Assembly: GCA_038025085.1 (NCBI GenBank)
Contig: CM076146.1
Span: forward strand, 19,539,001 to 19,603,000
Origin: Tetragonia tetragonoides
Lineage: Eukaryota; Streptophyta; Magnoliopsida; Caryophyllales; Aizoaceae
Reading direction: 5' to 3'
DNA length: 64,000 nt
Both the position numbers and the translations under genes were made by a program. The notes under the pieces are model-generated. The model saw nothing but the letters and a program-made list of their open reading frames with translations. It had not been told where the DNA came from and searched no databases. Every line of letters begins with the position of its first letter. The first letter of the stretch is position 1. Shown one piece after another: positions 1-64,000 of this stretch.

Positions 1-1324
1 ACTAATCATATTTTTAGAAAGACTCCCGCTCATATAGAATATATGAGTACCCAAGAATAATAGGTTCGGGGAAGAAGGTACGAGGTGGGAAGGTGTAAGG
101 CACCCAACTCGCCCGTTTTATGACGGCCTCTACTAACTCAAGTTTGCTTAATAATTTAAAGACATGATTCCCACACAAACCGGATTAACAACCTAGACTT
201 AGACTATTAATTAGTTCATCACAAGCATCACAACATTTATTTTTAACCCTTGTTTAGACATGCATTCGATTGGCAAATTGAGAATTACGACGGCTAGACA
301 TATTTGGACAAACAATATTTAGGAAGCAATAAAAGACGTTACTTAGCATGATATCTACATTATGACTACGAGAAAAATATACAATTAAGCAACTAATTTG
401 ATTTGATCCCTCAGGAGTTAGTACCTGAACTGTAGGCTATATTTGACAAAAATAGTAAAGACAAGATCTCAAGTTTGGAAGAAAGAGGGGGAATCTCAGT
501 GTCAATACTCCCGAGAATAGAATAGAATTGTTTATGAAAGAAAGAGGGAGAAGCTCAAAGTCAATACTACTCAGAATAGAGGGTGTGAACTGTAGACTGT
601 GTGATTTGAACTAAGGGAGAAGGGTCATATTTATAGGCGTGGCAAGTAGGGCTGGACGGCTGAAAAGAGCCGAATTTTTGAATTGGGCTTGAAGAGAAAG
701 TCGGGCTTGAAACTGAGTCAGCGCCGCTAGCGGCGCTGGTGAAGGTTGTCAGCGTCCAACTGGATGTTTTCTGGATCGTATATCAATTGTTTGGGATTCA
801 AATTGGATGATTGAAGATGTGTTGGAAAGATTATTGGGTCTAGTTTCAAATGACTTTGGTTTCGGGCCCAAATATTTTGTGGATCTCGAGATATATCCGA
901 AATAGTAAGGAGAGGTCAGTTTTGGAGTACGCATCAATGTTGGGCTCATAACTCCTTGGTTGGGAATGTGGTGTGGGCTCATGATATGTTATTAGAAAGA
1001 TAATTGAATAAAGAATCCAGAAATATAAGGCTGACAATATAAATCAACCAAATGAACTCCCAAATGGGGCTGGAAACATGGTCCACAATATTCGGCTACA
1101 TCTGTTGTGACTCTTAACTTTGTTTGGCCATAACACACGGAAGGAAGATATGGAAAGCTCTTAAAAGGGAATTTTAAATGGGATGGGAACGAAGGAGCGA
1201 TTGAAGAAAAATCTGAGACCATATCTTACCTATCAAAGCAAAAATGACATTCAAGTTTATAAATTACTCCTTTCATCATCGGGCTTTTGCGGAGAAATCT
1301 GAAGGCGCTTTTTTGGCGTCTACA
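1..1324 (-). repeat. LTR of A-family Ty3/gypsy element, inverted, cut by window edge
   Basis: This is the reverse complement of the LTR seen at 9784-11059, 12567-13869 and 23862-25141. It ends at 1324 with the inverted LTR start (GGCGTCTACA). The remaining 3' part of the LTR lies left of the window. A reversed TATA box (TATTTATA) is near 630, with the palindrome GCCGCTAGCGGC at 723-734. The LTR interrupts repeat D: the uninterrupted D sequence occurs near 57250 and 61350. Whether it is a solo LTR or the end of a whole element cannot be decided from the window. Confidence 0.88.
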
Positions 1325-1708
1325 CCTCCAGACCAATTTTTTTTGGCATTCAAGTTTTTGAGGGTAGTTTGGTCAATTTACTCAGTTGAGGGTAATTTTG
1401 TCCTTCTGAATTACTTCTCAAATTTACATGTGTTATTGGTGTATCTATCTACGTGTATCCACATATCAATATCACATGAACAAAGTTTTCGGACGTACGT
1501 GCGTGGTTATTGGAATGAAGGTAATAAGGGTAATTCCGTAATTATACATAATATCATATCCTTAATCATCAAGAAAAATAATACCAATATTATGACGACT
1601 CTTGAAAAATTCCCTTGTGGCCCAGCCCATGTTTTCCTTCTATTTTTTCCTGGCCAGTATAAGTTATGAGATAACTATAACAAAGTACACTTATGTATCA
1701 TCAAAACT

Positions 1709-1830
1709 AAATTGGCGTAGCGGTAGGTACTCCTCTTGTCAAGCGCGCGGTGAGGATTAATGATCATGAGTTCGACTCTTGTCAAGCGCGCAGTGAGAAT
1801 TATTTGTAAGGGGTTATTCAATAACAGCTA
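1709..1830 (+). ncRNA. SINE-like / tRNA-related stretch with Pol III box-like motifs
   Basis: An A-box-like motif (TGGCGTAGCGGTAG, 1713-1726) is followed by a B-box-like motif (GAGTTCGACTC, 1768-1778). This resembles the tRNA-derived head of plant SINEs. The same stretch recurs at about 61741-61852. The segment TCTTGTCAAGCGCGC occurs twice within it. No cloverleaf with a full acceptor stem is visible, so this is not called a tRNA gene. Confidence 0.35.
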
Positions 1831-1837
1831 CCTTCTA

Positions 1838-1842
1838 CTTAT
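1838..1842. repeat. Target-site duplication of element B, left copy
   Basis: CTTAT immediately precedes the 5' LTR and is repeated at 37028-37032 after the 3' LTR. The D paralogue keeps the unoccupied site at 61870-61874 (CTTCTACTTATTCACTC). Confidence 0.93.
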
Positions 1843-3560
1843 TGTAGACACCAAACGAAGGAGCCTAATGACGATAACCAACATTTAAGAATATGAATAC
1901 TATGTTAATGCTCGAGTACCTTGCATCAAACCCCTTCCATTTCATACTCCATTCCATAAGCTTTTCAATGCCCCTTACCCTGTCCCAAACGGACACTAGA
2001 GTCAAAAGATGTGATGCAACAAAGTTATAGGACAAAAACGATACTCTGATTATCGCACTCCACAGTTCAAATAGAATTTTCGTCCGTTGGATGAGGAGTT
2101 CCAACTGGGCCTAATATACATGGATAACTCATACAAATACCTTCAAAATGACATATTATGGGTCCAGGTCTAATAAGAAACGAATGAGATATGATCTAAT
2201 TACCACAAGGTATACTGAAATGGACACCTCTTATGTGTTTTGGCCATAGCTCCCCAAATACTCATGAGAATTGGGCTTGTAATATGTCAAACGAAAGCCC
2301 CTTGAATAAGAAATCCAATGCAAAAAGAATCAGGTCAATAAAAGGTCAAACTAAGACGTTATGGCCCTTTGAAGTCGAACCTCGCTAGCTGGAGCGGCTG
2401 AATCGCTTGCCCAAGCTGTTGAACCGCTTGCCCTAGCGGCTAAGCCGCTTGTCCTAGTTGAAAAACCATTAGTACTAGCGCCTAGACACTTGTTGGAGCG
2501 GTAGCCGCTTGGACGCCAAGTGGCTCCCATTGAAAGATGCCTGATAGACCTTTTGTCCGGCCCTTTTGTCTGTTCCGTCCCAGACCTAAACCTACCTCTA
2601 TATATACTCTTTTACTCCGGTTTTTTCCAGGGGAACACAATGGGGAGCTCAAATTAAACCCTAGAGTTCTCTAATTAACCCTATTATCTCAATATTCCTC
2701 CCTCTCCATCTTCCATCATCAAATAAACAACCCTAAACACCATAAAAATTCATTCAAACTCTACCATCCAACCTCAAATTTAACCTCCAATATTTCCACC
2801 ACTCAAAAATCAACCTTTAATCCTTCTCAAGTTCAACTTCAAGAGCATTGACATTCAATTCTAATTCATTCAAGGTTCCACCTGAGGGTTCTATTTAATC
2901 TTCATATCTATTTTATATTATTTCTAATCATGTTTTATTTTATATTTGATTATAGTTAATTCTATTGCATTGTTATAATTGCCTTGAAGTTACTAACTTG
3001 TTTATTAATGAAATTTAGCAACTTGGCGCGTTTTGCTTTAATTTATTTTAACATGCAATAATTGATCTTTTTCTATTGTTCTTATGAATTGGATTAAATG
3101 AATGCAAAAGTGATAACATATAATTTCATGGATGTTCAAACCCACTTAGTTAAATCTAGGACTTTGGACGATCGGATTTGTATGGAATCGTGCAATATTA
3201 TCAATTAATCAAGATCAATTAGTAAAGGTCGTTTATTGAAACGGGCGTAATTGGGTTCCTAACACCTTTCCAATTCGTACCTACACCCCCGAACTCAATC
3301 TTTGGCCATTGGGTCATTCGAGTCAATATTCCCAATAAGAATTGGGGTGCACTTAATTCGAGTTGGAGTCTCTTTACACTTTTGACTTGGATTATTTTCA
3401 ATAAATTGGTTTCGTTGTTTTCCTTAAAATTTGGTGGCGACTTCCTAGTAATCTTAATCAAATCCCCATTAATTCTAAATAATACAAAATCCACTCGATT
3501 TTCCACCAAGAGCCCGCGATAGGCCCTCGGTGGGGTTGATTCCCCGCGAGGGTTCTTACA
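1843..3560 (+). repeat. 5' LTR of element B
   Basis: A 1,718-bp LTR beginning TGTAGACACC and ending CGAGGGTTCTTACA. It aligns with 8218-9783 plus 36863-37027. A TATA-like CTATATATAC lies at about 2598. About 80-215 bp upstream is a cluster of GCCGCTT/AGCGGCT repeats (2385-2520). The two LTRs have clearly diverged, including different bases just after the start, which suggests an old insertion. Confidence 0.92.
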
Positions 3561-3561
3561 G

Positions 3562-3579
3562 TGGCGACTCCACTGGGGA
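3562..3579 (+). other. Primer binding site of element B
   Basis: TGGCGACTCCACTGGGGA starts two bases after the LTR. It would pair with a tRNA 3' end finishing in CCA. This PBS type is known from Ogre-like elements (tRNA-Arg is the reported primer; the assignment here is from memory of the family). Confidence 0.85.
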
Positions 3580-4499
3580 TTTAATTAAGAGGGTGTAACT
3601 TGAAAGTTGATCTTGATTAATTGTCAAAATTGCATGGTTCATGACCTTGAGTGATTATTGTTATTGTGATTGCTCATTATCAATTATTGTTTTTGCATTC
3701 ATTGCATCCATTTGCATGCGCTTGCGCGAATTTCGAACTTGTTCTTACAAGTTCTAACCTGTTTTTAGCCCTTGGAGTGTGGTGAAGTGCCTTGTTGGGA
3801 ATCCATTCGATTCCTCTTTGCCAAGAAACATGAATCCCCCTACCTCATGTACCTTCTTACGCAATCGTTCATTCGACGAGTAGGATAACAAGAATGCATC
3901 ATATTGTTACGCATCCCGCGGATTATTGTACATTCTTGATCAGGAGTTCCCTTTGACCAAAACCCTTAAGCCTACCCAATTCCATGAACTAGAACCAATG
4001 TTTTAGGTCGAAACTCAGTCCCATGTCTATGCTAGATCTTTTTTACTGCATTGTGTGGGTCGTTATGTTGTTTGCCATAATGTGAACGCAATCTTTGCGT
4101 AGTTGTTTTGGGTCATAGAATATTAGGATATTTCTTATTATGTTTGGTCGTTAATTCAAAACTTCTATAAACTAGGGGTCCATATTAGGAAGGAGATCTT
4201 TTTATATTCCAAAATCTATTCGCTTCCTTAATCAAGAGTATTCCCCTTTCCTATGTCGATAATATTTCCATCCCTAGTCAAGAGTATATATTCCCTTCCC
4301 TAGTTAGGAGTATTCTTTTATATTAACTCGATAATATTTTCATCCCTAGTCAAGAGTATAAATTCCCTTCCATAGTCAAGAGTATTCCGTTTTCTTTTCA
4401 AAATCCCCTTTCCTATTTTCAAAACTTCCCTTTTTCTCTCTCCTCCCGTTTCCCTTTTTTTTTACTCCTTCCTTTTCTAATATCCAATTGTCCAGGTAC

Positions 4500-4536
<37 letters not shown>

Positions 4537-4783
4537 AAAATTCAAAATAAATAAATAAATAAAGGGATTAGATTATTGGATAAACTCTTTTATTTCTTCC
4601 TTTTCCTTTTCCCTCTCCTTCTCTTCAATTCATTTTTCTATTTCTCCTTGATCAAGGATAGGAAAGTCGAGCCCAAAGTGGGAACGTCCAAATCAAAAAG
4701 GAAGATTAGTTAGGAAACTATTTCCTTCACCACCTCCAAGCTCGAGAGCAAGTCCAAATTTGGATTCAACTCCATTTTCTACC
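3580..4783 (+). other. Untranslated leader of element B with A34 tract
   Basis: About 1.2 kb of leader between PBS and gag, with no supported gene. It contains a CT-rich stretch of short related units (GAGTATTCCC-type, about 4200-4390) and a run of 34 A at 4501-4534. A long A-rich leader is also present in the A elements. Confidence 0.7.
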
Positions 4784-5872
4784 ATGCCAGGTGACATGAA
4801 AGCCATTTTGGAGAAACTCAGTGTGATGAACACACGTCTCAAAGATCAAGATGAGTAAATCAAGAAGCTAAGAGATGAAGTTAAAGCTAAACCTCATACT
4901 AATAAAGATGATGATCAGAAGCATACTCCTCCAAGCAAGCTTGATAGAAGGCTTGAAAAGCTTAAGCAACTAATGCGTAAGAACTCCCCATATAGCACAT
5001 ACTATATGGAAGAAAAAGAAGAGGAGCCAAATGCCGATTTTCATGCAAAACATCAAAAAAAGATTACTTTGACCGATCTCCCCAAGTTCAAAGTAGTGGA
5101 AGACCTATATGGTCACATAAGGAACTTTACTACATGTATGGAAATAAAAGGGATAGATTCGAGTCTCTATGCAAAGATCTTTTCTATGACACTTGAAGGT
5201 CCAACTGCAAAATGGTTCAACACCTTAGGCCCACTCAAGGCCAAATGGGTCTCTATCAAACACGAGTTTGTGTTGCAATACTCCTACAAAAATGAACTCC
5301 TCATGACTCTAAAGGAACTAGATATAACCATACAGAATGAAAATGAAGACTTCATCACATTCTTGACCCGTTCAAGAGAGAAAGCGTCCCAAGTGATCAA
5401 TCGCCCTTCTGAAGAGGATCAAGTGGGAATCAATGTTCGCAATCTCAAGCCCAAGTACAAAGACCATATGAGATTTCAACCCATTAAAAATTTCGATAGA
5501 CTATATAAGATTGGTATTCAAATTGAGAATGAACTTCAATCCTCCAATGGCAAGAGCTTTTACTCCAAAGTGAAAAAGAGTGATGGCTCCAACTCCAAGG
5601 GTCATGAAGTTAGTGCTATAAATGATGGCAAGCCCATTCAAATGGATTTCTGTATCCCACAGGCCCAACTCCTGATCCATTAGCAGAGAAGAAATCCAAA
5701 TCCTTGGATCCAGAGGCTTTTTTGCAAATTCCATCAAGGTAAAGGTCATACCACTGATAGTTGTTGGGTTTTGGAACATAAGATCCAAGATCTCATCGAT
5801 AATGGGACCATTGCAACCCCAGAAATCAAGAAGCCCAACAACATGATTAATCCATTGGGCACTCATGAGTAA
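4784..5872 (+). pseudogene. gag: gag of element B, broken
   Basis: Encodes a capsid-nucleocapsid polyprotein of Ty3/gypsy type that would package element RNA. From ATG 4784 one frame runs to 5683, interrupted by an in-frame TAA at 4856-4858. The central part is the retrotransposon-gag domain (about 5070-5500, with the AKWFNTL and IKHEFVLQY stretches). After a frame change near 5680 the C-terminus appears in another frame. It contains the zinc knuckle C-K-F-H...G-H...C (5723-5764) and ends at TAA 5870-5872. No protease or polymerase follows. The open part is 236 codons from an internal Met at 4973. With a nonsense codon and a frameshift it is unlikely to make full-length Gag. Confidence 0.85.
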
Positions 5873-7650
5873 GTCCAAAATGCCTCCACCTTAGAGGTCC
5901 ACCTTTTGAAGTCCAAGCTAAGAGCGTCAAGAAGCATCAAGATGTCAAGCACCTTCAAGACTAGTCTTCTCTTAGGAATTTTTTTTTTTTTTTTGTTTTT
6001 TCGAGTTCAATAAGATTAGCATGAGTCGGAGAGTCACTCCACTTTCTTTGTTTTCCAATTCGAGTCCAACTCCACTTAGGAGTCATAAAGTCTTTAAGCC
6101 TTGTATTCCTTTTTCAATAAATGAGATTGATTTCTTTTGCCATTTGTGCTATCTTCTATCCTTGGAACACTAAAATTCAATGATGAATCAAATTTGCAAA
6201 TATCTCAATAATGCTAAGGGTAAAGATGATTAATTTATTTCAAAGGACAAAATAATAAATAAAACATGCGTATACAAGTCGAGTTAAGGACAAGAGGCAT
6301 TCATTTGACACCCTTTATCAATCCTTTCAATCCACATTCAAATATCCACTTGCAACCAATTTGGGACTCAAACACATAGCCATTTAATTTTCACCCACAT
6401 TAATCTTTAACCTGGGGCCTTTGAATGTGCGAACAATAAGGTCACCATCCATGAGAGTAGGTGGAAATCAAAGAGGAAAGTGTTCAAACATCAAAAGTTC
6501 AAAAGAAAAAAAAGAAGAAAAAGATAGAGTTCAAAGGTCAAAATTCGAGAAAGCTAAATAGAAAAAGGTTCAAGTTGAATTCGCATCTCGAAACATTTAG
6601 TGACCAATAATCACACTGGGGGCTTTTTGATGGGATTTTGAGCCTTAATATCCCTTTCTTTGGTATCCTAAACCGAGCCTTACATTACAACCTCAAAAGT
6701 CCTCTTAGAGACTCGACACTCAAAAAACATGTATAGCCCGCTAGGTTGAAAACCAGCAAGGGCGGCCTAGGCAAAAGTTAGGGCATGAAAGTCCAAAAAG
6801 CCCGGTAGGTCTATTTATTCAATGGCCTACACAAAATTTAGGGCAAGACCGCTGGATGGATCATCTAAGATAATGATCCTGGCAAAATTTAGGGCATAAG
6901 CAAAATGAAAAATCCACGAACTACGCCTGGCCTGATTCCGCAAGGATACGTAGGCAGCTTCTAACGAGGCTCGGTCATACTTAATATTCAATCATCAAAC
7001 CCTCATGCATCACAATCTTTAAAATCAACTTGGTTTTCTAAGAATAATCTCAAGTGTTCCTTGGTCTTCCACTAGAGCTTATGACTTGGACGTCGATCTT
7101 CGAACCCCTATGTCTCTATCTGCAAATTTTCTCCTCAAACGTATTGCCTCCATTTTTACCCTTTCAATTCCAGTCCACAATTCAAATTTTTTATCTTTGT
7201 CGATCCATCCCTTTCTTTCAATCACCATTTACGTCTAATCTCTCTATCTCGTGCAACATCTTCCGATACTCGATTATTCAAAGTCCGCGCTCAAGGTTTG
7301 ATGTTAGTCCAATAAGTGTTTTTCTCCAAACTCTGACATGGTAGAATCAACTGAAGAATACCACTCATTCAAGGTGGTGGCCCGTTAATGTTTCTCTATG
7401 AGACCCATCCAAGGTGGTGGTTCCATTAGTACTTCTCTATTGATCAAGGAGATTGTTTTTACTCAGGACCCCTAAGTCTTTTCAAATGTGATTTTCAAAA
7501 TCTTCATTCTATTTCGATGGGGTTTTGTGCTAGGGGCTTTGATATCCCCATGTCGAGTTTCAATCAATATTCAATGTGTCTTCTATTCGAATGTGTATTT
7601 GCATTGCTATATGTGCGTGTGTTCTTGTGTTTTTTGTGTTCAAATATCAA
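5873..7650 (+). other. Non-coding internal region of element B
   Basis: No coding region is supported over about 1.8 kb. Visible structure includes a T-run near 5980, three spaced copies of a phrase ending AGTTAGGGCA/ATTTAGGGCA (about 6765-6895), the motif CGAACTACGCCTGG to GATACGTAGGC (6917-6956), and a two-copy repeat containing AAGGTGGTGG (7370-7440). A pol region would normally lie here, so its absence marks the element as non-autonomous. Confidence 0.75.
6917..6956 (+). promoter_or_regulatory. Conserved post-coding motif of Tat-type elements (B copy)
   Basis: The block reads CGAACTACGCCTGGCCTG, then ATTCC, then GGATACGTAGGC. It matches 19218-19255 in A2 and 29425-29460 in A1, where it lies just after integrase. 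It is the best conserved non-coding stretch shared by two otherwise different families. Function unknown; a cis signal for transcript ending, packaging or reverse transcription is possible. Confidence 0.6.
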
Positions 7651-7659
7651 TCAGGTAAA

Positions 7660-8115
7660 GGTTCATCGGCTTCAATCCGGAGAATTCCGTCAACTTCAAT
7701 ATTCAATATTCAGTGTTCAATGTTCAATAAACGTTCAATGTTTAATCAAGACGAGGGTTCCTCGGCTTCAATCCGCAGAGTTCCGTCAACTTTAATATTC
7801 AATGTTCGATCTAGACGAGGGTTCATCGGCTTCAATCCGACGAGTTCCGTCAACTTCAATGTTCAATATTCAATGTTCAATATTCAATGTTCAATGTTTA
7901 ATGTTCAACCTAAACGAGGGTTCATCGGCTTCAATTCGGCGAGTTTCGTTAACTTTAATATTCAATGTTCAATGTTCAACCTAGACGAGGGTTCATCAGC
8001 TTCAATCCGGTGAGTTCCGTCAACTTCAATATTCAATGTTCAATGTTCAATCCAGAAGAGGGTTCATCGGCTTCAATTCGGCGAGTTCCGTCAATTTCAA
8101 TGTTCAAGAGTATCG
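7660..8115 (+). repeat. Tandem repeat in the 3' internal region of element B (six units)
   Basis: Six units each start GGTTCATCGGCTTCAATCCG (at about 7661, 7757, 7820, 7919, 7990, 8061, with variants). Each is followed by a variable number of TTCAATGTTCAAT-like 10-bp subunits, giving unit lengths of about 63-99 bp. The overlapping open frames at 7517-8222 come from this periodicity. Confidence 0.9.
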
Positions 8116-8202
8116 GCACTTTCACCGATGGTCTCAATGTTTCTTTGCTTTGCGTGTTTTCAAAACTTGCATACTTTGACCTTCGCTCTACTCGAGCTCT
8201 GC

Positions 8203-8214
8203 CAAAGTGGGGGC
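8203..8214 (+). other. Polypurine tract of element B
   Basis: CAAAGTGGGGGC lies directly upstream of the 3' LTR start (8218), as expected for the plus-strand primer. The A family has the same tract at 23846-23859. Confidence 0.85.
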
Positions 8215-8217
8215 ATC

Positions 8218-9783
8218 TGTAGACACCGAAATGTGTCACCCCTTTTTATATGCCCAATGACGATAACCAACATGTAAGAATATGAATTCTATGTCAATTA
8301 TCGAGTAACTTGCATCAAACCCCTTCCATTTCATACTCCATTCCATAAGCTTTCCAACGACCCTTACCCTGTCCCAAACGGACACTGGAGTCAAAAGATG
8401 TGATTCGACAAAGTTATGGGACAAAAACGATACTCTGATTACCGCACTCCACGATTCAAATAGGATTTTCCTCCGTTAGAGGAACAGATCCCAATTTGGC
8501 CTAAATTACATGGATTCCTCATACAAATACCTTCAAAATGACATATTATGGGTCCAAGTCCAATAAGAAACGAATGAGATATGATCCAATTACCGCAAGG
8601 TATACTGAAATGGGCATCTCTTAAGTTTTTTGTACATACCTCTCCAAATAATCATGAGAATTGGGCCTGCAATATGTCCAAAGAAATCCCCTTGAATAAC
8701 AAATCCAATGCAAAACGAATCAGGTCAATCAGAGGTCAAACGAAGAAGTTATGGGCCTTTGAAGTCGAAACTCGCTAGCTAGAGCGGCTGAACCGCTTGC
8801 CCTAGCAGCTAAGACCGTTAGTCCTAGCGGCTAGCCGCTTGTTGGAGCTATAGCCGCTTGGACGCCAAGCGCCCCCCATTGAAAGGCGCCTGATGGACTT
8901 TTTGTCCGGCCCTTTTGTCTGTTCCGTCCCAGATCTAAACTTACCTCTATATATACTCTTTTCCTCCGTTTTTTTAAGAGGAACACAATGGGGAAGTCAA
9001 ATTAAACCCTAGAGCTCTCTAATTAATCTTATTCTCTCAATATTCCTACATCTCCATCCTCCACCATCAAATAAACAGCTCTACACACCATAAAAATACA
9101 TTCAAACTCTACCATCCAACCTTAAATTTAACCTCCAATATTTCCACCACTAAAAAATCAACCTTCAATCCTTCTCAAGTACAAGTTTAAGAGCATTGAC
9201 ATTTAATTCTAATTCATTCAAGGTTCCACCTGAGGGTTCTATTTAATCTTCAAATCTATTTAATATTATTTTTAATCATGTTTTATTTTAGATTTGATTA
9301 TGGTTAATTTTATTGCATTGTTTTAATTGCCTTGAAGTTACTAACTTGTTTATTAATGAAATTTAGCAACTTGGCCCGTTTAGCAATCAAGGTAGGGTTG
9401 TAGGGTTTTATTATTGTTGTTTATTTAATTTATTTTAACATGCAATAATTGATCTTTTCATATTGTTCTTATGCAAATTGGATTACATGAATGCAAAAGT
9501 GATAACATATAATTGAATGGATGTTCAAACCCACTTAGTTAAATCTAGTACTTTGGACGACCGGATTTGTATGGAACCGTGCAATATTATCAATTAATCA
9601 AGATCAATTAGTAAAGGCCGTTTATTGAAACGGGCGTAATTGGGTGCCTAACACCTTCCCAATTCGTACCTACACCCCCGAACTCAATCTTTGGCCATTG
9701 GATCATTCGAGTCAATATTCCCAATAGGAATTGAGGTGCACTTAATTGTTGTTGGAGTCTCTTTAGACTTTCAACTTTGATTA
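8218..9783 (+). repeat. 3' LTR of element B, first part
   Basis: Matches 1843 onwards. It is interrupted at 9783 by element A1 and resumes at 36863. TATA-like CTATATATAC lies near 8946. A perfect 14-bp palindrome AGCGGCTAGCCGCT is at 8826-8839. Confidence 0.93.
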
Positions 9784-11059
9784 TGCAGACGCCAAAAAAG
9801 CGCCTTTAGATTTCTCCGCAAAAGCCCGATGGTGAAAGGAGTAATTTATAAACTTGAATTCTATTTTTGCTTTAATAGTTAGGATAAGGTCTCAGGTTTT
9901 CCTCCAAACACTCCTTTATTCCAACCCCATTCAAAGGCCCCATTCAAGAGCTTTCCAACGACACCTCTCATGCCCATTTTCGACTCCCGGTCGCCAAGTT
10001 GCGATTTAGGGGTAGAACCGTCTTTTACCGTCCAGGGGTAAAACGGTCTTTTCATATTTTTCAAAATACTAAAATTCCTCCGAAAAATTAAAAATAGACT
10101 GGATGTCGTCATTATGACAACATCCAGCTGGCAGCTGACAGCCGTCAACGACCCTGACCAGGGCCGCTAGCGGCGCTGACCTTGCTTCTGGCCTGACTAA
10201 TTTTTCAAGCCCAACTCGATTTTCAGGACCTTCTCAGCCGTCCAACCCTACTCCTCCACGCCTATAAATACAACCCTCCACCCTCAGTTCAAAACACACA
10301 ATCTACAGTTGACAACCTCTATTCTCAGTAGTATTGACTCTGAGCTTCTCCCTCTTTCTTCCAAACTTGAGATCTTGCCTTTACTATTTTTGTCAAATAT
10401 AGCCTACAGTTCAGGTACTAGCTCCTGAGGGCTCAAATTAAATTAATTGGCTAATTGTTTATTTTCTAGTAGTCATAATGTATATATCATGCTAAGTAAC
10501 TTCTTTTATCACTTCCTAAATATTGTTTGTATAGTCGTTGTGCTGCCCAACTTGTCAAAACGAATGCATATCTAAATAAGGGTCAAAAATAAAGGTTGTG
10601 ATGCTTGTGATGAACCAATTAATAGTCTAAGTCTAGGTTGTTAATCCTATTTTGCATGGTAATTATGTTCTTAAATTATTAAGCAAACTTGAGTTAGTAG
10701 AGGCTGTCATAATACGGGCGAGTTGGGTGCCTAACACCTTCGCACCTCGTACCTTCGCCCCCGAACCCTTTATTCTTGGGTACTCATATGTTCTATATGA
10801 GCAGGAGTCTTTCAAAAAACATGATCAGTTCACTTATCGCGCTATTGGGTTGTCCGTTTGGTTTGTCCCTTCGATAAAACGCCGATAGCAGATTTGTGAC
10901 CTCTTTCATGGTTTTTATTCAATTCAAGTCTTTACAAAAGCTTTTCTAACTCGACGGTTCCTTGAACTTATCTAAACCACCAGGTTACAAATTTTCTATA
11001 AGGATATACTCCGTGGAAACCAATAACGTTGGATTGGACGAAAATCCCGGGTCCTTACA
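9784..11059 (+). repeat. 5' LTR of element A1
   Basis: A 1,276-bp LTR. The palindrome GCCGCTAGCGGC lies at 10163-10174, and a TATA box CCTATAAATAC at 10261-10271, about 88 bp further on. The predicted transcript start is near 10295. The end GGGTCCTTACA is followed by the PBS. Confidence 0.93.
10163..10174. promoter_or_regulatory. Palindrome GCCGCTAGCGGC upstream of A1 LTR TATA box
   Basis: Perfect 12-bp palindrome within AGGGCCGCTAGCGGCGCTG. Exact copies occur at 723, 20956, 24247, 31173 and 31225. One- or two-base variants occur near 12951, 20986, 31203, 34659-34744, 60072 and 60102. The copies next to a TATA box lie roughly 60-90 bp upstream of it. Candidate binding site for a dimeric regulator; the protein is unknown. 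Confidence 0.6.
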
Positions 11060-11060
11060 G

Positions 11061-11078
11061 TGGCAACTTCACTGGGGA
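11061..11078 (+). other. Primer binding site of element A1
   Basis: TGGCAACTTCACTGGGGA, one base different from the A2 PBS, two bases after the 5' LTR. Confidence 0.82.
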
Positions 11079-12323
11079 TTTATTTAAGAGGGTGAGACTC
11101 GAAAGTCAAGTTTGCTTAATTGTTTAATAGCATGTTCCATATTTTTGCATCATTTGCATGTGCTTTGGCACAACTTTTTGACCCTTATCAACCCTCGAGA
11201 AAGTTTGTGTCGCAACTCGTAGACAACCCGTATATCTAAAGGAATATATACAGTTGTCCTATCGTGCAAATCGACGCATCCTCACCCATCACTCAACAAT
11301 CCTTGTTGAGGAAAAGAATTACAATTGATGTGTCGACCATCCGCCGAATGGAAATAGTAATTTGTCGTGGTAACCTCACAGGAGCCAAAAAGTCGCTAGC
11401 CCACATTTGTGCATCCGCTTGCTTGTTGTGCATGTGTCGTTCTAATGTCCGTCTGATCGCATATTTGCCTGTAATTATGTCGTTGTAATGCTTGCCTGAA
11501 TGCATGAATATCGTGATTATGTGCAACACTAACTTACGTGTTAGGAGCCTTTTCTTTTATTTTTAGCTAGTTCCTAATGCCCGAAGATAGTGCGAGAATT
11601 CAAATTCAATGAACACCCGTCATTTTCCCAATGATATATTCTAAAAGACATGAACAATTTTGAAGATCTTTTAGCAAAAAAAAAAGAGTCAGTCTCCCAA
11701 TTTCCCCTCTCCCTTTTTCTATTTTCTTTATTTTTCTTTTTTTTTTTGATGTAATTCAGATTCGGTAAAAAAAAAAGAAGAAAAAAATCAAAAAACAAAA
11801 AAATCGGCAAAATAAAAAAAGCCGCCGGAAAAAAAAAAAATCGCCAAAAAAAAAAAAATGAGGACCGAAATTCTTTTATTTTATTTTATCCCATTTTCCA
11901 TTTTCTTTGAGTCTAGAAAAATAAAAAAACTAGGAGATTTAGTCATTGACTTTATTTTCTATTTTTGTTAGTTTCGTTCATTGACTTTATTTTTCTTTGA
12001 TATTAGGAAAATATTCGGGCATTTAGGCTTAAGGACTTTTAGGATAATGTGTTTTTCTATATGTGGGTCAACATTTTGTCTTAGATGAGAGTCTCGTGGT
12101 TTTCTTTTTCATGTTACTAAGTGCTCCATGCTTCCTATTCAGGATAGGGGGTCCGAAGAAGAAAGGAAACCTTGAGAAAAGTTGGGCTCGGCCTTCGGCA
12201 AGGCTGGTTCGTCAGCAACCGTCTACACCGCCAGGTTCTCGTTTACCTCCACCACAAATAGCCTCACGATCCATAAACTTGCCATCACTACATACCTTCT
12301 TCTCCACTCCTCCCAGCTTCACG
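11079..12323 (+). other. Leader of element A1
   Basis: About 1.2 kb between PBS and gag, matching 13890-15130 of A2 in order. It is low in complexity around 11650-11870 (A-rich and T-rich runs). An upstream frame open from 12063 runs into gag. A polypyrimidine-CAG sequence (CTTCCTATTCAG, about 12130) resembles a splice acceptor, so the frame upstream of ATG 12324 need not be translated. Confidence 0.6.
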
Positions 12324-12566
12324 ATGCCTAAGACCACTGATGAAATACTGGATGAACTCATGAGTGAGCTAGAAAGGGTACGACTCAAGGTTGAGGATAT
12401 AGAAAGGAAAAGAGAAGACAAAACAAGGGTTCCCTCCGATTCCGACTCTGAGGAAGAAGGCCAAATGCCATGTTGACTAAGATCACCTCTGTGCTCAAGA
12501 GATGCGGCCTGATTTCCAACTACAGTGCCAATGTAGGAAAGTTTGACACTAAGATCAAAGGCAAAC
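12324..12566 (+). pseudogene. gag: gag of element A1, 5' part (split by A2 insertion)
   Basis: The Gag N-terminus starts MPKTTDEILDEL and is rich in charged heptad-like sequence (about residues 1-45, probable coiled coil). It matches 15131 onward in A2. A one-base loss near 12450-12470 relative to A2 brings a TGA at 12474-12476. At 12566 the gene is cut by element A2 and resumes at 25147. The upstream in-frame stretch from 12063 is probably leader. Confidence 0.8.
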
Positions 12567-13869
12567 TCTAGACGCCAAAAAAGCGTCTTTAGATTTCTCC
12601 GCAAAAGCTCGATGATGAAAGGAGTAATTTATAAACTTGAACTGCTATTTTTGCTTTAATAGTTAAGATAAGGTCCCAGGTTTTTCCGCCAAGCACTCCT
12701 TCATTCCATTCCATTCAGAAGCCCCGTTCAAGAGGTTTCCAACGACACGTCTCACGCCTTAATCCGACTCCCGGTCGCCAAGTTGCAATTTAGGGGTAGA
12801 ATCGTCTTTTATTGTCCAAGGATAAAACAGTCTTTTCATATTTTCCGGAATACAAAAATTCCTCCGGAAAATAAAAATAGATTGGATGTTATCATTATGA
12901 CGACATCCAGCTGGCTGCTGAGAGCCGTCAGCGGCCCAGGCCAGGGCCCCTAGCGGCGCTGAACCTGCTTTGGGCTCGGCTCATTTTTCAAGCCCGTCTC
13001 GTTTTTCAGCTCAATTTCTGCCGTCCAACCCTACTTCCCAACGCCTATATAAACAACCCTTCACCCTCAGTTCAAAACACACAGCCTACAGTTGACAACC
13101 TCTATTCTTGGGAGTATTGACACAGAGCTTCCCTCTCTTTCTTCCAAACATGAGATCTTGTTTTACTATTCTTGTCAAATATAGCCTACAGTTTAGGTAC
13201 AAACTCTTGAGGGCTTAAATTAAATTAATTGCCTAATTGTTTATTTTCTAGTAGTCATAATGTAGATATCATGCTGGAATAGCATCTTTTATTGCTTACT
13301 AAATATTGTCTTTTCAAGCATATTTAGTCGTTGTAATGCTCAACTTGTCAATCGAATGCATGTCTAAATAAGGGTTAAAATAAATGTTGTGATGCTTGTG
13401 GCGAACCAATTAATAGTCTAAGTCTAGGTTGTTAATCCGGTTTGTGTGGGAATCATGTCTTTACATTTAAGCAAACTTAAGTTAGTAGAGGCCGTCATAA
13501 ACGGGCGAGTTGGGTGCCTAACACCTTCCCGCCTCGTCCCTTCGCCCCCGAACCCTTTATTCTTGGGTACTCATATGTTCTATACGAGCGGGAGTCTTTC
13601 TAAAAACATGATCAGTTCACTTTTCGTGCTATTAGGTTGTCCCTTCGGCTTGTTCCTTCGGTTTGTCCCTTCGATAAAACGCCAATAGCAGATTTGTGAC
13701 CTCTTTCATGGTTTTTATTCAATTCAAGTCTTTTTAAAAGCTTTTCTAACTCGATGGTCCCTTGACCTTATCTAAACCCCAAACTTACAAATTCTCTATA
13801 AGGACGCACTCCGTGGATACCAATACACTTCGTAAGAAAAGGATTGGACGAAAATCTCGGGTCCTTACA
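12567..13869 (+). repeat. 5' LTR of element A2
   Basis: A 1,303-bp LTR beginning TCTAGACGCC, so the usual TG start is mutated to TC. A decayed palindrome (GCCCCTAGCGGC) is near 12947-12958 and CCTATATAAAC near 13044. It ends GGGTCCTTACA. Confidence 0.92.
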
Positions 13870-13870
13870 G

Positions 13871-13888
13871 TGGCGACTTCACTGGGGA
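13871..13888 (+). other. Primer binding site of element A2
   Basis: TGGCGACTTCACTGGGGA, two bases after the LTR end; complementary to a tRNA 3' end, as in B and A1. Confidence 0.85.
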
Positions 13889-15130
13889 TTTATTTAAGAG
13901 GGTGAGACTCAAAAGTCAAGTTTGCTTAATTGTTTAATAATACGTTCCATATTTTTGCATCATTTGCATGTGCCTTGGCACTACCTTTTGACCCTTATCG
14001 ACCCTCGAGGAAGTTAGTGTCGCAACTCGTAGACAGCCCGTATATCTAAAGGAATATAGTTGTCCTATCGTGCAAATCGACGCTTCCTCACCCATGACTC
14101 ATCAATCCTTGTTGAAGAAAAGAACTACAATTGATGTGTCGACCATTCGCCGAACGGAAATTGTAATTTGTCGTGGTAACCTCACATGAGCCAAGAGCCT
14201 CTAACCCACATTTGTGCATCTGCTTTCTTGTTGTGCATGTGTCGTTGTAATGCCCGTCTGATCACATGTTTGCCTATAAACTATGTTGTTATTATGCTTG
14301 CATGAATGCATGAATACCTTGATTATGTGCCAACATGTACTTACGTGCTAGGAGCCTTTTCTTTTATTTTTAGCTAGTTCCTATTGCCCGAAGATGGTGC
14401 GAGAATTCAATTCAATGAACACTCATCATTTTCCCGATGATATATTCTAAAAGTCATGAACAATTTTCTAGGATCTTTTAGCAAAAAAAAAAAAGAGTCA
14501 GTCTCCCATTATCCCCTCTCCCTTTTTCTATTTTATTATTTTCTTTTCTTTTGATGTAATTTTGATTCGGTCAGAAAAAAAGAGAAAAATCAAAAAAATA
14601 AAAAACAAACAAAAAAGGGCAAAACAAAAAAAATGCCAAAAAACAATAAAATCGAAAAAAAAAAGAAAGACCGAAATTCTTTTTATTTTATTTTATCCCA
14701 TTTTTCATTTTCTTTCAGTCTAGAAAAATAAAAAATACAATAGTCCATCTTTTTCTATTTTTATTATTTTCGTTCAATTAACTTTATTTTCCTTTAATAT
14801 TAGGGAAATATTCGGGCATTTAGGGTTAAGGACTTTCCTTTCTAGGACCATGTGTTTTTCTATATGTGGGTCAACTTTTTCTTAGATAAGAGTCTCGTGG
14901 CCTTTTTCATGTTACTAAGTGCTCCGTGCTTCCTATTCAGGATAGGGGGTCCGAAGAAGAAAGGAAATCTTGAGAAAAGTTGGGCTCGGCCTTCGGCAAG
15001 GTTGGTTCGTCTGCAGCCGTCTACACCACCAGGTTCTCGTTTGGCTCCACCACAAACAGCCTCACCATCAATAAATTCACCATCACTACACACCTTTTTC
15101 TCCACACTTATCACCCCTCACGAGTTCACA
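13889..15130 (+). other. Leader of element A2
   Basis: About 1.2 kb, co-linear with 11079-12323. A-rich low-complexity sequence at 14480-14720. A frame open from 14852 enters gag in frame but contains a splice-acceptor-like CTTCCTATTCAG near 14930-14941. No independent gene is supported. Confidence 0.6.
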
Positions 15131-16620
15131 ATGCCAAAGACTACTGATCAGAGATTGGATGAGCTCAAGAGTGAGCTAGAAAGGGTACGACGCAAGGTTG
15201 AAGATATAGAGAGGAAAGGAGAAGAAGAGTCAAGGATCCCTTCCGATTCCGATTCTGAGGGAGAAGAGTCAGATGCCATGCTGGCTAAGATCACCTCTGT
15301 GCTCAAGAGTAGCGGCTTGATCCCTAACTATAGCGTCAATGTGGGAAAGTTTGACACTAAGATCAAGGGTAGGCTTCCGGCTAAATTCTCCATGCCTGAA
15401 GTACCCACCTTCATGGTAGTCGACAACCAGCAGGATCATCTGAAATCCTTCACTACTGCTATGGCTCTAAGGGGAATCAACAAGAAACTCTATGCCCATC
15501 TGTTTCCCCAGACCCTTCATACACATGCTCGACGATGGTTCTACTCCCTAGATATGCAAAGCTACCCAACTTGGTCCGATTTTACCACGGTCTTCCTGGC
15601 TCGAGATAAGGACAACGCTACTCTCCCCATCACTTTGAGAGAGCTTGAAATTACCACTCAAGAGAAGAATGAGGGATTCACTAATTCCTCCGTCGATGGA
15701 AATCCAAGATAGCTGAAATGATGGAAAGACCCTCTAAAACTGAACAAATCAGGCATTTCATTAAGAACCTGCAACCGACCTATAAGAGTCATCTTCAATA
15801 TCAGGCAATCGACTCATACCAGCGCCTCTATGACGTTGGCATCCTCATTGAAGATGATCTCAACAAGAACAAGGACCAAGTCACCCCTAAGCCCTTTACT
15901 TACGGGAGAGACAGGAGGACAACTGCTGGAGCATCTTCTGGTACTCAGGTTAATTTGGTAGCTGCTGTGAATACATTTGCTGAAAGAACGCCACCAAGAG
16001 AGTTCACTCCTCTCAGCATGACCTTGTCACATACTGTTGAAAGAATGATCAAAAGTAACCTGTTGCAGCCTATTGGACCTACTCATGAACCCTCTTTTAG
16101 GGGTCGCAACTAGAAAGAGGGCGAATACTGCAAGTACCATCAAGGAAAAGGGCACGACACCGACAACTGTTGGGCTCTTAAACATGCTATCCAAGATATA
16201 ATCGAGAACGGTACCATACCCTTACCAAAGCCTGGTCAAGCGCCCAGCAATTCGAACAACCCTTTAGGCGCAATCCTGCATATTAGTATTGAAGATGCTT
16301 TGGGACTCGAGATTGCCGGAATATGGGACGACGATAAGGAAGACGTATGGGAGGTCCAAACCAGATCTCCCATAGACGTGGCCCATTTGACACGTTCTGG
16401 TCGTCATTATAGGCCACCAAACATTTATAATGACAGGGTCCAACCTCAAGCTGAAGAAGAAGTTGAGGAAATTCCTGCAAAAGATAAAGGATGTCCTATC
16501 ACATGACAGCTCAAGAGAATCAAAGCCGACATCTCCATTTGGCAACTTTTAGCCTCGTCCTACGAACATCGCCAGGCCATTTTGGAAGCCTTGTCAAAAT
16601 TTCGGTATCACCAGATATGA
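15131..16620 (+). pseudogene. gag: gag of element A2, broken
   Basis: Gag polyprotein. An N-terminal charged helix (MPKTTDQRLDELKSELERV) is followed by a retrotransposon-gag core (about 15360-15860, including THARRWFYSL and YPTWSDFTTVFLARDKD). The zinc knuckle C-K-Y-H...G-H...C is at about 16129-16170. Next comes the gag-pro spacer with the RSGRHYRPPNIY stretch and DISIWQLLASSYEH. Breaks relative to A1 are a one-base loss near 15685 giving TAG at 15710-15712, TAG at 16111-16113, TGA at 16504-16506, and a further frame change just before the protease. None of these three lesions is present in A1, so they are copy-specific decay. Confidence 0.85.
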
Positions 16621-17279
16621 GGCATGACGAATTGGTCAGTTTCTTGGTAGGAGATAAACCTCGGCCAACCATTACCTTCTCCGACAGTGAGCTGCCTCCC
16701 GAAGGGTCTTCACACAATAATGCCTTATACTTGACTGTGTTTGCCATGGGCAAGTATGTGCCTATGACCCTAGTAGACAATTGATATGCCGTGAATGTAT
16801 GCCCATTTAGAACTGCAGCAAAATTGGGCATTGATATCAATAATTTGGCTGACTCGGCGCAAGGTCTACGTGCTTATGACAATTCCAGTCGAAAGGTCCT
16901 TGGCACCATAACTATGAACGTCACCTCTTGGGCTATAGAGAAGATGGTCCAATTTTACGTCATGGATATTTCAGCCACTTTCAGTTTGTTATTGGGACGA
17001 CCTTGACTCCATGGTTTGAATGTTGTGGCCTCTACCCTCCACCAAAAGGTCAAGATGATGCTAGAAGGAGAAATTGTGGAAATCGAAGCGAACCCCATCA
17101 AAGCAACCATTGACAAAGCTCCTGTCTTGAAAATAGAACACGACAGTGAGGATGTCGACCTTAGGGGATTCTCTCCCGAAGAGGTAGCCCTCATAGAAGA
17201 AGACACCAAATCTTACAACTCAGATAGCCTTAGAGAATTCGAGACCTATCCTCCTGAAGAAATAGGAGAGCCTGAGTAG
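16621..17279 (+). pseudogene. pro: Protease region of element A2, active site destroyed
   Basis: Retropepsin-type aspartic protease that would cleave Gag-Pol. The frame runs through FSDSELPPEGSSHNNALYL to the active site. The expected D-N-G-S is D-N-stop (GAC AAT TGA, 16776-16784). Downstream the TAAKLGID and LLLGRP stretches typical of the family are present, and a second stop follows LLLGRP near 17006. Acidic C-terminal residues follow to TAG 17277-17279. In A1 the same site reads DNGS, so the A2 lesion is secondary. Confidence 0.85.
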
Positions 17280-17879
17280 TTTGAAGAAATAAAAGAAATC
17301 ATCGAGGGGACGTCCATCTATGTGGCACACCACCACAATGCAATCGGACAACTGAAGGGAAAAATTGCCTCATTGGAAAGACCCACGGAATGCAACATTA
17401 TCCTGGCCAAAGGGGAAGCTTGTTTCCAACAAGATGAAATGTTCAACAAGATGGTCAAGTACCCGAGTTAGAGGAATCGAGTCTGAGTCACCGAGTTTTG
17501 TCGAGTTAGGATCTTAGCTAAATCTTTAGGTTGAATCTTAAATAGGGCATGTTCCCTCTTTTACTTTTTTTTTCTAAGTCTAGTTTCTTTTTGATGGGAA
17601 TTAGAGACCCTCTTCTCTAAAGTCATGTGTGGTTATCTCTTTTTGGAAATCAATAAAATTTCCTCTTGCTCATTCCTTTCTTTGTTTAGCTATTGATAAA
17701 CCCAATCAATACAAAGTTGCACAAATAATTAGCTAACCAGTTTAAGCAATGTAAGTAAACTTCGCAAAGCAAGAATGCAGATTTTCACTTTTACAGGAAT
17801 TTGAGTGGCTGAACTCTCTAACCAATGCCGCCCCACAAGAAGAAGCGAGCCAGCTTTTTGCAACAATCTTGACACAGAA
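17280..17879 (+). other. Non-coding linker of A2 between protease and integrase (RT/RNase H absent)
   Basis: About 600 bp with no reverse transcriptase or RNase H motif (no YXDD box) in any frame. It is co-linear with 27035-28120 of A1 apart from a deletion of about 0.48 kb near 17462. It contains a T-rich tract (17555-17590), a CAATAAAATTTCC polyadenylation-like signal (about 17650), GTAAGT (17751-17756) and TTTTACAG (about 17801). Ogre elements are known to have an intron between protease and RT, so this may be a relic of it. Confidence 0.6.
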
Positions 17880-19144
17880 ATGACTTTGGCTCCGATCGAA
17901 GAGGATCCTTGGTACCAAGACGTCTTCAACTACATCAATACCCTCAGGACGCACCCCTAAGAGCTCAACAGGCCATCCGTCTCTTAGCGGTGCAATACAT
18001 AGAATACAAGGGGGTTCTGTACAAAAAGTCCCACAACGGGGTCAACCTCAGATGCGTGAACTCCGAAGAAGCCGCAGAAATTATGGACGAGGTACACAAT
18101 GGTGTGTGCGGACCACACATGAATGGTCGAATGCTCTCTCGAAAAGTCCTACGACTGGGATACTACTGGACTACTATGGAAAGGGATTGCTACCACTACG
18201 TCAAGAACTGCAAGAAATGTCAGCTATATGCTAACCTGCAGCATATGCCACCCTCAATGCTCCACAACTTCACATCCCCTTGGCCGTTTTCCGCATGGGG
18301 AATAGATATCATTGGTAAGATCACCCCAAAGGGATCGGGAGGACATGAATACATCCTGGTAGCCATAGACTATTTTAACAAATGGGTCGAAGCCCAATCC
18401 TATGATGTCCTTACCTCCAAACAAGTGTCCAAATTCATAAGGAACAACATCATTTGCCGATACGGTGTTCCGCATGAAATCATCAGTGACCATGGTTCCC
18501 ATTTCAAAGTTGAAACATCCACCCTCCTTAAAAACTACAAAATCCAGCACCACAAATCATCCCCTTACCGTCCACAAACCAATGGCGCAGTAGAAGCTGC
18601 CAACAAGAACCTCAAGACTATCACTGAGAAGATGATAGAAAACTACACAGATTGGTCCATCAAGCTTCCATTTGCCCTTTGGGGGTATAGGACATCCATA
18701 AGATCCTCCACGGGAGCAACACCTTGTTCCCTAGTCTATGGAATGGAAGCAGTTCTACCCATAGAAGCCCAACTACCCTCCACGCGCATAGCCTTAGAGG
18801 GTGAAATTCCTGAAACCCAATGGTTACAAGCCCACTACGAAGAGCTTATGTTCACGGATGAAAGACGCCTACGGGCCTTGGACCATTCCCACATGTACCA
18901 ACAACGCATGGCAAGAGCATTCAACAAAAAGGTTCGACCTCGGAATTTAAAGGAAGGAGATTTAGTTTGAAAAGAATTACGTGCTCCAGTTACCGACCCC
19001 AGAGGCAAATTTCGACCAAATTGGTCCGGCCCGTTCATCATCAAGGACATCCTATCAGGAGGCTCAGTCAGACTCATGGATATTGACGGCATCGAGTTTA
19101 GCCAACTCACCAATATGGACCAACTGAAGAAGTGCTACGTCTAA
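17880..19144 (+). pseudogene. int: Integrase of element A2, broken
   Basis: Integrase that would insert the cDNA into nuclear DNA. It starts at about MTLAPIEEDPWYQDVFNYI (17880). A small deletion near 17937 shifts frame, then one frame runs from 17940 to 18970. In order: an HHCC zinc-binding domain (VHNGVCGPHMNGRM to CKKCQ, about 18090-18230) and a catalytic core with D (GIDIIG, about 18304), D (SDHGSHF, about 18487) and E (GAVEAANK, about 18594). A C-terminal SH3-like GPF region with no chromodomain closes the gene. TGA at 18968-18970 replaces a Trp codon. The last ~58 codons continue in frame to TAA 19142-19144. The triad is complete, unlike A1. Confidence 0.9.
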
Positions 19145-19217
19145 ATAAAAACATAAAAAAATAAAAAAAAAAATAATTCCGAAAATTAAAAAATAAAGAG
19201 ACGTACACAACTTGAAT

Positions 19218-19255
19218 GAACTACGCTAGCCTGATTCCACACTGGATACGTAGGT
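19218..19255 (+). promoter_or_regulatory. Conserved post-integrase motif (A2 copy)
   Basis: GAACTACGCTAGCCTGATTC followed by ACTGGATACGTAGG. Shared with A1 (29425) and element B (6917); see the B entry. Confidence 0.6.
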
Positions 19256-19475
19256 AATCCTTTTAAGGGGCCCGACCAAAATCAATCCAAATTTCCATTC
19301 AACTCATTCAAAAAAGGGATAATCTTTATTCAAACTGAACGAATAAGTTTACATTGTAAGAATTAAACTTCCTAAGGTTACAAAAAGAAATAATAATGCA
19401 ACTATGAGGGTTTAAGCTAAACAAATTCTTATTATTATTTTTTCAAAACTAGACTTGCTTTCCTAGAAAAATGCT

Positions 19476-20799
19476 TTAATCCTTCTTCCCTTTAGAAGGT
19501 TTCGTTTAAGAGTTCTTCTTTGAAAGACCTTGGCTTGAGGACGACCTATGATCGCTTCCTTGAGCTGGGGGCTTCCCTCTCTTCAGGACGTGATAGCCTC
19601 CCATTTGAGGCCCTTCCTTTCTTTTCTTGCTTCCTGTTTTCGAGTCATACTTAGGCTTTAGCTGGTCTCACTCCTCATGACGAAGGGCTCGTCTCGCTTC
19701 TCCATCACTGCAGAAAAGCCAGTTCAGATAGGTCTCAGAAACTTGAGTTGGCATAATCACCCGAGGGACAGTCCAGCGGTGCCAACCACGCCAATACTTT
19801 CCCCAATCTGCAGCAAATTCAGTGTTCAAGGCTACGACATTTGGTCTCGTAGTCTCCCGATGAGGGATCACCTGCTTCAAATCGTATTGCCTCATGACCC
19901 TAGAGGGAAAGAAGAAGGTAGTCCTATACAGACTCAATATGGTAGTGAAAGGAACAAAGGTATCATAGGCCACCAAGGAGATCAAGTTCCACCAGGACAC
20001 ATGCCAACGGATGACAGGTCGTGCATGGAAGAAGGCATCCCATTCAGCAAGAGACTTTTCAGAATATAGCCTTTTCCTAACCAAGAAGCTAGCAACGGTA
20101 TAGGTTTTCTTTGACCAAGTCCGAGGAACACGAGCTATCAAATTATCTGGCGACTCTATTAGCCTCAGATGCTCAAATAACCAAATTTGAAGCAGTAGGG
20201 GGCTGCCGGAAAAAGCTTCTTCAGGAGATATTTTCAACCTGTCGAGCGCAATGATAGTCTCTCCTACAACTAGATGCAAAGGAGAATGCCCTTCAACCAT
20301 TTGATTGACCACTCGTAGCAACGAGGCTCTACCCAAGTTAGGAGATTCCGCATTAACGAACAGTAGGCGGTTTAATAGGCAAAGTACAAAAGCCTGTCGA
20401 TGACAACGCCTGAATCTTGCATCCTTCTCAGAAGAAATAGCGAACTTTTCGCAAAGTTGAACCAAGTCCACATCGACACCAAGAACCATGTTTTTGGCTT
20501 CTGCAGATGACAAACCCTAGGATTTCCTGTACTGATCCCTGAAACCATCTCTCAAATAAGGCACAGCTGGGGGAACAGCATCAGGCATGTCAGTGATCGC
20601 AGCAAATTCTTCAACTAAAGCGGAAAACATGCAGGTCGGGGTCCCAATAATTCAAAGAAGATCTAAGAAGGGGCCACAATATTTTGGTTGGTCTCAAAGT
20701 GAGCAAGGTAGAGACGTGGAACGGAGCTAGTTCAAGTTTATCTTCTACGGACAGATTTTTACACCAAGCATCAAACAGGTTTTCAAAGGATTTCACCAT
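19476..20799 (-). pseudogene. Antisense gene 1 of A2: DUF7745/plant-mobile-domain-like, broken
   Basis: Runs opposite to gag-int. From ATG 20799 (MVKSFENLFDAWC) it encodes a protein of about 440 residues that I recognise as plant-mobile-domain or DUF7745-like: the LTLRPTKILWPLL stretch, FWDPDSHVFRF-type sequence in A1, and later FLVRKRLYSEKS and ATTFFFPSRVMRQY-type segments. An upstream Met at 20856 lies very close to the TATA box and is less likely. Breaks relative to A1 are a short deletion near 20615, TAG near 20518 (a Leu codon in A1) and TGA at 19668-19670 (Trp in A1). The longest open piece is 19668-20513 (281 codons). Biochemical function unknown. Confidence 0.78.
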
Positions 20800-20872
20800 G
20801 ATAAAAGTTTGGGAAAATTTGAGAAAGCTGAGGTCTGAAAAGTGATACAACATCAAAGTATCCCGTAAATCT

Positions 20873-20882
20873 TATTTATAGG
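20873..20882 (-). promoter_or_regulatory. TATA box for antisense gene 1 (A2)
   Basis: CCTATAAATA on the minus strand, 74 bp above ATG 20799. The palindrome GCCGCTAGCGGC is 74 bp further upstream (20956-20967), with a variant at 20986. A1 shows the same arrangement. Confidence 0.6.
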
Positions 20883-20955
20883 CAAAAACGCGCGCCAAAG
20901 AGGTCAGAAATCCACAAAAAAGCCAAAACCAGAGCTCTCAACGTCTCTGGTCAGG

Positions 20956-20967
20956 GCCGCTAGCGGC
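20956..20967. promoter_or_regulatory. Palindrome GCCGCTAGCGGC upstream of antisense gene 1 (A2)
   Basis: Exact copy of the LTR promoter palindrome, with a one-base variant at 20986-20997. About 74 bp upstream of the antisense TATA box. Confidence 0.6.
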
Positions 20968-21441
20968 CCAAGATTGCAGCCCAGCGCCGCTAGAGGCCCA
21001 GACCCTGGCCGGTCCGAATTTTCCTCCCGCTCCAATTCGCTCCGCTGTTCCGGTCTGCCCGATTAAAGCCCAGTTTGATACCCGCGCTGAATTTCAAAGC
21101 CCGAGACTCTCTTAGTTTTATCTTTTTCAATTTTCTTTATTTTTATTTTTATTTTATAATTTTTTAGGGGGTATAATATGTGTAATTTTTGCTTTTTTCT
21201 TGAAATTTTTACCATTTTCTTTATTTTATTCCCTAAATTATTGCTTTGTCCTACCGCATAACACATTGCTTACTTAGATCAGACGGGCATAATCGAGTCA
21301 TCATATCATAAAAAAGGCATAAAAACAGGAGTTCGAAATCTCAAGATCAATGTCTACAAGGAGGTCCAACACTAGTCAATCAGAATCGTTGCTGTCAGCC
21401 TCATCATCAATGGACGGCCCCCGACCATAGTTCCTAGTCGA

Positions 21442-22735
21442 CTAATGGAGAGAAGAGCTATAAATGGGCCTACTGTTGTCAGGCCTCATATCCCGCCCAT
21501 TATATGCCGGTGCGCGCATAGGGGTACCTGCCGAAAGCCCCGCAACAAAGAAATTCTCTATGGCCTGACCGGCGAAATCCATAGCCACATCCTGACGCGA
21601 AGGCCCAGCATAAGGCATATCCCATCCAGGGGCATTCGCCCAACCTCCACTCGAGGGCATAACAACCGGCCTACTATCAAGAGAAGGCTGGAAGCCCGCA
21701 GGAGAGAACATCTCAGGAATGTATGGTACAGAAGGGCCAGGAGCCTCATCAACAGGAGGCCTGGTCACAACTACGGGAGGTGAACGAGCAACAGATGGCC
21801 TACTCGCTGAAGAAGCCCTCGCAGCAGAAGAGTGGCGAGGTCCCACCGAAGATGAAGACTGGGACATCTGCATATAATCAAAGTTAAAATGTTAAGTTAA
21901 GCACCTCACTTAGCTAAACAAAAAGAAGAGAGTCTACTCACATCAACGGTCTTGGACCGAGAACTCTTCCCCCTGCCCATCACTCGACCATAGCCCTTCT
22001 TCAACAGGTGAATGAGCTTGAAGATCTGAGAGGTCTGCTCCCGGTTCAACTACAAAAGAGAGAGCCACAAGATAGAGTCAGCACTCCAAAAGCAAACACA
22101 AACACAAGAAGGGATAAAAAGGAGCTTACCCCAGTACAACCCTCAGGCAAAGGCAAGCCCTCCACAGCCTCTCCATCAGCCATGTGAAGGGAGACCTCCT
22201 CCACTATACAACCCCCACTCTCCCCAATGTACCACACCTCATTGGTCGGCAAGGTCACGCTTGGGGACTGACCCCGAGGAGCTCTAGAATGAGATCTCCT
22301 AGGGCCCTGAGGAGCTAGACGATCCGCCTGCGAGACACAAGAAATCAGTATATCACACATATAGCTAAAAAGAGCAGATAAGTTTCCTACCTCAGAAGAA
22401 AGGTCCGGCATCAAACGGTCCAAGCAGTAGGCCAGGTATACGGTCCAAGCAGTAAGCCAGCAACCTCCGTCACGAGAAACTCCGTGGCCGCCCTGCCACG
22501 GATCACGACTCCCAAATCCTGCACACTCAAGCCACACAGATAGAACATAGTCAAAGGAGGATCCTCCGGAACCAAGTGAGTACCCAGGGAGGGATAGACC
22601 AACCGAGTTAAGCGGTCCCCCAACTACCATCATACAAAGCTGAATGGCCCCTCAAAGACCACCCATAGAGAAGACACCCTAAAAGTCTCCAGGGTAATAT
22701 GGGTTGGAACCCTAGGAACATCCATAAGATCCGGT
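21442..22735 (-). pseudogene. Antisense gene 2 of A2: plant-mobile-domain gene, exons 4-7 only
   Basis: Remnant of the multi-exon antisense gene that is complete in A1 at 31671-34371. Exon 7 is 21442-21867, exon 6 21942-22049, exon 5 22130-22327 and exon 4 begins its donor side at 22391. Exons 5 (198 bp) and 6 (108 bp) have exactly the A1 lengths. Every visible junction keeps GT-AG: acceptor GCAG at exon 7, TGTAG at exon 6, CGCAG at exon 5. Exon 4 is damaged by a small internal duplication near 22400-22450, and its acceptor is gone. Exons 1-3 were removed by the ~1.7-kb deletion near 22800. Exon 7 is low in complexity (Ser, Ala and Pro rich). Confidence 0.78.
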
Positions 22736-23104
22736 ATTACCAGTTCAAAGTTCATTCACACCAAATGAACCAAAAAGAATGTACAAGTCAACAACAACAT
22801 ACCATAGACTGGCCCACAGGCCCCACTACTGACCCACGGCCCCTTTTTCCAGTTCAAAGTTCGTTACTTCAGTTCATTTGTGGCAAATATCAGTACCAAG
22901 CGCGCGAGAGCGAAGCACTCTGGCCCATAGGTTCAAATTCGACAGTTGACCTATTTTACGGTACCAACTATTTTCAGGTAAAATTTACCCGTTTATTTTT
23001 ACCGGTCACGGATACTGAAACTCGGATCTACACTACGACAACTGTTACCGCCCAGAGCGCTCAAACATATTTTAAGCCCGGAAAACCTGTTGGCCTTACC
23101 AAAC
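22736..23104 (+). other. 3' internal region of A2 with a large deletion scar
   Basis: Sequence from about 22790 to 22850 joins the end of antisense intron 3 directly to sequence that in A1 lies at about 34760. This removes about 1.7 kb (exons 1-3 and the promoter of antisense gene 2). The open frame 22699-23370 across the scar and repeats is not supported. Confidence 0.65.
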
Positions 23105-23365
23105 ATTACAAATTTTTGGGGTCAGTTCCTCTGCGAAATTACAAATTTTTGGGGTCAGTCCCTCTGCGATATTACAAATTTTTGGGGTCAGCCCCTCTGC
23201 GATATTACAAATTTTTAGGGTCAGTCCCTCAGCGAGGTTACAAATTTTTGGGGTCAGCCCCTCTGCGAGGTTACAAATTTTTGGGGTCAGTCCCTCTGCG
23301 ATATTGCAAATTTTTGGGGTCAGTCCCTCTACGAGGTTACAAATTTTTGGGCCAGTCAATGACCG
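23105..23365 (+). repeat. 33-bp tandem repeat near the 3' end of A2 (eight units)
   Basis: Eight units starting TTACAAATTTTTGGGGTCAG at 23105, 23138, 23171, 23204, 23237, 23270, 23303 and 23336. The unit is 33 bp, a multiple of three, so frames stay open on both strands. Hypervariable tandem repeats upstream of the 3' LTR are known in Tat/Ogre elements as a source of satellites. A1 has expanded a different unit in the same place. Confidence 0.92.
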
Positions 23366-23845
23366 CTTAAGCTATTGCGGTTAAACTGTCCCTTCTACGA
23401 GATTACTTATTTTTGTGACAGTCAATGATTGCTTAAACTGTTGCAGTTATACTGTCCATTATTTTTAATCGCGCTTATCTTATTGACTTTTTCGTTTCTT
23501 ATAACAGGGACGGGATCTCGACATCCGTCGAGCGGTGTTTAGTCACTGTTTGTCGAAACACTTCGCGTTGATCATTCTCAAAGTATAACTAACTTTTTCA
23601 TTCACTCTGAATAAAGGTCCCCAGTAGACGTTTAGACCATCTACGAGCGGTGTTCTATCCTGCTACCATAACCATTATTTTCTCTTGTGTTCACAGAGAT
23701 GAAATCTTAGCGCACTACGAGCGTGTCCCAACTCAGGTTTGTCTTCATATGCATGCATATTGTACACTCTCACACACCATGTGCACATCATCATCCTGCA
23801 TGTCGCCTTCGGAGTACTTTGATCTTTCCTTTTACTCAAGCTCGA
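23366..23845 (+). other. 3' untranslated region of A2
   Basis: Two longer degenerate repeats (GTCAATGAYYGCTTAARCT type, 23353-23460) and a block GACGGGATCTCGACATCCG (about 23510) that is repeated in A1. No gene supported. Confidence 0.6.
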
Positions 23846-23859
23846 TCAAAGTGGGGGCT
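23846..23859 (+). other. Polypurine tract of element A2
   Basis: TCAAAGTGGGGGCT-type tract directly before the 3' LTR start at 23862. Confidence 0.82.
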
Positions 23860-23861
23860 TC

Positions 23862-25141
23862 TGTAGACGCCAAAAAAGTGTCTTTAGATTTCTCCGCAAA
23901 AGCCCGATGATGAAAGGAGTAATTTCTAAACTTAAACTGCTATTTTTGCTTTAATAGTTAAGATAAGGTCTCAGGTTTTTCCTCCAAGCACTCCTTCATT
24001 CCATTCCATTCAGAAGCCCCGTTCAAGAGCTTTCCAACAACACTTCTCACGCCTTTTTCCTACTCCCGGTCGCCAAGTTGCGATTTAGGGGTAGAACCGT
24101 CTTTTACCGTCCAAGGGTAAAACGGTCTTTTCATATTTTTCGGAATACAAAAATTCCTCCGGAAAATAAATAAGACTGGATGTTATCATTATGACGACAT
24201 CCACTGGCTGCTGAGAGCCGTCAGCGGCCCTGACTAGTTTCCCAGGGCCGCTAGCGGCGCTGGCCCTGTTTTGGGCCCGTCTCGTTTTTCAGCTCAATTT
24301 CTGTCGTCCAACCCTACTTTCCCACGCCTATATAAACAAACCTTCGCCCTCAGTTCAAAACACACAGTCTACAGTTGGCAACCTCTATTCTCGGGAGTAT
24401 TGACACTGAGCTTCCCCCACTTTCTTCCAAACTTGAGATCTTGTTTTATTATTCTAGTCAAATATAGCCTACAGTTCAGGTACAAACTCCTGAGGGCTCA
24501 AATTAAATTGATTGCCTAATTGTTTATTTTCTAGTAGTCATAATGTAGATCTCATGCTAGAATAGCATCTTTTATTGCTTACTAAATATTGTCTTTTCAA
24601 GCATGTCTAGTCGTTGTAATGCTCAACTTGTCAATCGAATGCATGTCTAAATAAGGGTTAAAATAAATGTTGTGATGCTTGTAGTGAGCCAATTAATAGT
24701 CTAACTCTAGGTTGTTAATCCGATTTTTGTGGGAATCATGTCTTTAAATTATTAAACAAACTGGAGTTAGTGCAGGCCGTCATAAACGGGCGAGTTGGGT
24801 GTCTAACACCTTCCCACCTCGTACCTTCATCCCCAAACCCTTTATTCTCGGGTACTCATTTGTTCTATATGAGCGGGAGACTTTCTAAAAACATGATCAG
24901 TTCACTTTTCGTGCTATTGGGTTGTCCCTTCGGTTTGTCCCTTCGATAAAACGCCAAAAGCAGATTTGTGACCTCTTTCATGGTTTTTATTCAATTCAAG
25001 TTTTTTCAAAAGCTTTTTTAACTCGATGGTCCCTTGAACTTATCTAAACCCCTAACTTACAAATTTTCTATAAGGACGCACTCCGTGGAAACCAATACAC
25101 TTCGTAAGAAAAGGATTGGACGAAAGTCCCGGGTCCTTACA
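23862..25141 (+). repeat. 3' LTR of element A2
   Basis: 1,280 bp, TGTAGACGCC to GGGTCCTTACA. Exact palindrome GCCGCTAGCGGC at 24247-24258, TATA (CCTATATAAAC) near 24328. Confidence 0.93.
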
Positions 25142-25146
25142 CAAAA

Positions 25147-26377
25147 TTCCGGCCAAATTCTCTATGCCTTAAGTACCCACCTTCACTGGAGTCGACAATC
25201 CTCAGGATAACCTGAAATCCTTCACTACCGCCAAGGTTCTAAGGGGAATCAACAAGAAACTCTATGCCCATTTGTTTCTCCAGACCCTTGATACGCATGC
25301 TCGATGGTGGTTCTACACCCTGGATCTGGAAAGCTACCCAACCTGGTCCGATTTTACCACGGTCTTCCTTGCTCGATACAAGGACAACGCTACGCTCCCC
25401 ATCACCTTGAGAGAACTTGAAATCACCACTCAAGAGAAGAACGAGGGATTCACTAAATTCCTCCGTCGATGGAAATCCAAGATAGCTGAAATGGTTAAAA
25501 GACCCTCCGAAACTGAGCAGATTAGGCATTTCATTAACAACCTGCAACCAGCCTATAAGAACCATCTTCAATATCAGGCCATTGACTCATACCATCTTCA
25601 ATTGGCATCCTCATTGAAGATGATCTCAACAAAAACAAAAACCAAGTCACCCCTAAGCCTTTCACTTATGGGAGAGACAAGAGGACAACTGCTGGAGCCT
25701 CTTCTGGTGCTCAGGTTAATGAGGTAGCTGCTGTGAATACCTTTGCTGAAAGAAAGCCACCAAGGGAATTTACCCCTCTCGGTATGACCTTCTGACATGC
25801 TCTTGAAAGAATGATCAAGAAAAATCTGCTGCAGCCTATCGGACCTACCCCCGAACCATCTGTTAGGGCCCGCAACTGGAAAGAGAGCGAATATTGCAAG
25901 TACCATCAAGGAAAAGGGCATGACACTGACAACTGTTGGTCTCTTAAACATGCTATACAAGATAGAATTGAAAACGGTACCATACCCTTACCAAAACCTG
26001 GTCAAGCACCCAGCAACTCGAACAACCCTTTAGGAGCAATCATGCATATTAGTATTGAAGATGTCTTGGGACTCCAGATTGCCGGAATATGGGACAGTGA
26101 CGAGGAAGACGTATGGGAGGTCCAAGCCAGATCTCCCGTGGATGTGGCCCATTTGACACATTCCGGTCGTCACTATAGACCACCAAACATCTATAGTGAA
26201 AGAGTTCAACCTCAAACCGAAGAAGAAGCTCAAGAAATTCCGACCAAAGACAAAGAATCTCCCATCACAGGACAGCTCAAAAGAATCAAGGCAGATATTT
26301 CCATTTGGCAGCTCTTAGCCTCGTCCTACGAACACCAACAAGCCATTCTGGAAGCCTTGTCCAAAGTCTCACTATGA
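25147..26377 (+). pseudogene. gag: gag of element A1, 3' part
   Basis: Continuation of the A1 gag after A2. It shows the gag core (ESYPTWSDFTTVFLARYKD), a frame change near 25600, then the zinc knuckle C-K-Y-H...G-H...C (25895-25936). The gag-pro spacer follows with RSPVDVAHLTHSGRHYRPP and ISIWQLLASSYEHQQ. TGA at 26375-26377 separates this frame from the protease, which continues in the same frame seven bases later. Whether that stop is a lesion or a suppressible stop is unknown, because A2 is frameshifted at the same place. Confidence 0.85.
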
Positions 26378-26383
26378 CAAGAT

Positions 26384-27034
26384 ATGAGGCCCAACGAGCT
26401 GGTCGGTTTCTTAGTAGGGCATAAACCTCAACCAACTATCACCTTCTCAGACAGCGAGCTACCTCCCAAAGGATCCTCACACAATAATGCTCTATACTTG
26501 ACTTTATTTGCAATAGGCAAATATGTGCCTATGACCCTAGTGGACAATGGATCTACCGTAAATGTATGCCCATTGAGAACTGCAGCAAAATTGGGCATTG
26601 ATATCAAGAATTTGGCTCACTCAGCACAAGGCCTACGTGCTTATGACAACTCTAGTCGAAAGGTTCTTGGAACCATAACCATGAACATCACCTCTGGAGC
26701 TATAGAGAAAATGGTCCAGTTTTACGTCATGGATATCCCAGCCACTTTCAACTTGTTATTGGGGCGACCTTGGCTCCATGGTTTAAATGCTGTAGCCTCT
26801 ACCCTCCATCAAAAAGTCAAGATGATGCTAGAAGGAGAAATTGTGGAAATCGAAGCAAATCCTGTCAAAACCACCATCGATAAGGCTCCTGTCTTAAAGA
26901 TAGAACATGATAGTAAAGACATTTACCTTTGGGGATTCTCTCCAGAAGAAGTGGCCCTCATAGAAGACGACACCAAGTCTTACACCCCCGCTGGTTTTGA
27001 AGAATTTGAAACGTACCCTCCTGAAGAAATATGA
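26384..27034 (+). pseudogene. pro: Protease of element A1 (domain intact)
   Basis: A 216-codon open frame beginning MRPNELVGFLVG. Retropepsin active site D-N-G-S at 26543-26554 within LVDNGSTVNVCP, and the flap/C-terminal LLLGRPWLHG near residue 125. An acidic tail ends at TGA 27032-27034. It would mature Gag and Pol in the virus-like particle. The domain itself shows no lesion, but its neighbours are broken, so the element as a whole is called a pseudogene. Confidence 0.85.
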
Positions 27035-27118
27035 GAACCTGATGAGTTCGAAGAAATAAAAGAAACTATGGAAGGGATCTCCATCTATGTGGCACACCAC
27101 CACAATGCAATTTAGCAG

Positions 27119-27698
27119 ATGCAGGAGAAAATTGCTTCACTAGAACGACCCACAGAGTGTATCTTTGTTTTGGCGAAGGGAGAAGCTCATTTCCAACAGG
27201 ACGAGATGTTTAGCCAGATGGTCAAGTACGGGTACGATCATCCGAGAAGACCCACGTCTCAAACTCTTCTGAGGGACGAGAATCCCTATCTTCGGTGCAA
27301 ATATTGTGAAGCCAATGGGCATCATACCAACCAGTGCAAGCCCCTAAAGAGGGTAATCACCTCCTTCATTGATCAGGGAACCATGTGGTCTCCCAATACC
27401 TGGGCCATTAAAAGGGTAGCGTCTCTTCGACCAGAAACAGTACACTCCACTGAACGCCCCCTTTGGGAACGTTATGAATGTCCTCATGTGGAGTGGAGAC
27501 CTTAAGCCCATGATTCCGAATGACAACCTCCAGGAGATAAAAAGGGATAAAGATTTATATTGCCGCTATCATCGATTCTTCGACCACTACACGGACGACT
27601 GCGTCCGCCTGAAGGACGACATGCAGGAAATCATAGATCGCGCAGAGATTCCGCCTCCTCAGAAAGTAGAGGACGATACCAATGAAGCCTTGAATTAG
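27119..27698 (+). pseudogene. Two extra zinc-knuckle segments after the A1 protease
   Basis: Two overlapping open frames (27119-27505 and 27474-27698). The first has a canonical CCHC knuckle C-K-Y-C-E-A-N-G-H-H-T-N-Q-C (about 27299-27340). The second has C-R-Y-H...H...D-D-C followed by LKDDMQEII (about 27565-27630), resembling a Gag nucleocapsid knuckle. A frame change joins them. They lie where RT would be expected, and A2 has deleted nearly all of this segment. Possible origins are a duplicated or captured nucleocapsid module that helps RNA packaging; function is inferred only from the motif. Confidence 0.65.
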
Positions 27699-28070
27699 TT
27701 GGCTACCCGCAGGAGCTAGAGAAATTGAGTCTGAGTCCCTAAGTTTTGTCGAGTTAGGACCCTAGCTAAATCTTTAGGTTGGGTCTAGAACAGGGGGGTG
27801 TTCCCCTTTTACTTTTCTTTCTAAGTCTAGTTTTTTTTTTGACGGGAATTAGAGACCCTCTTCTCTAAAGTCATGTGTGCTTGTCTCTTTTTGCAAATCA
27901 ATAAAATTTCCTCTTACTCATTTCTTTCCTTGTTTAGCTATTGATAAATCCAATCAACACAAAGTTGCACAAATCATTAACGAACCAATTTAAGCAATGT
28001 AAGTATACTTCGCAAAGTAAGAATTCAAATCATCTCTTTTTACTGGAATTTAAGTAACTGAACTTCCTCA
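27699..28070 (+). other. Non-coding linker of A1 before integrase
   Basis: Co-linear with 17465-17830 in A2: T-rich tract, CAATAAAATTTCC signal near 27900, GTAAG at about 28000. No reverse transcriptase or RNase H motif in any frame. Confidence 0.6.
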
Positions 28071-29378
28071 ATGATGCCTGTTTGCATACAAAGAAGAAGC
28101 GAGCCAGCCTTTTGCAACAACCTCGACATAGAAATGATCCTGGCTCCAATCGAAGAAGATCCTTGGTACCAAGACGTCTTTAACTACATCACCAAAGGGA
28201 TATACCCTCAGGATGCACCACTAAGAGCTCAAGGGGCAATCCGTCTCTTAGCGGCACAATACATAGAATACAAGGGTGTTCTGTACAAGAAATCCAACAA
28301 CGGGGTCAACCTCAGATGCGTGAACTCCGAAGAAGTCGCAGAGATTATGGACGAGGTGCACAATGGTGTGTGCGGACCACACATGAATGGTCGAATGCTC
28401 TCTAGAATGTTCTTACGACCGGGATACTACTGGACCACTATGTAAAGGGATTGCTACGACTACGTCAAGAACTGCAAGAAGTGTCAGATATATGCCAATC
28501 TGCAGCATATGTTACCCTCAATGCTCTACAACTTCACATCCCCTTGGCCATTTTCCGCATGGGGAACAAAAATCATTGGTAAAATCACCCCGAAAGGCTC
28601 AGGAGGACATGAGTACATCCTAGTAGCCATAGACTATTTTACCAAATGGGTCGAAGCCCAATCCTATGCCATCCTCACCTCCAAACAAGTGTCCAAATTG
28701 ATAAGGAATAACATCATTTGCCGATACGCCATTCCGCATAAAATTATCGGTGACCATGGATCCCATTTCAAAGCCAAAACAACCACAAATCATCCCCTTA
28801 TCGTCCCAAAACCAATGGAGCAGCAGAAGCCGGCAACAAAAACCTCAAGTTTATTATTGAAAAGATGATAGAAAACTACAAAGATTGGCCCATAAAACTC
28901 CCATTTGCCCTTTTGGGATATAGGACATCCATAAGATCCTCTACGGGAGCAACACCTTATTCCCTAGTCTATGGAATGGAAGCGGTTCTACCCATAGAAC
29001 TCCAACTACCCTCCATGCGCATAGCCTTAAAGGGTGAAATTTTCTGAAACTCAATAGCTACAAGCCCGCTACGAAGAACTCATGTTCACGGATGAAAGAC
29101 ACCTACGGGCCCTAGACCATTCTCACATGTACCAGCAGTGCATGGCGAGAGCATTCAACAAAAAGGTCCGACCTCGGAACTTAAAGGAAGGGAATTTAGT
29201 TTGGAAAGAATTACGTGCCCCAGTTACCGACCCCAGAGGCAAATTTCGACCAAACTGGTCCGGTCCGTTCATCATCAAAGAAATTCTATCAGGAGGCGCG
29301 GTCAGACTCACGGACATTGACGGCATCGAGTTTAGTCAACTCACCAATATGGACCAGCTTAAGAAGTGCTACGTCTAA
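28071..29378 (+). pseudogene. int: Integrase of element A1, broken
   Basis: Same architecture as the A2 integrase: N-terminal zinc-binding region, core, and GPF-type C-terminus ending at TAA 29376-29378. Lesions differ from A2. TAA at 28443-28445 replaces a Glu codon after YYWTTM. The first catalytic Asp codon is AAA (28569-28571, Lys; A2 reads GIDIIG). A deletion of about 34 bp near 28780 removes core sequence and shifts frame. Another frame change lies near 29045. The C-terminal frame 29082-29378 is open and keeps the Trp that A2 has lost. The protein cannot be catalytically active as it stands. Confidence 0.9.
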
Positions 29379-29424
29379 ACAAAAAAAAAAATTAATAAAA
29401 AAATAAGACGTGCACAAATTGAAC

Positions 29425-29460
29425 GAACTACGCTGGCCTGATTCCACACTGGATACGTAG
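29425..29460 (+). promoter_or_regulatory. Conserved post-integrase motif (A1 copy)
   Basis: CGAACTACGCTGGCCTGATT followed by ACTGGATACGTAG, 47 bp after the integrase stop. Matches 19218 and 6917. Confidence 0.6.
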
Positions 29461-29669
29461 GTAACCCTTTTAAGGGGCCCGGCCAAAATCAATCCAAAAT
29501 TCCATTCAAAAAGGGATAATCTTTATTCAAACTGAACAAATAAGCTTACATTGGCAAAATTAACTTACTAAGATTACAAAAAAAAGAGGTGCAACTACGA
29601 GGGTTTAAGCTATACAAACTCTTATTACTTTTTTTTTTAAAACTAGACTTGCTTTCTAAGAAAAATACT

Positions 29670-31017
29670 TTAATCCTTCTTCCCTTTAGAAGGCTTCGTC
29701 AAAGAGTTTTTCTTTGTAGGACCCTGGCCTGAGGACGACTTATGATCGCTTCCTTGAGTTGGGGGCTTGACTCTTTTCAGTACATGATAGCCTCCCACCT
29801 GAGGCCCTTCCTTTATTTTCTTACTTCTTGTTCTTGAGTCATACTTAGGCTTTAGTTGGTCCCACTCCTCATGACGAAGGGCTCGTCTAGTTTCTCCATC
29901 ACTGCAGGAAAGCCAGTTCAGGTAGGTCTCAGAAACTTGAGTTGGGGCAATCATCCAAGGTACAGTCCAGCGGTCCCGGCTATGCCAATACTTTCTCCCA
30001 ATCCGCAACAAACTCAGTGGTCAAAGCTACGATAGTTGGTCTCGTAGTCTCCTGGCGAGGGATAACCTACTTCAACCCATATTGCCTCATGACCCTAGAG
30101 GGGAAGAAGAAAGTAGTCATGTACAGACCCAGTATGGTAGTGTGAGGAACCAAATTGTAACAAGCCACTAAGGAAGTCAAGCTCCACCAGGACACATGCA
30201 AACGGATAACAGGTCCTGCACGGAAAAAGGCATCCCATTCAGCAAAGGACTTTTCAGAATATAGCCTCTTCCTAACCAAGAAGCTAACCGCAGTATAAGT
30301 TTTCTTCACCCAGGCTCGAGGGACACGAGCTATCATATTCTGTGGTGACTCTATTAGCCTCAGATGCTTACATAACCAAATTTGAAGCAGCAGGGGGTTG
30401 CCAGAAAAAGCTTCGTGAGGAGAGATTTTTAAACTGTCAAGCCCAATAATAGTTTCCCCTACAAGCAGATGCAAAGGAGAATGCCCTCCAACCATTTGGT
30501 TAACTACTCGCAGCAAGGAGGCTCTACCCAAGTTAGGCGATTCTGCATTAGCAAATAATAGGCGGTTTAACAGGCAAAGTGCAAAAGCCTGTCGGCGACA
30601 ACGCCTGAATATTGCATCCTTTTCAGAAGAAATAGCAAATTTTTCACAGAGTTGAACCAAGTCCACGTCGACACCAACAACCATGGTTTTGAATTCTGCA
30701 GATGACAAGCCCAAGGATTTCATGTACTGATCCCTAAAACCATCTCTCAAATAAGGCACAGCTGGGGGAAGAACATCAAGCATATTAGTGATCGCAGCAA
30801 ATTCTTCAACTAAAGGGCATAATTCAGAATTACCAAAGCGAAAGACATGCGAGTCGGGGTCCCAAAAAATCAAAGCAGATCGAAGAAGGGGCCATAATAT
30901 TTTGGTTGGTCTCAAAGTCAGCAAGGTAGAGACATGGAACGGAGCCAGTTCAAGTTTTTCTTCTATGGTCAGATTTATGCACCAAGCATCAAACAGGTTT
31001 TGAAAGGATTTCACCAT
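29670..31017 (-). pseudogene. Antisense gene 1 of A1: DUF7745/plant-mobile-domain-like, broken
   Basis: From ATG 31017 (MVKSFQNLFDAWC) one frame is open to 30067. It encodes the LTLRPTKILWPLLRS and FWDPDSHVFRFGNSELCPLVEEF stretches typical of plant-mobile-domain or DUF7745 proteins, then RKRLYSEKSFAEWDAFF and TTFFFPSRVMRQYGLK. A TAG at 30067-30069 replaces the Gln codon found in A2, and a one-base insertion near 30015 shifts frame. The remainder (30011 to 29670) ends in a basic, Lys-rich tail and TAA 29670-29672. It appears intronless. An upstream Met at 31074 lies within about 20 bp of the TATA box. A1 and A2 carry different lesions, so a shared ancestor may have been intact. Confidence 0.8.
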
Positions 31018-31088
31018 GGTAGAAGATTTGGGAAATTTGAGAGAGCTAAAAGTCTGAAAGTGATACAACATCAAGCATCCCGTAAGTC

Positions 31089-31098
31089 CTATTTATAG
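31089..31098 (-). promoter_or_regulatory. TATA box for antisense gene 1 (A1)
   Basis: CTATAAATAG on the minus strand, about 72 bp above ATG 31017. Conserved with A2 (20873-20882). Confidence 0.6.
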
Positions 31099-31150
31099 GC
31101 AAAAGCACCGGCCAAAAGAAGTCAGAAACCACGAAAAAGCCCAAACCAGA

Positions 31151-31236
31151 GCCGTCAGCGGCTCTGGTCAAGGCCGCTAGCGGCCTTAGCCCGCAGTACA
31201 GCGCCACTAGCGGCCCAGCCCAGTGCCGCTAGCGGC
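31151..31236. promoter_or_regulatory. Cluster of four GCCGCTAGCGGC-type palindromes upstream of antisense gene 1 (A1)
   Basis: Exact copies at 31173-31184 and 31225-31236. Variants GCCGTCAGCGGC at 31151-31162 and GCCACTAGCGGC at 31203-31214. The 31173 copy is 75 bp from the antisense TATA box, almost the same spacing as in A2. Confidence 0.6.
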
Positions 31237-31670
31237 CCTGACCCTGTACCAGTCCGCTTTTTCCCCTCGCTCCAGCCCACCCACTTGGTCCAGTCAGCTC
31301 GATTTAAGCCTAGTTTGATACACACGGCTGAGTTACTAAGCCCGAGACTGTCTTAGTTTTTCCATTTTATTTTTTTTATTATTTTCATTTTTTTAGGGGG
31401 TATAATATGTGTAGTTTTTGCTTTTTCTTGCAAATTTTTACCTTTTTCTTTATTTTATTCCCTCAATTGTGGCTTTTTCCTACTGCATAACACATTGCAT
31501 ATTTAGAGATAAGACGGACATAGTCGAGTCATCATATCATACATATCATAAATAAATGCATAAAAACAGGAGTTCCAAATCTCGAGGTCAATATCTACAA
31601 AGAGATCCAACACCTATCAACCAGAGTCGTCGTCGCCGTTGCTGTCAGCCTCATCATCAACGGACGGCCC

Positions 31671-34371
31671 CTAACCATAGTTTCCAGCCGAATAATTATA
31701 AATGGGCCTATTGTTGTCAGGCCTGATGTCCCGCCTATCATATGTTGGTGCACGCATGGGGGTACCTGCCGAGAACCCCGCTCCGAAGAGGCTCTCTGTG
31801 GCCTGACTAGCAAAGTCCATAGCCACATCTTGATACGAAGGCCTAGTATGAGGCACGTCCCATCCAGGGGCGTTCGCCCAATCTCCAGCCGTCGGGGTAA
31901 CAATAGGCCTGCTATCAAGTGAAGGCCGGAAACCCGCAGGGAAGAACATCTCGGGAATGTACGGCACAGAAGGTCTGGGCGCCTCATCAACAGGAGGCCT
32001 GGTCACAGCTACGGGAGGTGAACGAGCGACAGACGGTCTGCTCGCCGAAGAGGCCCTCGCAGCAGAAGAATGTCGAGGCCCCACCGAAGACGAAGACTGA
32101 GACATCTGCAAACAACGAAGATCGAGATGTTAAGTTAAGCACTTCACTTAGCTAAAGAAAGGATGAAAGTCTACTTACATCAACAGTCTTAGACCGAGAA
32201 CTCTTCCCCTTGCCAATCACTCGGACATAGCCTTTCTTCAGCATGTGAATGAGCTTGAAGATTTGAGATGTCTGCTCCCGGTTCAGCTACAAAAACACAA
32301 ACACGAGAGACAGAGTCAACACTCAAAGTCAAACACAAATACAAGAAGGGATAAAAAGAAACTTACCCCCGTACAACTGTCAGGCAAAGGCAAGCCCTCC
32401 ATAGCCTCTCCATCAGCCATATGAAGAGGGAACTCCTCTACAATACGTCCCCCGCTCTCCCCAATATACCTCACCTCATTAGTCGGCAAGGTCACAATTG
32501 GGGGCTGGCCCCGAGGAACTCTGGAATGGGACCTCCTGGGACCCGAAGGAGTGAGATGATCCGCATGCAAAACATAAGAAGTCAGCATATCATACATATG
32601 GCTGAAAAGATGCAAATAAATTTCTTACCTCAGAAGTGAGATCCGGCATCAGACGATCCAAGCAGTAAGCCAGGTACACGGCCGTGCGGTCCAAGCCAAT
32701 AACCTCCAGCATAAGAAACTCCGTGGCCTCCATACCACGAGTCACAACTCCCAAGTCCCGTACGCTCAGACCGCGCAGATAGAACATGGTCAAGGGAGGA
32801 TCCTCCGGAACCAGATGGCTACCCAAGGTGGGATAAACCAGTCGAGTCAAATGGTCCCCCAAGTACCACACAAAGCTGAATGGCCCCTCAAAGACCACCC
32901 TCAAGGAGGATACCCTGAAAGACTCCATAGTAATATGGGGCGAAACCCCAGGAATACCATCAAAAGCGGACCATGACACCTGCAGGTTACAAGTTGAACA
33001 GTTCATTCACACCAATTGGACCAAAAAGGATATATGCACAAGTCAACAACAACATACCATAGACGCGGCTTGACTCTCAAAGGTAGCCCGAAAATGCTCT
33101 AGAGAGGTAAACGAGTGGTTATCCCTACCAATCCACCATGAACCTAGCGGGCACATCCTCAAACCAGGACGGTGAGGACCAAAGGCCGGAAAATACTCAA
33201 AGAACCACATCTTCCATACAAGCAAGAAAGTAAGCTCCAAGTCCAAAACCATACACGGGCAAAGAAAAATAAGAGAGGAGAAACAGATGGGCCTACCTCC
33301 AGTATCCTCCACGGGCCCGAGATAGACGCCCTCTCACTCGTCGACTTAGGCCTGCAAGCCCGACGACACCATCTCACCAAGGAAGCATAGGCAGATGCAC
33401 CGAAGTTGTACTCATGGACCTTGGTCAAATCCTCTAAACATTTCAAGAAACCGACTTGACATACGCTCTTCTTCTGAGCGAAAATGGTCGACCCCAACGA
33501 GCAAGCCAGGAAGATACTGGCTCTTTGCTCCTCGGTAAGCCCCTGCTCCGCCAAAGCCGCCCATAACCGCACCAAAGAAACCCGATCCTTATCGAAATGG
33601 GCAGACACAGGCCCATAAAGCTCGAGTAACCTGTCACTCTATTGCCAATAGCCCGCATAGTACTGAATACGACGCCCTCTGAAGGATAGACCCGTCAACA
33701 CAGCAAACTGATTAGGGGTGGGGAACATCTCTCCTATAGGCGTATGAAAAGTGTTCGTGGAATCCCAGGACCTCTCCAATAGCCCCCTAGCAATAATCCT
33801 AGAATCCCCAGAGTGATAAGCAGGGATAACGATCAGGAAATGGTCAAAACTCGAGCCCAATACCAAGTTCCGAGCTCCCACTGAAAAAGTCTCCAACATC
33901 ATAGTCCAATGGGAGGTAGGCCCATGATTCTACAACAAAATGCCAACACCCTAGCCAACATAAAAAATTTTCTCAACACCCCATATACTACAAATACAGC
34001 TAAAATAATTCCATACAGATTATATACATCTGACCACCAATCTAGTACAAGTCCCAATTTGTTCATGTGCCGAAGCACTAACAGTTCAAATTTTCAGTTC
34101 AAAAAAATATATATGCTGAACTAAAAAAGAAAGTCAGAAAACATACCAGCTCCCGGTTAGACAGATGACTCTGCCTCTCCAGTAGTAAAATACTACGGTT
34201 CCAAACCCCAGCCGGGTGCCAGTCCAGTCGCATAAATGAGTCCTGATACAGTCGAGCTCCATCCGAACAATGGGTCGGAGATGTCCTAGTATAGGGAAGC
34301 CCAGTACGAAAGAGGTCCCGGTCATCCTCCCCCTCACCCATGGGACGCTTTCCTTTGTCTGCGGGAGCCAT
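31671..34371 (-). pseudogene. Antisense gene 2 of A1: seven-exon plant-mobile-domain gene, all introns phase 0
   Basis: Coding exons (minus strand): 34371-34147, 33929-33297, 33210-33058, 32979-32629, 32564-32367, 32286-32179, 32105-31671. Their lengths are 225, 633, 153, 351, 198, 108 and 435 bp, all multiples of three. Translation gives about 700 codons. Exon 2 has the plant-mobile-domain signature (STNTFHTPIGEMF, FAVLTGLSFRGRR, YNFGASAYASLVRW). Exon 3 continues it (WFFEYFPAFGPHRPG). Exon 7 is Ser/Ala/Pro rich. Introns have GT-AG ends except the one before exon 5, where AG is AT (32565-32566); A2 has AG there. One in-frame TAG (33639-33641) lies in exon 2. Plant-mobile-domain proteins include silencing and meristem factors (MAIL1 and MAIN in Arabidopsis); the role here is unknown. 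Confidence 0.82.
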
Positions 34372-34387
34372 ATGAAGCTTTCTATCT

Positions 34388-34527
34388 CTACAAGTGGGAA
34401 ATTAAAAGTTTCAGATTTGCAAGAAACAAGCACCCATTCAACAATGCAACTCAGAATTCAGCAACTAGGCGGAAAAATAAGCATGTTCAAGACAAAAATC
34501 GAAGAATTTGGTCAAGAATTGACTTAC
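34388..34527 (-). other. 5'-UTR intron of antisense gene 2
   Basis: Minus-strand donor GTAAGTC (34527 downwards) and acceptor CCCACTTGTAG (ending 34388), 16 bp above ATG 34371. This makes an eighth, non-coding exon. A frame open on the plus strand here (34270-34584) is a shadow. Confidence 0.6.
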
Positions 34528-34658
34528 CTCAAGCAAAGTGGAGCACTCAACAATGGTGGCTTTCGACAATGCTCTCGGCAATAGGCTCGGCGAAGAAGAA
34601 GAATGGCACGCGGAAAAAAAAAAGCGCTGAAGGACTTCTTATTCGACCCAAGCTCAGC

Positions 34659-34744
34659 GCCGCTACCGGCGCTGGCGAGAGCCGCTAGCAGCCTTAACCA
34701 GGGGCCCAGCGCCGCTAGCGCCGCTGACCTGGGCCGCTAGCAGC
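34659..34744. promoter_or_regulatory. Cluster of four palindrome variants upstream of antisense gene 2
   Basis: GCCGCTACCGGC (34659-34670), GCCGCTAGCAGC (34681-34692), GCCGCTAGCGCC (34711-34722) and GCCGCTAGCAGC (34733-34744). They are about 130-215 bp above the 5'-UTR intron donor. No clear TATA box was seen. Confidence 0.55.
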
Positions 34745-35034
34745 CCTGCACACGTGGCCCCACTTGCTGTCCCACGATCCTTTTTCTAGCACAGAGTTCG
34801 TTATTCCAGTTCGTTCGAGGCGAATATCAGTACCAGGTGCGCGGGAGCGAGTCCCTTTGGCCCACAAATTCAAATTCGACAGTTGGCCCATTTTACAGTA
34901 TCAACTACTTTCAGGTAAGACTAACCCAATTATATTTTGCAGGTCAAAAATACTGGAACTCGGATACATGCAGCGAAGGCTCTCACCGCCCAGAGTGCCA
35001 AATATATTTTTAAGCACGGAAAGTCTATCAGCCT

Positions 35035-35535
35035 TACCAAATTTTTGGGTCACTCAATGGTCAATTAAGCTATTGTGGTTAAACTGTCCTCCTGCAAGAT
35101 TACAAATTTTGGGTCAGTCAATGATCGCTTAAGCTATTCCGGTTAAACTGTCCTTCTGTGAGGTTACGTATTATGTGTTAGTCAATGATTGCTTAAACTG
35201 TTGCGGTTATACTGTCCATTTATTTTTATATGTTTCAGTCAATGATTGCTTAAGCTATTGCATTTAAACTGTTCATATGTTCTAAACATTTTACAGCCGT
35301 CATTTTGATCGCGCTGTCTCGTCGACGTTTTCGTTTCTTGTGCAGAGACGGAATCTCGGCATCCGCCGAGTAGTGTTTAGTCACTGTTTGCTTGATAAAG
35401 CATTTATACTATTCCCTCTCATGTTACTTTTCATTTTACAGCCGTTATTTTTTCGCGCTGTCTCGTTGACTTTTTCCTTTCTCATACAGGGACGGAATCT
35501 CGACACCCGCCGAGCGGTGTTTAGTCACTGTTTGT
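35035..35535 (+). repeat. Subterminal tandem repeats of A1
   Basis: Four degenerate units of about 73 bp around GTCAATGATYGCTTAARCTRT (35035-35280). Then two direct repeats of about 90 bp containing TCGCGCTGTCTCGTYGAC and GACGGAATCTCG (35307-35394 and 35455-35535). The equivalent part of A2 amplified a 33-bp unit instead. Confidence 0.75.
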
Positions 35536-35780
35536 CGAAGCACTCCAAGTTGATCATTCTCAAAGTATTACTAACTTTTTCATTCACTCTGAATACAGGT
35601 CCCCAACAGACGTTTAGGCCATCTACGAGCGGTGTTCTATCCTGCTACCATAACATTTATTTTCTCTTGTGTTCACAGAGATGAAATCTTAGCACGCTAC
35701 GAGCATGTCCCAACTCAGGTTTGTCTTCATATGCATATGGTCTGTACACCCTCAGACACCGTGTGCACATCAGCATCCTG

Positions 35781-36857
35781 CATGCCCATTTTCGACTTCC
35801 GGTCGCCAAGTTGCGATTCAGGGGTAGAACCGTCTTTTACCGTCCAGGGGTAAAACGGTCTTTTAATATTTTTCAGAATACTAAAATTTCTCCGGAATAT
35901 AAAAATAGACTGGATGTCGTCATCATGACGACATCCAGCTGGCAGCTGACAGCCATCAGCGGCCCTGACCAGGGCCGATAACGGTTGTGACCTTGCTTCT
36001 GGCGCGGCTCATTTTTCAAGCCCAACTCGATTTTCAGCTCCTTTTCAGCCGTCCAACCCTACTCCTCCACGCCTATAAATACAATCCTTCACCCTCAATT
36101 CAAAACACACAGTCTACAGTTGACAACCTCTATTTTCAGTAGTATTGACTCTGAGCTTCTCCCTCTTTCTTCCAAACATGAGATCTTGCCTTTGCTATTT
36201 TTGTCAAATGAAGCCTACAGTTCAGGTACTAACTGCTGAGGGCTCAAATTAAATTAAATGCCTAATTGTTTATTTTCTAGTAGTCGTAATGTAAATATCA
36301 TGCTAAGTAACATCTTTTATCGCTTCCTAAATATTGTCTGTATAGTCGTTGTGCTGCCCAACTTGTCAAAACGAATGCATGTATAAATAAGGGTCAAAAA
36401 TAAATATTGTGATGCTTGTGATGAACCAATTAATAGTCTAAGTCTACTTTGTTAATCCGATTTTGCATGGGAATTATGTTCTTAAATTATTAAACAAACT
36501 TGAGTTAGTAGAGGCCGTCATAATACGGGCGAGTTGGGTGCCTAACACCTTCCCACCTCGTACCTTCGCCCCCGAACCCTTTATTCTTGGGTACTCATAT
36601 GTTCTATATGAGCGGGAGTCTTACTAAAAACATGATCAGTTAACTTATTGCGCTATTGGGTTGTCCCTTCGATAAAACGCCGATAGCAGATTTGTGACCT
36701 ATTTTATGGTTTTTATTCAATTCAAATCTTTTCAAAAGCTTTTCTAACTCGACGGTTCCTTGAACTTATCTAAACCCCCAGCTTACAAATTATCTATAAG
36801 GACATACTCCGTGAAAACCAATAATGTTGGATTGGACGAAAATCCCGGGTCCTTACA
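35781..36857 (+). repeat. 3' LTR of element A1, 5'-truncated
   Basis: Lacks about the first 186 bp of the LTR and the polypurine tract. The break joins CATCCTGCATG of the 3' UTR to CATGCCCATTTTCGAC of the LTR, sharing CATG. The palindrome is decayed (GGCCGATAACGG, about 35974). TATA CCTATAAATAC near 36070. Ends GGGTCCTTACA. Confidence 0.92.
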
Positions 36858-36862
36858 TATTA

Positions 36863-37027
36863 TTTTCAATAAATTGGTTTCCTTGTTTTCCTTAAAATTT
36901 TGTGGCAACTTCTTGGTAATCTCAATCAAATCCCCATTAATTCTAAGTAATACAAAATCCACTCGATTTTCGACCAAGAGCCCGCGAGAGGCGCTCGGTG
37001 GGGTTGATTCCCCGCGAGGGTTCTTAC
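36863..37027 (+). repeat. 3' LTR of element B, second part
   Basis: Resumes with TTTTCAATAAATTGG, matching 5' LTR sequence near 3395, and ends CGAGGGTTCTTACA. It is followed by TSD CTTAT (37028-37032). The TSD of A1 occupies 36858-36862. Confidence 0.93.
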
Positions 37028-37747
37028 ACTTATTCACTCTAAATAAATATTCTACTAAGGACATTGATTCTACATAATTAACATATTTGCATTTTTAATA
37101 CGCTTATTTTACTAAATTATTTTACTCCTCTTTTTTATGTTAATTTCGGCCCCACTGCGCAAAATATTCGCCCCCTGGTGTAGTTGATATTCTAGGAGTG
37201 AGGTGTTTGCGGGATCGAGTCCTTAGAAACATGAAACACCTTCTAGAAATATAAGTGTTCGAGAAAAAAAATAACTATGGAAGATTAGAAACATAGAAGT
37301 TTCATACAAGAAATAGTAAGCCATATGAGTACAAACTGACTTATTTTAAACGGGCCAAAATGAATATCTTTCCTCTAATTATGACGTTTCTAGAGTAATG
37401 AAAAAAAGTAATCACATAATACAAATCAGGTTCTGACAGGAGTAGACATGCCTAGTACATAACTTTCATACTGGGGTTTTTGATAGTTTGGATAATTATT
37501 TTTCAAAAGTTCCACCTCAAACTTTTCAAGTATATTATTAAGTTACGGAAAAATATTTTTTTTAAATTTTTCACACAAGGTAGCTATTTAATTTAATTTT
37601 TAATTAAAAAACAGGCAGAAAAATAGGAAATAAATAAAAATAATATCAGACAAATTACAAATCACTTATCAAAAAAATTGGAAAATATTTTTGAGACCTC
37701 ACTTTAATTTTTTAAATAAATTTGAGACCTCACTCGAGTATGAAATT
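37028..37747. repeat. Repeat D, right part
   Basis: 37028-37195 matches 61870-62035. The stretch 37206-37742 is absent from the 61246-62040 copy (GATATTTTAGA joins AAATTCCGGCC there). A second pair of Pol III-like motifs is present: GGTGTAGTTGATA near 37179 and GGGATCGAGTCCT near 37211. The rest is AT-rich with no gene; ACCTCACT occurs twice near 37690-37735. Confidence 0.6.
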
Positions 37748-38616
37748 CCGGCCATCACCCATGCTTTTGGTGTTCCAGCCCTTGCAAGCCTATCATGGAC
37801 CAGATAACCGACCCCGAGGGCCTCCCATGTCCCTTTGGGATGTCCCGTGCTATATGGTGTGAAAATATACACCAACGGTCCAGAGCCTCTCGGAAGCTAA
37901 AAAAAACGTGGATTATATCCTTTGATTTTCGTCTTCCAGGGGCCTGGGTGTCATTTTTGCCCAAACATCTCCTAGGGGTCTATCATGACCCTAGAGGACC
38001 CTAGGCGCTCCGGGAGGGTCATCCCTATCCCCGACCTCCGATATCACCCATGACGCCGGTATTCCGGGGGAATCCCATGTCCCCTAGGGGTCTTCCGTGC
38101 GATATGGGGCCAAAATATTAACATTCAAAACATTGCTTCCGAAGGCCCAAAACACGTGTCCTACAGCATTCCCGAGGCCCAGTTGCCGTTTTCGCCCAAA
38201 AGTTTTGCGAGGGGTCTTTCATGGCCCTAAGGGACCCTCGGTGCCCCGGGAGTGTCACCTTCATCCCCGAACTCCGATATCACCCATGTCGCCCGTATGC
38301 GGGCCCTAACATTGGCATTGCGTAAAATCGCCCTTACAGGCTTATCAGGGACACAATAACCGACCGCCCCCAGGGTCCCTTAGGGGTCTCCCGTATGATA
38401 TGGGGCGAAAATATTAACATCGAAAAGTTTGCGTTCGGAGGCCCAGAACACATTGCATACAACATTCCCCGTCCCCAGTTGCCCTTTTCGCCCAAAATTT
38501 ATTCGGGGGGTCTTTCATGGCCCTAGGGGACCCTTAGTACCCAGGGAGGGTCACCTTCATCCCCGAACTCCGAAATCACCCATGTGGCCCGTAATCAGGC
38601 CTTAACATTGCATTGC
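37748..38616 (+). repeat. GC-rich ~300-bp satellite, block 1 (about three monomers)
   Basis: Monomers run from CATTG(G)CATYGCGTAAAA through CTTACAAGCCTATCAGGGAC, CCTAGGGGTC, GTGCGATATGGGGC, AATATTAACGTCGAAA, GGAGGCCCAGAACACG, CCCCGGGAGGGTCACC and GATATCACCCATGTCGCCC. The first monomer is divergent and an internal deletion lies near 38060. The full monomer here spans about 296 bp (38310-38606). Monomers elsewhere measure 301-306 bp. Open frames inside it are not conserved between monomers. Confidence 0.9.
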
Positions 38617-38703
38617 TCTCTCCTCGCAGAATTCTTTTCTCTCTTTAAAATGCTCTCTCCTCTCTCCTCTCCACCGCGCATCCATTGATGAAGCTGTGAG
38701 TCC

Positions 38704-40089
38704 ATGGGGAAGAAAGAAAAGACAAAGCGAGCAGCAGAAAAGCAAGGCGATAATGTTGAAAACTCAGTCCCACCAGGTCCGACCAAAACTGTGAACCAAA
38801 AGCAAAGCTTGAGCATGAACTGCGAAAACCTAGGTCGGGTTGTTCGCAATTTAAGAGATGAATTGGAAGCGCCAGAGGTGTTGACACCGGAAATTCAAAC
38901 ACAAACTGTACACAAATTGGAATTACCTAGAGAGCAGATTAATACCTGGTTATCGAAAATGAAGGAGAAAGCGAGCACTCATACCTCATCTGAGAATGAA
39001 GAAGACGAACCAGAACAAACTACTCAGCAAAACAACACGGATATTGGTAAGGTCTCTGCCTGGGATAAATTCGACATAACTAAGCTTAGAAATGCCGGTT
39101 TTAAACTTGAATTTATTGAACCTGCTATGCATGATGGAATTCCAGTAGGGGAAATTAATCCTAGTGACATTGAATCTGAAATAAATTACTGGAATAAAGC
39201 TGTAGTCTGTTATGTCATGGGAGCTCGACCACCAATTACAGTATTTAGTGGTTTTCTGAGGCGAATTTGGGCAAAAAAAGGGATGAACAAAATAGCCATG
39301 ATGAAAAATGGTCTGGTGCTGGTTCGATTTGATACACTTGAACAGAGAGATGCTGTAATTCAGGAAGGAGTGTACCATTTTGACAACAAGCCTATGATAA
39401 TCAGACCTTGGTCTGAAAATGTGGATTATGATAAGGAAGAATTAACCTCAGTGCCTATTTGGGTGAAATTCCAAGGATTAAATGTGAAGTATTGGAATGC
39501 TAAGGGGTTAAGCAAAATTGCTAGCCTTGTGGGTAGGCCAATGATGGCCGATAAGAACACTGAGCTAAAAGTAGGAATTCAGTTTGCAAGGGTGTTAATT
39601 GAAGTGAAAATTGGAGATGAGTACCCTGAGAAAGTTAATTTCAAGAATGAAAAAGGGAACATTGTGGAACAGGAGGTAGAATATGATTGGAAACCAAGCA
39701 TTTGTAGCCACTGTAAGCAGCATGGGCATGGAGAAATTGACTGCAGGAGGAAGATTGCTGCTGCAGCTCCTGTGGCACAATCTGTGCCTGTGCAGAATAG
39801 GCCTCCAACACAAGCAAACCCTAGAACAATGCAATGGCAGAATGCAGGGAGAGGAAGAGGAAGAGCAGGAATTACAGGGAAGGGGCAGAGAGCAGGGAGA
39901 GGGGTGTACAGGCAACAACTCCAACAAACCCAGACACTGAACTCATTTGAAGTACTGCAAGATAAAGAAGAGCAGGAAGAGCAGAAAACTCAAGGGGAAA
40001 CAGCAGAACATGTATCAAAGGAGGATATGCTTCCTGAGATGGTGCCAACACATGGTAAGTCTCCTATCTTGACTAATAGTCATGGATAG
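38704..40089 (+). CDS. LINE1 ORF1 protein: DUF4283 and CCHC zinc knuckle
   Basis: 461 codons, fully open. The start MGKKEKTKR is chosen because LINE3 has the matching ATG at 48863. RNA-binding protein that would coat LINE RNA. In order: charged N-terminus with a probable coiled coil (40-95), an acidic stretch (98-110), the DUF4283 region (about 155-320, including GMNKIAMMKNGLVLVRF and VPIWVKFQGLNVKYW), and a CCHC knuckle CSHCKQHGHGEIDC (about 335-348). An Arg-Gly rich tract (GRGRGRAG, about 388) and a Gln/Glu-rich tail follow. It ends by overlapping ORF2 in ATGGATAG (40082-40089). No lesion seen. Confidence 0.9.
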   Translation: MGKKEKTKRAAEKQGDNVENSVPPGPTKTVNQKQSLSMNCENLGRVVRNLRDELEAPEVLTPEIQTQTVHKLELPREQINTWLSKMKEKASTHTSSENEEDEPEQTTQQNNTDIGKVSAWDKFDITKLRNAGFKLEFIEPAMHDGIPVGEINPSDIESEINYWNKAVVCYVMGARPPITVFSGFLRRIWAKKGMNKIAMMKNGLVLVRFDTLEQRDAVIQEGVYHFDNKPMIIRPWSENVDYDKEELTSVPIWVKFQGLNVKYWNAKGLSKIASLVGRPMMADKNTELKVGIQFARVLIEVKIGDEYPEKVNFKNEKGNIVEQEVEYDWKPSICSHCKQHGHGEIDCRRKIAAAAPVAQSVPVQNRPPTQANPRTMQWQNAGRGRGRAGITGKGQRAGRGVYRQQLQQTQTLNSFEVLQDKEEQEEQKTQGETAEHVSKEDMLPEMVPTHGKSPILTNSHG

Positions 40090-43000
40090 GATCCTTATAT
40101 GGAATGTGAGAGGCCTAAATGGCCCTAATAAACAGAAAGATGTGAGTTTTTTCTGCCAAAAAAATAATTGTGGCATGGTGGTTCTGTTAGAAACTAAAAT
40201 TAGGAAAATTAATTTAGCAAAATGCAAGAGAAATTTCATGCCAGAGTGGGAATCAATTAGCAACCATAATAATCATAGATTAGGTAGAATCTGGATTAGA
40301 TGGTTACCAAATTATTTCCATGTTAATGTGTTATTTTCATCTGTGCAAATGATGACTTGCAAAGTTTTTAATATAGTGAAAAAAAAAGAGTTTGTGGTGA
40401 GTTTTGTGTATGGGCTGAATGAAAAAGAGGAAAGAAAGCAACTGTGGCAGGACCTTTCTGACTATGCACTGAACTGCAACGTACCATGGATTGTTGGGGG
40501 GGACTTCAATAATGTATTAACACTTGGTAATAGGCAAGGAGGTGCCCCAGTCACATATTCTGAAGTACAGGACTTCAAGGACTGTTTAGAGGACTGTAAA
40601 CTAACAGAATTGAGCTGGACTGGGTGTGAATTTACTTGGAACAATAAGCATGAAAGGGGAGGGAGAGTTTATTCTAAAATAGATTGGGTTTTTGCCAACA
40701 GCCTTTGGATTCAGGAATTTGATCAATGTGATCTTAAATTCCATACAGAGGATGTGTCTGATCATTCCCCAATTTGTTTAACTATGCACAGAGAGCCCAC
40801 AAAAAATAGAAACAACCCCTTTAAATATTTCAACATGTGGAGCCTCCACTCTGATTTTCAAGCTAAGGTGCAGCAAGCTTGGAACATCAGAACACAAGGC
40901 ACAAAAATGTTCAGAGTGTACCAGAAACTGAAAAATGTGAGAGGAGTGCTGAAAAAGCTAAATAGGGATGATTTCAGTGGGATACTAAAGCAAGCTGAGA
41001 TAGCTAGGAATATTATGAATCAATCACAGAATACAGCAAACCAGGACCCTCTAAATGAGACCATACAGCAAGAGGAAGTGCAAGCAAGGAAGAGATATAA
41101 TGATCTGAATATGGCAGCAGAGAACTTCCTACAACAAAAGAGCAAGGCAAAATGGATTCAACTAGGGGATGGAAACACTCAATTTTTCCATGCACTTATG
41201 AAGCAAAAAAGGCAGCAGCACAGAGTACACTCCATTAAGACACAGGAAGGTACCTTGCTAGAGGAAAAGAACCAGATTGTGAAGGAATTTGTGGAATTCT
41301 ACAGAGGAATGCTAGGAGTTGCTGGAATCAGAGCCACTTCAGCAGAAAGCAGCTTCTTCTCAGCAGGACACAGACTAGACATACACCAACAGATGTCTCT
41401 GATTGCCCCTGTGACTGCTGAAGAAGTAAAGAGAGCTATGTTTGAAATTGACTATAATAAGAGCCCAGGCCCTGATGGATTTGGATCAGGGTTTTTCAAA
41501 GAAGCATGGCAAACAGTGGGGCAGGAAGTGACAGAGGCCATTATTGATTTTTTTGAGTCTTCCAAAATGCTAAAAGAAGTGAATGCAACTAACTTATGTC
41601 TTGTGCAGAAAATATCAAATCCTGAAAAGGCTTCTGATTACAGACCCATAGCCTGTTGCAACACCATCTACAAGTGCATCTCCAAGATCCTATGTGGAAG
41701 ACTGGCAAGAGTACTACCAGAACTAATTTCTGTAAACCAGGGAGCTTTTGTGGCACAAAGATCCATAGTCCACAACATTATGATTTGTCAGGATCTAATC
41801 AAGCACTAGAACAGAAAACAATCCTCCCCAAGATGCCTGATGAAGATTGACCTCAGGAAAGCCTATGACACAGTACACTGGGGTTTTATCAAGGAAATGA
41901 TGCAAGGATATGGATTCCCATTGAAATTTAGTGGGTGGATACTAGAATGTGTGCAAACAGCAAGCTTCAGCATCAACCTGAATGGGGAAGCCCATGGATA
42001 TTTCACTGCAAAGCGTGGCATTAGACAAGGAGACCCAATTTCTCCACTAATTTTTGTGCTAGTGATGGAATACCTGTCAAGAACCTTGAAGATAGCTTGC
42101 ATGGACAACAGCTTCAACTGGCACCCCATGTGCAAAGAACTTGCACTAAGTCATCTATGCTTTGAAGATGACTTGATGTGTTTCTGCAAAGCTACACCTG
42201 ACTCTGTGAATATCCTAATGGAGTGCCTGAATTACTTCTCACAAGCCACTGGTTTATGTGCAAACCAGGAAAAGTCAAGCATTTATGTGGCAGGGGTTAG
42301 TGAACAAGAGAAAAGGGTGCTGGTGAGCCTCTCAGGGTTTCAGGAGGGTACATTGCCAATGAAATACCTAGGTGTCCCTCTATCCCCATCAAAATGGAGC
42401 AAAATGGATTGTGAATGCTTGATGGATAAAATGACAAAAAGACTTCACACATGGGCTTCCAGGAACCTCTCATATGCAGGAAGGGCACAACTAATAAATT
42501 CTGTATTATTATCTATACATGTCTACTGGTCAAGCATATTTGTTATGCCTGCTGGAGTACTAAAAAGCATAGAGAAAAAATGCAGATTGTTTCTTTGGGG
42601 GGGGGGGGAACTGACCTCAAGCACAAAACTAGCCTGGTGGCTTGGGAAGTAGTATGCAGACCAAGGAGAAATGGGGGGATAAATATTAAACATTGCAAAT
42701 GGTTTAATATAGCCCTAAATGGGAAGCACATTTGGGATATAGCCACAAAAAAGGACACATTGTGGGTGAAGTGGATTAATGGAGTATATTTGAAAGGAAG
42801 TAATTTCTGGAATTATGCTCCTGTATGGGGAGCCAGCTGGTATTGGACTAAGCTCAACAAGATCAAAAGTCACTTCCAGGAGCACTATTCAACAAGAGGA
42901 GTGTGGAGGGAAACTGAAAATGGAATGTACTCAGTTGCTAGTGGATACAGAATTTTGATGGGAAATATGCCAAAATACAGACATTATGTCCTGATATGGG

Positions 43001-43482
43001 GAAGAGTTTCTGTACCTAGGCACAGCTTCTGTCTATGGTTGGCACAAATGGGGAGATTACTGACCAAAGACAGGCTACATAATATGGGCTTCCTTAATGG
43101 AGACACCATATGCTACCTGTGCAAAGAGGAGACAGAAAGTCACGACCATCTGTTTTTTAGCTGCAGTATTTCAACAGAGATAATGAAACAGGTACAGACA
43201 TGGCTGCATATTTCTGCAAGAGGAAGCACAATTCAGGGGCTACTAAACTGGATGAGTAGACAGAAATGCTCGAGATTCAGAAAGGAAGTGTATGCAGCTG
43301 GAATAGCAGCAACTGCATACTGGATTTGGAGAGCCAGAAATCTGATATGCTTTGAAAAGAGCAGTCTACCAGCAACACAGATTATGCAACAGATACAGCA
43401 AGCAATCAGAGTCAGAATCCAACAGTGCAGCAGCAATAGGAAGCTAAAAAGCAAGGATAAAAGATGGATAAGGCAACTGTGA
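40082..43482 (+). pseudogene. LINE1 ORF2: endonuclease, reverse transcriptase, zf-RVT (broken)
   Basis: About 1,133 codons. APE-type endonuclease at 1-230, with NVRGLN, LLETK, VGGDFNNV and SDHSP motifs. Reverse transcriptase about 505-745, with DYRPIACCNTIYK, KIDLRKAYDTVHW and RQGDPISPLIF. The catalytic box reads FEDD (42161-42172) where LINE3 and LINE2 have FADD. Then the zf-RVT region (about 940-1035) with C/H residues in ICYLCKEETESHDHLFF. No RNase H. Lesions are TAG at 41807-41809 (Tyr in LINE3) and a frameshift at a run of 12 G (42597-42608). Otherwise open to TGA 43480-43482. It would nick target DNA and copy LINE RNA in place. Confidence 0.92.
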
Positions 43483-44126
43483 GCCTGAATCAGGAAAATG
43501 GAAGAAATACAGAAGCACTGCACACAGGAGAGCAGCTTACAGCAGGCTGCAGCAGAGACTTCAGGAAGGAACCAGTAGCAGACTGCAGAAGATAGGCTGC
43601 AATCCAGGTAGAAGAATCCAGCAGGAAAAAAGGACAGCAGGCTCCAGGAAGGATACAGAAGCAGATTTATACAGAGAGAATCTGACGCAGAACAAATGCA
43701 AGGAATAGGCAGCAGTGCAGGAACTCAGGCAGCAGGTTTCAGCAGGTAATCAGCAACAGGTTGAAGAAGCAAGGCAGAATGAAAAAATATAACAGATCCA
43801 AGCAGAGTTGAAAAGCTAGAAGGAATTGTAATATCTCTAGCTATTTATGTTTTTGTATTTTGATGTAAGTCAGAAATAATTTTTGCAAATTGTAATGTTT
43901 ACAGAGATGGTGAGGAAGAATTTTTGCAAAGTGTAATGTTTACAGAGATGGTGAACCACTGCCTGTAGTGAGTTGCACCAGATTGAAGGGTTGTAAGGTA
44001 TTAGAGGGATGCAGCAAAAAGGAACCCTACCTAGTAGGTGGCCTTGGATCTGCATTGCCTAAGGACTGTAATCTTGTTACATTACAGAGAGCAATAATAC
44101 AATTTCTGACTTGCACCAAAAAAAAA
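43483..44126 (+). other. 3' UTR and A-tail of LINE1
   Basis: Starts with a CAG-rich stretch (CAGCAGGTTTCAGCAGG type) and ends with a block conserved in LINE3 and LINE4 (GTAGTGAGTTGCACCAGATT to CTGACTTGCACC) before the A-run. LINE2 has an unrelated 3' UTR. Confidence 0.8.
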
Positions 44127-44159
44127 AACATTGCGATCGCCCATGAATTATGCTAAGGA

Positions 44160-44862
44160 GGTCCTGTATTCAGTCCCTATATGGGTGAAATTCCCAGGAT
44201 TCGATATCAAATACTGGAATGCTACAGGTTTGAGTAAGGTATAAAGCCTCATAGGGCGCCCTATGATGGCTGATAAGAACACAGAGATGAAAGTGGGGAT
44301 TAATTTTGCTCGTGTGCTTATAGAGGTAGATATTGATTCTGAATTTTTAGATAAAGTCTACTTCAAAAAAGAAAGGGGCAATGTGGTTGAGCAATGTGTT
44401 GATTATGACTGGAAGCCCACTATATGCAAGTTCTGTAGTCAGTATGGGCATGTTGAGGAGCACTGCAGGAAGATACTAGGCACTGGGGTGTTGCCACAGA
44501 TTACAAATGTGCAGCCTATGCAACCAGTACAGCCTGTATAGCAGATAGTCAGGCCTAGGCAGCATGATCAGGGGGGACACATGAACCAGCAAAGGCAGAC
44601 AGAATGGCAGCCTGTGGGAAGAGGCGGGGGCAGGATGGGAGGAAGATTTGCTATGGGGAGAGCTAGAGCAGAAAGACAAAATGCAGACCAACAACGTCCT
44701 ATACCTGCAATCACTAATACTAAGGCTGCCCAGCAGAATGGAGGTGAGGCTACCCCTATCCACAACTCTTTTAGCATCCTTAACATGGAGGAAGCTGTGG
44801 GGATTGAGGTTCTCCAACCGGGGGGGGGGGAGAAAATCATACCTCCTGATGGGCATGGATAG
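44160..44862 (+). pseudogene. LINE2 ORF1 remnant (DUF4283 C-terminus, CCHC knuckle)
   Basis: Only the C-terminal half remains. SVPIWVKFPGF-like sequence is followed by TAA near 44242, then an open stretch 44263-44541 with the knuckle CKFCSQYGHVEEHC (about 44430-44471), a TAG near 44539, and an Arg/Gly-rich part. A run of 11 G lies at 44820-44830. The end keeps the ATGGATAG overlap with ORF2 (44855-44862). Confidence 0.82.
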
Positions 44863-47800
44863 CCTTTTGGTTTGGAATGTTAGAGGCCTAAATGGGCCTA
44901 ATAAGCAAAAGGAGGTTGCCCTCTTTTGCAAAAGTAATAAAATTGGTTTTGTAGATTTTATTGAAACCAAAATTAGGCGTGTAAACTATGAAAAAAGCAA
45001 AAAAAAGTTTGTTAGGAGAATGGGAATCATTTATCAATTTAAATGACCACCATTTGGGGAGAATATGGATCAGGTGGCTGCCTCATGAACTCTTTGTAAC
45101 TGTGATCTTCTCTTCTGCTCAATTGGTCACATGTCAGGTTGTTAACCTCAAGCTTCAGGAGAGGTTCATTGTGAGCATTGTGTATGGTTTCTATGATAAA
45201 GAAGAAAAGAAATAATTATGGCAGGACTTGAGGAATTTTGCTAGAAATTGTGGATTGCCTTGGATAATTGCAGGGTATTTTAACAATGTCTTGGGTCAGG
45301 AAAATAGAGCACGAGGTGCAGCTATGACTTATGCTGAAATTGTGGATTTTAAAGACTGTATTGATGATTGCCAGCTTACTGAGGTGAGCTGGACAGGTCA
45401 TAAGTATACATGGAACAACAGACTTGAAGATGGTGTGAGAGTCTATTCTAAAATTGACTTGATTTTTGCAAACCTTCAATGGGTGCAAAAATTTGATCAA
45501 TTTACTGTGAGATTTATTCTAGAGGGGACCTCTGATCACTCCCCTATGCATATCACTCTATCAGGTTGTACCCAGCAACAAAGGGGGGTTTTCAGATACT
45601 TCAATATGTGGAGCAGGCATCCTGATTTCTAACATGTGGTGCAACAAGCCTGGAGCATACAAACACATGGTACAATGATGTTTCAACTCTACAATAAACT
45701 CAAGGCAGTCAGGCATGCCTTGAAGAAGCTGAATAGAGAGGAATATTCTGATATTCTCTCTAGGGTTGAACAGGCTAGAAGCAAACTGCAAGCAGCTCAG
45801 TCCTGTGCTAATAGTTGCTCTAGGGATGCACAGTTACAGAGGGTAGAGGGATTAGCTAGACAACAGTTTTGTGATGTTAATTTTGTTGCTGAATCTTTCC
45901 TGCAGCAGAAGAGCAAAATGAGGTGGGTACAGCTGGGAGATGATAATACTCAATTTTTCCATGCCCTGCTGAAACAAAGAACACAGAAGAATAGGGTTTC
46001 CAGTTTGAAGAAGTCAAATGGTGAAGTCCTCATTGAAAAGGATCAGGTGTTTGCTGAACTGATTTCCTTCTATAAGGGAATGCTTGGGGTAAAGGAAGCT
46101 ACAACGGTTCCTGCACCTGATTTCATCTTTAAAGCAGGCACTGTTTTAACAACTAAACAACAAGTATAGTTGATAGCTCCAGTCAGTCACAAAGAGATAA
46201 AAGCTGCAATGTTCACAATTGACTGCAACAAGAGCCCTAGCCCTGATGGTTTTAGTAGTGGCTTCTTTAGGGATGCATGGGAGATTGTTGGTGAGGATGT
46301 ATGCCATCTTGCACAGGACTTCTTTTATTCAGGGAAAATGCTGAAGCAACTCAATGCAACCACCTTATGCTTGGTGCCTAAGGTATAAAATCCTGAATAT
46401 GCTTCTGATTTTCGTCCAATTGCATGCTGCAATACAATATATAAATGCATCTCAAAGGTGTTGTGTAACAGATTGGCTCAAGTGTTACCTGGTCTAGTGT
46501 CCTTAAATCAAGGAGCATTTGTTGCTAATAGGTCTATAGTACACAATATTATGATATGTCAGGATTTAATTAGACATTACAGAAGGAAGAATACCACAGC
46601 TAGATGTTTGATGAAGATAGACTTGAGGAAAGCCTATGATACCATTCATTGGGGTTTTTTGAGTGAGATGTTTATGGGCTATGGGTTCCCTGTACCTTTT
46701 AGTAATTGGTTGCTTACTTGTGTGCAAAGTGCAAGTTTTACTGTTAGCTTGAATGGAGAATGCAATGGTTATTTTGAGGCAAAAAGGGGGTATTAGGCAG
46801 GGGGACCCAGTCTCTCCATTGATCTTTGTTTTGTTGATGGAATTTCTCTCTCGTCTCTTGAAACTTGTTAGCCAATCTCCTGATTTCCAGCTCCATCCCA
46901 TGTGCAAAGCTGTTCAACTGAGTCATCTGTGCTTTGCAGATGATGTTATGGTGTTCTATAGACCAAACAGAAGCTCTGTGACCAAAGTGATGGAATGTTT
47001 TTCTTACTTTACACAAGTGACAGGGCTGCAAGCTAATAAGGAGAAATCACACTTACATGCTGCTGGGGTGAAGGAGTGAGTTAAGAGAGAGCTGCAACTG
47101 CTATCTGCATTCAAAGAGGGGGATTTTCCAATGAGATACTTGGGTGTTCCACTCTGCCCCTCTAAGTGGAACAAGCTGGATTGTGCTTGCTTGGTGGAAA
47201 AGATTACCAAAAGATTGCACATATGGGCTTCAATGAGTTTGTCCTATGCTGGTAGGGCACAACTCATTAATTCAGTCCTTGTGTCCCTGCATGTATACTG
47301 GGCTAGTATCTTTATCCTGCCTGTTGGTGTCATTAAGACAATTGAAAAGAAATGCAGAGAATTCTTGTGGAGGGGTGTTGAGCAGAAGAAAGGTGGTTGT
47401 CTTGTTGCATGGGACATAGTCTGTAGGCCAAAGAAACAAGGAGGCCTGAATTGCAGAAACAAGGAGGCCAAAGCTGCAAAAAAAAAGGATAATATGTGGG
47501 TACGCTGGATAAATGGAGTTTATTTAAAGAATGCAGATTTTTGGCAGTATGTCCCCAACACTGGTTGCAGCTGGGCATGGCAGAAATTGAACAAGAATAA
47601 ATCCCTTTTTCAGCAAGCCTATACTGTAGGTAACAGATGGTCCTTGACAGCAAATGGGAAGTACACAGTTCAAAGTGGATATAATTTCTTGGCAGGAGAT
47701 TTACCCAAACTGAGACATGCCAATCTCATTTGGGGGAGAGTCAATAAGCCTAGGCACAGATTCTGCCTCTAGCTAGCACAGGAAAACAGGTTGCTGACCA

Positions 47801-48200
47801 AGGATAGAGTACACAAGATGAGGTTCTTAGTAGGGAGTGCAGACTGTAGTTTTTGTCAAAAAGAGGAAGAAACACACAAGCATCTATTCTTTGAGTGCCC
47901 TAGATCTCTCTCACTGCTGAATGGAGTGAAAAGATGGTTGGGATGCAAGGCATCTGCTAGTGGTATTCATGGTATGCTCAACTGGATAAGCAGGAAGAAG
48001 GGTAGCAAATTCAGGAGAGAAGTTTATGATGCAGCAGTAGCAGCTCTGAGCTACTGAATCTGGAGAGCCAGAAATGCAATCTGTTTCAATGCAGGGAAAT
48101 TTACCGATGAAACTATTTTGCAGCAGGTGAAGTTTGATGTGCAGGCACATATTGAAGGCAGAAGAAGTCACAAGTGTACAAAAGCTGATAAAATGTTCCT
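44855..48200 (+). pseudogene. LINE2 ORF2, heavily broken
   Basis: Endonuclease pieces (SLLVWNVRGLNGPNKQKEV, DFIETKI, AGYFNNVLG where GDFNN is expected, SDHSP). RT pieces follow (46170-47079, with CFADDVMVF at about 46929-46955). Then a connector and zf-RVT (47131-48057, CSFCQKEEETHKHLFF). Breaks include stops at 45213, 45630, 46167, 46386, about 47077 and 47770, and frame changes near 45045 and 46790. TAG at 47770-47772 coincides with the codon position of a TAG in LINE3 (53181). The RT catalytic box is intact, but the gene cannot give a full protein. Confidence 0.88.
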
Positions 48201-48458
48201 TAATAGCCTGGTGTAATAGGGATTAGCTCTTACTAATATTGGTTTGTTCTATTTTTAGTTCATTGCTGTATGTAGCCTAGTTGGGTAAGGTTTGCTTTCA
48301 TGTTCAGTGGTTATGTAGGGGCTAATGTAATGGTGAACTTAAGACTTGTACAAGCTGGAAACCTTACATAGTAGGTGGGTTAGACTTGTGCTAGTCTTGT
48401 AGGTTGTCTGGTGCTTGATTTCAATTTTCAATACAATGCTAATTTTAACCAAAAAAAA

Positions 48459-48774
48459 AACATTGCGATCGCGTAAAACCGCCCTTCAAGCCTATCAGGA
48501 ACCCAAAAACTGACCCTGGGGGCCTCCCATGTCCCCTATGGGTCTCCCGTGCGATATGGGGCGAAAATATTAACGTCGAAAAGTTTGCGTCCGGAGGCCC
48601 AGAACACGTCGCCTACAGCATTCCCGGGTCCTGGTTGCCGTTTTCTTCCAAAAAAAATTCGAGGGGTCTTTCATGCCCCTAGGGGACCCTCGGTGCCCCG
48701 GGAGGGTCACCTTCATCCCCAAACTCTAACATCACCCAAGTCGCCCGTATTAGGGCCTTAACATTGCGATTGCG
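48459..48774 (+). repeat. Satellite monomer between LINE2 and LINE3
   Basis: One monomer, 301 bp from AACATTG at 48459 to AACATTG at 48760, plus the flanking TSD bases. A frame open at 48549-48761 is not conserved. Confidence 0.9.
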
Positions 48775-48862
48775 TTTTCGGCAACTTTCTCTCTATGAAA
48801 AAAATGCTCTCACCTCTCTCCTCTACACCGCCCGTCCGCCATTGACGCAGCTGTGAGTTCCA

Positions 48863-50242
48863 ATGGGGAAGAAAGATAAGGCAAAATGAGGGGGAGAAAA
48901 GCAAGATGACAATGGAGGAAACTCAGCACCACCAGGTCCGACGACAACTGTGAATCAGAGACAAAGTACAAGCATGAACCGAGACAACCTAGATCGGGTT
49001 GTGCGCAACCTTACTGATGAATTGGAGGCACCGGAGGTCATGACTCCTGAAGCACAAACAAAAACAGTCCAACAGATGGAAATTGCAAGAGAGAAGTTCA
49101 ATTCTTGGCTCTCAAAAATGAAGGAAAAGGCAAGAACACTCTCCTCGTCTGACGATGAAGATGAAGGCCTAGAACAAATCAAACAGCAAGAGACAGCAAC
49201 TGCAGGTAATACCTCAGCTTGGGATAAATTTGACATATCCAAATTAAAGAATTCTGGATTTAAATTGGATTTTGTTGCGCCAACAATGCATGAAGGAAAA
49301 CCTATAGGGGAAATTAGCTACATGGACATAGAATCTGAAATCAATTACTTGAACAAAGCTGTTGTTTGCTATATTATGGGGTCAAAACCACCAATTAAAG
49401 TGTTAAGTGGCTACTTAAGAAGAATCTGGGCAAAACGTGGGATGAACAAAATAGCCATGATGAAAAATGGATTGGTGTTGGTTAGGTTTGATTCCTTAGA
49501 GCAAAGGGATGCTGTAATTCAAGAGGGAGTCTACCATTTTGACAACAAACCCATGATAGTGAGGGCATGGTCTGAAAATGTGGATTATGCACAAGAAGAA
49601 TTGACCTCGGTGCCTATTTGGGTCAAATTTCCTGGTCTTAATGTGAAATATTGGAATGCTAAGGGACTGAGCAAGATTGCCAGCCTAGTAGGAAGGCCAA
49701 TGATGGCAAACAAAAACACAGAGCTCAAAGTAGGGATCCAATTTGCTAGAGTATTGATTGAGGTGGAAGTTGGAGCTGAATACCCTAATAAGGTACACTA
49801 CAAGAATGAAAAAGGCAATATTGTGGAACAGGAAGTGGAATATGACTGGAAGCCTATTCTTTACAACCACTGCAAGCAATATGGGCATAAGGAAGGTGAA
49901 TGCAGAAAGAAAGTAACTGCAGCTCCTATGCCACAAACACTGCCTGCACAGCCACCAGCTATGCCTCCTAGGGCTCAACACTGGCAGAATGCAGGAAGAG
50001 GGAGAGGAAGAGCTTGGAATGCAGGGAAAGGAATGAGAGCAGGTAGAGGCCAGTATAGGCAAGTTCAACAGCCTAAAACTGGCACACAGATGCAAAACAG
50101 TTTTGAAATTCTGCAAAATGAAGAAGAAACACAAGAGGCACAGACAGAAGAAACACTGGAGCCAGAACAGCAAAAGAATCAGAATGCAGTTGAGGTGCCA
50201 TTACATGGTAAGTCTCCTATCTTGACTGTTGGTCATGGATAG
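48863..50242 (+). pseudogene. LINE3 ORF1, one early nonsense codon
   Basis: Starts MGKKDKAK, then TGA (48887-48889, CGA in LINE1). After it the frame is open to TAG 50240-50242, with an internal Met at 48950 (430 codons). DUF4283 region, then a knuckle in which the first cysteine has changed: the LINE1 CSHC reads YNHC (about 49861-49872) before KQYGHKEGEC. Arg/Gly-rich tract and Gln/Glu-rich tail as in LINE1. The early stop and the lost zinc ligand both argue against full function. Confidence 0.88.
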
Positions 50243-53200
50243 GATACTAGTATGGAATGTTAGAGGCCTAAATGGCCCAAATAAACAAAGGGATGTAGCC
50301 CTTTTTTGTAAAGAAAATAAATGTGGAATGGTGGCTTTCCTAGAAACCAAAATCAGATTAGCTAACCTTGAAAAATACAAAAATAGTTTCATGCCAGGCT
50401 GGGAATCTTATAGAAATCACAATGAGCACAATTTAGGTAGAATCTGGTTAAGATGGATACCAAATTGTTTTCATGTTGATATTTTATTCTCTTATGTGCA
50501 AATGATCATATGCAAAGTGGTTAATATTGTGGAAAAAAAGGAATTTGTGGCTAGCTTTGTTTATGGCCTAAATGAAAAAGAGGAAAGGAGAACATTATGG
50601 AAAGACCTGTCAGATTTTGCAAGCAATTTCAATAAACCATGGTTTGTTGGGGGAGACTTCAATAATGTAATGCTAGCTGAAAACAGGATAGGAGGAATTC
50701 CAGTTACATTCTCTGAAATTCAGGATTTTAAAGAGTGTATTGAGCAATGTTTCCTCACTGAAATGGGTTGGTCAGGGTGCCAGTTTACATGGAATAATAG
50801 GCATGAAAGGGGTGGGAGAGTCTATTCTAAAATTGATTGGGCCCTTGCAAACAGCTTCTAGTTTCAGGAATTTGATCAATTTGATCTGAAATTCCACCCA
50901 GAGGGAGTTTCTGATCACTCTCCAATTTGCCTGGCTCTTCAGAGTGAACCAGCATAAACAAAGATCCCCTTTAAATACTCCAACATGTGGAGCCTCCACT
51001 CTGAATTCCATGCTATGGTTCAGCAAGCATGGAATTTCAGAACACAAGGCACAAAAATGTTCAGAGTGTACAGGAAACTGAAAAAGGTGAGAACAGTGCT
51101 GAAGATGTTAAACAGAAATGAATTTAGGGACATTTTAGCACAAGCAGACATTGCTAGAGCTACCATGACTCAAGCTCAGATTGATGCTAACAAGGAGCCC
51201 TTAAATGAGGAAGCACAACAGAAGGAATTACAGGCCAGGAAAAAATACAATGAGGTGAATATGGCTGCAGAGAATTTCTTACAGCAGAAAAGTAAGGAAA
51301 ATTGGGTTCAGCTGGGGGATGGAAACACACATTTCTTCCATACAGTCATGAAGCAAAGAAGACACAAGAATAGAGTGCACTCAATCAGAACACAGCAGGG
51401 GACTCTATTGGATGATCAACAGATGGTTATGGAGGAATTTGTGAGATTCTACAAAGAAATGCTGGGAGTCTCAGGGGATAGAGCAACTACAGCAGAAGAC
51501 AGTTTCTTCTCAGCAGGACACAAACTGAATATACATCAACAGATGAACCTCATTGCTCCAGTCAGTGCCACTGAGGTGAAAACAGCAATGTTTGAAATAG
51601 ATTGCAACAAAAGCCCGGGCCCTGATGGATTTGGATCAGGGTTCTTCAAGGCAGCTTGGCATATTGTAGGGCATGAAGTGACTGAGGCTATCATTGACTT
51701 CTTTGAGTCATCTAGAATGCTTAAAGAAGTTAATGCCACAAACCTATGTCTTGTGCAGAAGATACAAAACTCAGAGAAGGCATCTGATTTCAGACCCATA
51801 GCATGCTGCAATACAATATACAAGTGCGTATCCAAGATCATGTGTGGAAGACTGGCAAAAGTACTCCCAGTGCTTATTTCAGAGAACCAGGGAGCCTTTG
51901 TGGCTCAGAGATCAATTGTGAATAACATCATGATATGTCAGGACCTTATTAAGCACTACAACAGGAAACAATCATCTCCTAGATGCTTAATGAAGATAGA
52001 CCTGAGGAAAGCATATGACACAATACATTGGGGATTTGTGAAGGAAATGCTGCAAGGGTATGGTTTCCCTGCAAAATTCAGTGGATGGATAATTGAATGC
52101 ATCCAAACTGCAAGCTTTAGCATCAATCTGAATGGGGAAACACATGGATACTTTACTGCAAAACGTGGCATTAGACAGGGTGATCCAATCTCTCCACTAA
52201 TTTTTGTATTAGTTATGGAATACCTGTCTAGAACACTAAAAATAGCCTGTATGGATAGAAGCTTCAGCTGGCACCCCATGTGCAAAGACCTTGGATTGAG
52301 TCATCTCTGCTTTGCTGATGACTTAATGTGTTTCTGCAAAGCTACCCCTAAATCTGTGAGCACTATGATGAACAGCATAAACCACTTCTCACAATCCACT
52401 GGTCTATATGCAAACAAGGAAAAATCAAATATTTATGTAGCAGGGGTAAATGAACAAATGAAAAATGAACTGTTGCACATCTCAGGATTTAGAGAGGGAA
52501 CCTTGCCCATGAAATACCTGGGTGTCCCACTGTCCCCTTCCAAATGGAGCAAAATAGATTGTGAGTGTTTGGTGGATAAAATGACTAGGAAACTGCAGAT
52601 TTGGGCCTCTAGGAATCTCTCTTATGCAGGAAGGGTACAATTAATTAATTCTGTACTATTTTCCATACATGTATACTGGTCAAGCATCTTCATTATGCCT
52701 GCTGGGGTACTGAAAAGTGTGGAGCAAAAATGCAGATTTTTCTTATGGGGGACAACTGAACAGAAACACAAGACAAGCTTGGTGGCATGGGACATGGTAT
52801 GCAGACCAAGGAAAAACGGTGGACTAAATGTGAAAAATTGCAAATGGTTCAACATAGCTCTAAATGGTAAGCATATTTGGGATCTAGCCACAAAGAAAGA
52901 CACACTGTGGGTAAAATGGATCAATGGAGTATATCTGAAAGGTGTAAACCTTTGGAACTATGCTCCAGTCTGGGGTTCTAGCTGGTACTGGAACAAGCTG
53001 AAAAAGATCAAAAGCTATTTTCAGGCACAATACACTACAAGGGGTGCATGGAAGCTTGAAACTGATGGCTTATATTCTGCTCCAAGTGGCTACAGAATGT
53101 TGCAAGGAAATATGCCAAAATACAGACATGCAGATTTAATCTGGGGGAAGTTATCCATGCCTAGACAAAGCTTCTGCCTCTAGCTAGCACGAAAGGGAAG

Positions 53201-53630
53201 ATTATTAACTAAAGATAGGCTGCAGAGAATGGGCTTTTTGAATGGTGATGAGATATGCTACATGTGTAAGCTGAAACCAGAGGACCACAATCATCTGTTC
53301 TTTAACTGCAATGTGTCAACAGCAGTCCTGGATCAGCTAAGGGATTGGCTAAAAATTTCAGCAAAAGCAAAAACAATTCAGGGGATGCTCAACTGGATAA
53401 GCATGCAAAAGTGCTCGAGAATCAGGAAGGAAGTATTTGCATCAGGGCTAGCAGCAGCAGTTTATTGGGTCTGGAGATGCAGGAATACCCATTTTGCTGG
53501 TGAAGGCAGTATATCAGTATCACAGATCATGCAACAGATTCAGCAAGTTGTCAGAATCAGAATCCAACACTGCAGCAACAGCAAGAGGAAGATCTCCAGC
53601 AGGGATAAGAGATGGTTAGATGAGATATAG
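50235..53630 (+). pseudogene. LINE3 ORF2: three nonsense codons, no frameshift
   Basis: About 1,131 codons in a single frame. Endonuclease (NVRGLN, FLETK, VGGDFNNV, SDHSP), reverse transcriptase (DFRPIACCNTIYK, RQGDPISPLIF, intact FADD at 52311-52322) and zf-RVT (ICYMCKLKPEDHNHLFF). Stops are TAG 50859-50861 (Trp elsewhere), TAA 50955-50957 and TAG 53181-53183. The longest open piece, 50985-53183, spans the whole RT (732 codons). It is the least damaged polymerase in the window. TAG 53181 is followed by CTAG and is shared with LINE2. Confidence 0.92.
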
Positions 53631-54278
53631 GCAGAAGGGAGCTGGACCAGGTCATATAGCAGAGCAAACAGAAAGCCTGCATCAGAATGAAATTATCAGA
53701 TTTCATAAGCTGGTCAGCAGAGATCCCAAAAGTGATGCAAGAAGTGAGATCAAGTGCAGAACTATCAGCAGAAGGCCAGTACAGAAAGGCAGAAGCAAAA
53801 CTCATCAGGGTTTCAGCAGGGAATCAAGCAATTCTGCAAGGCATCAGAACATGTGCAGGAAAATAGGCAGCAGATTTCAGAAGGGAAGCAGAAGCAGATT
53901 GCAGAAACTAGGCTGTGAACAAGGCAGTAGGATCCAACAGGTAACCAGTAGCAGGCTGCTGGAGAAAGACACAGCAAGGAATGAAACAAAAATCAGAAGA
54001 ATTGGAAAGCTAGAAGAAGTTATAATTTCTAGCTTATTATGGTTTTGTACTTTACTGTAAGTCAGAAAAGATTTTGTGTAATTTGTCTTGTTTACAGAGA
54101 TGGTGAACCACTGTCTGTAGTGAGTTGCACCAGATTGAAGGTTTGTAAGGTAGTAAAGGGATGCAGAAAAAAGGAACCCTACCTAGTAGGTGGCCTTGGA
54201 TTTGCATTGCCTTCGGGCTATAATCTTGTTACATTACAGTGAGCAATAATAACAATTTCTGACTTGCACCAAAAAAAC
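53631..54278 (+). other. 3' UTR and tail of LINE3
   Basis: AG-rich with many CAGCAG/GCAGA repeats, then the conserved terminal block. It has a single copy of the TGTTTACAGAGATGGTG unit that LINE1 and LINE4 have duplicated. A frame open at 53620-54060 is not conserved. Confidence 0.75.
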
Positions 54279-54594
54279 AACATTGGGATCGCATAAAATC
54301 GCCCTTAAAAGCCTATCAGGGACCCAATAAACGACCCTGGGGACCTCCCATGTCCCCTAGGGGTCTCCGGTGCGATATGGGGCGAAAATATTAACGTCGA
54401 AAAGTTTGCGTTCGGAGGCCTAGAACACGTCGCCTACCGCATTCCCGGGTCCTGGTTGTCGTTTTCTTCCAAAAAAAATTGGAGGGGTCTTTCATGGCCC
54501 TGGGGGGCCCTCGGTGCCCCGGGAGGGTCACCTTGATTCCTAAACTCCGATATCACACATGTCGCCCGTATTCGAGCCCTAACATTGGCATCGC
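54279..54594 (+). repeat. Satellite monomer between LINE3 and LINE4
   Basis: One monomer of 302 bp (54279 to 54581) plus the TSD AACATTGGCATCGC of LINE4 (54581-54594). Confidence 0.9.
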
Positions 54595-55615
54595 TTCTAG
54601 GAACCTATCATATGCAGGAAGAACCCAACTCATAAATTCTGTGCTTTTCTCTATACATGTGTACTGGTCTAGCATTTTCATAATGCCTGCAGGGGTACTT
54701 AAAAGTATAGAACAAAAATGCAGATATTTCTTATGGGGATCCACTGAGGAGAAGCACAAAACCAACCTGGTGGCATGGGATATAGTATGCAGACCTAGGA
54801 AAAATGGGGGCATAAACATAAAAAATTGCAAATGGTTTAATGTGGCTCTGAATGGAAAACATATCTGGGATTTAGCCACAAAAAAGGATACTTTGTGGGT
54901 AAAATGGATAAATGGGATATATCTGAAAGGGACAAATCTCTGGGATTATGCACCAGTGTGGGGTGCCAGCTGGTACTGGACCAAACTCAACAAAATCAAG
55001 AGCTATTTCCAGGAGCATTACACAGTTAGAGGGGTCTGGAAAAGAGATGCAGATGGTTGCTATACAGCTGCAAGGGGATACAGCACTTTGGTGGGAGATA
55101 TGCCTAAGCAGAGACATGCCAACCTGATTTGGGGAAGGGTAACAATGCCAAGACACAGCTTCTGCCTATGGTTGGCTCAGCAGGGAAGATTGTTAACTAA
55201 GGACAGAATGCAGAACATGGGCTTCCTGAATGGGGATGATGTATGCAACCTGTGCAAGGCAAAACCAGAAGACCACAATCACCTTTTCTTCACATGTAAC
55301 ATGGCTGCAGATGTTTTACAACAAGTGAGAAGCTGGCTACAGATTACATCAAGAACAAACACAATTCAGAGCTTGCTGAACTGGATAAGTAGGCAGAAAT
55401 GCTCAAATTTCAGGAAGGAAGTATATGCAGCTGGGCTAGCAGCAGCTGTATACTGGCTGTGGAGAAGCAGAAATATTAAACATTTTGTGGGAAACACTCT
55501 TTCTGTGATGCAGATCATGCAGCAGATTCAGCAACCAGTGAGGATCAGAATACAACAGTGCAGCAGACTGAGAAAAATCAACAGCAAAGACAAAAAATGG
55601 GTAGAGAGAATTTAA
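54595..55615 (+). pseudogene. LINE4 ORF2 C-terminus, open but truncated
   Basis: About 338 codons downstream of the RT core. Connector region (CRYFLWGSTEEKHKTNLVAWD, then WVKWINGIYLKG) and zf-RVT (MPRHSFCLWLAQQGR, then VCNLCKAKPEDHNHLFF) with no lesion to TAA 55613-55615. The frame is also open leftwards into the satellite (from 54479), giving an accidental satellite-LINE fusion ORF of 378 codons. No catalytic domain is present. Confidence 0.88.
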
Positions 55616-56146
55616 GTGCTCTTGTACCACAGTAGACTCAGGCAAAAAGACAGGACTGCACCAGATGAGCAACCAGCAGAGGCAGCAGGTCATCAGTGCA
55701 TGTGTTAGGCATCAAGTCAGCAAACAGCAGGAGGAAGACAGCAAGGTTATGCAGCAGGTTACAGCAGGGGAATCAAAACCAGTGGGCAGAAGCTAGACTC
55801 AACAGCATGTCAGAATCAGAATACATCAACTCCTGGAAGTTTTGGTTGTAATATTTTTAGATATAAATGTTTTTGTATTTTGCTGTAAGTCAGAAATAAT
55901 TTTTGCAAATTGTAATGTTTACAGAGATGGTGGGAAACAATTTTTGCAAATTGTAATGTTTACAGAGAGGGTGAACCATTGTCTGTAGTGAGTTGCACCA
56001 GATTGAAGGGATGTAAGGTAGTAGAGGGATGTAGGAAAAAGGAACCCTACCTAGTAGGTGGCCTTGGATCTACATTGCCTAAGGACTGTAATCTTGTTAC
56101 ATTACAGAGAGCAATAATACAATTTCTGACTTGCACCAAAAAAAAA
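54595..56146 (+). mobile_element. LINE4: strongly 5'-truncated L1-type element (1.55 kb)
   Basis: Starts inside ORF2 (SRNLSYAGRTQLINSV) and ends in an A-tail. Perfect 14-bp TSD AACATTGGCATCGC at 54581-54594 and 56147-56160. Confidence 0.93.
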
Positions 56147-56350
56147 AACATTGGCATCGCGTAAAATCGCCCTCACAAGCCTATCTGGGACCTAATAACC
56201 GACCCTGGGGGCCTCCCATGTCCCCTAGGGGTCAGCCGTGCGATATGGGGCTAAAATAATAACGTCGAAAAGTTTGCTTCCGAAGGCCCAGAACACGTCG
56301 CCTACAGCTTTCTCGGGGCTTGGTTGCCATTTTCGCCCAAACTTCCCTCG
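56147..56350 (+). repeat. Partial satellite monomer, block ends in minisatellite
   Basis: AACATTGGCATCGCGTAAAA through GTTGCCATTTTCGCCC, then it breaks into GTCTATAGGCATGGG and the G-rich minisatellite. About two thirds of a monomer. Confidence 0.85.
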
Positions 56351-56354
56351 TGGG

Positions 56355-57145
56355 GGTCTATAGGCATGGGTTCTCACTAGGCGCTGTGACATGGGACATG
56401 GGAGCTCACTGGGCGCTGGGACATGGTTGCTCACTAGGCGCTAGGACATGGGCGCTCACTGGGTGCTGGGACATGGGACGTGGGCGCTCACTGGGCGCTG
56501 GGACATGGGACATGGGACATGGGCGCTGGGACATTGCCGCTGGGACATGGGACATGGGTCATGGGCGCTGCGTCATGGGACATGGGTGCTGCGTCATGGG
56601 ACAAGGGTGCTGCAAGGGTGCCGCATCACCATGGGACATGGGTGCTGCGTCATGAGACATGGGTGCTGCTGCGTCATGAGACATGGGTGCTGCTGCGTCA
56701 TGGGACACGGGTGCGGCGTCAGGGGACAAGGGTGCTGCATGGGACATGGGCGATGCGTCATGGGACAAGGGGGTTGTAGCACAATGGGACATGGGTACCA
56801 CGTCATGGGACAAGGGTGCTGCATGGGACATGGGTGCTGCGTCATGGGAGAAGGGTGCTGCAGCACCATGAGACATGGGTGCTGCATCATGGGACAAGGG
56901 TGCTTCATGGGACATGGGTGCTGCGTCATGGGACAAGGGTGCTGCGTCGTGGGACAAGCATGCTGCAGCGTCATGCGACAAGCGTGCTGCAGCGTCATGG
57001 GACAAGGGTGCTGCGTCATGGGACAAGGGCGCTGCAGCACCATGTCATGGGACAACTCGCGCCATGGGTCATGGATGTTGCTTCATGGGACATTGGTGCT
57101 GGGACTTGCCTCGTCATGGGCACTTCTTCCTAGCACGGGCACGGA
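56355..57145 (+). repeat. G-rich ~21-bp minisatellite, copy 1
   Basis: About 790 bp of units starting GGGACATGGGTGCTG and continuing CGTCAT. There are 15-bp (GGGACAAGGGTGCTG plus CAT) and 24-bp (CAGCACCAT) variants, and an early variant with GCTCACTGGGCGCTGG. Because most units are multiples of three, open frames occur on both strands in several phases. None is considered a gene. GGGACATGGGACATGGGACA near 56500 followed by TGGG is a quadruplex-type pattern. Confidence 0.93.
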
Positions 57146-57440
57146 CATGGAAATTTTAATATCTTTATAATTGGGACTTTTTCATACTTACCCCATATGA
57201 CTTAGCCTCTTCCCTTCTTCATACTTGGCCCAATATTTTCCCCAAAAAACGCCTCTAGACCATTTTTTTTAGGCATTAAAGTTTTTGAAGGTAGTTTGGT
57301 CAATTTACTCAGTTGAGGGTAGTTTGTCCTTCTGAATTACATCTCGAATTCACATGTGTTATTGGTGTATCTATCTACATGTATCCACATATCAATATCA
57401 GATGAACAAAGTTTTCGGAGTTATGTTTGTGGTATATTGG
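57146..57440. repeat. Repeat D, middle copy (5' part only)
   Basis: Matches 61246-61540. It changes abruptly to satellite at about 57440, where GGAATGAA of D joins AATATTAACATC of the satellite. Confidence 0.8.
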
Positions 57441-57742
57441 AATGAAAATATTAACATCAAATACTTTGCTTTCGGAGGCCCAGAACACGTGTCCAACAGC
57501 ATTCACGGTGCCCGGTTGCTTTTTTCGCCCAAAATTTTTTTGGGGGTTCTATCATGGCCCTAGGGGACCCTCGGTGCCCCGGGAAGCTCACCTTCATCTC
57601 CGAACTCCGATATCACCCATGTCGCCCTTATTCGGGCCATAACATTGGCATCGCGTAAAATCGCCCTTACAAGCCTATTAGGGTCCCAGTAACCAACCCT
57701 GGGGGCCTCCTAGGTCCCCTAGGGGTCTTCCGTGCGATATGG
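57441..57742 (+). repeat. Satellite, block with about one monomer
   Basis: Starts mid-monomer at AATATTAACATC, passes AACATTGGCATCGCGTAAAA at about 57641-57660 and ends at GTGCGATATGGG, where A3 begins. The AACATTG site here is unoccupied. Confidence 0.88.
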
Positions 57743-60721
57743 GTGTAAGGACCCGGGATTTCTACGGCCACGAAGTGCGTCCTTATAGAAAATTTGTAAG
57801 CTGGGGGTTTAGATAAGTTCAAGCAACCGACGAGTTAGAAAAGATTTTGTAAAGACTTTAATTGAATAATTACCATGATGATGACAATGCAATGACAGAG
57901 TTATGACAACAATAAGCAAGATGCATGGCGGACCGACCTTGACATTTATGACAATGAATTGACGCAAAATGACCCTAGAAGACTTATGATCGACTCGTCT
58001 AGACTTCTAGTGCATGAGAGGTAGTGGACAAATGAAGACATGAATGCAAGACTTGGACTTTTGTACAAATGCAGATGCAAAATGACGACAATGTATGCAT
58101 GACGATTATTTATGAATCCTAGCATGGAGCGTCTAATACGTACAATGCAATGCAATGCAAAGAAATGGAAAAGAAGAAAGTAAAAACCTAAGCCTATAAA
58201 TGGCCGATTATTCCCTCTCATATCAAAGGAAAAAAAAAGTCGATGAACGAAAATGAGAAAAATAGAAGAAGATGGACTATCCTATTTTTTAAATTTTTCT
58301 ACACTCAAAGAAAATGGAAAATGGGATAAATAAATAAAAAAGAAAACTTCGGCATTTTTTTTTTTTTTTTTAGATTTCATTTTTTTTTCGGCGTTTTTTT
58401 TCAACGCCATTTTTTGTTTTTTTTTTTTGCTGAATCTGAATTACATCAAAACAATAAAGAAAAAAAAAGAACAATAAAAAAAAGTGGGAGGGGGGAATTG
58501 GAGAGACCGACTCTTTTTTTTTTTGCTAAAAGGTCCTAGAAAATTCTTCATGACTTCGACGCTATATGAAAATATATCATCGGGGAACCGAGTGCTCATT
58601 GAATAGAATTCTCGCACTTTTTTTTTTGGGGCATTAGGAACTAGTTAAATATAAAAGAAAAGAGACTCCTAGCACGTAAGTACATGTTGGCACAAAGTCA
58701 CGGCATTCATGCATTCAGGCAAGCATTATAACGACGCATTTTACAGGCAAACATGTGATCAGACGGGCATTACAACGACACATGCACAACAAGTAAGCGA
58801 ATGCACGAATGTGGGTTAGAGGATTTTGGCTCCTTTGAGGTCACCACGACAAATTACAATTTCCGTTCGGCGGATGGTCGACACATCAATTGTAATTCTT
58901 TTTCACCAACAAGAGTCGATGAGTCATGAGTGAGGAAGCGTCGGTTTGCACAATTGTATATTCCTTTAGATACACGGGTTGTCTACGAGTTACGAAACAA
59001 ACTTCCTCGAGCGTTGATAAGGGTCAAAAGGTTGTGCCAAAGCACATGCAAATGATGCAAATGATTCAAAATATGGAACATGTTATTAAACAATTAAGCA
59101 AACTTGACTTTTGAGTCTAACCCTCTTAAATAAATCTCCGGTGAAGTCGCCACTCTAAGGATACGGGATTTCTACGGCCACGGAGTGCGTCCTTATAGAA
59201 AATTTGTAAGTTGGGGGTTTAGATAAGTTCCCGAAACCGTCGACTTAGAAAAGATTTTGTAAAGACTTGAAATGAATAAAAACCATGAAAGAGTTCACAA
59301 ATCTGCTATCGGCGTGTTATCGAAGGGACAAACCGAAAGGACAATCCGAAGGGACAAACCCAATAGCGCGATAAGTGAACTGATCATGTTTTTCGAAAGA
59401 CTCCCGCTCATATAGAACATATGAGTACCCAAGAATAAAGGGTTCGGGGGCAAAGGTACGAGGTGAGAAGGTGTTAGGCACCCAACTCGCCCATTTATGA
59501 CGGCCTCTACTAACTCAAGTTTGCTTAATAATCTAATGACATGATTCCCACACAAACCGGATTAACAACCTAGACTTAGACTATTAATTGGTTCACCATA
59601 AGCATCACAACATTTATTTATTAACCCTTATTTAGACATGCATTCGATTGGCAAATTGAGCATTACAACGGCTATACATGCTTGGAAGGACAATATTTAG
59701 GAAGCGATAAAAACGTTATTCTAGCATGATATCTACATTATGACAACTAGAAAATAAACAGTTAGGCAAGTAATTTAAGTTGAGCCCTCAGGAGTTAGTA
59801 CCTGAACTGTGGGTTATATTTGACAAAAATAGTAAAGATAAGATCTCAAATTTGGAAGAAAGAGGGGGAAGCTCGGTGTTAATACTGCCGAGAATAGAAT
59901 ATAATTGTTTATGGAAGAGAGAGGGAGAAGCTCAGAGTCAATACTAATGAGAATAGAGGGTGTCAACTGTAGACTGTGTGTTTTGAACTGAGGGAGGAGG
60001 GTTGTATTTATAGCCATGGAGGAGTAGGTTTGGACGGCTGAAAAATGAGCCGGGCAAGAATCCACTTCAGCTCCGCTAGCGGCCCTGGAATTTCAGTCAG
60101 CGCCACTAGCGGCCCTGGGTTTTATCCTAGGGCCGCTGACGCTGTCAGCTTGCCAGCTGGATGTTTGCCGGTCGATACCTCACTCGTTTGGGCTTAAAAT
60201 TGGATTATTCAAGATGGGTTGTAAAGCTTATTGGGGCTAGCTTCAAATAGCTTTGGTTTTAGGCCCAAATGTTTTGTGGATCTCGATATATACCCGAAAG
60301 AGTAAGGATTGATCAGTTTTGAAGTACGCATCAATGTTGGGCTCGTAACTCCATTGTTGGGAATGTGGTGTGGGCTCATGATATATCATTGGAAATCTAT
60401 TTGAATAAGGAGTCCAACAACATAAGGCTCACAAATTAACTCAACCAAATGAACTTCCAAATTAGGCTGGAAACACTGTCCACAGTATTTGGCTACATTT
60501 GTTTGACCCTTAACTTCGTTTGGCCATAACTCTTAGGTGCGGAATCGTATTTTGACACGGAAGGAAGCAATGGAAAGCTCTTAAAAGGGGCTTTTAACTT
60601 ATGTGGGAAGAAAGAGTGATCAAGGAAAAACCTAAGACCTTATTTTACCTATCAAAGCAAAAATAGCATTCAAGTTTATAAATTACTCCTTTCATCATCG
60701 GGCTTTTACGGAGAATTCTGA
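57743..60721 (-). mobile_element. Element A3: inverted, deleted A-family copy
   Basis: 57743-57878 is the inverted end of an A LTR (TGTAAGGACCCGGG...). 58200-59154 matches the A leader in reverse, ending at the inverted PBS (AAGTCGCCACT). 59155-60721 is the inverted 5' LTR, with TATA (TATTTATA) near 60005 and palindrome variants at 60072 and 60102. Gag, pro, int and the antisense genes are missing. At 60722 the LTR stops about 20 bp short of its end and abuts minisatellite. No TSD is recognisable. Confidence 0.85.
57879..58200. other. Unassigned filler inside A3
   Basis: About 320 bp rich in ATGACAATGCAATG-like words (TGACGACAATG, GCAATGCAATGC). It matches neither LTR nor leader of A1 or A2. 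No gene supported. Probably a divergent leader/gag part or captured sequence from the deletion event. Confidence 0.45.
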
Positions 60722-61245
60722 AGGGTGCTGCATCACCATGGGACATGGGTGCCGCGTCATGGGACAAGGGTGCTGCAGCACCATGGGACATGGGTGCTGT
60801 GTCATAGGACAAGGGTGCTGCATTGGAAATGGGTGCTGCGTCACGGGACAAGGGTGCTGCAGCACCATGGGACATGGGTGTGCTTCATGGGACAGGGGTG
60901 CTGCATGGGACATGGGTACTGCATCATGGGACAAGGGTGCTGCGTCATGGGAAAAGGGTCTTGCGTCATGGGACAAGCGTGCTGCAGCGTCATGGAACAA
61001 GGGTGTTGCATCATTGGACAAGGGCGCTGCAGCGCCATAGGTCACGCTGCTGCGTCATGGGACATGGGCGCTGCAGCGCCATGGGTCACGCCGCTGTGTC
61101 ATGGGACAAGGGCGACACAGCACCATGTCATGGGACAAGTCCCGCCATGGTCATGGGTGCTGCTTCATGAGACATGGGCGCTGGGACTTCCCGCGTCATG
61201 GGCACTTCTTCCAAGCACGGGCATGGGTACGAGCACGGGCATTGA
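60722..61245 (+). repeat. G-rich ~21-bp minisatellite, copy 2
   Basis: About 520 bp of the same units as 56355-57145, followed by the same D sequence (GACATTTTAATATCTTTATAA). Open frames at 60645-61264 on both strands are periodicity artefacts. Confidence 0.93.
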
Positions 61246-62040
61246 CATTTTAATATCTTTATAATTGGGACTTTTCCATACTTAGCCCATATAACTTAGC
61301 CTCTTCAATTATTGATACTTGGCCCAATATTTCCCCCAAAAAAAGGCCTCTATACCATTTTTTTAGGCATTAAAGATTTTGAGGGTAGTTTGGTTAATTT
61401 ACTTAGTTGAGGGTAGTTTTGTCCTTCTTAATTACTTCTCAAATTAACATGTGTTATTGGTGTATCTATCTAGATGTATCCACACATCAATATCAGATGA
61501 ACAAAGTTTTCGGAGGTAGGTGCGTGGTATATTGGAATGAAGGTAATAAGGGTAATTCCGTAATTATACCTAATATCATATATTTAATCATCAAGAAAAT
61601 TAACACCAATATTATGACGACTCTTGAAAAATTCCCTTATGGCCCAGCCTAGTTTTTCCTTCTTTTTTTTTTTTTTTTTTTCCTGCCACTGTAAATTATG
61701 AGATAACTATAACAAAGTACACTTATGTATCATCAAAACTAAATTGGTGTAGCGATAACTACTCCTCTTGTCAAGCGCGCAGTGAGAGTTAATGAACATG
61801 AGTTCGACTCTTGTCAAGCGCGCAGTGAGAATTATTTGTAAGGGGTTATTCAATTACAGTTGCCTTCTACTTATTCACTCTTAAAAAATATTATACTAAG
61901 GACATTGATTCTACATAATTAACATATTTGCATTTTTAATAAGCTTATTTTACTAAATTATTTTACTCGTAATTTTTTTACGTTAATTTCGAACCCACTA
62001 CGCAAAATATTCCCCCTCTGGTGTAGTTGATATTTTAGAA
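61246..62040. repeat. Repeat D, right copy (unoccupied site of element B)
   Basis: Matches 1325-1842 joined to 37033-37195. The junction CTTCTACTTATTCACTC (61865-61881) shows the CTTAT target only once (61870-61874). The SINE-like stretch is at about 61741-61852. A T-run lies near 61662-61681. No gene. Confidence 0.82.
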
Positions 62041-63240
62041 AATTCCGGCCATCACCTATGCTTTTGGTGTTCCGGCCCTTACATTGGTGTCCCGTAAAAA
62101 CGCCTATACAATCCTATCATGGACCAGATAACTGACCCCGAGGGCTTCCCATGTCCCTTAGGGATGTCCCGTGCGATTTGGTGTGAAAATATACACCAAC
62201 GGTCCGGATCCTCTCGAGTGTAATTTTCGCCCAAACATCTCCTAGGGGTCTATCATGACCCTAGAGGACCCTAGGCGCTCCGGGAGGGTCATCCTTATCC
62301 CCGAACTCCGATATCACCCATGACGCCGGTATTCCAACCCTTACATTGGCATCGCGTAATACCGCCGTTACAAACCTATCAGGGACCCTGTAACCGACCC
62401 TGGCGGCCTCCCATGTCCCATAGGGGTCTTCCGTGCGATATGGGGCAAAAATTATTAACGTCGAAATGTTTGCTTCCGGAGGCCCAGAACACGTGTCCTA
62501 CAGCATTCCCGGAGCCCGGTTGCCGTTTTCGCCCAAATTTTTTTCTAGGGTGGGTCTATCATCGTCCTTGGGGACCCTCGGTGCCCGGGGAGGGTCACCT
62601 TTATCCCCGAACTCCGATATCACCCATGTCGCCCGTATTCGGGCCCTAACATTGGCATCGCGTAAAACCACCCTTACAAGCCTGTCAGGGACCCAATAAC
62701 CAACCTTGGGGGCCTCCTAGGTCTCCTATGGGTCTCCCGTGCGATATGGGACGAAAATATTAACGTCGAAAAGTTTGCGTCCTGAGGCCCAGAACATGTC
62801 GCCTAGAGCATTCCCGGGGCCCAGTTGTCGTATCCGCACAAAGTTTTTTCAGGGGGTCTTTCATGGCCCTAGGGGACCCTCTGTGCCCCGGGAGGGTCAC
62901 CTTCATCCCCGAACTCTGATATCACCAAGTCGCCCGTATTCGTGCCCTAAGATTAGCATCCCGTAAACTCGCCCTTACAAGCCTATCAGGGACCCAATAA
63001 CTGACCGTTGGGGCCTCCCAAGTCCCCTAGGGGTCTCACGTGCGATATAGGGCGAAAATTATTGTCGAAAAGTTTGCGTCAGGAGGCCCAGAACACGTCG
63101 CCTACAGCATTCCCGGGGCCCGATTGCCGTTTTCACCTCGGGGGGTCTTTCATGGCCTTAGGGGACCCTCGGTGCCCCGGGAGGGTTGCCTTCTTCCCTG
63201 AACTCCGATATCACCCATGTCGCCCGTATTCGAGCCTTAC
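62041..63240 (+). repeat. GC-rich ~300-bp satellite, block with four monomers
   Basis: Monomer junctions (ACATTGG or variants) at about 62081, 62343, 62649 and 62950; spacings 262 (internal deletion), 306 and 301 bp. It ends at CGAGCCTTAC, where LINE5 starts. Frames open here (62320-62966, 63008-63259) differ between monomers and are not genes. Confidence 0.92.
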
Positions 63241-64000
63241 TGTGGAAGGATCTTACTGATTTTGCAATTAATTGCAATAAACCATGGATTGTTGGTGGGG
63301 ATTTCAACAATGTTTTGTTACCTGGAAATAGACAAGGAGGATTACCAGTTACATTTGCTGAAATACAGGATTTTAAAGCTTGCATTGAAGACTGTTTCCT
63401 CACTGAAATGGGCTGGTCTGGGTGTCAATTTACCTGGAATAATAGGCATGAGGGGGGAGGGAGAGTATACTCTAGAATTGATTGGGCTTTTGCCAACAGT
63501 CTCTGGTTTCAGGAATATGATCAATTTGATCTACATTTCCATCCAGAGGGTGTATCTGATCACTCTCCAATCTGCTTAACTCTTCATAAAGAATGCACAA
63601 AAAAAAAATATCCCCTTTAAATTTTTTAACATGTGGAGCCTCCACTCTGAATTCCATGCAATGGTGCAGCAAGCATGGAATTTCAGAACACAAGGCACAA
63701 AAATGTTTAGAGTGTATCAGAAAATGAAAAAGGTGAGATCAGTGCTGAAGAAGCTAAACAGGGATGAATTTAGTGACATTCTAGCTCAAGCTGATATTTC
63801 TAGGATTGCTATGACTCAAGCTCAAACTGAAGCAAACAAGGAGCCTTTAAATGAGGCATTGCAGCAGAAAGAAATACAGGCCAGGAGGATATAATGAGGT
63901 GAACATGGCAGCTGAGAATTTTTTACAACAGAAGAGCGAGGCCAAATGGGTTCAGTTGGGAGATGGGAACACTCAGTTCTTTCATGCAGTCATGAAGCAG
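63241..64000 (+). mobile_element. LINE5: 5'-truncated L1-type element, running off the window
   Basis: Begins in the endonuclease domain of ORF2 (LWKDLTDFAINC). The left flank is satellite ending CCTTAC, next to the point used by the other LINEs. The right end and TSD are outside the window. Confidence 0.88.
63241..64000 (+). pseudogene. LINE5 ORF2 fragment (endonuclease to pre-RT)
   Basis: Contains VGGDFNNVLLPGNRQGG, TEMGWSGCQFTWNN and VSDHSPICL of the endonuclease, then an A-run (63600-63609) that shifts frame. An open part continues at 63631-63894 (MWSLHSEFHAMVQQAWNF). A second frame change at about 63888 gives TAA. The following sequence (VNMAAENFLQQKSEAKW, then LGDGNTQFFHA) continues to the window edge. 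RT lies beyond. Confidence 0.85.

Follow-up and report, generated by a model that had tools for sequence, protein, structure and literature searches.

Introduction

Plant L1 elements are generally regarded as having little choice of insertion site. LINEs of the R1 clade use tandem repeats as targets, and R1 itself leaves a 14-bp duplication. Among LINEs with an apurinic-type endonuclease, target-specific insertion is described for the Tx1 group, which are L1-clade relatives (PMC4640811, PMC3747384), and for the R1 clade, comprising R1, TRAS and SART (PMC4640811). The poplar LINE Celine has target-site duplications (TSDs) that average 15 bp and are unique to each copy, and is reported to show only an AAGA/AATA-type bias at its junctions (PMC11288735). 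In green algae, L1 elements of the Zepp and Zepp-like kind insert into existing copies in a nested fashion, which produces clustered tandem arrays of truncated elements (PMC8226300). Our literature search found no flowering-plant L1 that homes to one point of a satellite.

Here, we describe a LINE family from a 64-kb stretch of DNA (the window) and related copies in the same genome. The family resembles Celine and other plant L1 LINEs in its DUF4283 ORF1, its ORF2 with endonuclease and reverse transcriptase (RT), its poly(A) tail and its enrichment in one chromosomal compartment, but 29 of 40 copies (among the matches listed) occupy one word of one satellite, whereas a weak bias is described for Celine (PMC11288735). 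Like the Tx1 group as described, it combines an apurinic-type endonuclease with targeted insertion; its named protein relatives are nearly all from plants, several of the best being in Caryophyllales, in a comparison whose tree holds no Tx1 rows. Both properties also recall the R1 clade (PMC4640811), but the domain make-up is that of plant L1 (Pfam), which argues against R1 membership, and in the structural search the TRAS1 endonuclease ranks 26th, with human LINE-1 ahead of it. Tandem arrays with truncated elements are common to this family and Zepp (PMC8226300). Unlike Zepp, however, the primary target here is a satellite word, and LINE-LINE tandems would follow from duplication of that word at each insertion.

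Five LINE copies at one point of a satellite

With 40 plant L1 proteins as queries, LINE coding sequence in the window was found in five copies and nowhere else. LINE1 to LINE5 all lie on one strand, in the same direction, at a single position in a satellite of ~300 bp, T|AACATTGGCATCGC. The layout is as follows.

38073..38603, + strand: satellite monomers 5' of LINE1, with an unoccupied target word (38308-38321) among them (blastn with the monomer; junction table)
38604..38616, + strand: LINE1 left target word, AACATTGCATTGC, 13 nt (junction table)
38617..44126, + strand: LINE1, near full length (blastn; very similar subfamily copies elsewhere in the genome)
44127..44140, + strand: target word common to LINE1 (right) and LINE2 (left), tandem junction (word search; junction table)
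44141..48458, + strand: LINE2, truncated in ORF1, many stops (blastn; ORF list)
48459..48472, + strand: LINE2 right target word, running on into satellite (word search; junction table)
48473..48759, + strand: single satellite monomer separating LINE2 and LINE3 (blastn)
48760..48773, + strand: LINE3 left target word (word search; junction table)
48774..54278, + strand: LINE3, near full length, about 76% nucleotide identity to LINE1 (blastn; ORF list; Pfam)
54279..54292, + strand: LINE3 right target word (word search; junction table)
54293..54580, + strand: single satellite monomer separating LINE3 and LINE4 (blastn)
54581..54594, + strand: LINE4 left target word (word search; junction table)
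54595..56146, + strand: LINE4, truncated late in ORF2 (blastn; Pfam)
56147..56160, + strand: LINE4 right target word, identical to its left word (word search; junction table)
56161..56344, + strand: partial satellite monomer 3' of LINE4 (blastn)
57445..57743, + strand: satellite fragment with an empty target word at 57641-57654 (blastn; junction table)
62245..63239, + strand: satellite array with a period of 306, in which the words at 62342 and 62648 are empty (TRF; blastn; junction table)
63240..64000, + strand: LINE5, cut within the endonuclease region and continuing past the window's end (blastn; plant L1 protein search)

The junction table gives one form for LINE1 to LINE4. On the left, (C/T)T|AACATTGSSAT(C/T)GC is followed directly by the LINE; on the right, ...ACC-A(n)|AACATTGSSATCGC is followed by satellite or by the next LINE, and LINE1 and LINE2 thus form a head-to-tail tandem around the word at 44127. 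The left junction of LINE5 is without the word (CGAGCCTTA|CTGTGG), and its 3' end, about 2.5 kb beyond the window (L010:2516), is followed by the target word AACATTGGGATCGC. The initial annotation had placed four LINEs at an identical satellite point. All four junctions agree to the base, and the copy from 63240 adds a fifth. Six of the seven word positions noted earlier fit the target-word pattern with at most two mismatches, and the seventh, at 38604, is the 13-nt form at a junction. At this threshold the window contains 10 matches to the pattern where 1.15 are expected, and none of 100 shuffles reaches 10, which speaks against chance occurrence. The words at 38308, 57641, 62342 and 62648 are unoccupied, that at 62342 with a changed first base. 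A search of viral_contigs and genome_contigs with the satellite pattern gave no match, as expected for plant DNA.

Element architecture and lineage

LINE1 carries the features of a plant L1 element: an ORF1 with DUF4283 and an ORF2 with apurinic-type endonuclease, RT and zf-RVT domains.

38704..40089, + strand: LINE1 ORF1, 461 aa, DUF4283 (ORF list; Pfam PF14111, E 2.2e-33)
40082..40810, + strand: LINE1 ORF2 apurinic-type endonuclease domain (Pfam PF03372)
41600..42394, + strand: LINE1 reverse transcriptase region entered in the tree (ORF list; Pfam; RT alignment)
42928..43179, + strand: LINE1 zf-RVT domain (Pfam PF13966, E 2e-18)
44026..44087, + strand: 3' UTR hairpins CCTAC-CTA-GTAGG and CTGTAAT-...-ATTACAG (alignment, consensus fold, identity peak)

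LINE3 ORF1 also contains DUF4283 (PF14111, E 2e-34), and PF03372, PF00078 and PF13966 were found across pieces of LINE1, LINE3 and LINE4; the two LINE2 pieces put to Pfam matched no family. LINE2 is 64-73% identical in nucleotides to LINE1 and LINE3 over the matched pieces. The LINE1 ORF2 has an in-frame stop at 41807 and shifts frame near a G run at 42602. Endonuclease residues N8, E37, Y110, D141, N143, D201, D227 and H228, which we take to be catalytic, are invariant or nearly so in the alignment. The LINE1 endonuclease model (pLDDT 94.8) has LINE-1 EN 8sp7 as its best PDB match (E 2e-16), and we confidently predict a LINE-1-like enzyme on this basis. At the other end of the element, all 30 aligned 3' ends have A tails, mostly after ...CACC, giving the poly(A) 3' end of an L1. 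The covariation term of the 3' hairpins is small (-1.27, with both sides altered in 7 of 39 pairs), and therefore the predicted hairpins rest on conservation more than on covariation.

In the RT tree, our 20 rows form one clade (SH-aLRT 99) among 50 protein hits. By its architecture, the family is classed as plant L1. The named hits in the tree are nearly all from plants; the tree has no Tx1 or R1 rows and so does not place the family against those groups.

Target preference beyond the window

We examined 3' ends in 20 further stretches, recognised by 3' UTR homology. The word, intact or altered, comes directly after all 29 of them (25 by strict pattern, 4 by eye). Together with four in the window, 33 of 33 ends recognised without using the word sit at the same point, although three of them (L010:8590, L011:43 and L012:4057), all in LINE-LINE tandems, have only AACAT(T/C) in common. 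The ends at L011:1328, L016:4274 and L024:5411 were found through the word itself; they are no test of targeting and stand outside the 33. These surveys cover ends with the known 3' UTR or with the word, and would miss one that had a different 3' UTR and lacked the word.

A second sample was LINE-seeded and blind to the satellite: the best 40 copies with identical 3' UTRs among the matches listed, which represent one subfamily, young because these UTRs are identical. Twenty-nine lie at the word and 11 elsewhere. For four of the 11, the 1 kb upstream was read and is 99.5-99.9% identical to LINE1 (among the matches listed), so these off-word copies are real subfamily members. L064 and L066 share a contig and a flank, and probably go back to a single insertion that was duplicated along with the DNA around it; thus, not all 40 copies are independent. 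L079, a 90%-identical copy beside C1:24917816, is outside the set. The 28 on-target flanks in L042-L080 (27 from the identical set, plus L079) comprise 13 that are satellite by alignment and 15 that are LINE-like by eye, and the words AACCTTGG, AATATTGG, AAGATTGG, AACATTTGCAACGC, AACATTGGCGGATT and AACATAGGAATCGC were counted on target by reading. On-target insertions occur on many contigs. Twelve 5-kb stretches from the same broad chromosome zones (one of them all N) contained 0 bp of LINE coding sequence, against 85,996 bp in ~198 kb.

Sorted by what lies on either side, junctions collected by the word are satellite|satellite in 67 rows, satellite|other in 22, tail|satellite in 20, tail|other in 11 and unclear|satellite in 6. 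Of the satellite|other rows 18 remain, since target-like filler doubled three junctions (L025, L026, L028) and L018:4757 has satellite on both sides; the 'other' side of these 18 is putatively LINE. The 11 reduce to 9, with L024:5411 and L011:3600 running into satellite. The unclear rows are all satellite except L024:3108, a LINE tail. As a count of copies, the 39 'C-terminal ends' are unsuitable: several are partial or the same copy twice, and L017, L019, L022 and L027 stop before the tail.

Insertions of a loosely targeted L1 would lack a common long flank, and that is not the pattern here: most of the 40 copies (among the matches listed) are at the word. A majority elsewhere would have counted against the initial annotation, and this did not occur. 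Its proposal of a satellite-selective lineage holds as a preference (29/40 among the matches listed; 33/33 ends) but not as strict specificity. The preference is strong, not absolute, and because of the 11 copies elsewhere we call the family strongly target-preferring rather than target-specific.

Proposed insertion by target-primed reverse transcription

It is likely that a LINE of the plant L1 clade gave rise to these copies through target-primed reverse transcription (TPRT), strongly favouring a single position in the ~300-bp satellite. On the bottom strand, the ORF2 apurinic-type endonuclease would nick 5'-GCGATGCCAATGTT|A-3', which corresponds to T|AACATTGGCATCGC on the top strand, and the enzyme itself may prefer CAATGTT|A there. 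The freed ...CAATGTT 3' end would prime on the poly(A) tail carried by the LINE RNA, and the RT may recognise the conserved 3' UTR hairpins. The top strand would be cut about 14 nt downstream, after ...GGCATCGC, to give the ~14-bp duplication, with the cuts presumably in this order. Because the duplication contains the word, each insertion would remake the site on both sides, allowing later copies to enter beside earlier ones and generating LINE-word-LINE tandems.

A protein contact could instead bring the LINE to satellite heterochromatin, where a loosely specific endonuclease would cut the best-exposed step, such as a fixed nucleosome linker. This reading is possible, though we think it rather unlikely. 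Satellites can phase nucleosomes, as in rice CentO, and Celine is reported to reach centromeres with a weak junction bias (PMC11288735); the 11 of 40 copies elsewhere (among the matches listed) also fit. However, use of the same base in 33 of 33 cases is not what tethering by itself would predict, though phasing could, and none of the 29 3' ends in the 20 stretches is followed by the other TT|AA step of the monomer, ATATT|AACG.

Independence of the insertions

The initial annotation had argued for separate events from differing truncation points and TSDs. LINE1 and LINE3 are near full length, and LINE2, LINE4 and LINE5 are cut at three other places. TSD sequences also differ among copies, but TSD lengths do not vary as claimed: the duplication is 14 bp for LINE2, LINE3 (two mismatches between sides) and LINE4, and 13 versus 14 nt for LINE1, whose two sides are set apart by an indel. 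Both sides were read for 21 insertions. A duplication of 13-16 bp flanks 17 of them (judged by eye, with at most 2 mismatches); three pairs, in L011 and L012 (twice), have none. Lengths were recounted by eye because the script's up-to-2-mismatch rule overruns the end. The left word is absent at window LINE5, L010 and L022 (plus strand). Non-consensus target variants flank single insertions on both sides: AACATTGGCTTCGC (L013, L026), AACATTAGCATTGG (L011) and AACATTGCGATCGC (window). Among LINE1, 3, 4 and 5 (LINE2 left out), dN/dS is 0.07-0.14 in 7 comparisons with dS of 0.9-2.1, so these copies diverged as active elements.

If one LINE had entered one monomer and multiplied with the satellite, tandem arrays would be expected, as would pairs such as L064 and L066. 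For the window copies, this segmental duplication is refuted by the truncation points, the dN/dS values and the both-side target variants, which show that they are separate insertions; given also the many contigs involved, we regard it as very improbable for the family. The data establish the target point, the duplication, separate window events, recurrence on many contigs and 29 of 40 copies on target (among the matches listed). Also very improbable is random insertion with persistence only in the satellite, presumably a harmless place: the 11 of 40 young copies elsewhere (among the matches listed) would be allowed for, but other satellite points should survive equally, yet 0 of 33 3' ends that carry this 3' UTR or lie in the window are at another point, the one off-point satellite insertion is the divergent L022 minus-strand copy, and the 40 copies with identical 3' UTRs are young, yet 29 are on target.

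Significance and divergent relatives

If true, a flowering-plant L1 with a single-base preference in a satellite would have gained its specificity independently. One genome would then hold on-target, off-target and shifted-target relatives, so that the endonuclease residues behind sequence choice become testable, as does the way in which LINEs and satellites together shape repeat-rich DNA. Targeted DNA insertion is a further reason for interest in a natural L1-type enzyme whose preferred site is long.

We judge the chances to be about even for a broader proposal. The endonuclease of this L1 clade would read about ten bp (T|AACATTGGCAT) and make the second cut ~14 bp off; the target would have been kept while the LINE1, LINE2 and LINE3 types diverged to ~70% RT identity, with LINE-satellite arrays on many chromosomes, and target choice would have shifted in the lineage. 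The last point comes from the L022 minus-strand element, a divergent clade member with about 51% RT identity to LINE3. It lies antisense in an edge monomer at GG|AACAYCAAAAGCATGG, off the word, and this position at another point and on the other strand of the same repeat suggests a shift of target choice within the lineage. The divergent block L019:699-2076, a fragment cut off by satellite, also lies against the satellite strand.

Five LINE copies meet the satellite at one base

The initial annotation had described four LINEs (LINE1 to LINE4) at an identical point of a satellite with a monomer of about 300 bp (period 306 by tandem-repeat detection). Using 40 of 120 listed plant L1 proteins as queries, we found five plus-strand copies with LINE coding sequence in the window, and the junctions fall on one monomer base, T|AACATTGGCATCGC (hereafter the word). 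The shared point is therefore confirmed, with a fifth copy, LINE5, added. With up to two mismatches, the word occurs 10 times in the window against 1.15 expected, and four of these occurrences are empty target sites.

63240 to L010:2516 (2.5 kb past the window end), plus strand: LINE5, its end located by 3' UTR homology
38308, 57641, 62342 and 62648: word occurrences in the window that are empty target sites

LINE1 and LINE2 are arranged head to tail with the word in between, and a single satellite monomer separates LINE2 from LINE3 and LINE3 from LINE4.

We extended the search from the window (C8:19,539,001-19,603,000) to twenty 10-kb stretches of the same genome (752.8 Mb, 27 contigs), 3 adjoining the window and 17 around satellite matches. 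These contain 29 3' ends homologous to the LINE1/LINE3 3' UTR, including that of LINE5. Together with four in the window, 33 of 33 ends lie at the satellite point; 30 carry the word, in some cases mutated, and three, within LINE-LINE tandems, have only AACAT(T/C). Ends were detected by a LINE1/LINE3-like 3' UTR or by the word, and three more located solely by the word were excluded from the 33. In the satellite-seeded stretches, about 198 kb in total, LINE coding sequence accounts for 85,996 bp. It accounts for 0 bp in 12 control stretches of 5 kb placed at round-number coordinates within the same broad zones of the chromosomes, one of them all N. Coding blocks in the twenty stretches run on the same strand as the satellite, except for a divergent fragment (L019:699-2076) and a divergent minus-strand element in stretch L022.

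The copies represent separate insertions

The proposal that these are separate events, and not copies of one, is upheld by their 5' starts, their coding divergence and their target duplications. Matched coding blocks of the window copies are 64-83% identical, and the 5' starts differ except between the two near full-length copies. Seven comparisons among LINE1, 3, 4 and 5 gave dN/dS of 0.07-0.14 at dS of 0.9-2.1, which indicates that these copies diverged while their proteins were under selection, and hence as active elements prior to landing. In the wider sample, recounted by eye, 17 of the 21 insertions with both sides read have a 13-16 bp duplication; three lack it, and the two sides of LINE1 differ by an indel. 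Several duplications carry the same non-consensus variant left and right (AACATTGGCTTCGC, AACATTAGCATTGG, AACATTGCGATCGC). The left word is missing at three insertions (window LINE5, L010 and the plus-strand one in L022).

One RT clade with a plant L1 domain make-up

ORF1 encodes a DUF4283 domain and ORF2 Exo_endo_phos, RVT_1 and zf-RVT domains; DUF4283, endonuclease and RT are likewise reported for the poplar LINE Celine (PMC11288735). The best 120 protein relatives are 37-52% identical, and the named ones are almost exclusively from plants. In an RT tree of 70 sequences (20 from this family, 50 database hits), the family forms a single clade (SH-aLRT 99) that includes LINE2, a copy from stretch L017 and the L022 minus-strand element.

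The latter (L022:3-3690, with L029) has about 51% RT identity to LINE3 and a 3' end of ...TTACC-A(n). AACAYCAAAAGCATGG stands on either side of it as a duplication of about 16 bp, and its site, GG|AACAYCAAAAGCATGG, lies antisense in an edge monomer of the same satellite array at a different point from the word (one copy seen). Because this element falls inside the clade, the word is not used by every member.

The endonuclease domain was modelled with high confidence (pLDDT 94.8), and the predicted structure best matches the human LINE-1 endonuclease (8sp7, E 2e-16), with TRAS1 at rank 26. The alignment shows conservation of the residues at the positions that we take to be catalytic. Sequence conservation is higher in the final 200-300 nt of the 3' UTR than in almost every other part (0.82-0.94 versus 0.48-0.83), and this end folds into hairpins in an alignment of 30 sequences. 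A conserved 3' stem-loop in one plant L1 lineage has been interpreted as stringent RNA recognition (PMC3747384).

A possible route of insertion

In the most likely series of steps, the ORF2 endonuclease would nick CAATGTT|A on the bottom strand, and the end released there would prime on the LINE poly(A) tail. A further cut, about 14 nt from the first, would create the duplication. Because the word lies inside the duplication, an insertion leaves the site available, which would yield LINE-word-LINE tandems. Word occurrences with a tail on the left and other sequence on the right number 11, including the LINE1-LINE2 junction, and two of them continue into satellite. Target-like filler at some 5' junctions, by eye commoner in full-length copies, would fit a cDNA end slipping on the target.

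L025:4357-4368, L026:6761-6774, L028:4139-4156, L013:5981 and L060: scrambled word copies (e.g. atcgcatcgc, aacattcg) between word and LINE start

The insertion point may be set either by sequence reading by the endonuclease or by one exposed step in phased chromatin.

Site preference is strong but not absolute

A sample seeded with the LINE is the fairer test, because the satellite plays no part in its selection. From 1399 candidates for a 188-bp 3' UTR query we scored the best 40, all 100% identical to it and thus the youngest end of one subfamily; window LINE1 is among them, and flanks were read for the other 39. Among these best 40 of 1399, 29 lie at the word and 11 elsewhere. The proposed target-specific lineage thus stands as a strong preference in the sampled subfamily, and not as absolute specificity.

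L044, L048, L051, L052, L057, L058, L061, L070, L072, L073 and L080: off-target copies by flank reading

L044, L048, L057 and L061 are 99.5-99.9% identical to LINE1 over 1 kb upstream and are therefore true family members. In a different repeat, L044 and L061 sit at one and the same place (AACGAYCC..., then GCAAGYAAGTCAGTTCGCACATC), which may be a second preferred site. L064 and L066 have the same flank, with 3' ends about 47 kb apart on contig C4, and may be one insertion duplicated together with its surroundings.

Target-specific families reported so far belong mostly to early-branched, Tx1 and R1 groups (PMC4640811), target-specific Tx elements are mentioned within the L1 clade (PMC3747384), and algal Zepp shows nested insertion (PMC8226300). 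Celine is described as having a weak junction bias (PMC11288735). A literature search on plant LINEs, satellites and targeting, which covered few subscription papers, listed no work whose title describes site use of this kind by an L1 of flowering plants. We consider it very probable that this is a real plant L1 lineage with a strong site preference, present on many contigs of one genome.

Surroundings of the arrays

The left border of the array (window 37429-37990) is itself conserved in stretches L019, L021 (twice), L025 and L028, and L014 contains it inside a longer match; the arrays thus seem to belong to a bigger dispersed unit. A TGGGACA-rich minisatellite adjoins the satellite twice with similar flanks (window 56365-57035 and 60721-61127). 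The left part of the window holds two large direct copies, about 83-86% identical, at 15375-22809 and 25147-33064.
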